A DNA stretch of 64,000 nt from positions 22,470,207-22,534,206 of the forward strand of contig OY783208.1 of NCBI GenBank assembly GCA_963678705.1, given 5' to 3'. Both the position numbers and the translations under genes were made by a program. The notes under the pieces are model-generated. The model did not search any database, had not been told where the DNA came from, and saw only the letters and a list, made by a program, of their open reading frames with translations. Shown piece by piece: positions 1-64,000 of the stretch. This DNA comes from Panorpa germanica (lineage: Eukaryota; Arthropoda; Insecta; Mecoptera; Panorpidae). Positions within the stretch are counted from its first letter, which is position 1. Each line of letters starts with the position of its first letter.

Positions 1-1
1 G

Positions 2-589
2 AACCTGAAGCCTTATATTTGTGATGTATGTCACAAATTGTTTGACACTTAGGCTGAAATCATAAAACATTTGCGTCTACATTCAGCAAAGAAACTACAT
101 TCTTGTAATACATGTAGTAAAATATTTGCTTATTCGTCAATTTTAAAACGACATAAAAACATACATTTAGGTTTAAAACCATTTTCTTGCGACGTTTGTA
201 ATAAGACGTTTAGTCAATCAGCATCTTTAAAAGGACATAAAAGCATACATTTAGGTTTAAAGCCATTTTCTTGCGATGAATGTGATAAAACTTTTATTCA
301 TTCATCGAATTTAAAACGACATAAAAACACACACTTAGATATATAACCATTTTCTTGCGACGTTTGTAATAAGACGTTTAGTCAATCCTCAAGTTTAAAA
401 TATCATAAAAACACACATTTAGATTTAAAACCATTTTCTTGCGACGTTTGTAATAAGACGTTTAGTCGATCATCACATTTAAAATCTCATAAAAATACAC
501 ATACAGGTTTAAAGCCATTTTCTTGCGATCAATGTGATAAATACTTTGCGCTTGCTGAATATTTAAAGAAACATCAAAAAACTCATTAA
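2..589 (+). pseudogene. Type A C2H2 zinc-finger pseudogene, 3' part (psi-A0)
   Basis: The frame is open apart from two stops: TAG at 50-52, where paralogues have AAG (Lys), and TAA at 344-346 inside a linker. About seven C2H2 fingers can be read, from the first finger (KLFDT-stop) to CDQCDKYF. The frame ends at TAA 587-589, five codons earlier than most A genes, an ending shared with the copies at 33931 and 57823. The 5' end lies outside the window. The protein would have been a nuclear DNA-binding protein; with two nonsense codons this copy is almost certainly dead. Confidence 0.8.
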
Positions 590-893
590 GTTCAAGTGCT
601 TAGTTTTGTCGCTCACCTAATTGTATTTTATGTTTGTAGCAGTTTTACTATGTACAGATTTGTAATAAATATTTTAAAAACTATGTAACGAATTATACTC
701 TATGAAATTTATTTAGTTTACTTTAATCTATTGTATTAAATAAATAATTTAAAAGATTTGTTGTTTCTTTGTCGAATTGCTACTGTTATTTAATTTAAAG
801 TTAATAAAATAATTCGTAATTGCAAATTACTTTTTTACTTTATTAAACATTTGCATCTATTTCAACTTTCTTTTGAACGATCACATTTTGAAA

Positions 894-1447
894 TGGGCTT
901 GTCTATTGGCGTGTCTATTTTATTAAATATCTAAATATTGACGGAGATATAGCAATTAAAAGTTTGAATTGTAGTTTTAGCGCTAGAAATGGTGAAATGC
1001 ATTTTAACGTCAGTTATTTGTTGAGTAGGTCAGCGCTGTGTTAATGTTTTGTAGCTGTTGGTAGTAAAATAATCAAATCAAGTCAAAAAATAATAAGTTT
1101 TTATTTTATTTTACCCTGCTAAGGCAGACATAATATTGAATTTTATTGTTCCTAGAAATAGCTGTAAATAATATTTGATATTTTTATATATAAATACATA
1201 TAGCAGAGATTTATGATCTGTAAGGTTGGTAACCTTACACAAGGATTGTGATGTCACATGCATTTGGAATGTGTTCAACGTTCAATCCCTTTAATAATAA
1301 AAGAGATAAAATTACTTTTTTAATTGTTAATATCTCTTAACATATAAGGAGCTATTAAAAACTAATTGGACATTTAAGGTTTCAGTAACCCACTTTATCA
1401 ATATTTAGTATATTTTTATAGAAATTAAGTCATAGGACACAAGCCCA
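894..1447 (+). mobile_element. MITE-1 copy, internally deleted
   Basis: Begins TGGGCTT and ends AGGACACAAGCCCA, the inverted ends of MITE-1. About 60 bp after the left end and a short internal piece are missing compared with the copy at 35030. It separates the dead gene from the upstream block of the next A gene. Equivalent copies sit at 35030 and 59254. Confidence 0.75.
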
Positions 1448-2241
1448 TTCATGCATACTATATAAGCATTAATTATTTATTTCATTGACTCTATAGAACA
1501 TACAAAACATTACTTTTTAAAATGAGTGTTTGAACCTCCATTTAATTGAAAGGTTTACACATAAATAACAAATCGTTTGAGAAAAAATACTACATTACTA
1601 CAAAACAAATTTAAATCAGTCTTTAATAAAAATTGAAATCCATAAAACCCGCTAAAAGCAATTGAAAACCGGCAATGGGAAACACCCTTCATGATCAAAA
1701 AACGCATTTAAGCCATCGACAGTTTATCTCTGACCTTGACTTGACATACCTCTTAGATTAAAGTTAACTTTTTACAGCTCGTTGCAAAGGTGTGGAATAA
1801 ATCAAATAAATATTATTAGTATTTGGTTCTTATTAAGTTAATATTCTAGAAACATAAAACTATCAACACCAGATTTAATACAACAACTGATATTTGAGAA
1901 AATTATAAATTAATATATGAAGGTATTTTAACTTTTAATTTTTAAATGAAAAACTTTGTTAGTTTATTATTTCGAAAGTAATAAACCTAGAGATCAAAAT
2001 GATTAATTGCTCTTGATTTTCACATGAACTTAATTTATGTTTTATAGAGTATTAATTTATTACAATTAAGTTTTTACCTATATTCAACTTAACCTCACTT
2101 ATTCACCTTCAATATTTCAAATGGTTACTTTCATTTTTCAAGCTCTTTAGATTTATTTGTTTTAACGGATTGCTCATATTTTTTAATAGTGAAAATGTAT
2201 TTCTTTTTGTTTTTAGTAAACTCAAATACTGTTTTACTATA
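1448..2241 (+). promoter_or_regulatory. Conserved upstream block of A1: TATA-like site, 5' UTR and intron acceptor
   Basis: This block is nearly identical upstream of most A genes. TATATAAG (1459-1466) lies 12 bp after the MITE-1 end, with TCATTG, an initiator-like site, about 25 bp further on. A polypyrimidine tract and TTTTTAG acceptor end at about 2216, 25 bp before the ATG. I infer a non-coding first exon and a 5' UTR intron; the donor cannot be placed with confidence. Confidence 0.4.
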
Positions 2242-3219
2242 ATGGAGAATAGAAAATTTCAAGAAATAAAACGAGAAATTGATGTGCGTTTAAATGAACA
2301 AATGTACACAGAAAATGTTTTTGAAAATATTAAAATAGAAATAGAGGAACCAGTTGTCAAAGAAGCAGCGCTATGTGATGAAATAAAAACAGAAATTAAA
2401 GAAGCATCAGACGATGGTTCAGAAGAAGCTGCACTTTTACCGCGAGATGGTTACTTCATTAAATTCGAAGTTCCAGCTGAAAATCTCGCTGATCCACAAA
2501 ACAGTGATCAACTTCAAAGTGATATGAATACGAACCTGAAGCCTTATATTTGTGATGTATGTCACAAATTGTTTGACTCTAAGGCAGAAATCATAAAACA
2601 TTTGCGTGTACATTCCGCAAAGAAACTACATTATTGTAATACATGTAGTAAAATATTTGCTGACTCGTCAACTTTAAAACGACATAAAAACATACACTTA
2701 GGTTTGAAACCATTTTCTTGCGACGTTTGTAATAAGACGTTTAGTCAATCCTCAAGTTTAAAACAACATAAGAACACACATTTAGATGTAAAAGCATTTT
2801 CTTGCGACGTTTGTAATAAGACGTTTAGTCAATCCTCAAATTTAAAACTACATAAGAACACACATTTAGGTTTAAAACCATTTTCTTGCGATGAATGCGA
2901 TAAAACGTTTAGTCAATCCTCAAATTTAAAACATCATAAAAACACACATTTAGGTTTAAAACCATTTTCTTGCGATGAATGTAGTAAAACGTTTAGTCAA
3001 TCCTCAAATTTAAAACAACATAAGAACACACATTTAGATGTAAAACCATTTTCTTGTGGTGAATGTAATAAAACATTTAGTCATTCTTCGCATTTAAAAC
3101 GACATAAAAACACACATTTAGGTTTGAAACCATTTTCTTGCGATGAATGTGATAAGTGTTTTACGCGAGCTGAATATTTAAAGAAACATCAAAAAACTCA
3201 TTTAGATTCTAGTGCTTAG
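2242..3219 (+). CDS. Type A C2H2 zinc-finger protein A1, 8 fingers
   Basis: 325 aa, probably a nuclear sequence-specific DNA-binding protein. The N-terminal ~100 residues are acidic and carry SUMO-consensus sites (psi-K-x-E: IKRE, IKIE, IKTE, IKFE). Eight C2H2 fingers follow, starting with PYICDVC and ending with CDECDKCFTRAEYLKKHQKTH. Linkers read LGLKPF or LDVKPF/AF instead of TGEKPF. The start is ATG 2242 (A at -3, G at +4); the frame extends upstream to a TTG, but that stretch crosses a splice acceptor. Downstream are an AATAAA site and a decayed retrotransposon fragment. The target DNA is unknown. Confidence 0.85.
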   Translation: MENRKFQEIKREIDVRLNEQMYTENVFENIKIEIEEPVVKEAALCDEIKTEIKEASDDGSEEAALLPRDGYFIKFEVPAENLADPQNSDQLQSDMNTNLKPYICDVCHKLFDSKAEIIKHLRVHSAKKLHYCNTCSKIFADSSTLKRHKNIHLGLKPFSCDVCNKTFSQSSSLKQHKNTHLDVKAFSCDVCNKTFSQSSNLKLHKNTHLGLKPFSCDECDKTFSQSSNLKHHKNTHLGLKPFSCDECSKTFSQSSNLKQHKNTHLDVKPFSCGECNKTFSHSSHLKRHKNTHLGLKPFSCDECDKCFTRAEYLKKHQKTHLDSSA

Positions 3220-3294
3220 ATGTGCCCCTCACATAACAACATGTACAAATTCTTTAATAAATATTATAAAAACTATTTAATGAATTATACTCTA

Positions 3295-4030
3295 CTCTAA
3301 TAATTTGAACTTTCGTTCAATTACAAATGTTAAAAAATATAATGAAAGATGCAAGAGGATTTTGGAGAGAGAGTTACGAGAGAAAGGCCCAAGGAACATA
3401 AGATTTAATCGTAATATTTAGATTGGGAAACGAAGAGAAGGCAGCATATAGCAGGAAAATAGAGAGCAAAGGATGTGCAGGAAAGAAATAGAAACGCTGG
3501 AACACATTAAGTATTCATGTGAGAAAAGAGTAAAAAGTGAAAAGAAGACTGTGCAGTTATTAAAGGGAAGATTTGGATGACAATGATAGTCAAGGGTGAA
3601 GGCGGGAGGAAAGAGAGGGAATTACACAGTGGAATAAGGAGAGAGAGTAACAGGAAGAGAGAAGGAATCGACCAAATAGTGTGCTAGAAATAACGCAGCA
3701 GCTGTTGATGTAAAAGATCAAAAGAGTACAACCTTTTATATTTAAATAAATTGTGTTCAATATTTTCGTTAACCCCTGTGAACATAGTTTATAAACCTCT
3801 GATGAGCAATAAACCTGGCGTCAAGAAAAGCAAAACCACTTTACAGGTGTAAATTCAAGAAAGAAGAAGAAGCAGGAAACGGTGAGAATGAAGGAGGAGT
3901 AGGGAACATGGTGAGATAAGGTCAAGAAAAGAAGAAGCAGAAAGTACTTTTGGAAGTAGTAAAAGTCTAGAATACTTAAGTTTGAATTCATATAAAAATG
4001 AAATGTATTAGGAAATATCCTATATTATAA
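3295..4030 (+). mobile_element. Decayed 3' fragment of a non-LTR retrotransposon
   Basis: The plus strand encodes broken pieces resembling the C-terminus of the element at 61991-64000: RFRLGNEEK-like, then a CGKxIETLEHIKYSCEK-like zinc knuckle, with frameshifts and stops. The last ~100 bp (AAGAAGCAGAAAGTACTTTT and onward) match the reverse complement of about 62105-62150. It lies 75 bp after the A1 stop; similar fragments follow A2, A3 and A5. Confidence 0.65.
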
Positions 4031-4560
4031 TGTTCCAAGTGTATGTATATTTATATGTTTATATGTTTGTTTGTTGCTGAAATTCGTATGGTAGAATGAA
4101 AACGGCTCCCTCAATGTTTTTGAAAGTTTGCTATTTCGTAGAGAAAAAATTTCTAAGACTTTTAGCGTCCCCGAATTTTCCCCTAAATTTCCTGAAAACC
4201 CGTAATTTTGGAAAAACTAAAAAAAAATTTTTTATTTTTTGCTCTGTAACTTTTAATTCGTAAAAGATAGAAAGTTGAAATTTGGTATGTGTATTACGGT
4301 GTTCAATTTTAACATTTTTTGAAATTAGGAATTGATAAATTGGAAATGGGGGCGTGGTTAAGAAAATTAGAGGACCTGGCTAAAAATTAAACTAAAAAAA
4401 ATTCTAAATTTAAAAATTGTATTTGAGGGCACGGGGCGGTTTTTGCCGAAAGTAAAAATTGTACTAGAAAGTTGAAATTTGATATATGGGCTAATTTTGA
4501 TACCTGATTTACGAATCGAAAAAAAAATCCCAAATTTTTAAAAAAAAAGTTGGTCAAATA
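4031..4560 (+). repeat. Unclassified interspersed repeat (family R)
   Basis: AT-rich non-coding sequence starting near TGTTCCAAGTGTATGT and containing AAAACGGCTCC and TTTCTAAGACTTTTAGCG. Shorter or diverged copies occur at 31810, 38245, 14686 and 49944. I see no coding sequence and cannot assign a class. Confidence 0.5.
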
Positions 4561-5273
4561 AGGAATAAATTGAAAGTATTTTATATATTATTGAAAAAAA
4601 ATATTCTTTTAGTCAATTTATATGAAAAATTAATTTATTATTGTTCGAGTTTATTATTTCAATTTAAAAACAGAGTTAAATATGATATATGATGATATAA
4701 ATATATTTTATTGGATTCAAATCATACACACTAAAAAGACGTCGCATTGCGACGGGGTAAACTCTAGTAATACTATAGATTGTAAAGCTGAAAGGCACAC
4801 AATTAATGTAATAAAAAATTAATATAAAATACAATAAAACAATATTGTTATAGACAAACATTTTTTAATAAACTGACACTTACAAAATTGCATAAAATAC
4901 TTAAAACAATTTTATAAATATAACAACATTAGTTCATTACAATTAATTAACAAATAACATAACCATATCAACATAAAGAAATTTAAGTTTTTGAAAAACT
5001 AAAAAAAGTCAATTATAATAGAAACTTTACATAGAATAGAACAAAATTTCAGTTTTACTTGTCCCTTAAAATACATTTTAAGAGACAATATTTAAAGTTT
5101 GAATCTTGATGAGGACTTCTATACATTAATAACAATTTACATCTAGTTAACATTAATTCTTAACAATTATTCCATCATAATTGTGTCAAATTTTATTTGA
5201 CAAATATGGGAAAATACATTTAATAATATTTTACATTCGCTAAACGTGAATAAAATCACTTTACGCATAACAT
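4561..5273. repeat. Duplicated 3' flank of type D zinc-finger gene
   Basis: From about 4705 this matches 22655-23240 (3' flank of the type D gene) almost base for base, including AAAGACGTCGCATTGCGACG and a stretch near 4765-4800 resembling the 3' tail of the non-LTR element at 62000. No gene is visible. Confidence 0.6.
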
Positions 5274-5730
5274 CTATTTTTTTGGTTTAATTGGTTTATT
5301 TTTTAAATGTTTCATAACATGCGTTTTCAACGCATCCTTTCGACTAAACGATTCGTTACATAATTCACAAAAATGAGGTTTCTCACCTGTATGTCTTCGC
5401 CTATGTATAACTAGTGAATTATTCTGGGAAAATGTTTTATCACACATATCACAAGAGTACGGTTTAACTCCTGTATGGATTCTAGAATGTACATCTAAAC
5501 TACTTCTAGTAAAGAATGCTTTGTTACAAACTTCACATTTAAAAGGTTTATCTGCAGTATGCGTTTTCTCATGCACCCTTAAACAACCCTTCGAAACGAA
5601 AGACTTATTACAAATACGACAATAAAAAGGTCTTTCACTTGTATGTCGGCGCATATGAACCTGAAAGGATCTTTTCATTAAAAATGATTTCTGACAAAGG
5701 TTACAAGTAAATGGCTTTTCGCCATTATGT
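5274..5730 (-). pseudogene. Truncated type D zinc-finger gene, C-terminal five fingers
   Basis: The minus strand encodes five canonical C2H2 fingers with TGEKP/TGVKP linkers, nearly identical to the last five of the gene at 23241-24655, ending KNKPIKPKK and TAA. The 5' end is cut at 5730/5731, where the sequence switches to the plus-strand tail of a type C gene. There is no ATG start (only TTG at 5741) and no promoter, so it is a fragment left by rearrangement. Confidence 0.85.
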
Positions 5731-5900
5731 CTTGTGATCAATGTAATAAAACATTTAAGCGGTCGTCATATTTAAAAGAACATAAAAACACACAACATTT
5801 AGGTTTAAAACCATTTTCTTGCGATTTGTGTAATAATTGCTTTGCACGTGCTGCTAATTTAAAACAACATCAAAAAACTCATTTATATGACAATGTTTAA
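5730..5900 (+). pseudogene. Type C zinc-finger 3' fragment
   Basis: 57 codons matching the end of the type C gene at 42227-43390: CDQCNKTFKRSSYL, then the last finger CDLCNNCFARAANL and the ending LYDNV-TAA. The body of the gene is absent. This is the left edge of the segmental duplication whose other copy begins at 43220. The junction with the inverted type D fragment shows about 2 bp of microhomology (TC). Confidence 0.85.
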
Positions 5901-6106
5901 GTCGGTACTGTCGTAACTGTCCGTCATACCATCATACATTATAATGATCCATGTAAATTAAAATAGTTGTTTTCTTAAATGCCTACTATTGAATTTTGAA
6001 TGGTGGCTCGGAAACAGCTCTACCAATGTTTTTTAAAACTGTCTTTTTCCAAAACTTTCCACGTTTTATCATATTGAGTATTTAAGGCAGAAACGTTTTG
6101 CAGAAT

Positions 6107-6271
6107 TGTTAATTATTGGATGCGGCTATACACTATTATTTTTCACTTTGTAAAAAAACTACTGCATTATTATATGTTTTATTATGATTATTGTATTCTC
6201 AAAACATGTCAAAATCTCTACGTAATAATTATTTTACCACTTTTAATTAATAAATAGGAGATATTGAGGGT
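6107..6271 (-). mobile_element. MITE-2 fragment
   Basis: Reverse-orientation part of MITE-2: a diverged terminal end (TTAATTATTGGATGCGGCTA) followed by the internal sequence, cut at GAGATATTGAGGG. The other duplicate has the same fragment at 43599. Confidence 0.55.
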
Positions 6272-8340
6272 TACAAATATTCGAGTTGCCTGTATTTCAG
6301 TGGTATTCAACAAGTCAATCTGAATTAAAATTTTGTTTAGATACAAAATACAATTTTAAGGAAGTCGATCGATATGACTCAAATGTTTTTCTGTGCTTGA
6401 AATTTGATAAATTTATTCCAATGACAGCGGTAAATGGGGGAGCTGATTCTAAAATGAACAAAATTAACAATGAAGTTCAGGTCCTATTCTTTCGGCTGAT
6501 ACTTCTTTAATATATATTTGAGTGCATCAATTTTCAATAGTTATTAGCACCTAAAACAATATATAAACATTTACAATACATCATTTATAACATATAAACA
6601 CGAGTATGGATACTTAAAATAAAGAGATTAAATTAGATCCATTGATAAAGTCAATAAGGTTTTTCTCTGATTTCAAATATCTGCTTATAGGCTTCAGGCA
6701 CATTACAGTTTTGTCTGTGCGATGAGTCTTGGAGCATTGAAGAATAATATGATTGAACAAAACGTTATAATTTAAGTAACATTAGGTAACATAACATTTT
6801 TGCTTTTGTTAGATGCTCTTTGAATACATATTTAGCCCGTGAAGATTTAGAACAGGGTAACGGGCTGAAAAGTTTACGAACTTTTGTAATTTTTAAGAAG
6901 TTTTTTAAGTGAATATTATAATATGCTAATTGTTGTATTACACGTGTCGCCCAAATAACGGTGTCGTGCCGTTGACAACAAATTGACCGTCCGCTTCATG
7001 CAAACAGGAAAACCCAAGGAAATATTAAATGGGAAAGTCCACTGATTACACTGTATCACACAATATCATATATAATACTTTCCTCTAAATTTGGAATTAC
7101 CAAGCTAAAACACACTTTCCTGTTGTTATCACCGTGACCTTTAACACTTTAACAAAGATAAATAAAGAAAATCAAGCATCAAAAGATACTTTAAAATTAT
7201 GCGGGTACACTGACATTCAGCGTTTTCTAAATTAAGATATTTAAAAAAATATACGCGCATTTATATAAATATAAAGATTTTCTGCATTTTTTGAAATAAA
7301 AGAAGATTATAATAGCAACCATTCCTAAATTCATGGACAACTTTTTCTAAATGTTTGATGCTGTGATGTTCTAAAATAAATAACTGCTTCATTACATTTT
7401 AAATTTCTACGCAATTCTAACTTTATGCAACCTTTTGATAAGTCAACAAAATATATTATTCATTTTAATTTGAATTTTAACTTAAGTTTTGAGTTATTTC
7501 TTGAAACATATTTTTCATGTTTGTCTTAGTTATATAATTAGGTCGGAATTTAACAATTGATTTGTACGAGGGTCAGATCAGTCAACAATTGGTATTTCTT
7601 ACGGGTTTACTTATTCCTACTCCGGGTCTGCGAGTTCTGTCACAAAACACACAATTATTCGTTTCCATGTTACAACATTTTCTCCGCGGTGGTTCAGGAA
7701 TATGAATCCGTTAAATATTCAAACTTTTATCAAATTTCAACAAATTTATTAAACTGAAAATAAGACATTATACTTAAACTAGTAAAATATTTTAGAACTT
7801 TTGCTGTAATTAAGGTAGTTGTGCCGCGACACTAACTTCTATAGAGTAGGGCAACTCTTTCTAATACACGTTCTATATTTAAGTTAACTTTTTTATGTTA
7901 ATGTTATGTCAGATTACATTAGGAAAAAACATTCGTTTGACATAAATTTACGTTTTTTATCGTTAATAAAACTTTTTATTTATTTTACATTTATTTAATG
8001 AAAGTATAATAATATTATGTTAAAAGCTGATATCTGCAAAAAGTCGATTTGTGACCTTTGACCTTCGAGTAAGATATTTAAGAGGAAGAATCGGGTACAC
8101 GAGTTGGACAAGGCGCCGTTCAAAAAACGCTGCTGTGCCGTTGACAACAAATTGACCGTCCACTGATCACGTGATTCGGCGATGATCTCAATTCTGTTAA
8201 CACGTACTGAATTCTTTAATCATTTATTTCTTAATTTGTGATTTCTATACTAACAAATCCCGTTCTTATCACTCTGACGTCATCCATGACCTCTCACCTT
8301 GTTTACGCGAATATTTGGCAGTTTGAACCAGTTTATCATC
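6272..8340. other. Intergenic region upstream of the lectin-like gene
   Basis: No supported gene. Bases about 7155-8335 are absent from the second duplicate (compare 44635-44660). A 27-bp exact direct repeat lies at 6966-6992 and 8135-8161 (GTGCCGTTGACAACAAATTG and onward). Short frames at 6286 and 7557 start at TTG or TTG-like codons; the former is broken in the other copy. Confidence 0.5.
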
Positions 8341-8352
8341 CGTCAATTCGAC

Positions 8353-8358
8353 TATAAG
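8353..8358 (+). promoter_or_regulatory. TATA-like box of sushi-fibrinogen gene 1
   Basis: TATAAG 88 bp before the ATG, conserved with its surroundings at 44675-44680 in the second copy even though sequence further upstream differs. Placement as a core promoter is an inference. Confidence 0.35.
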
Positions 8359-8440
8359 ATGCCTGGACCGACGGGCCTAACGACAATTACAAGTGAACGC
8401 GATAAAGTGAAACACAAAATAATCTAATACAGAAAACAAA

Positions 8441-11400
8441 ATGTTGAAAATTTTTATAATGTTAGTGTGGTGCCAGACAGGGCTGCTGTCAGGTAAGTTC
8501 TAATTTTTGTTTTTATTTTTACAATCGATATTCTTAAACACCAGTAATTCTGTGAATTGTATTTCTTCAGCACATTTTAAAGTATAATAAATAGCCAAAA
8601 AGAAAAAGAAGAATAACCTGTAGTACACAATTTAGAAATAAAAGTTATTTAATTAATTCCGCTTAACACAAAATGTCTATATTAGCTTAAATTTAGGTAA
8701 CATTTTACTTAAACGAAACTTGGTAATATTTCAATTTGTTTTTATAATATCGTCTAGCAATAAACAAGTTAATTGAACATTATATTTGAATAAATTTTCT
8801 ACATAAAACGTAATTTTTATGTTACATAAACCTTACATACATTTAACTGTGATTGAAGGGTCATTTTTACATCAAAATATGTGCAAATAATTTAAATGAA
8901 TTTCTAAAAAAAAATTATTCAAAAGGGACTGATTTTCCCAACCAAAGCCTTATTTAGAAGGGTCAATGCTAAATGTGCTTAAACTTTAACTTTCTAATTG
9001 TTTGGAAAGCTAAACTTTTAATTGTTTATCCTCATAACTGTTTTCTGTTTAAAATTAATAAAATGTCACAATTAATACATTGATGATTACGTTTATTAGA
9101 TATCAATTTTATTTATTTTAGTTTATTAGTTTTAAAATGAAAAATATTCTGTTCTTACACAAAGAAATCTTTTAGCCCTGTCCCTGGTCGTTGTATTCTA
9201 CTTCTGTGTGTACAAGTTGCATTTTCTTTTTCAGTTTCTTGCAACGTTCAACATAACTCCGGCTCTCTTCCTCAGTATTATTCGTAAGTACCATGAAGTG
9301 AGATAAAACTCTCACTCTATTTATTATTTCATTAACAACTTGTTCCAGTAGTATTTTGTGCTTCCAAATTGATTATTTGCTCCAGACAAGCATCGAGAAT
9401 CGAAACAAATTAAACTTCTTGCTGCACTGCAACTAACTTTAATCCAGAAAAATTCATTTAACTTACAGAAGCTGTACTTTGCCAGAATTCCCAGGGAACG
9501 GACGTTACACAGTTCTGGCTGACACACATCCTGGAGCAATTGTACCCAATTCAACAGTAATTCAGTACAACTGTGACGTCGGCTACGTACCATATTCACA
9601 TTCCACGGCTGTTTGCATTGATGGCACATGGGACACGCAATTTACAAAATGCCAGAGTAAGATAATGCCCTAAAAGGAAAATAACAAATTTCAATGGACT
9701 AAACATAGTATATTTCTATATATTCCAGGAAAGGTAACATGTCCCTTGCCGACAAATCCAGCGCATGGAAGCTATGAACTCTCAAGTTCAGGTTGCCCTT
9801 TGGTACATGGCACAGAAGTTCCTAATTGGTCCACAGCCATTTATTCCTGTGACGCAACTTTTGAGATCGTAGGAAATAGAACAGCTCTCTGTTATAACGG
9901 ATTATGGACCACAGAGCCACCTCAGTGCCAAAGTAAGTAACTCCCGATAAAACTCGGCCTCGTGTTAAACTTTCCAACAAGCAAATCTCACCAAATTAAC
10001 TAGTGCAGGCAATTAACCAATTATTTACATTTTTAATCATAATAAATGTTTTTAACAGAAACTACCGCCTGCGTTGTTCCGGATGCACCGGAAAAAGGCA
10101 GCTACTCGATTGTTGGCTCTCAGGATGCTCCAGTTGCAGGATCAACGGTTAAGGAAAACCAAGTTTTGCTTTATGATTGTCCTGCACCAAATATCCTGCA
10201 AGGAGCACTCCTCGTCTACTGCAAAAATGGAAATTGGCAACCGGAGATTTCCAGCTGCGTGGGTGAGTTAAAAACAACTTTTCATTTGTTATAATTCGTT
10301 TGTGGCCAGTAGTTCACTGGAATTGTCAATAGTGTAATTTTATTGGAGGTTAAAGGAAATTTCTCTTCATTTTCAGGCAACAAACCCTGCACTTTGCCTG
10401 CAGTTCCAGTCAACGGTAGAATAATCAGTCCTGTGGATGATGTGGATCACTTACTTCCGGGAATTCAAGTTCCCAGTTTGTCTAGCGTTGTGTATTCCTG
10501 CGAGGAATTGTTTGAACTAACAGGAAATGACAAAATCACCTGCCTCAATGGTTCATGGTCATCTGAACCTCCTCAATGCCAAAGTACGTCTTCTTGTCGT
10601 CTTGAAAATTAATCGTCAGTAAACTTGCTGAACTTCATGTTAATCACGTTTAGTTAATGTTGGATTAAATATTTTTTCAGAAAGTGCGTACTGTATCTTG
10701 CCGGATCTTCCTGTAACGGGCAGCTACTCGATTGTTGGATCAGTGGAAGCTCCAGTACCTGGTGCAGCCATTGCAGAAAACAAAACCTTGCGCTACAACT
10801 GTATACCAAAGAACAAAGGCCACACAGACCAGGTCATCGTCTGCTCTGATGGAAAATGGCTGCCGGGTGTCGTGGAATGCCTTGGTGAGTTAAACAGGCT
10901 GTGATTTAAACTGACTGATTGCAGTTCGTCTGTTTGGTTGGTTAGTCAGGATAATTATTAAATAAAGAATTACCAGGAATTTCCATGAATTTAAAAGATA
11001 TTGCACGCACCACTGCAGTGATGGCAAATTTAAATGTCTTAAGTCATGTGAATCCAGCCATACGCCTAGAATAACCAAAATGACTTAATTACAGATACGC
11101 CTGCAGATTGTGGAGATATCCTAAGCAGTTCATCTGGTATTTATGCTATACAACCCACAGTGGAGAGTGAACCGTTTGAGGTATTTTGTGATCTGACATT
11201 GGCCGGACAGAAATGGACAGTAAGTTGTTTTTAACACAGTTGAAACATAAATTTAAGATTTATTTAAAAGTAAAATAAATAACTTAATGTCTTACATTGT
11301 GTGACTCAATTTATTCCTTTTGTAATCATGAAATAATCTTTCTTAATAGAATTACAAATCGCCTTGGACATTTACAGCCTTAAGCTAATCCTTTCAAGGA

Positions 11401-14400
11401 TTAAATGCATTTATAGTATCTTTAGAAATACTTTAGGTAAAAACAATTTATTTCGTTATTTCAGGTGATACAACAGAGATTTACTGGGGAGGTAGACTTC
11501 TATAGAAATTATACCGAATACAGTGACGGATTCGGCGGAAAAACTGACAGTCATTGGCTTGGGCTTGAGCACATCCATGAGGTAGATCAGTTTGTATTTG
11601 TTAACAACATTTCAACGTCATCAATGGGCTTGTGTCCTCATTTCTTAGTGGTCGATTTTTCAATTGTTGATTGAAATTGATCTTAATAAATGTGTATTGG
11701 CGTGTCTATTTTATTAAATATCTAAATGTTGACGGAGATATAGCAATTAAAAATTTGAATTGTAGTTTTAGCGCTAGAAATGGTCGGCCATATTTGTATG
11801 ACGTGAAATGCATGTTAACGTTATTTGTTGAGTAAGTCAGTGCTGTGGTAATGTTCTGTAGCTGTTGGTAGTCAAATAATCAAGTCACATTAAAGAATAA
11901 TAAGTTTTTATTTTATTTAACCCTGTTAAGGCAGACATAATATTGAAATTTGATTGTTCCTTGAAATAGCTGTAAATAATATTTGATATGTAAATACATA
12001 AAGCAGATATTTATGAGCTGTAAGGTTGGTAACCTTACACAAGGATTGTGATGTCACATGAATTTGGAATGTGTACAACGTTGAATCCCTTTAATAATTA
12101 AAAAGAAAAAAATGACTTTTTTAATTGTTAATATCTCTTAACATATAAGGAGTTATTAAAAAATAATTGAACATTTGAGGTTATAAAAATTAATACATAG
12201 GACACAAACCCATTATCGTGGAAGTTAGTCTGTTGCTGTGAACACTCAGAAAAATGGAATTCATAATGACTTGTATTCGTTGCAGATCACAAAAGGAGGA
12301 CACCATGAGCTGTACGTTGAACTGGAGACGTATAACGGGACCAAGGCGTACGCCCGTTACGACACTTTCATGGTCGGCAATTCCAGTACTGGGTTCCAGC
12401 TGGCAATTAGTGGTTACAGCGGAACTGCCGGTAAGTTTTGTAACTTGTGTCCTTTCTAAACTTCCTGTGAAGTGCAGTTAGTTTTGTGTTCTACTCTAAC
12501 ACCAGTCCTGCCCTGAATTTTACGCGAAATAAAGATTCTTCTTGTTAACAATTAACAAATGCATGAGCATAGCAGTGACAACTTTGACGGCATTTTGAAT
12601 ATTTGTCAATACCTTCCTTTCACACTAGATCCAGTTCTACAGTCCATTATTTAGATGTGAAATCAATTCTGCCGGACTATAAAATCTAGTGGTTCTCAAT
12701 TAGACCACAAAGCCCAATGTTTGATCAATTAATATTACTTTGTGCGGTTGTATTTAGTTGCTGTCCCACATTTGTTGGAAATGAACGAATGGTAACTCGA
12801 CAAATAAAGAAAGGACAATGTGAACGAAGTTAACGGTACAACTTATTTGCTTTAAATCTTATTTTATTTTAGAATCAAATTGAAAATCAAATAAAAATTC
12901 ATCACCAAAAGTATATTATTTATTAGCGAGCTATCACAACCAAAATTGTTGAGGCACGACACTTTACCACTAGATTGTTAGACCCAACTGTCGACCGTTA
13001 AAATATTAGGCATAACTTGACATATTGAGCAGTAGTGTTGTAGCTGGGACAGCAAATACAAAAAGAATGGGCCCCATAGACGACCAACTTGGTTGGCAAC
13101 AGGTTGGTGGTTGAGTTTCATGTTGAATCCTGTCAAATGTCGGTGACAAGCCGTGGCGATAGAAAATAATTTCGTTAAAAAGTAAAAGTTCCTATATCAA
13201 AATCATTATTTGTGGACCATTATATGTATTGTCCCACTTACCAGAGTTAAATCATATCGCGCTTTTTGTGGCGTACTATTTTTGATATCCTATGGATGTA
13301 ATTGTTATATGGAGTAACGCAAAAAAACATTAAACCTAACTCTTAAAATGCTATATAACTAATCCCAGGATTGACTGTTTCAAATCCCGAAATTCCAGGA
13401 TCGTGAATATGTTTCGGGATTGCATTAACTCTTGAGATATCACACTTAAACGTCAGATACAACTTACAGCTGTCTGGGGCAATGCATAAAGTTATGATAT
13501 TATCCATAGAATCAATTACTTATTATTCTACAGACTTCTATAAAGATATTTAAAAATTAAAGAAAATAATTCACAACCCAATTTATTTAAAATTATGTCA
13601 CCCTCCCAACACTAGACAAACCGGGTAACACCGGGTATTAGGAGTTGATAACAAATAAACTTAACACAAAACACACTTTGTGACGTAAACGTGTTATTAA
13701 ATGTTAAATTATTGATTAAGTAATGTGGTTAACACGTTGAGAACGGAGCACGGTGTGCGGAACACGTTGTGTTTTACTTTTGTAAAACAACAGGAAGTTT
13801 TATGTTTTGTTTCCCCGTTGTCCAGTGGTTGTAATCCCCCTTCGTCACCCCGTCCCGTCATGAACGTGTTAACAACGTGTTCAGGTTGTTGTTGTGTGTC
13901 CTGTTGTTGTTTTGTTTGTACCGCAGTGTTCTTGGTATTGTTTCAGGCGACTCAATGTACGGAACACCTCACAGCAACAGCTACAACCTGAACGGAATGA
14001 AGTTCTCTACGTTTGATAACGATCAGGACGAATGGATATACGGTCACTGTGCTCAGCAGCGGCAAGGAGCCTGGTGGTACAATCAATGTGGTTTCAGGTA
14101 AGTAGCTCCACCTGCGTTACGTGACGCGTGATGTGACGGTCCTCTAGAGTGTAGGGTTGCCAAATTAAAATTAGTTTTGTTAGATGAAATTAAAAAAATA
14201 TGCAGCAACCCAATGAAACTGCCATCGCTTTGTTGCAGATTTAGATTTTTGTTATTTATGATTTTCAGTGAATTGACTAAAATATATTTCAGTGCAGAGT
14301 TGATGGCAACATTCAGTTGTTGTCAGTTGGTAACCCTGATCCATTTCTGTCCACCCTTTGTTTTTGTGTTGGTACTATTCTAACGTTGTGTTTTACTTGC

Positions 14401-14520
14401 AGCAATTTGAACAGTGTGTACCACAACACGGATGTTAATGGTTGGAGCACAATGTCCTGGTATTACAACTTTGAGTGGTACGCCCTTAAAACAGCGCGAA
14501 TGCTGATCAGAAGAAAATGA
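8441..14520 (+). CDS. Secreted multi-sushi fibrinogen-related protein, copy 1
   Basis: Twelve exons, 587 aa: 8441-8492, 9235-9283, 9469-9656, 9729-9932, 10059-10262, 10377-10583, 10681-10884, 11095-11219, 11465-11581, 12286-12430, 13947-14097 and 14403-14520; all GT-AG with matching phases. Exon 1 is a signal peptide (MLKIFIMLVWCQTGLLS). Exons 3-7 each encode one sushi/CCP domain (four Cys, Trp before the last Cys), in symmetric phase-1 exons. Exons 8-12 encode a fibrinogen-related domain of ~218 aa ([44 protein letters not shown]). Such proteins usually bind glycans or acetylated ligands outside the cell, often in immunity; that role is inferred here. The CxxSNLN region has Cys-Gly where many family members have Cys-His. 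Sushi 2 has an extra Cys. Poly(A) signal at 14555. Confidence 0.87.
11625..12212 (+). mobile_element. MITE-1 copy in intron 9 of sushi-fibrinogen gene 1
   Basis: Starts TGGGCTTGTGTCCTC, ends AGGACACAAACCCA. It lies between the WLGLEHIHE exon and the ITKGGHHEL exon, same orientation as the gene. The second gene has the same insertion at the same place (47972), so it predates the duplication. Flanking ATC on each side (outside AA/TT) could be a target duplication, but other copies do not confirm a 3-bp duplication. Confidence 0.8.
12740..13845. other. Copy-specific 1.1 kb within intron 10
   Basis: Present in gene 1 only; in gene 2 the flanks are joined at 49120/49121. No terminal repeats or coding sequence are seen. 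Either an insertion here or a deletion in copy 2. Confidence 0.5.
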
Positions 14521-14685
14521 AAATCTTTCACAAACTCTCTCTCTCTTTCCGTAAAATAAATATTATAAATATATGAATAAAAAATATATTGTGTTTCAGT
14601 ATACGAGTATAAATAAATAAATTATAAAAAAAAAACACGACTATAAAACTAAACGATATCTTTAAATATAAATCCTATTTTATAA

Positions 14686-14965
14686 TGTTCCAAGTGTATG
14701 TTTATATTCTTATTTATTTATATATTTGGTACGAATTTTGAATAACTATTCGAAAACGGCTCTATTCGAAAATGGGCTATTTCGTAAAGAAAAAAATTCT
14801 AAAACTTTTGGAGTTCCATAATTTTGGAAAAACAGGAGAAAAACTGGAAATAGTGTATTACGCTATTGAACATATTACAAAATTAAAAAATTCATAAAGA
14901 TGCATCAAGAAAAGTGGGGGGTCCGGTAGAGAACTTTGGAAAAAGTTCAAATTTTGCACTATGTA
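14686..14965 (+). repeat. Family R repeat copy, diverged
   Basis: Begins TGTTCCAAGTGTATGT and shares GAAAACGGCTC and GCTATTTCGTA with the copy at 4031. It lies just after the poly(A) region of the lectin-like gene and is also present at 49944 in the duplicate. Non-coding. Confidence 0.45.
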
Positions 14966-15067
14966 ATAATTTAGTATGTAATTAATGAATAATGGTCCTT
15001 GTAAGGTTCTAAGAGCAAGACTTATATGCTATACAATTTAGAATTAAAACAGTGAGTGGGAATGATA

Positions 15068-15651
15068 CGAGGCATGGTTTTTAAGTAAGTACCGTTTTGC
15101 GATTCCGTCTTTGCAGCGATACGGTCGGCGTTCCGCGCATGCGCGCTCGTTACCTACATCTCTTATCTACGCACTGACGCCATTACAGTCTGCTTCTTCA
15201 TTGTATACGTTGTTTACTGAGTGTTTAAGATGCCTCCGACAATCGTGAGTCCCGCCGATTGTGAAGTACGGGCTGTTATACGATTTCTTAGTGCTAAAGG
15301 CGTGAAACCGATTGATATTCATCGTGAGATCTGTGAAGTTTACGGACAAAACATTATGAGTGATGGAATAGTAAGGAAATGGGTGAGAGCATTTAAAGAT
15401 GGCCGCACCGCACCGCAAGACGATAACGAAGTCAAAACAGTTGTGATACAGAGGTTAACAAGTCAGGCGGCAGAATTTTATGAGGAGGGTATTCAAAAAC
15501 TGGTGCCACGTTATGACAAGTGCCTCAATATTCACGGAAATTATGTAGAAAAGTAGATTAAGGTACAGGCTTTCATGTAAAAATATAATTATTGCGATAT
15601 CTTTGCACGTCTTTAATTCCAAAACGGTACTTACTTAAAAAACACGCCTCG
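15068..15651 (+). mobile_element. Internally deleted mariner-like element
   Basis: 584 bp with ~30-bp imperfect inverted repeats (CGAGGCATGGTTTTTAAGTA at left; right end complementary to CGAGGCGTGTTTTTTAAGTA) and TA target duplications at 15066-15067 and 15652-15653. It keeps a reading frame made of the transposase start and end only. A copy with the same deletion lies at 50288 in the duplicate. Confidence 0.85.
15230..15556 (+). pseudogene. Mariner transposase remnant: HTH fused to C-terminal tail
   Basis: The ATG at 15230 (MPPTIVSPADCEV) opens a ~108-aa frame. Residues ~5-60 match the mariner N-terminal helix-turn-helix (FLSAKGVKPIDIHREI, VRKWVRAFKDGR). The sequence then jumps to the C-terminal tail (EEGIQKLVPRYDKCLN, YVEK). 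The whole DDD/DDE catalytic core is missing, so it cannot catalyse transposition. A binding-only product could in principle compete for mariner ends, but the three amino-acid differences from the copy at 50450 give no sign of constraint. Confidence 0.8.
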
Positions 15652-15679
15652 TACTTAAATGTAATTTTCGTTTCGTTTC

Positions 15680-15925
15680 GTAAATTCACATTGGAACTTT
15701 ACGATTTATGTCATAGACGTCTCATTAGAAAATATAATTCAATGTACGGACTTAGAAGAATTGAAACTAACGAATCTAACAAATGTCGGCAAATCCATGA
15801 CGAAGTTAATCGTATTTGCCATCGCACCTCATTGTGCAACGTTGCAAATCCTGGACATATCTGGAATAGAACTGACTGTTAAAGGACCTAGTTTCTTAAG
15901 ATCCCTTAATTTGGCTATTGTCTGA
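15680..15925 (+). pseudogene. LRR-like exon fragment
   Basis: One frame reads SHWNFTIYVIDVSLEN, then CTDLEELKLTNLTN and APHCATLQILDISGIEL, then SLNLAIV and TGA at 15923-15925. The spacing of LxxLxLxxLTN and LQxLDISG resembles leucine-rich repeats of F-box/LRR type proteins. There is no start codon, and a TAA lies just upstream; the copy at 50883 is open further upstream. Probably a stranded exon of an unidentified gene. A second open frame overlaps, so the call is tentative. Confidence 0.35.
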
Positions 15926-16009
15926 CAATCCCTAGCTGCAACATTTGTGCATTACTAGATTTTTCTCTTTTCCAAAATATTTGAACAACGTGCCAAGTAG
16001 TTTCGACAA

Positions 16010-16710
16010 TGGGCTTGTGTCCTCATTTTTAGTGTTCGATTATTCAATTGTTGATTGAAATTGATGTTAATAAATGTGTATTGGCGTGTCTACTTTATTA
16101 AATATCTAAATGTTGACGGAGATATAGCAATTAAAAGTTTGAATTGTAGTTTCAGCGCTAGAAATGGTCGGCCATATTTGTATGACGTGAAATGCATTTT
16201 AACGTCAGTTATTTGTTGAGTAGGTCAGTGTTGTGGTAATGTTTTGTAGCTGTTGGTAGTCGAAATAATCAAGTCAAGTCAAAGAATAATAAGTTTGTAT
16301 ATTATTTAACCCTGTTACGGCAGACATAATATTGAAACTTAATTATTCCTTGAAACAGCTATAAATATTATTTGATATTTTGATATATAAATAAATATAG
16401 CAGAGATTTATGAGCTGTAAGGTTGGTAACTGTAAACTTGTCATAGTTTTGTCATGAATATGCTATCTCTTTTATGCTCTGTTGTATTAAGGAGATAGCA
16501 ACATAGCGGATGTGAGGACACATGTCTTGGAATGTTCTCCAACGTTGAATCCCTTTAATAATTAAAGAGACAAAATTACTTTTTTAATTGTAAATATCTC
16601 TATCTAACATATAAGAAGTTATCAACAAATAATTGGACATTTGCGGTTTAGTAACTAATTAAAAATATATAGTACACTTTTATAGAAATTAAGCCATAGA
16701 CACAAGCCCA
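16010..16710 (+). mobile_element. MITE-1 copy, variant with ~90-bp internal segment
   Basis: Ends TGGGCTTGTGTCCTC and GACACAAGCCCA. Relative to the copy at 35030 it has an alternative middle segment (GTAAACTTGTCATAGTTTTG and onward) shared with 51233 and, in reverse, 28880. These three define a subfamily. Confidence 0.8.
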
Positions 16711-17091
16711 TCTCTTAGTAAAGTAATCAACCAACAGAACCGGCGACCATTGTTATCGACAGAGTAATAGGAAAGAGCTGATTTTTGCTAAAGGTGCCAT
16801 ATCAACATACGCCCCAATACTTCCAACTCATCTAAAAGTTTGAGAGAAATTTATATATAAATAATTGTATTTGCATTTTTTTAGTTAATGTTTAACAACA
16901 CCAGGTATTTGAGAGTAGTGTTATCTAATATGTAAATGTATATTAACATTTTATTTTTAAATCAATTTTTATGGAACAAACCTGTCGTACTACGTCATAT
17001 TTTGGGAGTACATGAATAAAAATGATAAAGTAGCCTTAATAACTTGAATCATGCTTTTTATATTATCTTTATTTATTTTCTTTATATTTCG

Positions 17092-17324
17092 GGTAATTAT
17101 TAAATACAGCTATACACTTTTTTCACTAGTCAGCTAGTCACATTTTTTGGTCAACTTTAACCCCTCAATATCTCCTATTTATTAATTAAAAGTGGTAAAA
17201 TAATTATTACGTAGTGAATTTGACATGTTTTGAGAATACAATAAGCATAATAAAACATATAAAAATGCAGTAGTTTTTTTACAAAGTGAAAAACAAAAGT
17301 GTATAGCTGTATTTAATAATTACC
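17092..17324 (+). mobile_element. MITE-2, full-length, 8-bp target duplication
   Basis: 233 bp with perfect ~30-bp inverted repeats (GGTAATTATTAAATACAGCT at left, its complement at right). It is flanked by ATATTTCG at 17084-17091 and 17325-17332. The other duplicate has the empty site (AAATTTCGTAACC near 52304-52316), so this copy moved in after the duplication. An 8-bp duplication fits hAT-like elements. It is non-coding, so an enzyme from elsewhere must have moved it. Confidence 0.85.
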
Positions 17325-17443
17325 ATATTTCGTAACCTACTAATCTATGGCAAAGAAGTTTTGTTCATCTTAACCTTACTTCTTTATGTCACAAGCTCAT
17401 ATTTTTTTATAGTGATAAACTAATTTTTGTTTATAGTGAACAA

Positions 17444-18314
17444 ATGGAAATATCAAAAATAAACGAAGATATCAAGAGCGAAATAAAAGAGGAGCATTTC
17501 GTCAAAGAAATAGAATCCTGCGATGAAATAAAAACAGAAATTAAAGATGAGCCATTCGAAAATGTAGAGGAAGCTGAAATTTTACCGCGGCACACTGAGC
17601 ACATTATTGAGTTCGAAGTTCAAGTTGAAAATATCGCTGAACCGCTATCAAATGAAATTAATTCAAACTTGAAGCCTTATATCTGTGAAGTATGTAACAA
17701 ATTGTTTGGTAATGAAACAGAAATTATCAAGCATTTGCGGGTACATTCAGAAAAAAATATATCAAATTTAAAATTACAAAAAAAACAAAGGTTCAGGTTT
17801 AAAACGCTTTTCTTGCGGCGAATGTAGCAAAACGTTTAGTCAATCATCGCATTTAAAACAACATGCAAGTACACATTTAGGTTTTAAACCATTTTCTTGC
17901 GATCAGTGTGATAAAACGTTTAGTCAATCAGGACATTTAAAACGACATAAAAACACACATTCCGGTTTGAAACTATTTTCTTGTGATGAATGTAGTAAAA
18001 CGTTTAGTCAATCTTGGAATTTAAAACTACATAAAAACACACATTTAGGTTTAAAACCATTTTCTTGCGACGAATGTAGTAAAACATTTAGTCGGTCAAC
18101 ACATTTAAAACGACATAAAAACACACATTCCGGTTTGAAACCATTTTCTTGTGATGAATGCGATAAAACGTTTAGTCAATCATCGCATTTAAAATTGCAT
18201 CGAAATGCACATTTAGGTTTAATACCGTTTTCTTGCGCTTTATGTGACAAGTGCTTTACGCGAGCTGAATATTTAAAGCAACATCAAAAAACTCATTTAG
18301 ATTCAAGTGCTTAG
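17444..18314 (+). pseudogene. Type B C2H2 zinc-finger gene B1, frameshifted
   Basis: ATG 17444 (MEISKINEDIK) follows a TTTGTTTATAG acceptor by 7 bp. The N-terminus has IKSE, IKEE, IKTE and IKDE sites, then finger 1 (PYICEVC). An A8 run at about 17778-17785 replaces the A7 run of the B3 gene and shifts the frame, so translation ends at 17825-17827. All remaining fingers (about six) are open in the shifted frame to TAG 18312-18314. With only this lesion, it is either a recently dead gene or a homopolymer error; if the latter, it encodes a 7-finger protein like B2. Confidence 0.75.
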
Positions 18315-18764
18315 ATGTGCCCCTCACATAACAATATGTACAAATTCTTTAATAAATATTATAAAAACTATTTAACGAATTATACTGTAAGTTTTATATT
18401 TAAATATAGACCCTTTATTATTTTATTTTAATCTATTTTATTAAATCAATAGTATTATGTATTAGTGGTTTCCCTGTCATTTACTTTTTTATTTCATTAA
18501 ACAACCATACATATTCCAATTTTGAACTTTCTACCTTTTTCACAATTCAACTTTCTGTTTCTATTTTGAAAGAAAATCTTTCCAGAATATTTGGTTAATT
18601 TTGGAACACGCATTTTGCTCCTTTAAGCAGCAAAATGTTGCTAAATTCATTATTTATTTTAACATTTTTGTCAAATTACAAATTATTTATTGTTTTATGA
18701 CAAATTCATTTATATTTGCGCCACCAGAGACCTCTTTCATCAACCAGATTACAGCTGGACACAA
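18315..18764. other. 3' flank of B1
   Basis: Contains AATAAA soon after the stop and then AT-rich sequence shared with the 3' flanks at 32243, 38681 and 61287. A frame starting at TTG 18601 runs into the MITE and is not a gene. Confidence 0.5.
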
Positions 18765-19210
18765 TGGGCTTGTGTCCTATGTCTTAATTTCAATAAATGT
18801 GTACTTTATATTGATAAAGTGGGTTACTAGAACTCCTTATATGTTAAGAGATATTAACAATTAAAAAAGTCATTTTGTCTCTTGAATTATTAAAGGGATT
18901 CAACGTTGTACACATTCCAAGTGCGTGTGATATCACAACCGCTGCCAAACTTACAGCTCATAAATCTCTGCTATATGTATTTATATATCAAAATATCAAA
19001 TATTATTTACAGCTATTTCATGGAACAATCAAATTTAAATATTATGTCAGCCGTAACAGGGTTAAATAAAATAAAAACTTACTCTTCTTTGATTTTACTT
19101 GATTATTCGACTACCAACAGCTACAAAACATTACCACAGCACTGACCTACTCAACAAATAACTGGTGTTAAATGTATCCCACTTTATCAATATTTAGCAT
19201 ATGTTTATAG
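18765..19210 (-). mobile_element. Chimeric MITE-1 with right end at both sides, one end lost
   Basis: Starts with the MITE-1 right end in reverse (TGGGCTTGTGTCCTATGTCT) and runs to ACAAATAACTG, then joins GTGTTAAATGTATCCCACTT, which is right-end sequence in forward orientation. The final ~30 bp is missing here. The same junction is present at 20085, 32672 and 39110. Confidence 0.65.
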
Positions 19211-19980
19211 CATACTATATAAGCATTAATTATTTATTTCATTGACTCTATAGAACATACAAAACATTACTTTTTAAAATGAGTGTTTGAACCTCCATTT
19301 AAATGAAAGGTTTACACATAAATTAACAAATCGTTTAAGAAATAATACTACATTACTACAAAACAAATTTAAATCAGTCTTTAGTAAAAATTGAAATTCA
19401 TAAAACCCGCCAAAAACAATTGAAAACCGGCAATGGGAAACACCCTTCATGATCAAAAAACGCATTTAAGCCATCGACAGTTTATCTCTGACCTTAACTT
19501 GACATACCTCTTAGATTAAAGTTAACTTTTTACAGCTAAATCTAATAAATATTATTAGTATTTGGTTCTTATTAAGTTAAAATTCTAGAAACATAAAACT
19601 ATCAACACCAGATATAATACAACAACTGATATTTGAGAAAATTATAAATTAATATATAAAGGTATTTCAACTTTTAATTTTTAAATGAAAAACTTTGTTA
19701 ATTTATTATTTCGGAAGTAATAAACCTAAAGATCAAAATGATTAATTGCTCTTGATTTTCACATAAACTTAATTTATGTTTTATAGAGTACTAATTTATT
19801 ACAATTAAGTTTTTACCTGTATTCAACTTAACCTCACTTATTCACCTTCAATATTTCAAATGGTTACTTTCATTTTCCAAGCACTTTAGATTTATTTGTT
19901 TTAACGGATTGCTCATATTTTTTAATAGTGAAAATGTATTTCTTTTTGTTTTTAGTAAACTCAAAAACTATTTTACTATA
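19211..19980 (+). promoter_or_regulatory. Conserved type A upstream block (truncated-gene copy)
   Basis: TATATAAG at 19216-19223, then the common block with the TTTTTAG acceptor just before the ATG at 19981. It now leads into a truncated gene. Confidence 0.4.
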
Positions 19981-20084
19981 ATGGAGAATAGAAAATTTCA
20001 AGAAATAAAGCGAGAAATTGATGTGCGGTTAAATGAACCAATGTACACAGGAAATGTTTTTGAAAAAGTGTTTAATCTATAAAG
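19981..20084 (+). pseudogene. Type A zinc-finger gene, 5' stub
   Basis: ATG 19981 gives MENRKFQEIKREIDV and so on for ~31 codons to VFEK, then the sequence leaves the family consensus and reaches a stop at 20080-20082. The acidic region beyond residue ~30 and all fingers are missing. Chimeric MITE-1 sequence begins at about 20085, followed by a second complete A upstream block. This looks like a deletion or unequal exchange that fused the gene to the MITE of the next unit. Confidence 0.8.
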
Positions 20085-20571
20085 TTCTATAAAAGTGTAC
20101 TATATATTGATAAAGTGGGTTACTAGAACCTTAAATGTTCAATTATGTCCTTATACTCCTTATATGTTAGGCGATATTAACAATTAAAAAAGTCATTTTG
20201 TCTCTTTAATTATTAAAGAGATTCAATGTTGTACACATTCCAAGTGCATGTGATATCACAACCGCTGCCAAACTTACAGCTCATAAATCTCTGCTATATG
20301 TAAAAATATAGCAAATTGTATATCAAAATATCAAATATTATTTACAGCTATTTCATGGAACAATCAAATTTTAATATTATGTCAGCCGTAACAGGGTTAA
20401 ATAAAATAAAAACTTACTCTTCTTTGATTTTACTTGATTATTCGACTACCAACAGCTACAAAACATTAACACAGCACTGACCTACTCAACAAATAACTGG
20501 TGTTAAATGTATCCCACTTTATCAATATTTAGTATATTTTTATAGAAATTAAGACATAGGACACTAGTCCA
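20085..20571 (-). mobile_element. Chimeric MITE-1, left edge truncated
   Basis: Begins inside the right end (TTCTATAAAAGTGTACTATA), has the same internal fusion as 32672, and ends AGGACACTAGTCCA. It abuts the stub gene and the A2 upstream block. Confidence 0.65.
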
Positions 20572-21346
20572 TTCATGCATACTATATAAGCATTAATTAT
20601 TTATTTCATTGACTATATAGAACATACAAAACATTACTTTTTAAAATGAGTGTTTGAACCTCCATTTAATTGAAAGGTTTACACATAAATTAACAAATCG
20701 TTTGAGAAATAATACTACATTACTACAAAACAAATTTAAATCAGCTTTAGTAAAAATTGAAATTCATAAAACCCGCTAAAAGCAATTGAAAACCGGCAAT
20801 GGGAAACACCCTTCATGATCAAAAAACGCATTTAAGCCATTGACAGTTTATCTCTGACCTTAACTTGACATACCTCTTAGATTAAAGTTAACTTTTTACA
20901 GCTAAATCAAATAAATATTATTAGTATTTGGTTCTTATTAAGTTAATATTCTAGAAACATAAAACTATCAACACCAGATATAATACAACAACTGATATTT
21001 GAGAAAATTATAAATTAATATATAAGGGTATTTCAACTTTTAATTTCTAAATGAAAAACTTTGTTAGTTTATTATTTCGGAAGTAATAAACCTAAAGATC
21101 AAAATGATTAATTGCTCTTGATTTTCACATGAACTTAATTTACGTTTTATAGAGTACTAATTTATTACAATTAAGTTTTTATCTATATTCAACTTAACCT
21201 CACTTATTCACCTTCAATATTTCAAATGGTTACTTTCATTTTTCAAGTACTTTAGATTTATTTGTTTTAACGGATTGCTCATATTTTTTAATAGTGAAAA
21301 TGTATTTCTTTTTGTTTTTAGTAAACTGAAAAACTGTTTTACTATA
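20572..21346 (+). promoter_or_regulatory. Conserved upstream block of A2
   Basis: TATATAAG at 20583-20590, 11 bp after the MITE-1 end; TTTTTAG acceptor 26 bp before ATG 21347. Same layout as the A1 block. Confidence 0.4.
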
Positions 21347-22066
21347 ATGGAGAATAGAAAATTTCAAGAAATAAACCGAGAAATTAATGTGCGTTTAAAT
21401 GAACCAACAGGAAATGTTTTTGAAAATATTAAAATAGAAATAGAGGAACCAGTTGTCAAAGAAGCAGCGCTATGTGATGAAATAAAAACAGAATTTAAAG
21501 AAGAACCAGACGATGGTTCAGAAGAAGCTGCACTTTTACCGCGAGATGACTACTTCATTAAATTCGAAGTTCCAGCTGAAAATCTCGCCGATCCACAAAA
21601 CAGTGATCAACTGCAATGTGAAATGAATACGAACCTGAAGCCTTATATTTGTGATGTATGTCACAAATTGTTTGACACTAAGGCAGAAATCAAAAAACAT
21701 TTGCGTGTACATTCCGCAAAGAAACTACATTCTTGTAATACATGTAGTAAAATATTTGCTGACTCGTCAACTTTAAAACGACATAAAAACATACACTTAG
21801 GTTTAAAACCATTTTCTTGCGACGTTTGTAATAAGACGTTTAGTCAAGCATCAACTTTAAGTGGACATAAAAACACACATTTAGGTTTAAAACCATTTTC
21901 TTGCGATGAATGTGGTAAAGCTTTTATTCATTCATCGAATTTAAAACAACATAAAAACACACATTTAGGTTTAAAACCGTTTTCTTGCGCTTTATGCGAT
22001 AACTGTTTTACGCGAGCTGAATATTTAAAGAAACATCAAAAAACTCATTTAGATTCTAGTGCTTAG
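21347..22066 (+). CDS. Type A C2H2 zinc-finger protein A2, 5 fingers
   Basis: 239 aa. The acidic N-terminus lacks two residues found in A1 (NEPTGNVF instead of NEPMYTGNVF), a variant shared with the copy at 57823. Five fingers: PYICDVC, LHSCNTC, CDVCNKTFSQASTLSGH, CDECGKAFIHSSNLKQH and the terminal CALCDNCFTRAEYLKKH. Linkers are LGLKPF. The ATG follows the shared acceptor; the frame ends in DSSA-TAG. Intact, so probably a functional nuclear DNA-binding protein with a short finger array. Confidence 0.85.
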   Translation: MENRKFQEINREINVRLNEPTGNVFENIKIEIEEPVVKEAALCDEIKTEFKEEPDDGSEEAALLPRDDYFIKFEVPAENLADPQNSDQLQCEMNTNLKPYICDVCHKLFDTKAEIKKHLRVHSAKKLHSCNTCSKIFADSSTLKRHKNIHLGLKPFSCDVCNKTFSQASTLSGHKNTHLGLKPFSCDECGKAFIHSSNLKQHKNTHLGLKPFSCALCDNCFTRAEYLKKHQKTHLDSSA

Positions 22067-22361
22067 ATGTGCCCCTCACATAACAACATGTACAAATTCT
22101 TTAATAAATATTATAAAAACTATTTAACGAATTATACTCGAATTATAAGTTTTATATTTTATTTATTAAATCGATAATTTAAACAAATTGTTGCATTAAT
22201 AACGTTAATTATAAAATAATATTATATTAATAAAATAATTCGTAATTTCAATTACATATTTTATTTCTAATTTTAAATTCAAATAATTGAATATATTGTT
22301 CAATAAAATATAGTTTTAATCTTGCAAACTACTTTTTTACTTTATTAAACATATGTGTACC

Positions 22362-22656
22362 AAATTTAAACTTTCGTTCAATTTCAAATGTTAAAAAAAT
22401 TAATAACAGCAAATATAATGAAAGATGCAAGAGGATTTTGGAGAGAGAGTTACGAGAGAAAGGCACAAGGAACATAAGATTTAGATTGGGAAACGAAGAG
22501 AAGGCAGCATATACTAGGAAAATAGAGAGAAAAGGATGTGCGGGAAAGAGATAGAAACGCTGGATCACATTAAGTATTCATGTGAGAAAAGAGTAAAAAG
22601 TGAAAACATTGTGCAGTTATTAAGGGGAAGATTTGGATGACAATGATAGTCAAAGG
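22362..22656 (+). mobile_element. Non-LTR retrotransposon 3' fragment
   Basis: The plus strand reads YNERCKRILERELREKG, then RFRLGNEEKAAYTRK, then a frameshift and LDHIKYSCEKRVKSE, matching the C-terminal region of the minus-strand element at 62190-62680. It is cut at about 22656, where the type D 3' flank begins. Confidence 0.65.
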
Positions 22657-23240
22657 TTTTATTGGATTCAAATCGTACACACTAAAAAGACGTAGCATTG
22701 CGACGGGGTAAACTCTAGTAATACTATAGATTGTAAAGCTGAAAGGCACACAATTAATGTAATAAAAAATTAATATAAAATACAATAAAACATTATTGTT
22801 ATAGACAAACATTTTTTAATAAACTGACACTTACAAAATTGCATAAAATACTTAAAACAATTTTATAAATATAACAACATTAGTTCATTCCAAATAATTA
22901 GCAAATAACACAACGATATCAACATAAAGAAATTTAAGTTTTTGAAAAACTAAAAAAAACAATTATAATAGAAACTTTACATAGAATAGAATAAAATTTC
23001 AGTTGTACTTATCTTAAAATACATTTGAAGAGACAATATTTAAAGTTTGAATCTTGATGAGGACTTCTATACTTTAATAACAATTAACATCTAGTTAACA
23101 TTAATTCTTAACAATTATTCCATCATAATTGTGTCAAATTGTATTTGACAAATATGGGAAAATACATTTAATAATATTTTACATACACTTAACGTGAATG
23201 AATAGACCTAAACGTGATAAAATCACTTTACGCATAACAT
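22657..23240. other. 3' flank of type D gene
   Basis: AT-rich; matches 4705-5273. Includes AAAGACGTAGCATTGCGACG and a short stretch like the 3' tail of the non-LTR element. No gene seen. Confidence 0.5.
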
Positions 23241-24655
23241 CTATTTTTTTGGTTTAATTGGTTTATTTTTTAAATGTTTCATAACATGCGTTTTCAACGC
23301 ATCCTTTCGACTAAACGATTCGTTACATAATTCACAAAAATGAGGTTTCTCTACTGTATGCCTCCGCCTATGTATAACTAGTGAAATATTCTGGGAAAAT
23401 GTTTTATCACACATATCACAAGAGTACGGTTTAACTCCTGTATGGATTCTAGAATGTACATCTAAACTACTTCTAGTAAAGAATGCTTTGTTACAAACTT
23501 CACATTTAAAAGGTTTATCTGCAGTATGCGTTTTCTCATGCACTCTTAAACAACCCTTCGAAACGAAAGATTTATTACAAACGCGACAATAAAAAGGTCT
23601 TTCACCTGTATGTCGACGCATATGAACCTGAAAGGATCTTTTCATTAAAAATGATTTCTGACAAAGGTTACAAGTAAATGGCTTTTCTCCATTATGTCGA
23701 CGAACATGATCTCGTAAACTATTACTATGACCGAAATTTTTCTGACATATTTCACAAGAATATGGTTTTTCTCCTGTGTGACTTCGAATGTGCGAAGTTA
23801 AAACATTTGCATCATTAAATGATTTGCTACATAGTTTACAACGATGTGGTTTCTCCCCAGTATGTGTTCGTTTGTGTTTAACATAATTACTTCGAAAAGT
23901 GAAAGCTTTGTCACAGACAGAGCAAGCATATGGTGTTTCTCCTGTATGCACCCGATAATGTCTTATCAGGTAACTATTTTCCGTAAATGATTTTCCACAT
24001 GCGTCACACGAAAAAGGTTTTATGCCTGAATGTAAGCGCTGATGTGCTCGCAAACTGCTTCTTTCAGTAAATGTACTTTTACATTCACTACAAGAAAATT
24101 TCTTAATTCCAGTATGTTTCTGTTGATGTGCAAGTAAACTTTTCTTTTGAGCGAAGGAGTGATAGCATATTTTGCAGGAAAAAGGTTTCTCTTCAAAATG
24201 TATTCTCATATGTATTTCCAAACGAATTTTCTGAGGAAACGACCTGCTACATGTATAACATTCAAAACGTTCATTTTCAGGTTTCTTCTTCTTTTTAGAT
24301 TTCTCACGTTTCTTACTCTTTTTAGACTTCTTTGGAAGATCAAGATCAAATTTATCATTTCCACGACCTTTACATGCACTAGTTGTTTCCATGTGCTTCA
24401 TTAAATCTTCGACATTGCTAAAAACTTCAGAGCAAACTTCACAGCAAACCATTGCAAAACTTCTTCTTTAATTTCATCTAAGTTATATAAAGGCTGTGAA
24501 CTAGAAGATGGAATATTTTCGATAGGTTCTTCTTTTATTTCTGTTTTAATAAGTTCTTCACCATTATGCAAGTCTTCAACTTCCAGTTTTATTTTTGTGT
24601 TTATATTTTCCCGGCTATCCAACAGTTCGCTATCAAAAATAACATCAATATCCAT
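23241..24655 (-). pseudogene. Type D C2H2 zinc-finger gene with internal frameshift
   Basis: On the minus strand, ATG 24655 (MDIDVIFDSELLD) opens ~70 codons with IKLE, IKTE and two IKEE SUMO-type motifs. The frame is then lost near 24455-24470. From ATG 24452 a 403-aa frame runs to 23241: an odd first finger (CCEVC, ending KHMETTSAC), a lysine-rich spacer and 12 canonical C2H2 fingers with TGEKP-type linkers. A TTATTTCAG acceptor lies 27-40 bp before the first ATG. No intron fits between the two frames. Either a one-base lesion or error splits the gene, or translation starts at 24452 and makes a finger-only protein. It faces against its neighbours. Confidence 0.75.
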
Positions 24656-24814
24656 TGCGGTTTGTTGTCGTTTCTTTTACGAAACTAAACTGAAATAATA
24701 AAAAGTTGAAGATTAGATAATTAGCATTAGCATATTTCTCATACTACGCCTGTGATATACACTAAATCTTTGCCTATTAATACAATCAAAGTAAACTACA
24801 ACCAAACCCTGAAA

Positions 24815-24880
24815 AATATTTCGATGGAACAAGATTCGAACCCTAAAACAATTTACATCACGCTCTCGACTACTAAATCG
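24815..24880 (-). repeat. Possible tRNA-derived SINE head
   Basis: The minus strand contains GGTTCGAATC (24833-24842), a good Pol III box B, preceded at suitable distance by TTTAGTAGTCGAGAGCG, similar to a box A. The stems of a real tRNA do not pair. Low confidence. Confidence 0.25.
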
Positions 24881-24891
24881 TTAAACAACAA

Positions 24892-25770
24892 TGGGCTTGT
24901 GTCCTCATTTTTTAGTGGTCGATTTTTCAATTACTGATTGAAATGGATGTTAATAAATGTGTATTGGCGTGTCTATTTTATTAAATATCTAAATATTGAC
25001 GGAGATATAGCAATTAAAAGTTTGAATTGTAGTTTTAGCGCTAGAAATGGTCGACCATATTTGTATGACGTGAAATGCATTTTAACGTGAGTTATTTGTT
25101 GAGTAGGTCAGTGATGTGATAATGTTCTGTAGCTGTTGGTAGTCAAATACCCAGTAAACATTTTAGAGTCACTCTGACATCATATTGAAGATGCGTCATT
25201 ATTTTTTTGTCATAAAAGAGTTCATTTATAGTTCAGTTTCTCACATTTTTTCATATAAAATGTCTACTTTATCGGCTACAGATGACAGAACCACTCCACC
25301 TGTCGGAATACAAATGAAGATAAAGTTCATGCGAACTATAATTGAAGTGAAATAGTGAGAGAAACGTCACTAAATAGGGCACTTCACCAAATTGTTTACT
25401 GGGTAATGAAGTCAAATCAAAGAATAATAAGTTTTCATTTTATTTAACCCTGCTAAGGCAGACATAGTATTTAAACTTTATTGTTCCTTAAAATTGTTGT
25501 AAATAATATTTGATATTTTGATATATAAATACATATATCTCTACTATGTGGTAACCTTACACACGGATTGTGATGTCACATGCACTTGGAATGTGTACAA
25601 CGTTGAATCCGTTTAATAATTAAAGGGAAAAAATGACTTTTTTAATTGTTATTATCTTCTAACATATAAGGAGTTATTAAAAAATAATTGAACATTTGAG
25701 GTTCTAGTAACCAACTTTATAAATTATATAGTACACTCTTAAAGAAATTAAGACAAAGGACACAAGCCCA
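24892..25770 (+). mobile_element. MITE-1 copy with a nested MITE
   Basis: Ends TGGGCTTGTGTCCTC and GACACAAGCCCA. It is interrupted at 25148-25405 by a different element (separate entry); without it the copy is about 620 bp. Confidence 0.8.
25150..25403. mobile_element. Nested TA-duplicating MITE (CCCAGTAAAC ends)
   Basis: 254 bp with inverted ends CCCAGTAAAC...GTTTACTGGG and TA on each side (25148-25149, 25404-25405). The host MITE-1 sequence GTCAAATAATCAAG is split exactly at its TA. The TA duplication fits a Tc1/mariner-type non-autonomous element. Only copy seen here. Confidence 0.8.
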
Positions 25771-25816
25771 TTTTGGGAAATCACCAGCAAATATTAGAGA
25801 GATTCGAAGCAAAAAC

Positions 25817-26239
25817 GGTAATTATTCGATATAGCTACACCTTTTGTTTTGAACCTTATAAAGAAAACTATTGCACTTTTGTATATTTTCTGGTGCTTTC
25901 ATTATAGTGAAAATATGTACAAATCACACGTAATATACCTTATATAATTTTTTATTAAAAAATAGACAGAATTTATGCTTAAAGTTGACCAATAAATGTG
26001 AAATATGAAGCCATTTTGATTTATATATGAAACAATGTCATACTATTTCTAAACTCAAATTTGAAATTCTAACTTAAACCATTAATATTGTCATTTTCTA
26101 AATATAAAAATGGTATAATGTATGTTACGTAAGATTTGTACATGTTTCTAGTATACAACAAATGTCATAAAACATACAAAAATGCAGTAGCTTTTTTATA
26201 AGATTCAAATCAAAGGTGTAGCTATATTGAATAATTACC
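25817..26239 (-). mobile_element. Diverged, larger MITE-2 relative
   Basis: Inverted ends GGTAATTATTCGATATAGCT and, at right, the complement of GGTAATTATTCAATATAGCT, extended for about 65 bp. Internal AAAGTTGACCA matches the MITE-2 interior in reverse. No clear target duplication. Confidence 0.55.
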
Positions 26240-27529
26240 AAAATTGAAGTTTAACTATAAATAAGATGTAATCTATTATATGTTTCATTTTCGTTTATAA
26301 CAACGCATATACAACATTATTCAAGATATTTTATGACAGTATCTCAAATGTATTAAAGTAAAACCAATATTATCAAAACAATCTTAAACTATAACTTCAG
26401 ATTTATATTTTACACACAAATTCAGCTTTAATCAATATATTATATAAATTTTACATAAACAAATATCTATTGAATATATCTATTCAATATAAACTATTGA
26501 AAGGGAATATAGCTGTCACTTTTGTATTGTAAATAGCATTTTTTCTTAAATTTTATCGTCTTTTGTCTTTCTTATATATCAAAAGATCATAAAGATCTTT
26601 TCTTTTCTTGCATTCATTACCTGGAACAGTACTCCGCAAAATATAATTGCAATTGTTTACAATCTACATGAAAATAAACAAGAATAAAGGATCTAAAATG
26701 TCTTGTGTAACATTGTCAGATTGTTTTTTCTTTTGTACTTAGATATGCCGAAATAATTTATTTATAGTGTAATATTTGTATTGCTATTCGTAAAGTTGAT
26801 AATTCAAACAAAATAACATTATGCATTGTTTACAATAACATATGTTAACAATCAAATTGCATAATAACATAGAATATAGCATTGTAAAACACAAAAGACA
26901 TTTATTATACTTCCAAATACATGAAATGAATCGGTAAACCATCAAAATTATAAAGATTGCACGATTATGGATTGATAAGAAATATTTAAATGAGGTTAGA
27001 ATGAATTAGTTGATACTTACACCAAAAGAATGTCATGTTAACTTGTCAAGATTTGACATTAAAACTTGAATACATTTTTACATATAATATAATTTATTAA
27101 ATAAAATGTACAGGTATATTTTATGACATTTCATTGTGAAACCCGGGAAGGTAAGCTACAAGTTATCATTTTAGCATTTGTAGTACAGTCACTCATCTTT
27201 TATACATCTACGCAAGAATCACAGCTAATTTATTTTATCAATAATTCACAGTCTTTCTCATTCCATTGTTGGTGGGGTCAATAAAACGCGTTTACATCAA
27301 CATTTAAATACTGATTATCAAATTCCAGTGACCTTCATGTTTTGAAAGTGTTTTTTAATATCTAAAATTTTAGCTATAATAGCTATAACCATTATTATTG
27401 TTTATTTCTTAATAAAAAGAGCTATAAGCATATTAAGTAGTGATATTAGTCTCTTGACTATATTAAAGCCGCATAAACATACAAAAATTAAGTAGTTTTT
27501 TTTACAAATTTCAAAACAAAAGGTGTTCC
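26240..27529. other. AT-rich intergenic sequence
   Basis: No gene or RNA supported. The last ~50 bp (ACATACAAAAATTAAGTAGT and onward) resembles an end of MITE-2, cut by the MITE-1 insertion at 27530. Confidence 0.5.
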
Positions 27530-28165
27530 TGGGCTTGTGTCCTATGTCTTAATTTCTATAAAAGTGTACTATATATTGATAAAGTGGGTTACTAGAACCT
27601 CAAATGTTCAATTATTTTTTAATAACTCCTTATATGTTAAGAGATATTAACAATTAAAAAAGTCATTTTGTCTCTTTAATTATTAAAGGGATTCAACGTT
27701 GTACACATTCCAAGTGCATGTGACATCACAATCCTTGTGTAAGGTTACCAACCTTATAGCTCATAAATCTATGCTATATGTATTTATATATCAAAATATC
27801 AAATATTATTTACAGCTATTTCGAGGAACAATCAAATTTCAATATTATGTCTGCCTTAGCAGGGTTAAATAAAATAAAAACTTATTATTTTTTGACTTGA
27901 CTTGATTATTTTGACTACCAACAGCTGCAGAACATTACTACAGCACTGACCTACTCAACAAATAACTGACGTTAAAATGCATTTCACGTCATACAAATAT
28001 GGCCGACCATTTCTAGTGCTAAAACTATAATTCAAACTTTTAATTACTATATCTCCGTCAACATTTAGATATTTAATAAAATAGACACGCCAATACACAT
28101 TTATTAACATCAAGTTCAAACAACGATTGAAAAATCGACCACTAAAAAATGAGGACACAAGCCCA
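27530..28165 (-). mobile_element. MITE-1 copy, full length, reverse
   Basis: Begins TGGGCTTGTGTCCTATGTCT, ends GAGGACACAAGCCCA. Standard (non-chimeric) arrangement. Confidence 0.8.
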
Positions 28166-28879
28166 TTATCAGCCGAACTTAAATATAGAGCAAAACAAAC
28201 ACCATACTTTGAAGCGAGCTCGAAAAATTGTCAGAAGGGGTACAAAATAGGGGTCTATAAATTACCACTACATACCAATGTGTTTTGAGGTCGTTCTTTT
28301 AAAGATTTATAGAAATGAAGTCATATTTCACAAGCCCATTTTGTTCATCGCATGCATCTGATAACGACCTAACCTAGAATATTGACAACAAGTGTGTGCT
28401 GGGCCTTTAAGAAATGGATGATTTAAATACAAATAGCATGTATTGTATTTTATATGATAAATAAATAATTATAAAAGTATTTAATTCCCGCATGATTGGA
28501 TTTTAAAATATTTATATATAATTAACAAAAAGAATCTATAAAATAGGTTAGTAAAGATTCAAATTAAAGATAGACATTACCTTTTTAATAAGGTTGCGAA
28601 CACTGCTTAAGTCAGGTTTCACACCTATTAAAATTTCCGCCGACTACTACACACGGCGTAATATTTTGTGCATGCACGGGAAATTTCGTACAATTAAAAA
28701 ATTAATTTTCAGTATTATAAAGATCATGTAAATGTTGCTCACAAAACCACCCTTAATGGAATGAGAGACATTGTAAATTATTGATGAAATAAATCACTGA
28801 CAGATGCTGCGTAGTTGTTTGGTAAGTGATATAGACTGTTCAATAAGAAGAAAAATAATCACTTGTAGCTTCCGTGTAA
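28166..28879. other. Intergenic sequence with a truncated MITE-1 end
   Basis: No gene seen. Bases 28301-28338 (TTTATAGAAATGAAGTCATA and onward, ending CACAAGCCCA) are a solo right end of MITE-1. Confidence 0.5.
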
Positions 28880-29567
28880 TGGGCTTGTGTCCTATGTTTT
28901 AATTTCTATAAAAGTGTACTATATATTGATAAAGTGGGTTACTAGAACCTCAAATGTTCAATTATTTTTTAATAACTCCTTATATGTTAGGAGATATTAA
29001 CAATTAAAAAAGTCATTTTGTCTCTTTAATTATTAAAAGGATTCAACGTTGTACAACATTCCAACTGCAAGTGACCTCACAATCGGTAGTTGCTATATTT
29101 TTATATAACAGAGCGTAAAAGAGATATTATTCCTGACAAAACTCTGACAAGTTTACAGGTTACCAACCTTACAGCTCATAAATCTCTGCTATATGTATAT
29201 ATATCAAATGTTATTTACAACTATTTCAAGGAACAGTAAAATTTCAATATTATGTCTGCTGTAACAGGGTTAAATAAAATAAAAACTTATTATTTTTTGA
29301 TTTGACTTGATAATTTCGACTACCAACAGGTACAGAACATTACCACAGCACTGACCTAATCAACAAATAACTGACGTTAAAATGCATATCACGTCATACA
29401 AATGGTCGACATCTCAAGCGCTAAAACTACAAGTCAAATTTTTATTTGCTATATCTCCGTCAATATTTAGATATTTAATAAAATAGACACGCCAATACAC
29501 ATTTATTAACATCAATTTTAATCAACAATTGAAAAATCTACACCTAAAAAATGAGGACATAAGCTCA
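28880..29567 (-). mobile_element. MITE-1 copy, variant subfamily, reverse
   Basis: Starts TGGGCTTGTGTCCTATG, ends GAGGACATAAGCTCA (two changes in the TIR). It carries the alternative middle segment seen at 16010 and 51233. Confidence 0.75.
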
Positions 29568-30207
29568 TTAAAGGTTAAAATGTGAGCTTAGCGACATTTG
29601 CTGTTGTCATACTGATGTTGCCCACATCAACGGGCATGCTCGGTTCAAACCCGATAGTCAAGTGTGTAGAGGGCCTTTAGTCTAATGTTGGCAGTACGTA
29701 AGTTGATTTATAAAAACCTTACTTTGCATCTCTGACCTTAACTTGACATACCTCTTAGATTAAAGTTAACTTTTTACAGCTAAATCAAATAAATATTATT
29801 AGTATTTGGTTCTTATTAAGTTAATATTCTAGAAACATAAAACTATCAACACCAGATATAATACAACAACTGATATTTGAGAAAATTATAAATTAATATA
29901 TGAAGGTATTTCAACTTTTAATTTTTAAATGAAAAACTTTGTTAGTTTATTATTTCGGGAGTAATAAACCTAAAGATCAAAATGATTAATTGCTCTTGAT
30001 TTTTACATGAACTTAATTTATGTTTTATAGAGTACTAATTTATTACAATTAAGTTTTTACCTGTATTCAACTTAACCTCACTTATTCACCTTCAATATTT
30101 CAAATGGTTACTTTCATTTTTTAAGCTCTTTAGATTTATTTGTTTTAACGGATTGCGAAAATGTATTTCTTTTTGTTTTTAGTAAACTCAAAAACTGTTT
30201 TACTATA
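29568..30207 (+). promoter_or_regulatory. A3 upstream region lacking the shared TATA part
   Basis: Homology to the other A upstream blocks starts only at about 29727 (TCTCTGACCTTAACTTGACA) and runs to the acceptor and ATG. The first ~280 bp of the block, with TATATAAG, is replaced by unique sequence and a MITE-1 copy. Bases 29644-29662 contain a T-arm-like GGTTCAAACCC that does not fold into a tRNA. Confidence 0.4.
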
Positions 30208-31017
30208 ATGGAGAATAGAAAATTTCAAGAAATAAAACGAGAAATTGATGTGCGTTTAAATGAACCAATGTACACAGGAAATGTTTTTGAAAATATTAAA
30301 ATAGAAATAGAGGAACCAGTTGTCAAAGAAGCAGCGCTATGTGATGAAATAAAAACAGAAATTAAAGAAGAATCAGACGATGGTTCAGAAGAAGCTGCAC
30401 TTTTACCGCGAGATGATTACTTCATTAAATTCGAAGTTCCAGCTGAAAATCTCGCCGATCCACAAAACAGTGATCAACTACAATGTGAAATGAATACGAA
30501 CCTGAAGCCTTATATCTGTGATGTATGTCACAAATTGTTTGACACTAAGGCAGAAATCATAAAACATTTGCGTGTACATTCCGCAAAGAAACTACATTCT
30601 TGTAATACATGTAGTAAAATATTTGCTGACTCGTCAACTTTAAAACGACATAAAAACATACATTTAGGTTTGAAACCATTTTCTTGCGACGTTTGTAATA
30701 AGACGTTTAGTCAATCCTCAAGTTTAAAACATCATAAAAAGACACATTTAGGATTAAAACCATTTTCTTGTGATGAATGCAATAAAGCGTTCAACCATTC
30801 TTCAAATTTAAAAAAACATAAGAACACACATTTAGGTTTAAAACCATTTTCTTGCAACGAATGTGATAAAACGTTTAGTCAAGAACCGCATTTAAAACGG
30901 CATAAAAACACACATTTAGGTTTAAAACCGTTTTCTTGCGCTTTATGTAATAAATGCTTTACGCGAGCTGAATATTTAAAGAAACATCAAAAAACTCATT
31001 TAGATTCAAGTGCTTAG
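30208..31017 (+). CDS. Type A C2H2 zinc-finger protein A3, 6 fingers
   Basis: 269 aa. SUMO-type sites at K10 (IKRE), K31 (IKIE), K49 (IKTE), K53 (IKEE) and K74 (IKFE). The first finger cysteine is residue 104. Six fingers: PYICDVC, LHSCNTC, SQSSSLKHH, NHSSNLKKH, SQEPHLKRH and the terminal CALCNKCFTRAEYLKKH. ATG 30208 directly follows the shared acceptor; here the upstream TTG-initiated extension is broken by a deletion, supporting ATG as the real start. Intact. Confidence 0.85.
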   Translation: MENRKFQEIKREIDVRLNEPMYTGNVFENIKIEIEEPVVKEAALCDEIKTEIKEESDDGSEEAALLPRDDYFIKFEVPAENLADPQNSDQLQCEMNTNLKPYICDVCHKLFDTKAEIIKHLRVHSAKKLHSCNTCSKIFADSSTLKRHKNIHLGLKPFSCDVCNKTFSQSSSLKHHKKTHLGLKPFSCDECNKAFNHSSNLKKHKNTHLGLKPFSCNECDKTFSQEPHLKRHKNTHLGLKPFSCALCNKCFTRAEYLKKHQKTHLDSSA

Positions 31018-31094
31018 ATGTGCCCCTCACATAACAATATGTACAAATTCTTTAATAAATATTATAAAAACTATTTAACGAATTATACTCTACT

Positions 31095-31810
31095 CTAATA
31101 ATTTGAACTTTCGTTCAATTACAAATGTTAAAAAATATAATGAAATATGCAAGAGGATTTTGGAGAGAGAGTTACGAGAGAAATGCACAAGGAACATAAG
31201 ATTTAGATTGGGAAACGAAGAGAAGGCAGCATATAGCAGGAAAATATAGAGCAAAGGATGAGCAGCAAAGAAATAGAAACGCTGGAACACATTAGGTATT
31301 CATGTGAGAAAAGAGTAAAAAGTGAAAAGAAGATTGTGAAGTTATTAAGGGGAACATTTGGATGACAAAAATAGGTGAAGGCGTGAGGAATACGAGGGAA
31401 TTACAGACTAGAAAAATTAGAGAGAGTAACAGGAAGAGAGAAGGAATCGACCAAATAATGTGTTAGAAATAACGCAGCAGCTGTTGATGTGAAAGATTAA
31501 AGGAGTACAACATTTTATATTTAAATAAATCGTGTTCAATATTTTCGTTAACCCCTGTGAACATAGTTTATAAACCTCTGATGAGCAATAAACCTGGCGT
31601 CAAGAAAAGCAAAACCACTTTACAGGTGTAAATTCAAGAAAGAAGAAGAAGCAGGAAACGGTGAGAATGAAGGAGGAGTAGGGAACATGGTGAGATAAGG
31701 TCAAGAAAAGAAGAAGCAGAAAGTACTTTTGGAAGTAGGAAAAGTCTAGAATACTTAAGTTTGAATTCATATAAAAATTAAATGTATTAGGAAATATCCT
31801 ATATTATTAA
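31095..31810 (+). mobile_element. Non-LTR retrotransposon 3' fragment
   Basis: Same decayed C-terminal coding and 3' UTR sequence as 3295-4030, including GAAGCAGAAAGTACTTTTGG. Follows A3 by 78 bp. Confidence 0.6.
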
Positions 31811-32191
31811 TGTTCCAAGTGTATGTATATTTATATGTTTATATGTTTGTTTGTTGCTGAAATTCGTATGGTAGAATGAAAACGGCTCCCTCAATGTTTT
31901 TGAAACTTTGCTATTTCGTAGAGAAAAAATTTCTAAGACTTTTAGCGTCCCCGAATTTTCCCCTAAATTTCCTGGAAACCCGTAATTTTGGAAAAACTAA
32001 AAAAAAAATTTTTGCTTTTTGGTCTATAACTTTTAATTCGTAAAAGATAGAAAGTTGAAATTTGGCATGTGTATTACGATGTTCAATTTTAACATGTTTT
32101 GAAATTAGGAATTGATAAATTGGAAATTGGGGCGTGGTTGAAAAAATTAGAGGACCTGGCTAAAAACTAAACTAAAATTAAACTAAAAAAA
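31811..32191 (+). repeat. Family R repeat copy
   Basis: Begins near TGTTCCAAGTGTATGT; near-identical to 4031-4390, then cut where a zinc-finger gene tail begins. Confidence 0.5.
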
Positions 32192-32242
32192 TTAAAGCAA
32201 CATCAAAAAACTCATTTAGATTTAAGTGTCTTCTTCACCTAA
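32192..32242 (+). pseudogene. Zinc-finger gene tail fragment
   Basis: About 16 codons: LKQHQKTHLDLSVFFT-TAA, the end of the last finger and C-terminus of a type A/B gene, directly fused to family R repeat sequence. A second copy lies at 38630. The rest of the gene is gone. Confidence 0.7.
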
Positions 32243-32671
32243 CAATATGTACAATTTTTTTAATAAATATTATAAAAACTATTTAACGAATTATACTGTA
32301 AGTTTGATATTGAAATATAGACACTGTATTATTTTATTTTAATCTATTTTATTAAATCAATAATATGTATAGTGATTTCCCTGTCATTTACTTTTTTATT
32401 TCATTAAACAACCATACATATTCCAATTTTGAACTTTCTACCTTTTTCCCAATTCAACTTTCTGTTTCTATTATGAAAGAAAATCTTTCCAGAATATTTG
32501 GTTAATTTTGGAACACGCATTTTGCTCCTTTAAGCAGCAAAATGTTGCCAAATTCATTATTTATTTTAACATTTTTGTCAAATTACAAATTATTTATTGT
32601 TTTATGACAAATTCATTTATATTTGCGCCACCAGAGACCTCTTTCATCAACCAGATTACTGCTGGACACAA
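32243..32671. other. 3' flank shared by zinc-finger genes
   Basis: AATAAA soon after the tail fragment, then AT-rich sequence like 18315-18764. No gene. Confidence 0.5.
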
Positions 32672-33163
32672 TGGGCTTGTGTTCTATGTCTTAATTTCTA
32701 TAAAAGTGTACTTTATATTGATAAAGTGGGTTACTAGAACCTTAAATGTTCAATTATGTCCTTATACTCCTTATATGTTAAGAGATATTAACAATTAAAA
32801 AAGTCATTTTGTCTCTTGAATTATTAAAGTGATTCAACGTTGTACACATTCCAAGTGCGTGTGATATCACAACCGCTGCCAAACTTACAGCTCATAAATC
32901 TCTGCTATATGTATTTATATATCAAATATTATTTACAGCTATTTCATGGAACAATCAAATTTCAATATTATGTCTGCCTTAGCAGGGTTAAATAAAATAA
33001 AAACTTACTCTTCTTTGATTTTACTTGATTATTCGACTACCAACAGCTACCAAAACATTACCATAGCACTGACCTACTCAACAAATAACTGGTGTTAAAT
33101 GTATCCCACTTTATCAATATTTAGTATATTTTTATAGTAATTAAGACATAGGACACTAGCCCA
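32672..33163 (-). mobile_element. Chimeric MITE-1, right end at both sides
   Basis: Left part is reverse MITE-1 from TGGGCTTGTGTTCTATG to AACAAATAACTG; it then joins forward right-end sequence from GTGTTAAATGTATCCC to AGGACACTAGCCCA. The two termini are inverted copies of the same end; the normal left end is absent. Confidence 0.7.
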
Positions 33164-33930
33164 TTCATGCATACTATATAAGCATTAATTATTTATTTCA
33201 TTGACTATATAGAACATACACAAACATTACTTTTTAAAATGAGTGTTTGAACCTCCATTTAATTGAAAGGTTCACATAAATTAACAAATCGTTTGAGAAA
33301 TAATACTACATTACTACAAAACAAATTTAAATCAGTCTTTAATAAAAATTGAAATCCATAAAACTCGCTAAAAACAATTGAAAACCGGAATGGGAAACAC
33401 CCTTCATGATCAAAAAACGCATTTAAGCCATTGACAGTTTATCTCTGACCTTAACTTGACATACCTCTTAGATTAAAGTTAACTTTTTACAGCTAAATCA
33501 AATAAATATTATTAGTTCTTATTAAGTTAAAATTCTAGAAACATAAAACTATCAACACCAGATATAATACAACAACTGATATTTGAGAAAATTATAAATT
33601 AATATATGAAGGTATTTCAACTTTTAATGTTTAAATGAAAAACTTTGTTAGTTTATTATTTCGGAAGAAATAAACCTAAAGATCAAAATGATTAATTGCT
33701 CTTGATTTTCACATGAACTTAATTTATGTTTTATAGAGTACTAATTTATTACAATTAAGTTTTTACCTATATTCAACTTAACCTCACTTATTCACCTTAA
33801 ATATTTCAAATGGTTACTTTCATTTTTCAAGCACTTTAGATTTACTTGTTTTAACGGATTGCTCATATTTTTTAATAGTGAAAATGTATTTCTTTTTGTT
33901 TTTAGTAAACTCAAAAACTGTTTTACACTA
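33164..33930 (+). promoter_or_regulatory. Conserved upstream block of A4
   Basis: TATATAAG 33175-33182, 11 bp past the MITE-1 end; TTTTTAG acceptor 26 bp before ATG 33931. Confidence 0.4.
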
Positions 33931-34725
33931 ATGGAGAATAGAAAATTTCAAGAAATAAAACGAGAAATTGATGTGCGTTTAAATGAACCAATGTACACAG
34001 AAAATGTTTTTGAAAATATTAAAACAGAAATAGAGGAACCAGTTGTCAAAGAAACAGCGCTATGTGATGAAATAAAAACAGAAATTAAAGAAGGACCAGA
34101 CGATAATTCAGAAGAAGCTGCACTTTTACCGCGAGATGGTTACTTCATTAAATTCGAAGTTCCAGCTGAAAATCTCGCCGATCCACAAAACAGTGATCAA
34201 CTACAATGTGAAATGAATACGAACCTGAAGCCTTATATTTGTGATGTATGTCACAAATTGTTTGACACTAAGGCAGAAATCAAAAAACATTTGCGTGTAC
34301 ATTCCGCAAAGGAACTACATTCTTGCAATATATGTTATAAAACATTTGAATATCTGTCAAATTTAAAACGACATAAAAACACACATTTAGGTTGAAAACC
34401 GTTTTCTTGCAACCAATGTAATAAAACGTTTAGTCGAGAACCGCATTTAAAACGGCATAAAAACACACATTTAGGTTTAAAACCGTTTTTTTGCAACGAA
34501 TGTGATAAAGCTTTTATTCATTCATCGAATTTAAAACGACATAAAAACACACATTTAGGTTTAAAACCATTTTCTTGCGATGAATGTGGTAAAACGTTTA
34601 GTCGATCATCACATTTAAAATCTCATAAAAATACACATACAGGTTTAAAGCCATTTTCTTGCGATCAATGTGATAAATGCTTTGCGCTTGCTGAATATTT
34701 AAAGAAACATCAAAAAACTCATTAA
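33931..34725 (+). pseudogene. Type A C2H2 zinc-finger gene A4, nonsense mutation
   Basis: ATG 33931 opens the usual N-terminus and two fingers. A TGA at 34393-34395 (TTA to TGA in the LGL linker) then ends it after ~154 aa. Downstream, four more fingers (SREPHLKRH, IHSSNLKRH, SRSSHLKSH, ALAEYLKKH) stay in frame to TAA 34723-34725. The same 3' ending occurs in the dead copies at 2 and 57823. A truncated two-finger protein is possible but unlikely to bind DNA well. Confidence 0.8.
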
Positions 34726-35029
34726 GTTCAAGTGCTTAGTTTTGTCGCTCACCTAATTGTATTTTATGTTTGCAGCAGTTTTACTATGTACAGATTTGTA
34801 ATAAATATTTTAAAAACTATGTAACGAATTATACTCTATGAAATTTATTTAGTTTACTTTAATCTATTGTATTAAATAAATAATTTAAAAGATTTGTTGT
34901 TTCTTTGTCGAATTGCTACTGTTATTTAATTTAAAGTTAATAAAATAATTCGTAATTGCAAATTACTTTTTTACTTTATTAAACATTTGCATCTATTTCA
35001 ACTTTCTTTTGAACGATCACTTTTTGAAA

Positions 35030-35633
35030 TGGGCTTGTGTCCTCATTTTTTAGTGGTCGATTTTTCAATTGTTGATTGAAATTGATGTTAATAAATGTGT
35101 ATTGGTGTGTCTATTTTATTAAATATCTAAATGTTGACGGAGATATAGCAATTATAAGCTTGAATTGTAGTTTTAGCGCTAGAAATGGTCGGCCATATTT
35201 GTATGACGTGAAATGCATTTTAACGTCAGTTATTTGTTGAGTAGGTCAGTACTGTGGTAATGTTTTGTAACTGTTGGTAGTCTAAATAATCAAGTCAAAA
35301 AATAATAAGTTTTTATTTTATTTAACCCTGCTAAGGCAGACATAATATTGAAATTTTATTGTTCTTGGAAATAGCTGTAAATAATATATTGATATTTTGA
35401 TATATAAATACATATAGCAGAGATTTAAGAGCTGTAAGGTTGATAACCTTACACAAGGATTGTGATGTCACATGCAGTTGGAATGTGTACAACGTTGAAT
35501 CCCTTTAATAATTAAAGAGACAAAATGACTTTTTTATTTGTTAATATCCTCTAACATATAAGGTGTTCTAGTATCCCACTTTATCAATATTTAGTATATT
35601 TTTATAGAAATTAAGACATAGGACACTAGCCCA
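35030..35633 (+). mobile_element. MITE-1 copy between A4 and A5
   Basis: Full length, TGGGCTTGTGTCCTC to AGGACACTAGCCCA. Same position between genes as 894-1447 and 59254-59876. Confidence 0.8.
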
Positions 35634-36402
35634 TTCATGCATACTATATAAGCATTAATTATTTATTTCATTGACTCTATAGAACATACAAAACATTACT
35701 TTTTAAAATGAGTGTTTGAACCTCCATTTAATTGAAAGGTTTACACATAAATTAACAAATCGTTGGAGAAATAATACTACATTACTACAAAACAAATTAA
35801 AATCAGTCTTTAGTAAAAATTGAAATTCATAAAACCCGCCAAAAACAATTGAAAACCGGCAATGGGAAACACCCTTCATTATCAAAAAACGCATTTAAGC
35901 CATTGACAGTTTATCTCTGACCTTAACTTGACATACCTCTTAGATTAAAGTTAACTTTTTACAGCTAAATCAAATAAATATTATTAGTTCTTATTAAGTT
36001 AAAATTCTAGAAACATAAAACTATCAACACCAGATATAATACAACAACTGATATTTGAGAAAATTATAAATTAATATATGAAGGTATTTCAACTTTTAAT
36101 GTTTAAATGAAAAACTTTGTTAGTTTATTATTTCGGAAGAAATAAACCTAAAGATCAAAATGATTAATTGCTCTTGATTTTCACATGAACTTAATTTATG
36201 TTTTATAGAGTACTAATTTATTACAATTAAGTTTTTACCTGTATTCAACTTAACCTCACTTATTCACCTTAAATATTTCAAATGGTTACTTTCATTTTTC
36301 AAGCTCTTTAGATTTATTTGTTTTAACCGATTGCTCATATTTTTTAATAGTGAAAATGTATTTCTTTTTGTTTTTAGTAAACTCAAAAACTGTTTTACTA
36401 TA
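35634..36402 (+). promoter_or_regulatory. Conserved upstream block of A5
   Basis: TATATAAG 35645-35652, 11 bp past MITE-1; TTTTTAG acceptor before ATG 36403. Confidence 0.4.
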
Positions 36403-37452
36403 ATGGAGAATAGAAAATTTCAAGAAATTGATGTGCGTTTAAATGAACCAATGTACACAGGAAATGTTTTTGAAAATATTAAAATAGAAATAGAGGAACC
36501 AGTTGTCAAAGAAGCAGCGCTATGTGATGAAATAAAAACAGAAATTCAAGAAGGACCAGACGATGGTTCAGAAGAAGCTGCACTTTTACCGCGAGATGGT
36601 TACTTCATTAAATTCGAAGTTCCAGCTGAAAATCTCGCCGATCCACAAAACAGTGATCAACTTCAAAGTGATATGAATACGAACCTGAAGCCTTATATCT
36701 GTGATTTATGTCACAAATTGTTTGACTCTAAGGCAGAAATCATAAAACATTTGCGTGTACATTCCGCAAAGAAACTACATTCTTGTAATACATGTAGTAA
36801 AATATTTGCTGACTCGTCAACTTTAAATCGACATAAAAACGTACACTTAGGTTTGAAACCATTTTCTTGCGACGTTTGTAATAAGACGTTTAGTCAAGCA
36901 GCATCTTTAAAACGACATAAAAACATACATTTAGGTTTAAAACCATTTTCCTGTGATGAATGTAATAAAACATTTAGTCGTTCAACACATTTAAAACAAC
37001 ATAAAAACACACATTTTGGTTTGAAACCATTTTCTTGCGATGAATGTGGTAAAGCTTTTATTCATTCATCGACTTTAAAACAACATAAAAACACACATTT
37101 AGGTTTAAAAGCATTTTCCTGTGATGAATGTAATAAAACATTTAGTCGTTCATCACATTTAAAACAACATAAAAACACACATTTTGGTTTGAAACCATTT
37201 TCTTGTGATGAATGTGGTAAAACGTTTAGTCAATCTTCGCATTTAAAACTACATAAAAACACACATTTAGCTTTAAAACCATTTTCTTGCGATGTATGCG
37301 ATAAAACGTTTAGTCAATCATCGCATTTAAAATTGCATCGAAATGCGCATTTAGGTTTAAAACCGTTTTCTTGCGCTTTATGTAATAAATGCTTTACGCG
37401 AGCTGAATATTTAAAGCAACATCAAAAAACTCATTTAGATTCTAGTGCTTAG
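36403..37452 (+). CDS. Type A C2H2 zinc-finger protein A5, 9 fingers
   Basis: 349 aa. The N-terminus lacks the three codons IKR after QE (QEIDVRLNEP), and IKEE is changed to IQEG, so two SUMO-type sites are lost; IKIE, IKTE and IKFE remain. Nine fingers, including the pattern THLKQH, IHSSTLKQH, RSSHLKQH, QSSHLKLH and QSSHLKLH(RNAH). Linkers are LGLKPF, FGLKPF, LGLKAF and LALKPF. Longest intact type A gene. The last two fingers and C-terminus match type B2, which suggests exchange between types. Confidence 0.86.
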   Translation: MENRKFQEIDVRLNEPMYTGNVFENIKIEIEEPVVKEAALCDEIKTEIQEGPDDGSEEAALLPRDGYFIKFEVPAENLADPQNSDQLQSDMNTNLKPYICDLCHKLFDSKAEIIKHLRVHSAKKLHSCNTCSKIFADSSTLNRHKNVHLGLKPFSCDVCNKTFSQAASLKRHKNIHLGLKPFSCDECNKTFSRSTHLKQHKNTHFGLKPFSCDECGKAFIHSSTLKQHKNTHLGLKAFSCDECNKTFSRSSHLKQHKNTHFGLKPFSCDECGKTFSQSSHLKLHKNTHLALKPFSCDVCDKTFSQSSHLKLHRNAHLGLKPFSCALCNKCFTRAEYLKQHQKTHLDSSA

Positions 37453-37532
37453 ATGTGCCCCTCACATAACAACATGTACAAATTCTTTAATAAATATTAT
37501 AAAAACTATTTAATGAATTATACTCTACTCTA

Positions 37533-38245
37533 ATAATTTGAACTTTCGTTCAATTACAAATGTTAAAAAATATAATGAAAGATGCAAGAGGATTTTGGAG
37601 AGAGAGTTACGAGAGAAAGGCCCAAGGAACAATATTTAGATTGGGAAACGAAGAGAAGGCAGCATATAGCAGGAAAATAGAGAGCAAAGGATGTGCGGGA
37701 AAGAAATAGAAACGCTGGAACACATTAAGTATTCATGTGAGAAAAGAGTAAAAAGTGAAAAGAAGACTGTGCAGTTATTAAAGGGAAGATTTGGATGACA
37801 ATGATAGTCAAGGGTGAAGGCGGGAGGAAAGAGAGGGAATTACACAGTGGAATAAGGAGAGAGAGTAACAGGAAGAGAGAAGGAATCGACCAAATAGTGT
37901 GCTAGAAATAACGCAGCAGCTGTTGATGTGAAAGATCAAAAGAGTACAACCTTTTATATTTAAATAAATTGTGTTCAAAATTTTCGTTAACCCCTGTGAA
38001 CATAGTTTATAAACCTCTGGTGAGCAATAAACCTGGCGTCAAGAAAAGCAAAACCACTTTACAGGTGTAAATTCAAGAAAGAAGAAGAAGCAGGAAACGG
38101 TGAGAATGAAGGAGGAGTAGGGAACATGGTGAGATAAGGTCAAGAAAAGAAGAAGCAGAAAGTACTTTTGGAAGTAGTAAAAGTCTAGAATACTTAAGTT
38201 TGAATTCATATAAAAATGAAATGTATTAGGAAATATCCTATATTA
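37533..38245 (+). mobile_element. Non-LTR retrotransposon 3' fragment
   Basis: Near-identical to 3295-4030; degenerate C-terminal ORF2 and 3' UTR on +. Confidence 0.6.
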
Positions 38246-38629
38246 TTAATGTTCCAAGTGTATGTATATTTATATGTTTATATGTTTGTTTGTTGCTGAA
38301 ATTCGTATGGTAGAATGAAAACGGCTCCCTCAATGTTTTTGAAAGTTTGCTATTTCGTAGAGAAAAAATTTCTAAGACTTTTAGCGTCTCCGAATTTTCC
38401 CCTAAATTTCCTGAAAACCCGTAATTTTGGAAAAACTAAAAAAAAAATTTTTACTTTTTGGTCTATAACTTTTAATTCGTAAAAGATAGAAAGTTGAAAT
38501 TTGGTATGTGTATTACGGTGTTCAATTCTAACTTTTTTTGAAATTAGGAATTGATAAATTGGAAATTGGGGCGTGGTTGAGAAAATTAGAGGACCTGGCT
38601 AAAAACAATCTAAAATTAAACTAAAAAAA
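38246..38629 (+). repeat. Family R repeat copy
   Basis: Near-identical to 31811-32191, ending at the same fusion with a zinc-finger tail. Confidence 0.5.
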
Positions 38630-38680
38630 TTAAAGCAACATCAAAAAACTCATTTAGATTTAAGTGTCTTCTTCACCTAA
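38630..38680 (+). pseudogene. Zinc-finger gene tail fragment
   Basis: LKQHQKTHLDLSVFFT-TAA fused to family R repeat, the same junction as 32192. So the A3-A4 and A5-A6 intervals are copies of one unit. Confidence 0.7.
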
Positions 38681-39109
38681 CAATATGTACAATTTTTTTA
38701 ATAAATATTATAAAAACTATTTAATGAATTATACTGTAAGTTTGATATTGAAATATAGACACTGTATTATTTTATTTTAATCTATTTTATTAAATCAATA
38801 ATATGTATAGTGATTTCCCTGTCATTTACTTTTTTATTTCATTAAACAACCATACATATTCCAATTTTGAACTTTCTACCTTTGTCCCTATTCAACTTTC
38901 TGTTCCTTCTTTGAAAGAAAATCTTTCCAGAATATTTGGTTAATTTTGGAACACGCATTTTGCTCCTTTAAGCAGCAAAATGTTGCCAAATTCATTATTT
39001 ATTTTAACATTTTTGTCAAATTACAAATTATTTATTGTTTTATGTCAAATTCATTTATATTTGCGCCACCAGAGACCTCTTTCATCAACCAGATTACTGC
39101 TGGACACAA
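38681..39109. other. 3' flank shared by zinc-finger genes
   Basis: Same sequence as 32243-32671; the frame starting at TTG 38946 runs into the MITE and is not a gene. Confidence 0.5.
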
Positions 39110-39601
39110 TGGACTTGTGTCCTATGTCTTAATTTCAATAAAAGTGTACTATATATTGATAAAGTGGGTTACTAAAACCTCAAATGTTCAATTATTTCCT
39201 TATACTCCTTATATGTTAAGAGATATTAACAATTAAAAAAGTAATTTTGTCTCTTGAATTATAAAAGTGATTCAACGTTGTACACATTCCAAGTGCGTGT
39301 GATATCACAACCGCTGCCAAACTTACAGCTCATAAATCTCTGCTATATGTATTTATATATCAAATATTATTTACAGCTATTTCATGGAACAATCAAATTT
39401 CAATATTATGTCAGCCGTAACAGGGTTAAATAAAATAAAAACTTACTCTTCTTTGATTTTACTTGATTATTCGACTACCAACAGCTACCAAAACATTACC
39501 ACAGCACTGACCTACTCAACAAATAACTGGTGTTAAATGTATCCCACTTTATCAATATTTAGTATATTTTTATAGTAATTAAGACATAGGACACTAGCCC
39601 A
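39110..39601 (-). mobile_element. Chimeric MITE-1, right end at both sides
   Basis: TGGACTTGTGTCCTATG at left, AGGACACTAGCCCA at right, same internal fusion as 32672. Confidence 0.7.
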
Positions 39602-40371
39602 TTTATGCATACTATATAAGCATTAATTATTTATTTCATTGACTCTATAGAACATACACAAACATTACTTTTTAAAATGAGTGTTTGAACCTCCATTTAA
39701 TTGAAAGGTTTACACATAAATTAACAAATCGTTGGAGAAATAATACTGCATTACTACAAAACAAATTTAAATCAGTCTTTAGTAAAAATTGAAATTCATA
39801 AAACCCGCCAAAAACAATTGAAAACCGGCAATGGGAAACAGCCTTCATGATCAAAAAACGCATTTAATCCATCGACAGTTTATCTCTGACCTTGACTTGA
39901 CATACCTCTTAGATTAAAGTTAATTTATTACAGCTAAATCAAATAAATATTATTAGTATTTGGTTCTTATTAAGTTAATATTCTAAAAACATAAAACTAT
40001 CAACACCAGATATAATACAACAACAGATATTTGAGAAAATTATAAATTAATATATAAGGGTATTTTAATTTTTAAATGAAAAACTTTGTTAATTTATTAT
40101 TTCGGAAGAAATAAACCTAAAGATCAACCTGATTAATTGCTCTTGATTTTTACATGAACTTAATTTATGTTTTATAGAGTACTAATTTATTACAATTAAG
40201 TTTTTACCTATATTCAACTTAACCTCACTTATTCACCTTAAATATTTCAAATGGTTACTTTCATTTTTCAAGCACTTTAGATTTATTTGTTTTAACGGAT
40301 TGCTCATATTTTTTAATAGTGAAAATGTATTTCTTTTTGTTTTTACTAAACTAAAAAACTGTTTTACTATA
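39602..40371 (+). promoter_or_regulatory. Conserved upstream block of A6
   Basis: TATATAAG 39613-39620. The acceptor region reads TTTTTACTAAAC instead of TTTTTAGTAAAC, so the AG used by the paralogues is mutated here. Confidence 0.4.
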
Positions 40372-41341
40372 ATGGAGAATAGAAAATTTCAAGAAATAAA
40401 GCGAGAAATTGATGTGCGTTTAAATGAAATGTTAAAAAACAGGAAATGTTTTTGAAAATATTAAAATAGAAATAGAGGAACCAGTTGTCAAAGAAGCAGC
40501 GCTATGTGATGAAATAAAAACAGAAATTAAAGAAGAACCAGACGATGGTTCAGAAGAAGGTGCACTTTTACCGCGAGATGGTTACTTCATTAAATTCGAA
40601 GTTCCTGCTGAAAATCTCGTCGATCCACAAAACAGTGATCAACTTCAAAGTGAAATTAATACGAACCTGAGGCCTTATATTTGTGATGTATGTAACAAAT
40701 TGTTGGACTCTAAGGCTGAAATCATAAAACATTTGCGTGTACATTCCGCAAAGAAACTACATTCTTGTAATACATGTAGTAAAATATTTGCTGACTCGTC
40801 AACTTTAAATCGACATAAAAACAGACACTTAGGTTTGAAACCATTTTCTTGCGACGTTTGTAATAAGACGTTTAGTCAAGCAGCATCTTTAAAACGACAT
40901 AAAAACATACATTTAGGTTTAAAACCATTTTCTTGTAATGAATGTAGTAAAACGTTTAGTCAATCCTCAAGTTTAAAACAACATAAAAACATACATTTAG
41001 GTTTAAAACCATTTTCTTGTAATGAATGTAGTAAAACGTTTAGTCAATCCTTAAGTTTAAAACGACATAAAAACACACATTTAGGTTCAAGTACTTTTTC
41101 TTGCGATGAATGTAGTAAAACGTTCAGTCGTTCATGGCATTTAAACCGACACAAAAACACACATTTAGGTTTAAATTCATTTCCTTGCGAAGTATGTAAT
41201 AAAACATTTAGTCGTTCTTTCGATTTAAAGCAACATCAAAATACACATTTAGGTTTTAATCCATTTTATTGCGGCGAATGTAAAAAAACGTTTAGTCGTT
41301 CATCGCATTTAAAACGACATAAAAACACATATTCACATTAA
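40372..41341 (+). pseudogene. Type A C2H2 zinc-finger gene A6, frameshifted near the start
   Basis: ATG 40372 gives MENRKFQEIKREIDVRLNE, then a replaced stretch (ATGTTAAAAAACAGG) one base longer than in paralogues shifts the frame to an early TGA at 40452-40454. Downstream the rest is open: the acidic region and eight fingers with QAASLKRH, QSSSLKQH, RSWHLNRH, RSFDLKQH and so on. The last finger ends HKNTYSH-TAA, so its final zinc His is displaced, and the usual terminal TRAEYL finger is absent. The upstream splice AG is also mutated. Probably dead, though a downstream ATG could make a finger-only protein. Confidence 0.75.
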
Positions 41342-42226
41342 AGTGCATAATTGTGTTTTCCTTCGTGTTGCACAAATTTATTTATGGAATTGTTATTTAA
41401 TACATTGTTTTAATAAATATTTCTTATTTTTTCTTACGCATTTTTATTACAATTCTATTTGCCGATATTAACAAACAAATAAATGTCATCATCAAAGGTT
41501 TAAAAGCAATTTACGCTTCATATGATTTTTTGATTAATTCGCGTCATAAATATATTTATACAAATGAAATTCTACATACTTTGGTTATGAGGATTTCTAA
41601 TATTCAATAATGTTTTAATAAGCTGCTATATTATAGGAGATATTAATCAATGTAGTTATCAAAAAATAATGTAATCTTTGATGTCAAAAGGAATGCCTAC
41701 TCTTTTACTTCCCTTCGAGGAATTGAAATGGTCCCCGTCACTATTATATTTCGACAACAACTCAAGGGCGTTCATTTTGACAGCTCATTGTAAAGGTTAA
41801 GATAAAATTAGATAGAAATTATTATATTTGCATCTAATTCAGTTAATATTTTCCGAATATAAACAGCAGCAAATAATTGGGAACATTATAAGTTAATATA
41901 TAAAGGTATATTATTGTTAATATATAAAGGTTGATTTTTATTTCACATCGTATTTTTGAAAGTAATAAACCCAAACTATTAATTAAAATGATGTTAATGG
42001 CTTTGTTTTCACATTAACTTTATTTTATAAAGCACTAATATATTACAGAAATGTTTTTCTATTAATTCTGCTTAACTTTACTTATTTCTATTATTTTATG
42101 AGATGGCTTTTCTTTACTTTTTTACAATGTAAGATTAATTTTTATTAACTTGAGTTATTTATATTTCTACTTATACTTCTTAGGTAGTAAATAAATTATT
42201 TGCTTTTAGTGAATTATTATGCAATA
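41342..42226. other. Intergenic and 5' region of type C gene
   Basis: Nothing coding seen. A TTGCTTTTAG acceptor ends at about 42209, 17 bp before the type C ATG, so a 5' UTR intron is likely here too. It does not resemble the type A block closely. Confidence 0.4.
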
Positions 42227-43390
42227 ATGAAGGATAACAAAACTCAAGAAATAAAACAAGAAATGGATTTGGAGATAAATGAACAAAAGGGAACACCAAA
42301 TGTAAACGCAGTTGTGAAGAGAGGAATAAAAGAAGAGGAAATCGTCACAGAAGCAACGTTGTGTGATGAATTCAAAATAGAAATTAAAGCAGAACCAGAC
42401 GATAGTTCTACGGAAGCTTCAATTTTACCAGAGGACACTGAGCAAATAATTAAATTCGAAGTTCGAGTTGAAAGTTGTGACGACCCCCTGAATAGTGAAA
42501 AACTACAATGCGAAGAATGTCACAAATTTTTTGACACTAAATCAGAAATCGTAAAACATTTGCGAACACATTCAGTAAAGAAACTACATTTAAAACGACA
42601 TGAAAACACACATTTAGGTGTAAAATCATTTTCTTGCGATGAGTGCAGTAAAACGTTTAGTCAATCTTCACATTTGAAGCAACATAAGAACACACATTTA
42701 GGTTTAAAACCATTTTCTTGTAACGAATGTAGTAAAACGTTTAGTCAGTCTTCACATTTGAAGCAACATATAAACACACATTTAGGTTTAAAGCCATTTT
42801 CTTGTAACGAATGTAGTAAAACGTTTAGTCAATCATGGAATTTAAAACTACACAAAAACAAACATTTAGGTTTGAAACTATTCTCTTGTGATCAATGTGA
42901 AAAAACGTTTACCCATTCTAATACTTTAAAACTACATAAAAACACACATTTAGGTATAAAACCATTTTCTTGCGACAAGTGCAATAAAACCTTTAGTCAA
43001 TCAACGCAATTAAAACTGCATAAAAACACACATTTAGGTGTAAAACCATTTTCTTGCGGAGAATGTGGTAAAACGTTTGGGCAGTCATCGCATTTAAAAG
43101 ATCACAAAAACACACATTTAGTTTTAAAGCCATTTTCTTGCGATGAATGTGAGAAAACGTTCAATCAATCATCGCATTTAAAACAACATAAAAACACACA
43201 TTTAAATGTGAAGCCATTTTCTTGTGATCAATGTAATAAAACATTTAAGCGGTCGTCATATTTAAAAGAACATAAAAACACACAACATTTAGGTTTAAAA
43301 CCATTTTCTTGCGATTTGTGTAATAATTGCTTTGCACGAGCTGCTAATTTAAAACGACATCAAAAAACTCATTTATATGACAATGTTTAA
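42227..43390 (+). CDS. Type C C2H2 zinc-finger protein, 10 fingers
   Basis: 387 aa. MKDNKTQEIKQEMDL N-terminus with IKQE, IKEE, FKIE, IKAE and IKFE SUMO-type sites. Finger 1 is CEECHKFF...KHLRTH. A degenerate finger then follows (KKLHLKRHENTH) that has lost its cysteines by deletion, then nine good fingers ending CDLCNNCFARAANLKRHQKTHLYDNV. Linkers are LGLKPF/LGVKPF, one with an extra residue (NTQHLGLKPF). The start at 42227 follows the acceptor; the longer frame begins at a non-ATG codon. Intact and probably functional. Confidence 0.86.
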   Translation: MKDNKTQEIKQEMDLEINEQKGTPNVNAVVKRGIKEEEIVTEATLCDEFKIEIKAEPDDSSTEASILPEDTEQIIKFEVRVESCDDPLNSEKLQCEECHKFFDTKSEIVKHLRTHSVKKLHLKRHENTHLGVKSFSCDECSKTFSQSSHLKQHKNTHLGLKPFSCNECSKTFSQSSHLKQHINTHLGLKPFSCNECSKTFSQSWNLKLHKNKHLGLKLFSCDQCEKTFTHSNTLKLHKNTHLGIKPFSCDKCNKTFSQSTQLKLHKNTHLGVKPFSCGECGKTFGQSSHLKDHKNTHLVLKPFSCDECEKTFNQSSHLKQHKNTHLNVKPFSCDQCNKTFKRSSYLKEHKNTQHLGLKPFSCDLCNNCFARAANLKRHQKTHLYDNV

Positions 43391-43598
43391 GTCGGTACTT
43401 TCGTAACTGTCCGTCATACCATCATACATTATAATGATCCATGTAAATTAAAATAGTTGTTTTCTTAAATGCCTACTATTGAATTTTGAATGGTGGCTCG
43501 GAAACTGCTCTACCAATGTTTTTTAAAACTGTCTTTTTCCAAAACTTTCCACGTCTTATCGTATTGAGTATTTAAGGCAGTAACGTTTTGCAGAATTG

Positions 43599-43762
43599 GT
43601 AATTATTGGATACGACTATACACTTTTGTTTTTCACTTTGTAAAAAAAACTACTTCATTTTTATATGTTTTATTATGATTATTGTATTCTCGAAACATGT
43701 CAAAATCTCTACGTAATAATTATTTTACCACTTTTAATTAATAAATAGGAGATATTGAGGGT
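43599..43762 (-). mobile_element. MITE-2 fragment
   Basis: Reverse copy with end GGTAATTATTGGATACGACT, cut at GAGATATTGAGGG; duplicate of 6107-6271. Confidence 0.55.
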
Positions 43763-44674
43763 TACAAATATTCGAGTTGCCTGTATTTCAGTGGTATTCA
43801 ACAAGTCAATCTGAATTAAAATTTTGTTTAGATACAATATACAATTTTAAGGAAGTCGATTGATATGACTAAAATGTTTTTCTGTGCTTAAAATTTGATA
43901 AATTTATTCCAATGACAGCGGTAAATGGGGGAGCTGATTCTAAAATGAACAAAATTAACAAAGAAGTTCAGGTCCTATTCTTTCGGCTGATACTTCTTTA
44001 ATATATATTTGAGTGCATCAATTTTCAATAGTTATTAGCACCTAAAACAATATATAAACATTTACAATACATAATTTATAACATATAAACACGAGTATGG
44101 ATACTTAAAATAAAGAGATTAAATTAGATCCATTGATAAAGTCAATCAGGTTTTTCTCTGATTTCAAATATCTGCTTATAGCCTTCTGGCACATTACACT
44201 TTTGTCTGTGCAATGACTCTTGGAGCATTGAAGAATAATATGATTGAACAAAACGTTATAATTTAGGTAACATTTTTACGTAATAGGAAACTTTGCTTTT
44301 GTTAGATGCTCTTTGAATACATATTTAGCCCGTCAAGATTTAGAACAGGGTAAGAACGGGCTGAAAAGTTTAGGAACTTTTGTAATTTTTAAGAAAATTT
44401 TTAAGTAAACATTATAATATGCTAATTGTTGTATTACACGTGCCGCCCAAATAACGGTGCCGTGCCGTTGACAACAAATTGACCGTCCACTTCATGTGAA
44501 ACAGAAAAACCCAAGGAAATATTAAATGGGAAAGTCCACTGATTACAATGTATCACACAATATCATATATAATACTTTCCTCTAAATTTGGAATTACCAA
44601 GCTAAAACACACTTTCCTGTTGTTATCAACGTGACCTTTGGCACTTTGATCATTTTATCATTCGTCAATTCGAC
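43763..44674. other. Intergenic region upstream of lectin-like gene 2
   Basis: Matches 6272-7155, then joins directly to the sequence matching 8335 onward; the 1.17 kb between is absent. No gene. Confidence 0.5.
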
Positions 44675-44680
44675 TATAAG
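44675..44680 (+). promoter_or_regulatory. TATA-like box of sushi-fibrinogen gene 2
   Basis: TATAAG 90 bp before ATG 44765, in a block conserved with copy 1. Confidence 0.35.
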
Positions 44681-44764
44681 ATGCCTGGACCAACGGGCCT
44701 AACGACAATTACAAGTGAACGCGATAAAGTGAAACACAAAATAATCTAATACAGAAAAACCAAA

Positions 44765-47700
44765 ATGTTAAATTTTTTTATAATATTAGTGTTGTGCCAG
44801 ACAGGGCTGCTGTCAGGTAAGTTCTAATCTTTGTTTTTATTTTAACAATCGATATTCTTAAACACCAGTAAATCTATGAATTATATTTCTTCAACGCAAT
44901 TTAAAGTATAATAAATAACCAAAAAGAAAAAGAAAAATAACCCGTAGTACACAATTTAGAAATAAAAGTTATTTAATTAATTCCGCTAAACACAAAATGT
45001 CTATATTAGCTTAAATTTAGGTAACATTTTACTTAAACGAAACTTGGTAATATTTCAATTTGTTTTTATAATATCGTGTAGCAATAAACAAGTTAATTGA
45101 ACATTATATTTGAATAACATTTTCTACATAAAACGTAATTTTTATGTTACATAAACCTTACATACAATAACTGTGATTGACGGGTCATTTTTACATCAAA
45201 ATATGTGCAAATAATTTAAATGAATTACTAAATTTTTTATTCAAAAGGGACTGATTTTCCCAACCAAACTTTAATTTAGAAGGGTCAATGCTAAATGTGC
45301 TTAAACGTTCACTTTCTAATTGTTTGGAAAGCTAAACTTTTAATAATTTAACTACATAATTGTTTTCTGTTTAAAATTATTTAAATGTCACAATTAATAC
45401 AATGATGATTACGTTTATTAGATATCAATTTTATTTATTTTAGTTTATTAGTTTTAAAATGTTAAATATTCTGTTCTTACACAAATAAATCTTATAGCCC
45501 TGTCCCTGGTCGATGAATTCTACTTCTGTGTGTACAAGTTGCATTTTCTTTTTCAGTTTCTTGCAACGACCAACATGACTCCGGCTCTCTTCCTCAGTAT
45601 TATTCGTAAGTACCATGAAGTGAGATAAAACTCTCTCTCAATTTATTATTTCATTAACAACTTGTTCCAGTAATATTTTGTGCTTCCAAATTGATTATTT
45701 GCACCAGACAAGCATCGAGAATCGAAATAAATTAAACTTCTTGCTGCACTGCAACTAACTTTAATCCAGAAAAATTCATTTAACTTGCAGAAGCTGTACT
45801 TTGCCAGAATTCCCAGAGAACGGACGTTACACAGTTCTGGCTGACACACATCCTGGAGTAATTGTACCCAATTCAACAGTAGTTCAGTACAACTGTGACG
45901 TCGGCTACGTACCATATTCACATTCCACGGCTGTTTGCATTGATGGCATATGGGACACGCAATTTACAAAATGCCAGAGTAAGATAATGCCCTAAAAGGA
46001 AAATTACAAATTTCAAGGGACTAAACATAGTATATTTCTATATATTCCAGGAAAGGTAACATGTCCCTTGCCGACAAATCCAGCGCATGGAAGCTATGAG
46101 CTCTCAGATTTAGGTGGCATTTTGGTACATGGCACAGAAGTTCCTAATTGGACCACAGCCATTTATTCTTGCGACGCAACTTTTGAGATCGTAGGAAATA
46201 GAACAGCTCTCTGCTATAACGGAATATGGACCACAGAGCCTCCTCAGTGCCAAAGTAAGTAACTCCCGAGGACCACCACCCGCAGAGAATCTGTTCTGAC
46301 CTCGTGTTAAACTTTCCAACATGCAAATCTCATCTAATTACCTAGTGCAGGCAATTATCCAATTCTTTACACTTTTAATAAAGACGATTGTTTTTAACAG
46401 AAACTACCGCCTGTGTTGTTCCGGATGTACCCGCAAAGGGCAGCTACTCGATCCTTGGCTCTCAGGATGCTCCAGTTGCAGGATCAACGGTTAAGGAAAA
46501 TCAAGTTTTGCTTTATGATTGTCATGCACCAAATATCCTGCAAGGAGCACTCCTCGTCTACTGCAAAAATGGAAATTGGCAACCGGAGATTTCCAGCTGC
46601 GTGGGTGAGTTAAAAACAACTTTTCATTTGTTATAATTCGTTTGCGACCAGTAGTTCAGTGAAATTGTCAATAGTGTAATTTTATTGGAGGTTTAAGGAA
46701 ATTTCTCTTCATTTTCAGACAACAAACCCTGCACTTTGCCTGTAGTTCCAGTCAACGGAAGAATAATCAGTCCTGTGGATGATGTGGATCACTTACTTCC
46801 GGGAATTCAAGTTCCCATTTTGTCTAGCATTGAGTATTCGTGCGACGAATTGTTTGAACTAACTGGAAATGACAAAATCACCTGCCTCAATGGTTCATGG
46901 TCATCTGAACCTCCTCAATGCCAAAGTACGTCTTCTTTGAAAATTAATCGTCAGTAAACTTGCTGAACTTCATGTTAATCACGTTTAGTTAATGTTGGAT
47001 TAAATATTTTTTCAGAAAGTGCGTACTGTATCTTGCCGGATCTTCCTGTAACGGGCAGCTACTCGATTGTTGGATCAGTGGAAGTTCCAGTACCTGGTGC
47101 AGCCATTTCAGAAAACAAAGCCTTGCGCTACAACTGCACAACAAAGTACAAAAGCCACACAGACCAGGTCATCGTCTGCTCTGATGGAAAGTGGCTGCCA
47201 GGTCTCGTGGAATGTTTTTGTGAGTGAAACAGTAAACTTACTGATCGCAGTTCTTCTGTTTGGTTGGTTATTCAGGACATCTGCATTATCTGCATCAACG
47301 TTAATTTATCAAATAAAGAATTACCAGGAATTTCCATGAATTTAAAGGATACTGCACCACTGCAGTGATGGCAAATTTAAATATATTAAGTCATATGAAT
47401 CCACCCATATGCCTAGAATAACCAAGATGACTTATTTACAGATACGCCTGCAGATTGTGGAGATATCCTAAGCAGTACATCCGGTATTTATACAATACAA
47501 CCCACAATGCAGAGCGAACCGTTTGAGGTCTTTTGTGATCTGACGTTGACCGGACAGAAATGGACAGTAAGTTGTTTTTAACACAGTTGAAACATATATT
47601 TAAGATTTATTTAAAATTAAAATAAATTACTTAATGTATTGCATTCTCTGACTCAATTTATTGCTTTTGTAATCATGGAATAATCTTTTTTAATAGAATT

Positions 47701-49784
47701 ACAAATCGCCTTGGACATTTACAGCCTTAAGAAAATCCTTTCAAGGATTAAATGCATTTATAGTATCTTTAGAAATACTTTAGGTAAAAACAATTTATGT
47801 CCTTATTTCAGGTGATACAACAGAGACTGAATGGAGAAGTAGACTTCTATAGAAATTATACCGAATACAGTGACGGATTCGGCGGCAAAACTGACAGTCA
47901 TTGGCTCGGGCTTGAGCACATCCATGAGGTAGATCAGTTTGTATTTGTTAACAACATTTCAACGTCATCAATGGGCTTGTGTCCTCATTTTTTAGTGGTC
48001 GATTTTTCAATTGTTGATTGAAATTGATGTTAATAAATGTGTATTGGCGTGTCTATTTTATTAAATATCTAAATATTGACGGAGATATAGCAATTAAAAG
48101 TTTGAATTGTAGTTTTAGCGTTAGAAATGGTCGGCCATATTTATATGACGTGAAATGCATTTTAACGTCAGTTATTTGTTGAGTAGGTCAGTGCTGTGAT
48201 AATGTTCTGTAGCTGTTGGTAGTCAAATAATCAAGTCAAATCAAAGAATAATAAGTTTTTATTTTATTTAACCCTGCTAAGGCAGACATAATATTGGAAT
48301 TTGATTGTTCCTTGAAATAGCTGTAAATAATATTTGATATTTTGATATATAAATACATATAGCAGAGATTTATGAGCTGTAAGGTTGGTAACCTTACACA
48401 AGGATTGTGATGTCACATGAATTTGGAATGTGTACAACGTTGAATCCCTTTATTAATTAAAAAGAAAAAAATGACTTTTTTAATTGTTAATATCTCTTAA
48501 CATATAAGGAGTTAATAAAAAATAATTGAACATTTGAGGTTATAAAAATTAATACATAGGACACAAACCCATTATCGTGGAAGTTAGTCTGTTGCTGTGA
48601 ACACTCAGAAAAATGGAATTCATAATGACTTGTATTCGTTGCAGATCACAAAAGGAGGACACCATGAGCTGTACATTGAGCTGGAGGCGCATAACGGGAC
48701 CAAAGCGTACGCCCGTTACGACACTTTCATGGTCGGCAATTCCAGTACTGGATTCCAGCTGACATTTAGCGGTTACAGCGGAACTGCCGGTAAGTTTTGT
48801 TACTTGTGTCCTTTCTAAACTTCCTGTGAAGTGCAGTTAGTTTTGTGTTCTACTCTAACACCAGTCCTGCCCTGAATTTTACGCGAAATAAAGATTCTTC
48901 TTGTTAACAATTAACAAATGCATGAGCATATTAGTGACAACTTTGACGCCATTTTGAATATTTCTAGCAGTTTCTAACAGTAGATATCAATACCTTCCTT
49001 TCACACTAGATACAGTTCTACAGTCCATTATTTAGATGTGAAATCAATTCTGCCGGACTATAAAATATAGTGGTTCTCAATTAGACCACAAAGCCCAATG
49101 TTTGATCAATTAATATTACTCACCCCGTCCCGTCGTGAACGTGTTAACAACGGATGGTTGTGTTGTGTGTGCCTAATTGTTGATTCGTTTGTACCGCAGT
49201 GTTCTTGTTATTGTTTCAGGCAACTCAATGACCGAACTCAACGGCTACGTGAACGGAATGAAGTTCTCTACGTACGACAAGGACCAGGACAAGTGGTCGA
49301 GTAACTGTGCTGAGCAGCGGCAAGGAGCCTGGTGGTACAATGGTTGTGGTTACAGGTAACTATCTCCATCTGCATCTGCGTCACGTGACGCGTGATGTGA
49401 CGGTCCTCTAGAGTGTAGGGGTGCCAAATTAAAATTAGTTTTGTTAGATGAAATTAAAAAAATATGCAGCAACCCAATGAAACTGCCATCGCTTTGTTAC
49501 GGATTTAGATTTTTGTAATTTATGATTTTCAGTGAATTGACTAAAATATATTTCAGTGCAGAGTTCATGGCAACATTCAGTTGTTGTCATTTGGTAACCC
49601 TGATCCATTTATGTTCACCCTCTGTTTTTGTGTTGGTACTATTCTAACGTTGTGTTTTACTTGCAGCAATTTGAACAGTGTGTACCATGATACGGCTGTT
49701 AATGATTGGAGCACAATGTCCTGGTATTACAACTTTGAGTGGTACGCCCTTAAAACAGCGCGAATGCTGATCAGAAGAAAATGA
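44765..49784 (+). CDS. Secreted multi-sushi fibrinogen-related protein, copy 2
   Basis: Twelve exons, 582 aa: 44765-44816, 45557-45605, 45791-45978, 46051-46254, 46401-46604, 46719-46925, 47016-47219, 47442-47566, 47812-47928, 48645-48789, 49220-49355 and 49667-49784; all phases agree with copy 1. Signal peptide [17 protein letters not shown], five sushi domains, fibrinogen-related domain. Compared with copy 1 the sushi exons differ at few residues and the extra Cys in sushi 2 is absent. Exon 11 is 15 bp shorter and strongly changed ([34 protein letters not shown]). Intact. A role in recognising microbial or self surface sugars is inferred from the family. Poly(A) signal at 49815. Confidence 0.87.
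47972..48571 (+). mobile_element. MITE-1 copy in intron 9 of sushi-fibrinogen gene 2
   Basis: Same insertion point and flanks as 11625-12212; ends TGGGCTTGTGTCCTC and AGGACACAAACCCA. Confidence 0.8.
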
Positions 49785-49943
49785 AAATCTTTCACAAACT
49801 CTCTCTCTCCGTAAAATAAATATTATAAATATATGAATAAAAAATATATTGTGTTTAAGTATACGAGTATAAATAAATAAATTATAAAAAAAAACACGAC
49901 TATAAAAATAAACGATATCTTTAAATATAAATCCTATTTTATT

Positions 49944-50170
49944 ATGTTCCAAGTGTATGTTTATATTCTTATTTATTTATATATTTGGTACGAATTTTGT
50001 ATAGCTATTCGAAAACGGCTCCGCGCATTTTCTTGAAAATGGAGTTCCATAATTTTGGAAAAAGTGGAAATAGTGTATTACGCTATTGAACATATTACAA
50101 AATTAAAAAATTCATAAAGATGCATCAAGAAAAGTGGGGGGTCCGGTAGAGAACTTTGGAAAAAGTTCAA
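49944..50170 (+). repeat. Family R repeat copy, shortened
   Basis: Duplicate of 14686-14965 with a ~50-bp internal loss. Confidence 0.45.
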
Positions 50171-50287
50171 ATTTTGCACTATGTAATAATTTAGTATATA
50201 ATTAATGAATAATGGTCCTTGTAAGGTTCTAAGAGCAAGGCTTGTATGGTATACAATTTAGAATTAAAACAGTGAGTGGGAATGATA

Positions 50288-50875
50288 CGAGGCATGGTTT
50301 TTAAGTAAGTACCGTTTTGCGATTCCGCCTTTGCAGCGCTACGGTCGGCGTTCCGCGCATGCGCGCTGGTTACCTACATCTCTTGTCTACGCACTGACGC
50401 CATTACAGTCTGCTTCTTCATTGTATACGTTGTTTACTGAGTGTTTAAGATGCCTCCGACAATCGTGAGTCTTGCCGATTGTGAAGTACGGGCTGTTATA
50501 CGATTTCTTAGTGCTAAAGGCGTGAAACCGATTGATATTCATCGTGAGATCTGTGAAGTTTACGGACAAAACATTATGAGTGATGGAATGGTAAGGAAAT
50601 GGGTGAGAGCATTTAAAGATGGCCGCACCGCACCGCAAGACGATAACGAAGTCAAAACAGTTGTGATACAGAGGTTAACAAGTCAGGCGGCAGAATTTTA
50701 TGAGGAGGGTATTCAAAAACTGGCGCCACGTTATGACAAGTGCCTCAATATTCACGGAAATTATGTAGAAAAGTAGATTAAGGTACAGGCTTTCATGTAA
50801 AAATAAAATTATTGCGATATCTTTGCACGTCTTTTTTTAATTCCAAAACGGTACTTACTTAAAAAACACGCCTCG
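50288..50875 (+). mobile_element. Internally deleted mariner-like element, duplicate
   Basis: 588 bp, TA flanks at 50286-50287 and 50876-50877, same inverted ends and same internal deletion as 15068-15651. Confidence 0.85.
50450..50776 (+). pseudogene. Mariner transposase remnant: HTH fused to C-terminal tail
   Basis: Open frame from ATG 50450 with the same fusion as 15230-15556. Three substitutions, all amino-acid changing (Pro to Leu, Ile to Met, Val to Ala). The catalytic core is absent. Confidence 0.8.
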
Positions 50876-50882
50876 TACTTAA

Positions 50883-51149
50883 ATGCAATTTTCGTTTCGT
50901 TTCGTAAATTCACATTGGAACTTTACGATTTATGTCATAGACGTCTCATTAGAAAATATAATTCAATGTACGGACTTAAAAGAATTGAAACTAACGAATC
51001 TAACAAATGTCGGCAAATCCATGACGAAGTTAATCGTATTTGCTATCGCACCCCATTGTGCAACGTTGCAAATCCTGGACATTTCTGGAATAGAACTGAC
51101 TGTTAAAGGACCTAGTTTCTTAAGATCCCTTAATTTGGCTATTGTCTGA
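50883..51149 (+). pseudogene. LRR-like exon fragment, duplicate
   Basis: 88-codon frame with CTDLKELKLTNLTN, APHCATLQILDISGIEL and SLNLAIV. Open further upstream than the copy at 15680. It may be an exon fragment of an LRR protein; no splice sites or partner exons are recognised nearby. Confidence 0.35.
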
Positions 51150-51232
51150 CAATCCCTAGCTGCAACATTTGTGCATTACTAGATTTTTCTCTTTTCCAAA
51201 ATATTTGAACAACGTGCCAAGTAGTTTCGACA

Positions 51233-51927
51233 TGGGCTTATGTCCTCATTTTTAGTGGTCGATTTTTCAATTGTTGATTTAAATTGATGTTAATAAATGT
51301 GTATTGGCGTGTCTACTTTATTAAATATCTAAATGTTGACGGAGATATAGCAATTAAAAGTTTGAATTGTAGATTCAGCGCTAGAAATGGTCGGCCATAT
51401 TTATGACGTAAAAAGGATTTTAACGTCAGTTTTTTTTAAGTAGGTCAGTGCTGTGGTAATGTTCTGCAGCTGTTGGTAGTCAAATAATCAAGTCAAGTCA
51501 AAGAATACTAAGTTTGTATATTATTTAACACTGTTACGGCAAACATAATATTGAAATTTGATTGTTCCTTGAAATAGCTGTAAATATTATTTGATATTTT
51601 GATATATAAATACATATAGCAGAGATTTATGAGCTGTAAGGTTGGTAACTGTAAACTTGTCATAGTTCTGTCATGAATATGCTATCTCTTTTACGCTCTG
51701 TTGTATTAAAAAGATAGCAACATAGCGAACGTGAGGTCACATGTCTTGGAATGTTCTCCAACGTTGAATCCCTTTAATAATTAAAGAGACAAAATTACTT
51801 TTTTAATTGTAAATATCTCCTAACATATAAGGAGTTATTAAAAAATAATTGAACATTTGAGGTTCTAGTAACTAATTAAAAATATATAGTACAGTTTTAT
51901 AGAAATTAAGCCATAGACACAAGCCCA
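51233..51927 (+). mobile_element. MITE-1 copy, variant subfamily
   Basis: Duplicate of 16010-16710, with TIR TGGGCTTATGTCCTC changed at one base. Confidence 0.8.
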
Positions 51928-52424
51928 TCTCTTAGTAAAGTAATCAACCAACAGAACCGGCGACCATTGTTATCGACAGAGTAATAGGAAAGAGCTGATT
52001 TTTGCTAAAAGTGTCTTATCAACATACGCCCCAATACTTCCAACTCATCTAAAAGTTTGAGAGAAATTTATATATAAATAATAGTGTTTGCATTTTTTTA
52101 GTTAATGTTTAACAGCACCAGGTATTTGAGAGTAGTGTTATCTAATATATAAACGTATAATAACATTTTATTTTTAAATAAATTTTTATAGAACATACCT
52201 TTCGCACACGTCATACTTTTGGGAGTAATAACCATGAATAAAACTGATGAAGTAGCCTTAATGACTTGAATCATACTTTTTATATTATCTTTATTTATTT
52301 TCTTTAAATTTCGTAACCTACTTATTTATTACAAAGAAGTTTTGTTCATCTTAACCTTACTTCTTTATGTCACAAGCTCATATTTTTTTATAGTGATAAA
52401 CTATTTTTTGTTTATAGTGAACAA
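51928..52424 (+). promoter_or_regulatory. Upstream region of B2, with the empty MITE-2 site
   Basis: Matches 16711-17443 without MITE-2 (empty site near 52304-52316). Ends in a TTTGTTTATAG acceptor 7 bp before ATG 52425. Confidence 0.4.
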
Positions 52425-53378
52425 ATGGAAATATCAAAAGTAAACGAAGATATCAAGAGCGAAATAAAAGAGGAGCATTTCGTCAAAGAAATAGAATCCT
52501 GCGATGAAATAAAAACAGAAATTAAAGATGAGCCATTCGATAATGTAGAGGAAGCTGAAATTTTACCGCGGCAAACTGAGCACATTATTGAGTTCGAAGT
52601 TCAAGTTGAAAATATCGCTGAACCGCTATCAAATGAAATTAATACAAACTTGAAGCCTTATATCTGTGAAGTATGTAACAAATTGTTTGGTAATGAAACA
52701 GAAATTATCAAGCATTTGCGGGTACATTCAGAAAAAAATATATCAAATTTAAAATTACAAAATAATAAAGTTTCAGGTTTAAAACGCTTTTCTTGCGGCG
52801 AATGTAGCAAAACGTTTAGTCAATCATCGCATTTAAAACAACATGCAAGTACACATTTAGGTTTTAAGCCATTCTCTTGCGATCAATGTGATAAAACATT
52901 TAGTCAATCAGGACATTTAAAACTACATAAGAACACACATTCCGGTTTGAAACTATTTTCTTGTGATGAATGTAATAAAACGTTTAGTCAATCATGGAAT
53001 TTAAAACTTCATAAAAACACACATTTAGGTTTAAAACCATTTTCTTGTGATGAATGTAATAAAACATTTAGTCGGTCAACACATTTAAAACGACATAAAA
53101 ACACACACTTAGGTTTGAAACCATTTTCTTGTGATGAATGTAATAAGACGTTTAGTCAATCTTCGCATTTAAAACTACATAAAAACACACATTTAGCTTT
53201 AAAACCATTTTCTTGCGATGTATGCGATAAAACGTTTAGTCAATCATCGCATTTAAAATTGCATCGAAATGCACATTTAGGTTTAAAACCGTTTTCTTGC
53301 GCTTTATGTGATAAGTGTTTTACAAGAGCTGAATATTTAAAGCAACATCAAAAAACTCATTTAGATTCTAGTGCTTAG
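52425..53378 (+). CDS. Type B C2H2 zinc-finger protein B2, 8 fingers
   Basis: 317 aa. N-terminus with SUMO-type sites at K11 (IKSE), K15 (IKEE), K30 (IKTE) and K34 (IKDE). The IKFE site of type A is replaced by IEFE. A spacer between finger 1 (PYICEVC) and finger 2 (RFSCGEC) is rich in Asn/Lys. Eight fingers: QSSHLKQH, QSGHLKL, QSWNLKL, RSTHLKR, QSSHLKL, QSSHLKL and the terminal TRAEYLKQ. The spacer reads AATAATAAAG in place of the A-run that breaks B1. Intact; probable nuclear DNA-binding protein. Confidence 0.86.
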   Translation: MEISKVNEDIKSEIKEEHFVKEIESCDEIKTEIKDEPFDNVEEAEILPRQTEHIIEFEVQVENIAEPLSNEINTNLKPYICEVCNKLFGNETEIIKHLRVHSEKNISNLKLQNNKVSGLKRFSCGECSKTFSQSSHLKQHASTHLGFKPFSCDQCDKTFSQSGHLKLHKNTHSGLKLFSCDECNKTFSQSWNLKLHKNTHLGLKPFSCDECNKTFSRSTHLKRHKNTHLGLKPFSCDECNKTFSQSSHLKLHKNTHLALKPFSCDVCDKTFSQSSHLKLHRNAHLGLKPFSCALCDKCFTRAEYLKQHQKTHLDSSA

Positions 53379-53860
53379 ATGTGCCCCTCACATAACAACA
53401 TGTACAAATTCTTTAATAAATATTATAAAAACTATTTAACGAATTATACTGTAAGTTTTATATTTAAATATAGACACTGTATTATTTTATTTTAATCTAT
53501 TTTATTAAATCAATAGTATTATGTATTAGTGGTTTCCCTGTCATTTACTTTTTTATTTCATTAAACAACCATACATATTCCAATTTTGAACTTTCTACCT
53601 TTGTCTCTATTCAACTTTCTGTTTCTATTTTGAAACAAATTCTTTCCAGGATGTTCTTTCATCATAAGACGTGCACCACACATTCATGTTGTGCCCCATC
53701 AGTAAGTCATCCAGGACGACTGGTTAATTTTGGAACACACATTTTGCTCTTTTAAGCAGCAAATAGTTTTAACATTTTTGTCAAATTACAAATTATTTAT
53801 TGTTTGTGACAAATTCATTTATATTTGCGTCACCAGGGACCTCTTTCATCAACCAGACAA

Positions 53861-53886
53861 TGGGCTTGTGTCCTATGTCTTAATTT
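53861..53886 (-). mobile_element. MITE-1 end fragment
   Basis: Only the first 26 bp of the right end (TGGGCTTGTGTCCTATGTCT and onward) before unrelated sequence. The copy at 56003 has the same left flank but continues, so the rest was lost here. Confidence 0.6.
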
Positions 53887-54120
53887 AATCCAACGCCATG
53901 TTTTGGAATCGTGATACAATGTCAAAATATGGCCAGGAATTTGGCGGGAAAACATAAATTCACATTTGAACAGTGTACATACATATATTAAGTCATAATT
54001 AAGAAGATCCTAGTACCACTGTGGAGTGTAAATAATGTCCGTAATAATATTATATTACTTATTACTTTTATGACCTAATGCTATTCGAATATTCGCGGTT
54101 ACTCATGCGGCGACTAAAAA
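53887..54120. other. Unique intergenic sequence
   Basis: Not shared with B1 or B3; no gene seen. Confidence 0.4.
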
Positions 54121-54310
54121 GCGCCGCTTTTTTATACCAAAACCGCCTATTCTTATAACAAAAAAATGTTTTTCATTCTAAATCTCTTTAAATGCATATA
54201 ACTTATATATAATTACAAAATTAGAAACATGTAAGATTAAGTATTTAGAATGAGATTTTTTTTTTTTGTTATAAGAAAAGGCGGTTTTGGTATAAAAAAA
54301 AGCTCCGCGC
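54121..54310. mobile_element. Hairpin-forming MITE-like element
   Basis: About 48-bp arms, GCGCCGCTTTTTTATACC then AAAACCGCC and CTTATAAC, are repeated inverted at 54262-54310, separated by ~90 bp. The arms match apart from a few bases and run-length differences. Single copy here; no clear target duplication. The open frame starting at 54250 is this arm plus AT-rich DNA. Confidence 0.65.
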
Positions 54311-54511
54311 TAATGGTATGGTATTTTCTCACTCTAAATACTTTATTTTACATGTTAATTATATTTAAATATGTGAATATATTTAAACCTTTTGTTAATT
54401 TATTTTATCATATTCTCAAACCCATCACATATATTTATAATTTTTTGGAATCTTGGGAAGTAAGTATTACACTGGCCAATAGTAACGAAATTATGCTTAA
54501 AATAATGTCAA

Positions 54512-54700
54512 ATGTCACATTTTTTGGTCAACTTTAACCCTCAATATCTCCTATTTATTAATTAAAAAAGGTAAAATAATTATTACGTAGTGAATTTGAC
54601 ATGTTTTGAGAATACAATAAGCATAATAAAACATATAAAAATGCAGTAGTTTTTTTACAAAGTGAAAAACAAAAGTGTATAGCTGTATTTAATAATTACC
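54512..54700 (+). mobile_element. MITE-2, left end missing
   Basis: From GTCACATTTTTTGGTCAACT to the right end AATAATTACC. It abuts the B3 5' region directly, so ~100 bp of upstream sequence present in B1 and B2 is lost. Confidence 0.65.
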
Positions 54701-54744
54701 ATTTTTTTATAGTGATAAACTATTTTTTTGTTTATAGTGAACAA

Positions 54745-55518
54745 ATGGAAATATCAGAAGTAAACGAAGATAACAAGAGCGAAATAAAAGAGGAGCATTT
54801 CGTTAAAGAAATAGAATCCTGCGATGAAATTAAAGAAGAGCCATTCGAAAATGTAGAGGAAGCTGAAATTTTACCGCGGCACACTGAGCACATTATTGAG
54901 TTCGAAGTTCAAGTTGAAAATATCGCTGAACCGCTACCAAATGAAATTAATACAAACTTGAAGCCTTATATCTGTGAAGTATGTAACAAATTGTTTGGTA
55001 ATGAAACAGAAATTATCAAACATTTGCGGGTACATTCAGAAAAAAATATATCAAATTTAAAATTACAAAAAAACAAAGGTTCAGGTTTAAAACGCTTTTC
55101 TTGCGGCGAATGTAGCAAAACGTTTAGTCAATCATCGCATTTAAAACAACATGCAAGTACACATTTAGGTTTTAAACCATTTTCTTGCGACCAATGTGAT
55201 AAAACATTTAGTCAATCAGGACATTTAAAACTACATAAGAACACACATTCCGGTTTGAAACTATTTTCTTGTGATGAATGTAATAAAACGTTTAGTCAAT
55301 CATGGAATTTAAAACTACATAAAAACACACATTTAGGTTTAAAACCGTTTTCTTGCAACGAATGTGATAAAACGTTTAGTCAAGAACCGCATTTAAAACG
55401 GCATAAAAACACACATTTAGGTTTAAAACCGTTTTCTTGCGCTTTCTGTGACAAATGTTTTACGCGAGCTGAATATTTAAAGCAACATCAAAAAACTCAT
55501 TTAGATTCTAGTGCTTAG
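54745..55518 (+). CDS. Type B C2H2 zinc-finger protein B3, 6 fingers
   Basis: 257 aa from ATG 54745 (MEISEVNEDNK), 7 bp after the TTTGTTTATAG acceptor; the frame extends upstream through the acceptor and is not counted. One SUMO-type motif is lost by deletion (CDEIKEEPF) and the first is DNKSE. Six fingers: PYICEVC, QSSHLKQH, QSGHLKL, QSWNLKL, QEPHLKR and CAFCDKCFTRAEYLKQ. The fifth, QEPHLKR, is otherwise found only in A3 and (as REPHLKR) A4, suggesting exchange with type A. Intact. Confidence 0.85.
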   Translation: MEISEVNEDNKSEIKEEHFVKEIESCDEIKEEPFENVEEAEILPRHTEHIIEFEVQVENIAEPLPNEINTNLKPYICEVCNKLFGNETEIIKHLRVHSEKNISNLKLQKNKGSGLKRFSCGECSKTFSQSSHLKQHASTHLGFKPFSCDQCDKTFSQSGHLKLHKNTHSGLKLFSCDECNKTFSQSWNLKLHKNTHLGLKPFSCNECDKTFSQEPHLKRHKNTHLGLKPFSCAFCDKCFTRAEYLKQHQKTHLDSSA

Positions 55519-56002
55519 ATGTGCCCCTCACATAACAACATGTACAAATTCTTTAATAAATATTATAAAAACTATTTAACGAATTATACTGTAAGTTTGA
55601 TATTTAAATATAAACACTGTATTATTTTATTTTAATCTATTTTATTAAATCAATAGTATTATGTATTAGTGATTTCCCTGTCATTTACTTTTTTATTTCA
55701 TTAAACAACCATACATATTCCAATTTTGAACTTTCTACCTTTGTCCCTATTCAACTTTCTGTTCCTTTTTTTGAATGAAATTCTTTCCAGAATGTTCTTT
55801 CATCATTAAGACGTGCACCACACATTCATGTTGTGCCCCATCAGTAAGTCATCCAGGACGACTGGTTAATTTTGGAACACACATTTTGCTCTTTTAAGCA
55901 GCAAATAGTTTTAACATTTTTGTCAAATTACAAATTATTTATTGTTTGTGACAAATTCATTTATATTTGCGTCACCAGGGACCTCTTTCATCAACCAGAC
56001 AA
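55519..56002. other. 3' flank of B3
   Basis: AATAAA close to the stop, then sequence matching 53379-53860. The frame starting near 55872 runs into MITE-1 and is rejected. Confidence 0.5.
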
Positions 56003-56411
56003 TGGGCTTGTGTCCTATGTCTTAATTTCTATAAAAGTGTACTATATATTGATAAAGTGGGTTACTAGAACCTCAAATGTTCAATTATTTGTTAATAACT
56101 CCTTATATGTTAAGAGATATTAATAATTAAAAAAAAGTCATTTTGTCTCTTTAATTATTAAAGGGATTCAACGTTGTACAACATTCCAAATGCATGTAAC
56201 ATCACAACCGCTGCCAATCTTACAGCTCATAAATCTTTATTATATGTATTTATATATGAAAATATCAAATATTATTTACAGCTATTTCAAGGAATAATAA
56301 AATTCCAAAAATATGACTTCCGCAACAGGGTTAAATAAAATAGGAAGTTATTATTCTTTGACTTGACTTGATTATTTGACTAGCAACAGCTACAAAACAT
56401 TACCACAGCAC
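56003..56411 (-). mobile_element. MITE-1 copy, truncated, reverse
   Basis: Starts TGGGCTTGTGTCCTATGTCT and stops at TACCACAGCAC, lacking the left third. Confidence 0.7.
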
Positions 56412-56440
56412 GAATCTACCCGAAGCGAATGTCATTACAA

Positions 56441-57050
56441 CGGGCTTGTGTCCTCATTTTTTAGTTGTCGATTTTTCAATTGTTGATTGAAATTGATGTT
56501 AATAAATGTGTATTGGCGTGTCTATTTTATTAAATATCTAAATGTTGACGGAGATATAGCAATTAAAAGTTTGAATTGTAGTTTTAGCGCTAGAAATGGT
56601 CGGCCATATTTGTATGACGTGAAATGCATTTTAACGTCAGTTATTTGTTGAGTAGGTCAGTGCTGTGGTAATGTTCTGTAGCTGTTGGTAGTCAAATAAT
56701 CAAGTCAAGTCAAAAAATAATAAGTTTTTATTTTATTTAACCCTGTTAAGGCAGACATAATATTGAAATTTGATTGTTCCTTGAAATAGCTGTAAATAAT
56801 ATTTGATATTTTGATATATAAATACATATACCAGAGATTTATGATCTGTAAGGTTGGTAACCTTACACAAGGATTGTGATGTCACATGCATTTGGAATGT
56901 GTACAACGTTGAATCCCTTTAATAATTAAAGAGACAAAATGACTTTTTTAATTGTTAATATCTCTTAACATATAAGGTGTTCTAGTAACCCACTTTTATA
57001 TCAATATATAGTACACTTTTATAGAAATTAAGACATAGGACACTAGCCCA
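56441..57050 (+). mobile_element. MITE-1 copy upstream of A7
   Basis: CGGGCTTGTGTCCTC to AGGACACTAGCCCA; full length, one change in the TIR. Confidence 0.8.
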
Positions 57051-57822
57051 TTCATGCATACTATATAAGCATTAATTATTTATTTCATTGACTCTATAGA
57101 ACATACAAAACATTACTTTTTAAAATGAGTGTTTGAACCTCCATTTAATTGAAAGGTTTACACATAAATAACAACTCGTTTGAGAAATAATACTACATTA
57201 CTACAAAACAAATTTAAATCAGTCTTTAGTAAAAATTGAAATTCATAAAACCCGCCAGAAACAATTGAAAACCGGCAATGGGAAACATCCTTCATGCTCA
57301 AAAAACGCATTTAAGCCATCGACAGTTTATCTCTGACCTTAACCTGACATACCTCTTAGATTAAAGTTAACTTATTACAGCTAAATCAAATAAATATTAT
57401 TAGTTATTGGTTCTTATTAAGTTAAAATTCTAGAAACATAAAACCATCAACACCAGATATAATACAACTGATATTTGAGAAAATTATAAATTAATATATA
57501 AGGGTATTTTAACTTTTAATTTTTAAATGAAAAAGTTTGTTAGTTTATTATTTCGGAAGAAATAAACCTAAAGATCAAAATGATTAATTGCTCTTGATTT
57601 TCACATGAACTTAATTTATGTTTTATAGAGTACTAATTTATTACAATTAAGTTTTTACCTATATTCAACTTAACCTCACTTATTCACCTTAAATATTTCA
57701 AATGGTTACTTTCATTTTCCAAGCACTTTAGATTTATTTGTTTTAACGGATTGCTCATATTTTTTAATAGTGAAAATGTATTTCTTTTTGTTTTTAGTAA
57801 ACTGAAAAACTGTTTTACTATA
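57051..57822 (+). promoter_or_regulatory. Conserved upstream block of A7
   Basis: TATATAAG 57062-57069, 11 bp past MITE-1; TTTTTAG acceptor before ATG 57823. Confidence 0.4.
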
Positions 57823-58949
57823 ATGGAGAATAGAAAATTTCAAGAAAGTAAGCGAGAAATTGATGTGCGTTTAAATGAACCAACAGGAAATGTTTTTGAA
57901 AATATTAAAATAGAAATAGAGGAACCAGTTGTCAAAGAAGCAGTGCTATGTGATGAAATAAAAACAGAAATTAAAGAAGAACCAGACGATGGTTCAGAAG
58001 AAGCTGCACTTTTACCGCGAGATGGTTACTTCATTAAATTCGAAGTTCCAGCTGAAAATCTCGCCGATCCACAAAACAGTGATCAACTGCAATGTGAAAT
58101 GAATACGAACCTGAAGCCTTATATCTGTGATGTATGTCACAAATTGTTTGACACTAAGGCAGAAATCATAAAACATTTGCGTGTACATTCCGCAAAGAAA
58201 CTACATTCTTGTAATACATGTAGTAAAATATTTGCTGACTCGTCAACTTTAAAACGACATAAAAACATACACTTAGGTTTGAAACCATTTTCTTGCGACG
58301 TTTGTAATAAGACGTTTAGTCAAGCAGCAAATTTAAAAAAGGACATAAAAGCATACATTTAGGTTTAAAACCATTTTCTTGCGATGAATGTGATAAAGTT
58401 TTTATTCATTCATCGAATTTAAAACGACATAAAAACACACATTTAGGTTTAAAACCATTTTCTTGCGATGAATGTGATAAAACGTTCAGTTTATCTTGGA
58501 ATTTAAAATTACATAAAAACACACATTTAGGTTTGAGTTCTTTTTCTTGCGACGTTTGTAATAAGACGTATAGTCAATCATCATATTTAAAACGACATAA
58601 AAACACACACTTAGGTATAAAACCATTTTCTTGCGATGAATGTGATAAAACGTTCAGTTTATCTTGGAATTTAGAACGACATAAAAACACACATTTAGGT
58701 TTAAAACCATTTTCTTGTAATAAATGTAGTAAAACGTTTGGTAATTTATCAGAATTAAAACTACATAAAAACACACATTTAGGTTTAAAACCATTTTCTT
58801 GCGATGAATGTGGTAAAACGTTTAGTCGATCATCACATTTAAAATCTCATAAAAATACACATACAGGTTTAAAGCCATTTTCTTGCGATCAATGTGATAA
58901 ATGCTTTGCGCGAGCTGAATATTTAAAGAAACATCAAAAAACTCATTAA
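57823..58949 (+). pseudogene. Type A C2H2 zinc-finger gene A7, frameshifted
   Basis: ATG 57823 opens the usual N-terminus (NEPTGNVF variant) and three fingers. In the third, TTTAAAAAAGGAC has two extra A relative to TTTAAAAGGAC in the copy at 2, and the frame ends at 58360-58362. Seven further fingers are open in the other frame to TAA 58947-58949, including LSWNLKL, the duplicated LSWNLER, NLSELKL and RSSHLKSH. Would be a 10-finger protein, the longest in the cluster. The A-run may be a true lesion or an assembly error. Confidence 0.78.
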
Positions 58950-59253
58950 GTTCAAGTGCTTAGTTTTGTCGCTCACCTAATTGTATTTTATGTTTGCAGC
59001 AGTTTTACTATGTACAGATTTGTAATAAATATTTTAAAAACTATGTAACGAATTATACTCTATGAAATTTATTTAGTTTACTTTAATCTATTGTATTAAA
59101 TAAATAATTTAAAAGATTTGTTGTTTCTTTGTCGAATTGCTACTGTTATTTAATTTAAAGTTAATAAAATAATTCGTAATTGCAAATTACTTTTTTACTT
59201 TATTAAACATTTGCATCTATTTCAACTTTCTTTTGAACGATCACTTTTTGAAA

Positions 59254-59876
59254 TGGGCTAGTGTCCTCATTTTTTAGTGGTCGATTTTTCAATTGTTGAT
59301 TGAAATTAATGTTAATAAATGTGTATTGGCGTGTCTATTTTATTAAATATCTAAATATTGACGGAGATATAGCAATTAAAAGTTTGAATTGTAGTTTTAG
59401 CGCTAGAAATGGTCGGCCATATTTGTATGACGTGAAATGTATTTTAACGTCAGTTATTTGTTGAGTAGGTCAGTGCTATGGTAATGGTAGCTGTTGGTAG
59501 TCTAAATAATCAAGTCAAGTCAAAGAATAATAAGTTTTTATTTTATTTAACCCTGCTTAGACAGACATAATATTGAAATTTGATTGTTCCTTGAAACAAC
59601 TGTAAATAATATATTGATATTTTGATATATAAATACATATAGCAGAGATTTATGAGCTGTAAGGTTGGCAGCGGTTGTGATGTGATATGCATTTGGAATG
59701 TGTACAACTTTGAATCCCTTTAATAATTAAAGAGACAGAATTACTTTTTTAATTGTTAATATCTCTTAACATATAAGTAGTTATTAAAAAATAATTGGAC
59801 ATTTAAGGTTCTAGTAACCCACTTTATCAATATTTAGCATATTTTTATAAAAATTAAGACATAGGACACTAGCCCA
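59254..59876 (+). mobile_element. MITE-1 copy between A7 and A8
   Basis: TGGGCTAGTGTCCTC to AGGACACTAGCCCA. Same place between genes as 894 and 35030. Confidence 0.8.
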
Positions 59877-60644
59877 TTCATGCATACTATATAAGCATTA
59901 ATTATTTATTTCATTGACTCTATAGAACATACAAACATTACTTTTTAGAATGAGTGTTTGAACCTCCATTTAATTGAAAGTTTTACACATAAATTAACAA
60001 ATCGTTTGAGAAATAATACTACATTACTACAAAACAAATTTAAATCAGTCTTTAGTAAAAATTGAAATTCATAAAACCCGCCAAAAACAATTGAAAACCG
60101 GCAATGGGAAACACCCTTCATGATCAAAAAACGCATTTAAGCCATCGACAGTTTATCTCTGACCTTGACTTGACATACCTCTTAGATTAAAGTTAACTTT
60201 TTACAGCTAAATCAAATAAATATTATTAGTATTTGGTTCTTATTAAGTTAATATTCTAAAAACATAAAACTATCAACACCAGATATAATACAACAACTGA
60301 TATTTGAGAAAATTATAAATTAATATATAAGGGTATTTTAATTTTTAAATGAAAAACTTTGTTAATTTATTATTTCGGAAGTAATAAACCTAAAGATCAA
60401 AATGATTAATTGCTCTTGATTTTCACATAAACTTAATTTATGTTTTATAGAGTACTAATTTATTACAGTTAAGTTTTTACCTGTATTCAACTTAACCGCA
60501 CTTATTCACCTTCAATATTTCAAATGGTTACTTTCATTTTCCAAGCACTTTAGATTTATTTGTTTTAACGGATTGCTCATATTTTTTAATAGTGAAAATG
60601 TATTTCTTTTTGTTTTTAGTAAACTCAAAAACTATTTTACTATA
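59877..60644 (+). promoter_or_regulatory. Conserved upstream block of A8
   Basis: TATATAAG 59888-59895, 11 bp past MITE-1; TTTTTAG acceptor before ATG 60645. Confidence 0.4.
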
Positions 60645-61286
60645 ATGGAGAATAGAAAATTTCAAGAAATAAAACGAGAAATTGATGTGCGGTTAAATGA
60701 ACCAATGTACACAGGAAATGTTTTTGAAAATATTAAAATAGAAATAGAGGAACCAGTTGACAAAGAAGCAGTGCTATGTGATGAAATAAAAACAGAAATT
60801 AAAGATGAATCAGACGATGGTTCAGAAGAAGCTGCACTTTTACCGCGAGATGGTTACTTCATTAAATTCGAAGTTCCAGCTGAAAATCTCGCTGATCCAC
60901 AAAACAGTGATCAACTTCAAAGTGATATGAATACGAACCTGAAGCCTTATATTTGTGATGTATGTCACAAATTGTTTGACTCTAAGGCAGACATCATAAA
61001 ACATTTGCGTGTACATTCCGCAAAGAAACTACATTCTTGTAATACATGTAGTAAAATATTTGCTAATTCGTCAAATTTAAATCAACATAAAAACATACAT
61101 TTAGGTTTGAAACCATTTTCTTGCGACGTTTGTAATAAGACGTTTAGTCATTTATCTAATTTAAAACAACATAAAAACACACATTTAGGTTTAAAACCGT
61201 TTTCTTGCGCTTTATGCGATAAATGTTTTACGCGAGCTGAATATTTAAAGCAACATCAAAAAACTCATTTAGATTCTAGTGCTTAG
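60645..61286 (+). CDS. Type A C2H2 zinc-finger protein A8, 4 fingers
   Basis: 213 aa, the shortest intact member. Complete acidic N-terminus (IKRE, IKIE, IKTE, IKDE, IKFE). Only four fingers: PYICDVC...KADIIKH, CNTCSKIFANSSNLNQH, CDVCNKTFSHLSNLKQH and the terminal CALCDKCFTRAEYLKQ. ATG follows the shared acceptor, stop is DSSA-TAG. The first, second and last fingers are the ones kept in nearly all A genes; the middle ones are what varies. Confidence 0.85.
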   Translation: MENRKFQEIKREIDVRLNEPMYTGNVFENIKIEIEEPVDKEAVLCDEIKTEIKDESDDGSEEAALLPRDGYFIKFEVPAENLADPQNSDQLQSDMNTNLKPYICDVCHKLFDSKADIIKHLRVHSAKKLHSCNTCSKIFANSSNLNQHKNIHLGLKPFSCDVCNKTFSHLSNLKQHKNTHLGLKPFSCALCDKCFTRAEYLKQHQKTHLDSSA

Positions 61287-61736
61287 ATGTGCCCCTCACA
61301 TAACAACATGTACAAATTCTTTAATAAATATTATAAAAACTATTTAATGAATTATACTGTAAGTTTGATATTGAAATATAGACACTGTATTATTTTATTT
61401 TAATCTATTTTATTAAATCAATAGTATTTTGTATTAGTGGTTTCCCTGTCATTTACTTTTTTATTTCATTAAACAACCATACATATTCCAATTTTGAACT
61501 TTCTACCTTTGTCCCTATTCAACTTTCTGTTCCTTCTTTGAAAGAAAATCTTTCCAGAATATTTGGTTAATTTTGGAACACGCATTTTGCTCCTTTAAGC
61601 AGCAAAATGTTGCCAAATTCATTATTTATTTTAACATTTTTGTCAAATTACAAATTATTTATTGTTTTATGTCAAATTCATTTATATTTGCGCCACCAGA
61701 GACCTCTTTCATCAACCAGATTACTGCTGGACACAA
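61287..61736. other. 3' flank of A8
   Basis: AATAAA near the stop, then sequence like 18315-18764. No gene. Confidence 0.5.
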
Positions 61737-61990
61737 TGGACTTGTGTCCTATGTCTTAATTTCAATAAATGTGTACTTTATATTGATAAAGTGGGTTACT
61801 AGAACCTCAAATGTTCAATTATTTCCTTATACTCCTTATATGTTAAGAGATATTAACAATTAAAAAAGTCATTTTGTCTCTTGAATTATTAAAGTGATTC
61901 AACGTTGTACACATTCCAAGTGCGTGTGATATCACAACCGCTGCCAAACTTACAGCTCATAAATCTCTGCTATATGTATTTATATTATTT
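61737..61990 (-). mobile_element. MITE-1 copy, cut by a non-LTR element
   Basis: Starts TGGACTTGTGTCCTATG and continues to CTATATGTATTTATAT, then joins the 3' end of the retrotransposon. Confidence 0.65.
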
Positions 61991-64000
61991 ATATATTAAT
62001 TGTGTATGCCTTTCGGCTTTACAATCTACAGTATTATATTTCTAATACATTTCATTCCTATATACATTCCAAACTTAAAAACTAAACTTAAAATAAACTT
62101 AAAATCTTCTCGACTTTTACTACTTCCAAAAGTGCTTTCTGCTTCTTCTTCTTTTGACCCTCTCTATTATTCTCCACCATCTTATTTATTCTCCTGTTTT
62201 TCCTTTCCTTCTTACTATTTCCGCCATCCACCTCTTTCCTTCACTGCCTCCCTTTAGTAGCTGGCCAATATTCCTTTCGCTCGCTACTTTTTCCTTACAC
62301 TCAAACTTAATGTGCTCCAGTGTTTCGTCCTCCGCTCCGCACATTCTACACTTTCTTTCCTCACTCTTTTCCCAGTATCTGTTTCCTTTTTCCTCATTTC
62401 CCAATCTAAACCTTGCTGTTCTTCTTATGTGTTTTATGTCTTTTTCTATAAGCTACTGAGGCACATTATTTTCCCATAACCTCTTATATCTTTTATTGTA
62501 GTTACTTTTTTCTATTTTTCCCATTCTCTCCTGCTGTTGTGTCTCCTTATCCCTTCTCCTTAGCTCCTCTGCCACACTTGCGCCACCTTCTCTTCTCCTC
62601 TCTGCCTCCTCGATCGCCATTCCATTCCTTTCAAAGTATTCTTTTCTCTTTTTTGGACTTCCTCCCCCCCCCATTCTTTATGTAATCCTCTCTTATTTTC
62701 TTTAAGATTTTGCTTTCCGCTCTGTTCAATTTCTCCTCGTATTTTACCGCTCTTTCCCCTGCTTTAATTCGTATCTTATCCCTCTTTAGCTCCTCCATCA
62801 CCATGTATCCTGGCGTGCACCTGTCCAGCCCTAGTACCCATTTCATATATCTCACCTGTATTCTTTCCAACTTTTCTTGTTCCTTCCACCCCCAAACCTC
62901 TGCTCCATACGACATCATACTGGCTATCAGTCTCTCATATATCCATATTCTCTTTTGTATGTCCCCCCCAAATACCTTTTACCCTAGTCCCCATACCCGT
63001 CGCATTGCTTGCTCTGCCTTCTTTGCCACCTCCCTTATATGCGCCTCTTCTCCATTATTCTTTTTAAAAGTGTAGCCCAGATATTTAAATTCTTCAACTT
63101 CCTCAATGTCCTCTGTCTTGTATTTCCACCTTTTATGTCTCCTTTTTCCACCCCCTTTTTTAAATACCATAATTTTTGTCTTTTCCACGTTTAACTCTAG
63201 TCCTTTCCTGTCTATATACCTCCCTAGCCGGTGTGCCATCTCCTGCAGCTCTCCTTCCCTTTTTGCCAACAGGACTATATCGTCAGCGTATGCTAAAGTC
63301 CATATCTTGTAGTGCCTTCCTATTAGCACCCCCCCATCTTGTCCTCTTTCCATTACCCCCTCCAAGTCTGCTGTATATATCGCAAATAAAATGGGGCTCA
63401 GAGGACAACCTTGCCTCAACCCCTTGTCTGTCCAGAATTCTTCTGATTCTTCACCCCCAACTCTTATTCTCATTCTTGTTTCTTCGTAAATTTCTTCAAT
63501 ACATTCCATTATGTCCTCATCTATTTTTTTCTTTCTCATGTACTTCCACAATTTCTGTCTGTCGACCATGTCAAACGCCGCTTTAAGGTCGATGAACATT
63601 GCATATATCTGTCCTCCTTTTTCACTTAGCTCTTTTTCAACTAAATGGTTCAGTGCGTATATATTGTCTAAAGTCCCTCGTCCCTTTCTAAAGCCTGCTT
63701 GTGTCTCGGGAAGTATTTCTTTTACTTTTACCTCTTCTTCCAGTCTTTCTCTCACAATCCCTGCATAAATCCTGTACCCTGTGTTCAGTAGTGTGATCCC
63801 CCTGTAATTTTTGGCTTCATGTCTATTTCCCTTTTTATATATCGGCGTTATTACCCCTTCTCTCCAGCTGTCTGGCAGGTTTCCTCCTTTCCATATCTTG
63901 TTCATCGCTGTCAGTAATCCTTTCTCTATCCTTTCTTGCCCAGCTTTCCACGCCTCGTTCTTTAGTCCATCTCTACCTGGTGCTTTCTTTTCCTTGAGTT
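61991..64000 (-). mobile_element. Non-LTR retrotransposon, 3' part, decayed
   Basis: On -, the reverse transcriptase frame enters from the right edge (KKAPGRDG) and runs to 62979: GVITPIYKKGNRHEAKNYRG, QAGFRKGRGTLDN, FIDLKAAFD (catalytic Asp), GLRQGCPLSPILF, LAYADDIVLLA (YADD active site), ELNVEKTKI. A stop after RVWGLG and a frameshift in a G8 run follow, then WIYERLIASMMSYGAEVWGW; another G-run frameshift at ~62665; a stop at 62453; and a C-terminal zinc knuckle (CRMCGAEDETLEHIKFEC). The 3' end is near 61991. Family features fit the I/Jockey/R1 group; clade uncertain. Not functional as assembled. Confidence 0.85.

Follow-up and report, generated by a model that had tools for sequence, protein, structure and literature searches.

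A few systems are known in which animals that lack antibodies have diversified recognition proteins (snail FREPs, sea urchin 185/333, and Dscam, by splicing), and the FREPs of Biomphalaria (BgFREPs), like molluscan FREPs in general, carry N-terminal immunoglobulin-type domains. BgFREPs are described as a multigene group of fibrinogen-domain recognition proteins in which diversity arises by gene conversion together with point mutation (PMC12074976). For the SSSGP genes of the Hessian fly, the account given in PMC2955719 is one of conserved introns and UTRs around a highly diversified coding sequence, for which positive selection and concerted homogenisation were proposed. Drosophila FREPs number 14-43 genes per species and their domains are called highly conserved in PMC2429915. 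As far as the accounts of the FIBCD1, ficolin and tachylectin 5A (TL5A) domains go, the acetyl pocket is largely conserved, save that Trp443 is a Tyr in TL5A and in two ficolins, and the S1 site of ficolin-2 is said to be inactive (PMC3908420, PMC10825690). No hypervariable sushi-fibrinogen family of the kind described below was found in the open-access literature.

The DNA analysed here, called the window, is the whole of a 64,000 nt stretch of Panorpa germanica (C5:22470207-22534206, in a 464-Mb assembly of 249 contigs). Searches for the repeats (TTAGG)6 and (TYAGG)6 gave no match. A sequence-only reading had noticed in it two fibrinogen-domain genes, nearly identical save for one hypervariable exon, exon 11.

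Two sushi-fibrinogen genes in the window

The features of the two genes are listed in Table 1. Both copies have the same layout, i.e. a signal peptide, five sushi/CCP-type exons and a C-terminal fibrinogen domain made up of exons 8-12; the signal peptide and the count of five CCP exons were judged by eye from the sequence, and tblastn gives matches between exon 3 and the weaker CCP exons. With the two window proteins Pfam returned Sushi and Fibrinogen_C alone, and no N-terminal immunoglobulin-type domain as in molluscan FREPs. Copy 1 gave Fibrinogen_C at 1e-55 and Sushi at 5.8e-22 in three stretches, and copy 2 gave Sushi in two stretches; the PF00147 scores were 189 and 198 bits (cut-off 22), both proteins covering profile positions 3-219 of 221. 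Searching the window by tblastn with the exon peptides revealed no third exon-11- or exon-12-like sequence (the sole match was of 10 residues, E 0.48), so that the idea that the window conceals alternative versions of exon 11 or 12 was rejected.

Table 1. Features of the two window genes (positions are those of the window; HV, hypervariable)
Feature	Position	Strand	Basis or remark
Copy 1, 12-exon gene, 587 aa	8441..14520	+	Splice model with consensus sites, open frame
Copy 2, architecture as copy 1, 582 aa	44765..49784	+	12-exon splice model, open frame
Exon 11, copy 1	13947..14097	+	151 nt; 221 bp including flanks identical at C5:22602304
Exon 11, copy 2	49220..49355	+	136 nt; 206 bp including flanks identical at C5:22711755
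HV1 loop, copy 1 (GTPHSNSYN), length-variable across the family	13961..13987	+	Opposite FIBCD1 380-382, alignment uncertain
HV2, calcium loop, copy 1 (EWIYG)	14030..14044	+	FIBCD1 396-399
HV3, copy 1 (QRQ)	14057..14065	+	FIBCD1 404-406, pocket position Tyr405 included
HV4, copy 1 (Q)	14084..14086	+	FIBCD1 Asn413
HV5, copy 1 (GF)	14090..14095	+	FIBCD1 His415-Thr416
Exon 12, copy 1, second hypervariable exon	14403..14520	+	Family alignment
HV codons, exon 12, copy 1	14413-14418, 14437-14448, 14455-14457, 14461-14466, 14476-14481	+	
Codon in exon 12, copy 1	14476-14478	+	Opposite FIBCD1 Trp443
Exon 12, copy 2	49667..49784	+	5/118 nt different from copy 1
Tract divergent between copies 1 and 2	12740..14113	+	1.1 kb of intron 10 missing in copy 2, acceptor side of intron 10, exon 11, start of intron 11

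Several other elements were seen in the window. A 108-residue open frame, which resembles the start of a mariner-type transposase, lies downstream of both fibrinogen genes (15230-15556 and 50450-50776) and was co-duplicated with them. The blocks 1-5888, 17400-22160, 29700-43400 and 52300-62000 are mutual repeats (about 70-95% identity) that alternate with the lectin genes; their 41000-43400 stretch consists of tandem C2H2 zinc-finger arrays with the linker THLGLKPFSC. A dispersed repeat of some 400-600 bp occurs in both orientations (11623-12185, 16007-16430, 27530-28167, 35028-35635, 47970-48573, 56439-57052 and 59252-59813), with one copy in the post-exon-9 intron of both lectin genes.

Divergence of exon 11 between the two copies

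Amino acid differences between copies 1 and 2 amounted to 6/42 in exon 8, 2/39 in exon 9, 5/48 in exon 10 and 3/38 in exon 12, versus 15 of the 46 aligned codons in exon 11, where five indel residues were left unaligned in addition. The contrast between exon 11 and all other exons (15/46 versus 51/536, Fisher p = 4.5e-5) bears out the claim that it had diverged beside near-unchanged exons 9, 10 and 12. The companion claim, that intron 11 is nearly identical in the two genes, holds for the larger part of it (3.6% different) but not for its first ~50 bp (7.5%). Divergence is also found on the other side: the ~100 bp of intron 10 at 13845-13946 differ by 14%, and about 1.1 kb of copy 1 intron 10 (12740-13844), held in full or in part by several relatives, is missing from copy 2.

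For exon 11 the rates were dS 0.297 and dN 0.188 (ω 0.63), versus 0.097 and 0.045 outside it, i.e. an excess of both nonsynonymous and synonymous changes (p = 2e-6 and, on rounded counts, p = 0.013). The exon-11 rates depend on the alignment: the same pair gives pS 0.216 and pN 0.202 in the 59-row family alignment. Since dS is raised and the flanking intron diverged along this tract, the pair alone indicates exchange of a tract, not selection. The sequence-only reading had offered diversifying selection or conversion, to be decided by dN/dS exon by exon, and would have given up selection for a synonymous divergence as high as the nonsynonymous one combined with a donor paralogue. Both processes appear to act: within the pair dS exceeds dN, which gives no evidence of selection, none of the best 40 candidates per search made a good donor, and in the family as a whole ω is above 1 at the loop columns (see below). 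The best explanation for the pair is that copies 1 and 2 are recent duplicates, at least one of which acquired a different exon-11 tract; what had been noticed is one cassette exchanged between two recent duplicates.

A family with a constant framework and hypervariable stretches

The exon-11 core GMKF[ST]T[YF]D.DQ was found at 204 places in the genome with at most two mismatches (control with the reversed pattern: 0). Among the 100 core matches listed, 83 were on C5, 16 on C1 and 1 on C4; 15 of these 100 form a second, smaller cluster at C1:7117308-9746998, several of them being core-identical. The copies studied were found through exon-11 similarity to the window copies. Searches with exon 11 gave 60 loci (L009-L068), from which 14 repeated places or window copies were removed, as were L012 and L014, which match L013 and L015 exactly or nearly so; with another 40 loci (L072-L111) and the two window genes, the total came to 86 gene copies. 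The sample comes from one genome and is enriched for exon-11 similarity and for C5, and the share of copies on C5 (82/86) is partly due to the loci having been taken mostly from there. Setting aside eight copies without an exon-11 model left 78, and then 13 without exon 12 and six with a faulty exon 12 left 59; removal of near-duplicates reduced these to 52, and dropping eight genes with divergent introns to 44.

A few oddities were met among the loci. In L011 the stop codon of exon 12 is lost and the frame is 11 residues longer. Several loci are (nearly) exact duplicates, for which an assembly duplication is conceivable: the 3.2-kb loci L012 and L013 (C5:22452611 and 22363288), and likewise L014 and L015 (22688447 and 22546391), are identical or nearly so at distances of 89 and 142 kb, and could be very recent segmental duplications or assembly duplicates.

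In the 59 copies, exons 11-12 display a constant framework broken by hypervariable stretches, the first of which also varies in length; 25 of the 81 columns are hypervariable. Exon 11 is therefore not the single hypervariable exon it had been taken for, exon 12 being equally hypervariable among other family members. Exons 8-10 are far less variable (9, 13 and 22 genes with these exons within the stretches taken). In exon 10, 11% of the residues differ versus 74% at the hypervariable columns (105 pairs from 15 genes, all of the lineage 77-100% identical to copy 1, so that exon-10 conservation holds for the lineage of the window genes). Genome-wide, identity to exon 10 of copy 1 is 77-100% in 94 of 150 rows, 71-73% in two and 50-67% in 54. 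Genes of this second exon-10 lineage (50-67%, e.g. L035 and L026) bear exons 11-12 of the same kind. For the first sushi exon, the best 67 of 150 rows reach an identity of 82% or more with copy 1.

Selection on the hypervariable codons

At the hypervariable codons the amino acid differs in 57-93% of pairs (302 non-independent pairs from 37 genes whose introns are 1-5% diverged). Among the 44 genes, diversity was 0.56 at bases 1-2 of the loop codons, versus 0.086 in introns and 0.074 at bases 1-2 of the framework; as in the SSSGP pattern, introns are less diverged than coding sequence. The ratio of dN at hypervariable columns to dS of the framework was 2.86 (gene bootstrap 2.37-3.37), with a framework ω of 0.24. 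Hypervariable columns were picked by their variability, which inflates their ω, and this is offset in part only by a test free of column choice, in which 48/166 first- or second-base exon sites were above the intron 99th percentile versus 5/408 intron sites (Fisher 4.5e-23, 44 genes). The loop ω was about 3 by NG86 and 5-10 by simulation. Per-synonymous-site counts in NG86 are inflated where transitions dominate twofold codons, and the value of ~3 is thus probably low. Family-wide, the loops do show diversifying selection.

Not all of the divergence is of that origin. The framework pS of exons 11-12 is above that of exon 10 in the same pairs (0.249 versus 0.109), so that some of the divergence in exons 11 and 12 stems from older exchange rather than from selection. 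Framework synonymous and intron distances are decoupled, the former staying at about 0.11-0.21 while the latter span 0.025-0.26. The notion that the exons are family-wide older than the introns was weakened, the framework fourfold diversity (0.124, 8 sites) being close to the intron value of the 44 genes.

Mosaic genes and the probable exchange of short tracts

Copy 1 and L009 (C5:22602304) differ at 0/151 positions in exon 11 and at 13/118 in exon 12 (Fisher 1.5e-5); copies 1 and 2 show the opposite pattern, with 28/136 and 5/118 (Fisher 1.2e-4). Exon 12 of L009 is identical to that of L015, and L009 differs from copy 1 by 2.0% in the larger part of intron 11 and by 0.8% in the first 480 bp of 3' flank. 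That copy 1 and L009 have exon 11 in common but not exon 12 indicates that an exon was exchanged, and the reversed patterns of the two pairs that the exons travel independently.

Mosaicism extends into exon 11 itself. A stretch of 18 nt in copy 1's first loop has an exact match only in L016 and in the duplicate L009 among the 78 modelled genes, and a 45-nt piece that starts 12 nt further on is as in L011, L013 and L015; the long common pieces in copying paths (45-51 nt) are mostly framework and little informative, and the 18-nt loop piece alone is telling. Between copy 1 and L011, exon 11 has 18 nonsynonymous differences and one synonymous difference. Identical duplicates apart, and among the best 40 of the 195-210 candidates per search, no close donor was found for exon 11 of copy 2 (best match 86%), for exon 11 of copy 1 (90%) or for the copy 1 tract 13700-13990 (83%); a single close donor of exon 11 was rejected on these identities of at most 83-90%.

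Linkage disequilibrium was low (63 biallelic sites, 44 genes): mean r2 was 0.12-0.13 within 10 bp and 0.04-0.08 beyond, not strictly falling since it was 0.079 at 300-600 bp, and the correlation of r2 with distance was stronger than in 1000/1000 permutations. All four gametes were present for 74 of 105 pairs of exon-11 sites, a result that recurrent mutation can also yield. Low linkage together with the mosaics suggests pervasive short-tract conversion, to which recurrent mutation contributes, and conversion is the probable cause of the mosaics. Copy 2 and L039 (C5:22710255) are identical from the end of intron 10 through exon 12, then diverge by 1.1% over the next 480 bp and by 4.6% over the following 500 bp, which has the look of a conversion tract that stops behind the gene.

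Position of the hypervariable columns on the fibrinogen domain

Human FIBCD1 (4m7f) was taken as reference, by sequence alignment. As given in PMC3908420 and PMC10825690, its acetyl pocket comprises Tyr405, His415, Tyr431 and Trp443, with Ala432 at the base, its extended site Asn413, His396, Arg412 and Glu398, and Ser397 and Asn399 coordinate calcium through main-chain carbonyls. The hypervariable columns align with residues 396-399 (calcium loop), 404-406, 413, 415-416 and 443. Six of nine FIBCD1 side-chain contacts fall within the 25 hypervariable of the 81 columns (p = 0.022), a modest enrichment for contacts that we chose ourselves (396, 398, 405, 412, 413, 415, 431, 432 and 443); His382 was excluded because the alignment of loop 1 is uncertain, and Cys414 on account of its conservation as a cysteine, its contact being through the main chain. 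The positions of Arg412, Tyr431 and Ala432 are not hypervariable.

Among 52 distinct peptides, an Asp stands opposite the calcium-site residues Asp393 in 51 and Asp395 in 52, and a Cys opposite the two partners of the Cys401-Cys414 disulfide in 52 and 50. The S1 pocket is not conserved in this way: there is hypervariability at the columns of Tyr405, His415 and Trp443, with Arg and Gly facing the first two in copy 1, and Ala takes the place of Tyr431 in most copies. On this alignment, fold and calcium site appear to be kept and the presumed ligand pocket appears to vary.

Discussion

We propose that the two window genes are members of a germline family of secreted lectins with sushi and fibrinogen domains, the majority of whose exon-11 cores (83 of the 100 listed) lie on a single contig the size of a chromosome. 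Within their own lineage, conserved exons 8-10 would be combined in the fibrinogen domain with hypervariable exons 11 and 12, and these two would specify the loops surrounding the calcium site and the S1 ligand pocket. About 25 loop codons would be altered by diversifying selection, with loop 1 changing in length as well, purifying selection would hold the framework, and short-tract gene conversion would swap exons and parts of exons among copies. The diversity of the exon-11 cassette would then stem from diversifying selection on the presumed ligand loops of the pool, which conversion reassorts. To this whole explanation, in which diversifying selection and conversion have together shaped a germline repertoire of recognition lectins, we give a probability of roughly 0.78. 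The loops presumably bind varied, probably glycan, ligands, and the family is probably a recognition repertoire, most likely an immune one.

The main competitor on the evolutionary side is exchange without positive selection, by which conversion places old, neutrally diverged exons on recent duplicates. It agrees with the joint rise of dS and dN and the diverged flanking intron in copies 1 and 2, with framework synonymous distances that do not follow those of introns, and with the mosaics and low linkage. We nevertheless find it improbable, since neutral age fails to account for a diversity of 0.56 at loop bases 1-2 when framework fourfold sites (8 sites) show 0.12 and introns 0.09, and no high-identity donor was seen among the best 40 candidates per search. 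A targeted mutator, akin to a diversity-generating retroelement, that alters bases 1-2 of loop codons and spares the third was suggested by the near-fixed, column-specific third bases (C in 51/53 at exon 11 column 12, C in 52/55 at exon 12 column 19, T in 46/55 at exon 11 column 48) in columns where bases 1-2 take all four letters. A codon simulation with selection only (star tree; ω 10 with a neutral pairwise distance of 0.11, or ω 5 with 0.21) gave p1 and p2 of about 0.57 and p3 of 0.27-0.32, the observed values being 0.59, 0.54 and 0.34; it thus reproduces the third-base pattern and no special mutator is needed. Framework adenines, moreover, are not hypervariable, contrary to what adenine-specific mutagenesis would give, and we consider such a mutator very improbable. 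That the variable loops are simply unselected, through relaxed constraint or pseudogenisation, is barely credible: some copies seem broken, namely L038 with its in-frame stop and the 8/86 loci without an exon-11 splice model, but 78/86 have open, spliced exon-11 models, the framework ω is 0.24, and relaxed sites should not surpass introns.

A different question is what a real repertoire would serve. Possible non-immune roles, if on the unlikely side, are for example the recognition of self or of mates, adhesion, or a part in glandular or salivary secretions. The salivary effectors of the Hessian fly offer the same kind of contrast between conserved non-coding and diversified coding sequence in the account of PMC2955719; for the fibrinogen-domain proteins of invertebrates, roles in immunity as well as in other physiology are described (PMC2429915, PMC12074976). 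A stronger version of the preferred reading, i.e. an anticipatory germline repertoire of about 200 lectins on a chromosome scale, with a fixed scaffold and antibody-like loops, that a dedicated exchange of short tracts at a high rate, perhaps with mutation raised locally, keeps close to linkage equilibrium and renewing between individuals, is tentative and in our opinion unlikely as a whole.

In the germline repertoire that we favour, the loops vary much like antibody loops and the remainder of the gene far less, possibly making it an inherited recognition repertoire. Variation falls in discrete loops of a well-studied domain, the ligand site of which has been solved in a relative, and with ~200 copies the family makes differing glycan binding, the speed of turnover, and conversion versus mutation as the source of variants testable.

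Such a repertoire is known in kind from Hessian fly SSSGPs and snail FREPs; its scale and form look new. As described for the SSSGPs, introns are conserved relative to a diversified coding sequence, but the SSSGPs are small and secreted, with seven genes in 15 kb in the example given by PMC2955719, whereas here multidomain lectins with ~200 core motifs are found, and variation is confined to the loops of one domain beside conserved scaffold exons. With BgFREPs it shares the fibrinogen-domain multigene family, in which diversity was there ascribed to conversion and point mutation (PMC12074976); unlike in BgFREPs, sushi domains precede the fibrinogen domain and the variation lies in the ligand loops of germline copies. 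It is an expanded insect fibrinogen-domain family, as in Drosophila, but with ~200 copies and hypervariable loops, set against the family portrayed in PMC2429915. Finally, it has in common with FIBCD1, ficolins and tachylectin 5A the domain, the calcium aspartates, the disulfide cysteines and the S1 region; in contrast to the pocket reported for those proteins (PMC3908420, PMC10825690), the positions of Tyr405, His415 and Trp443 are hypervariable among the copies of one genome.
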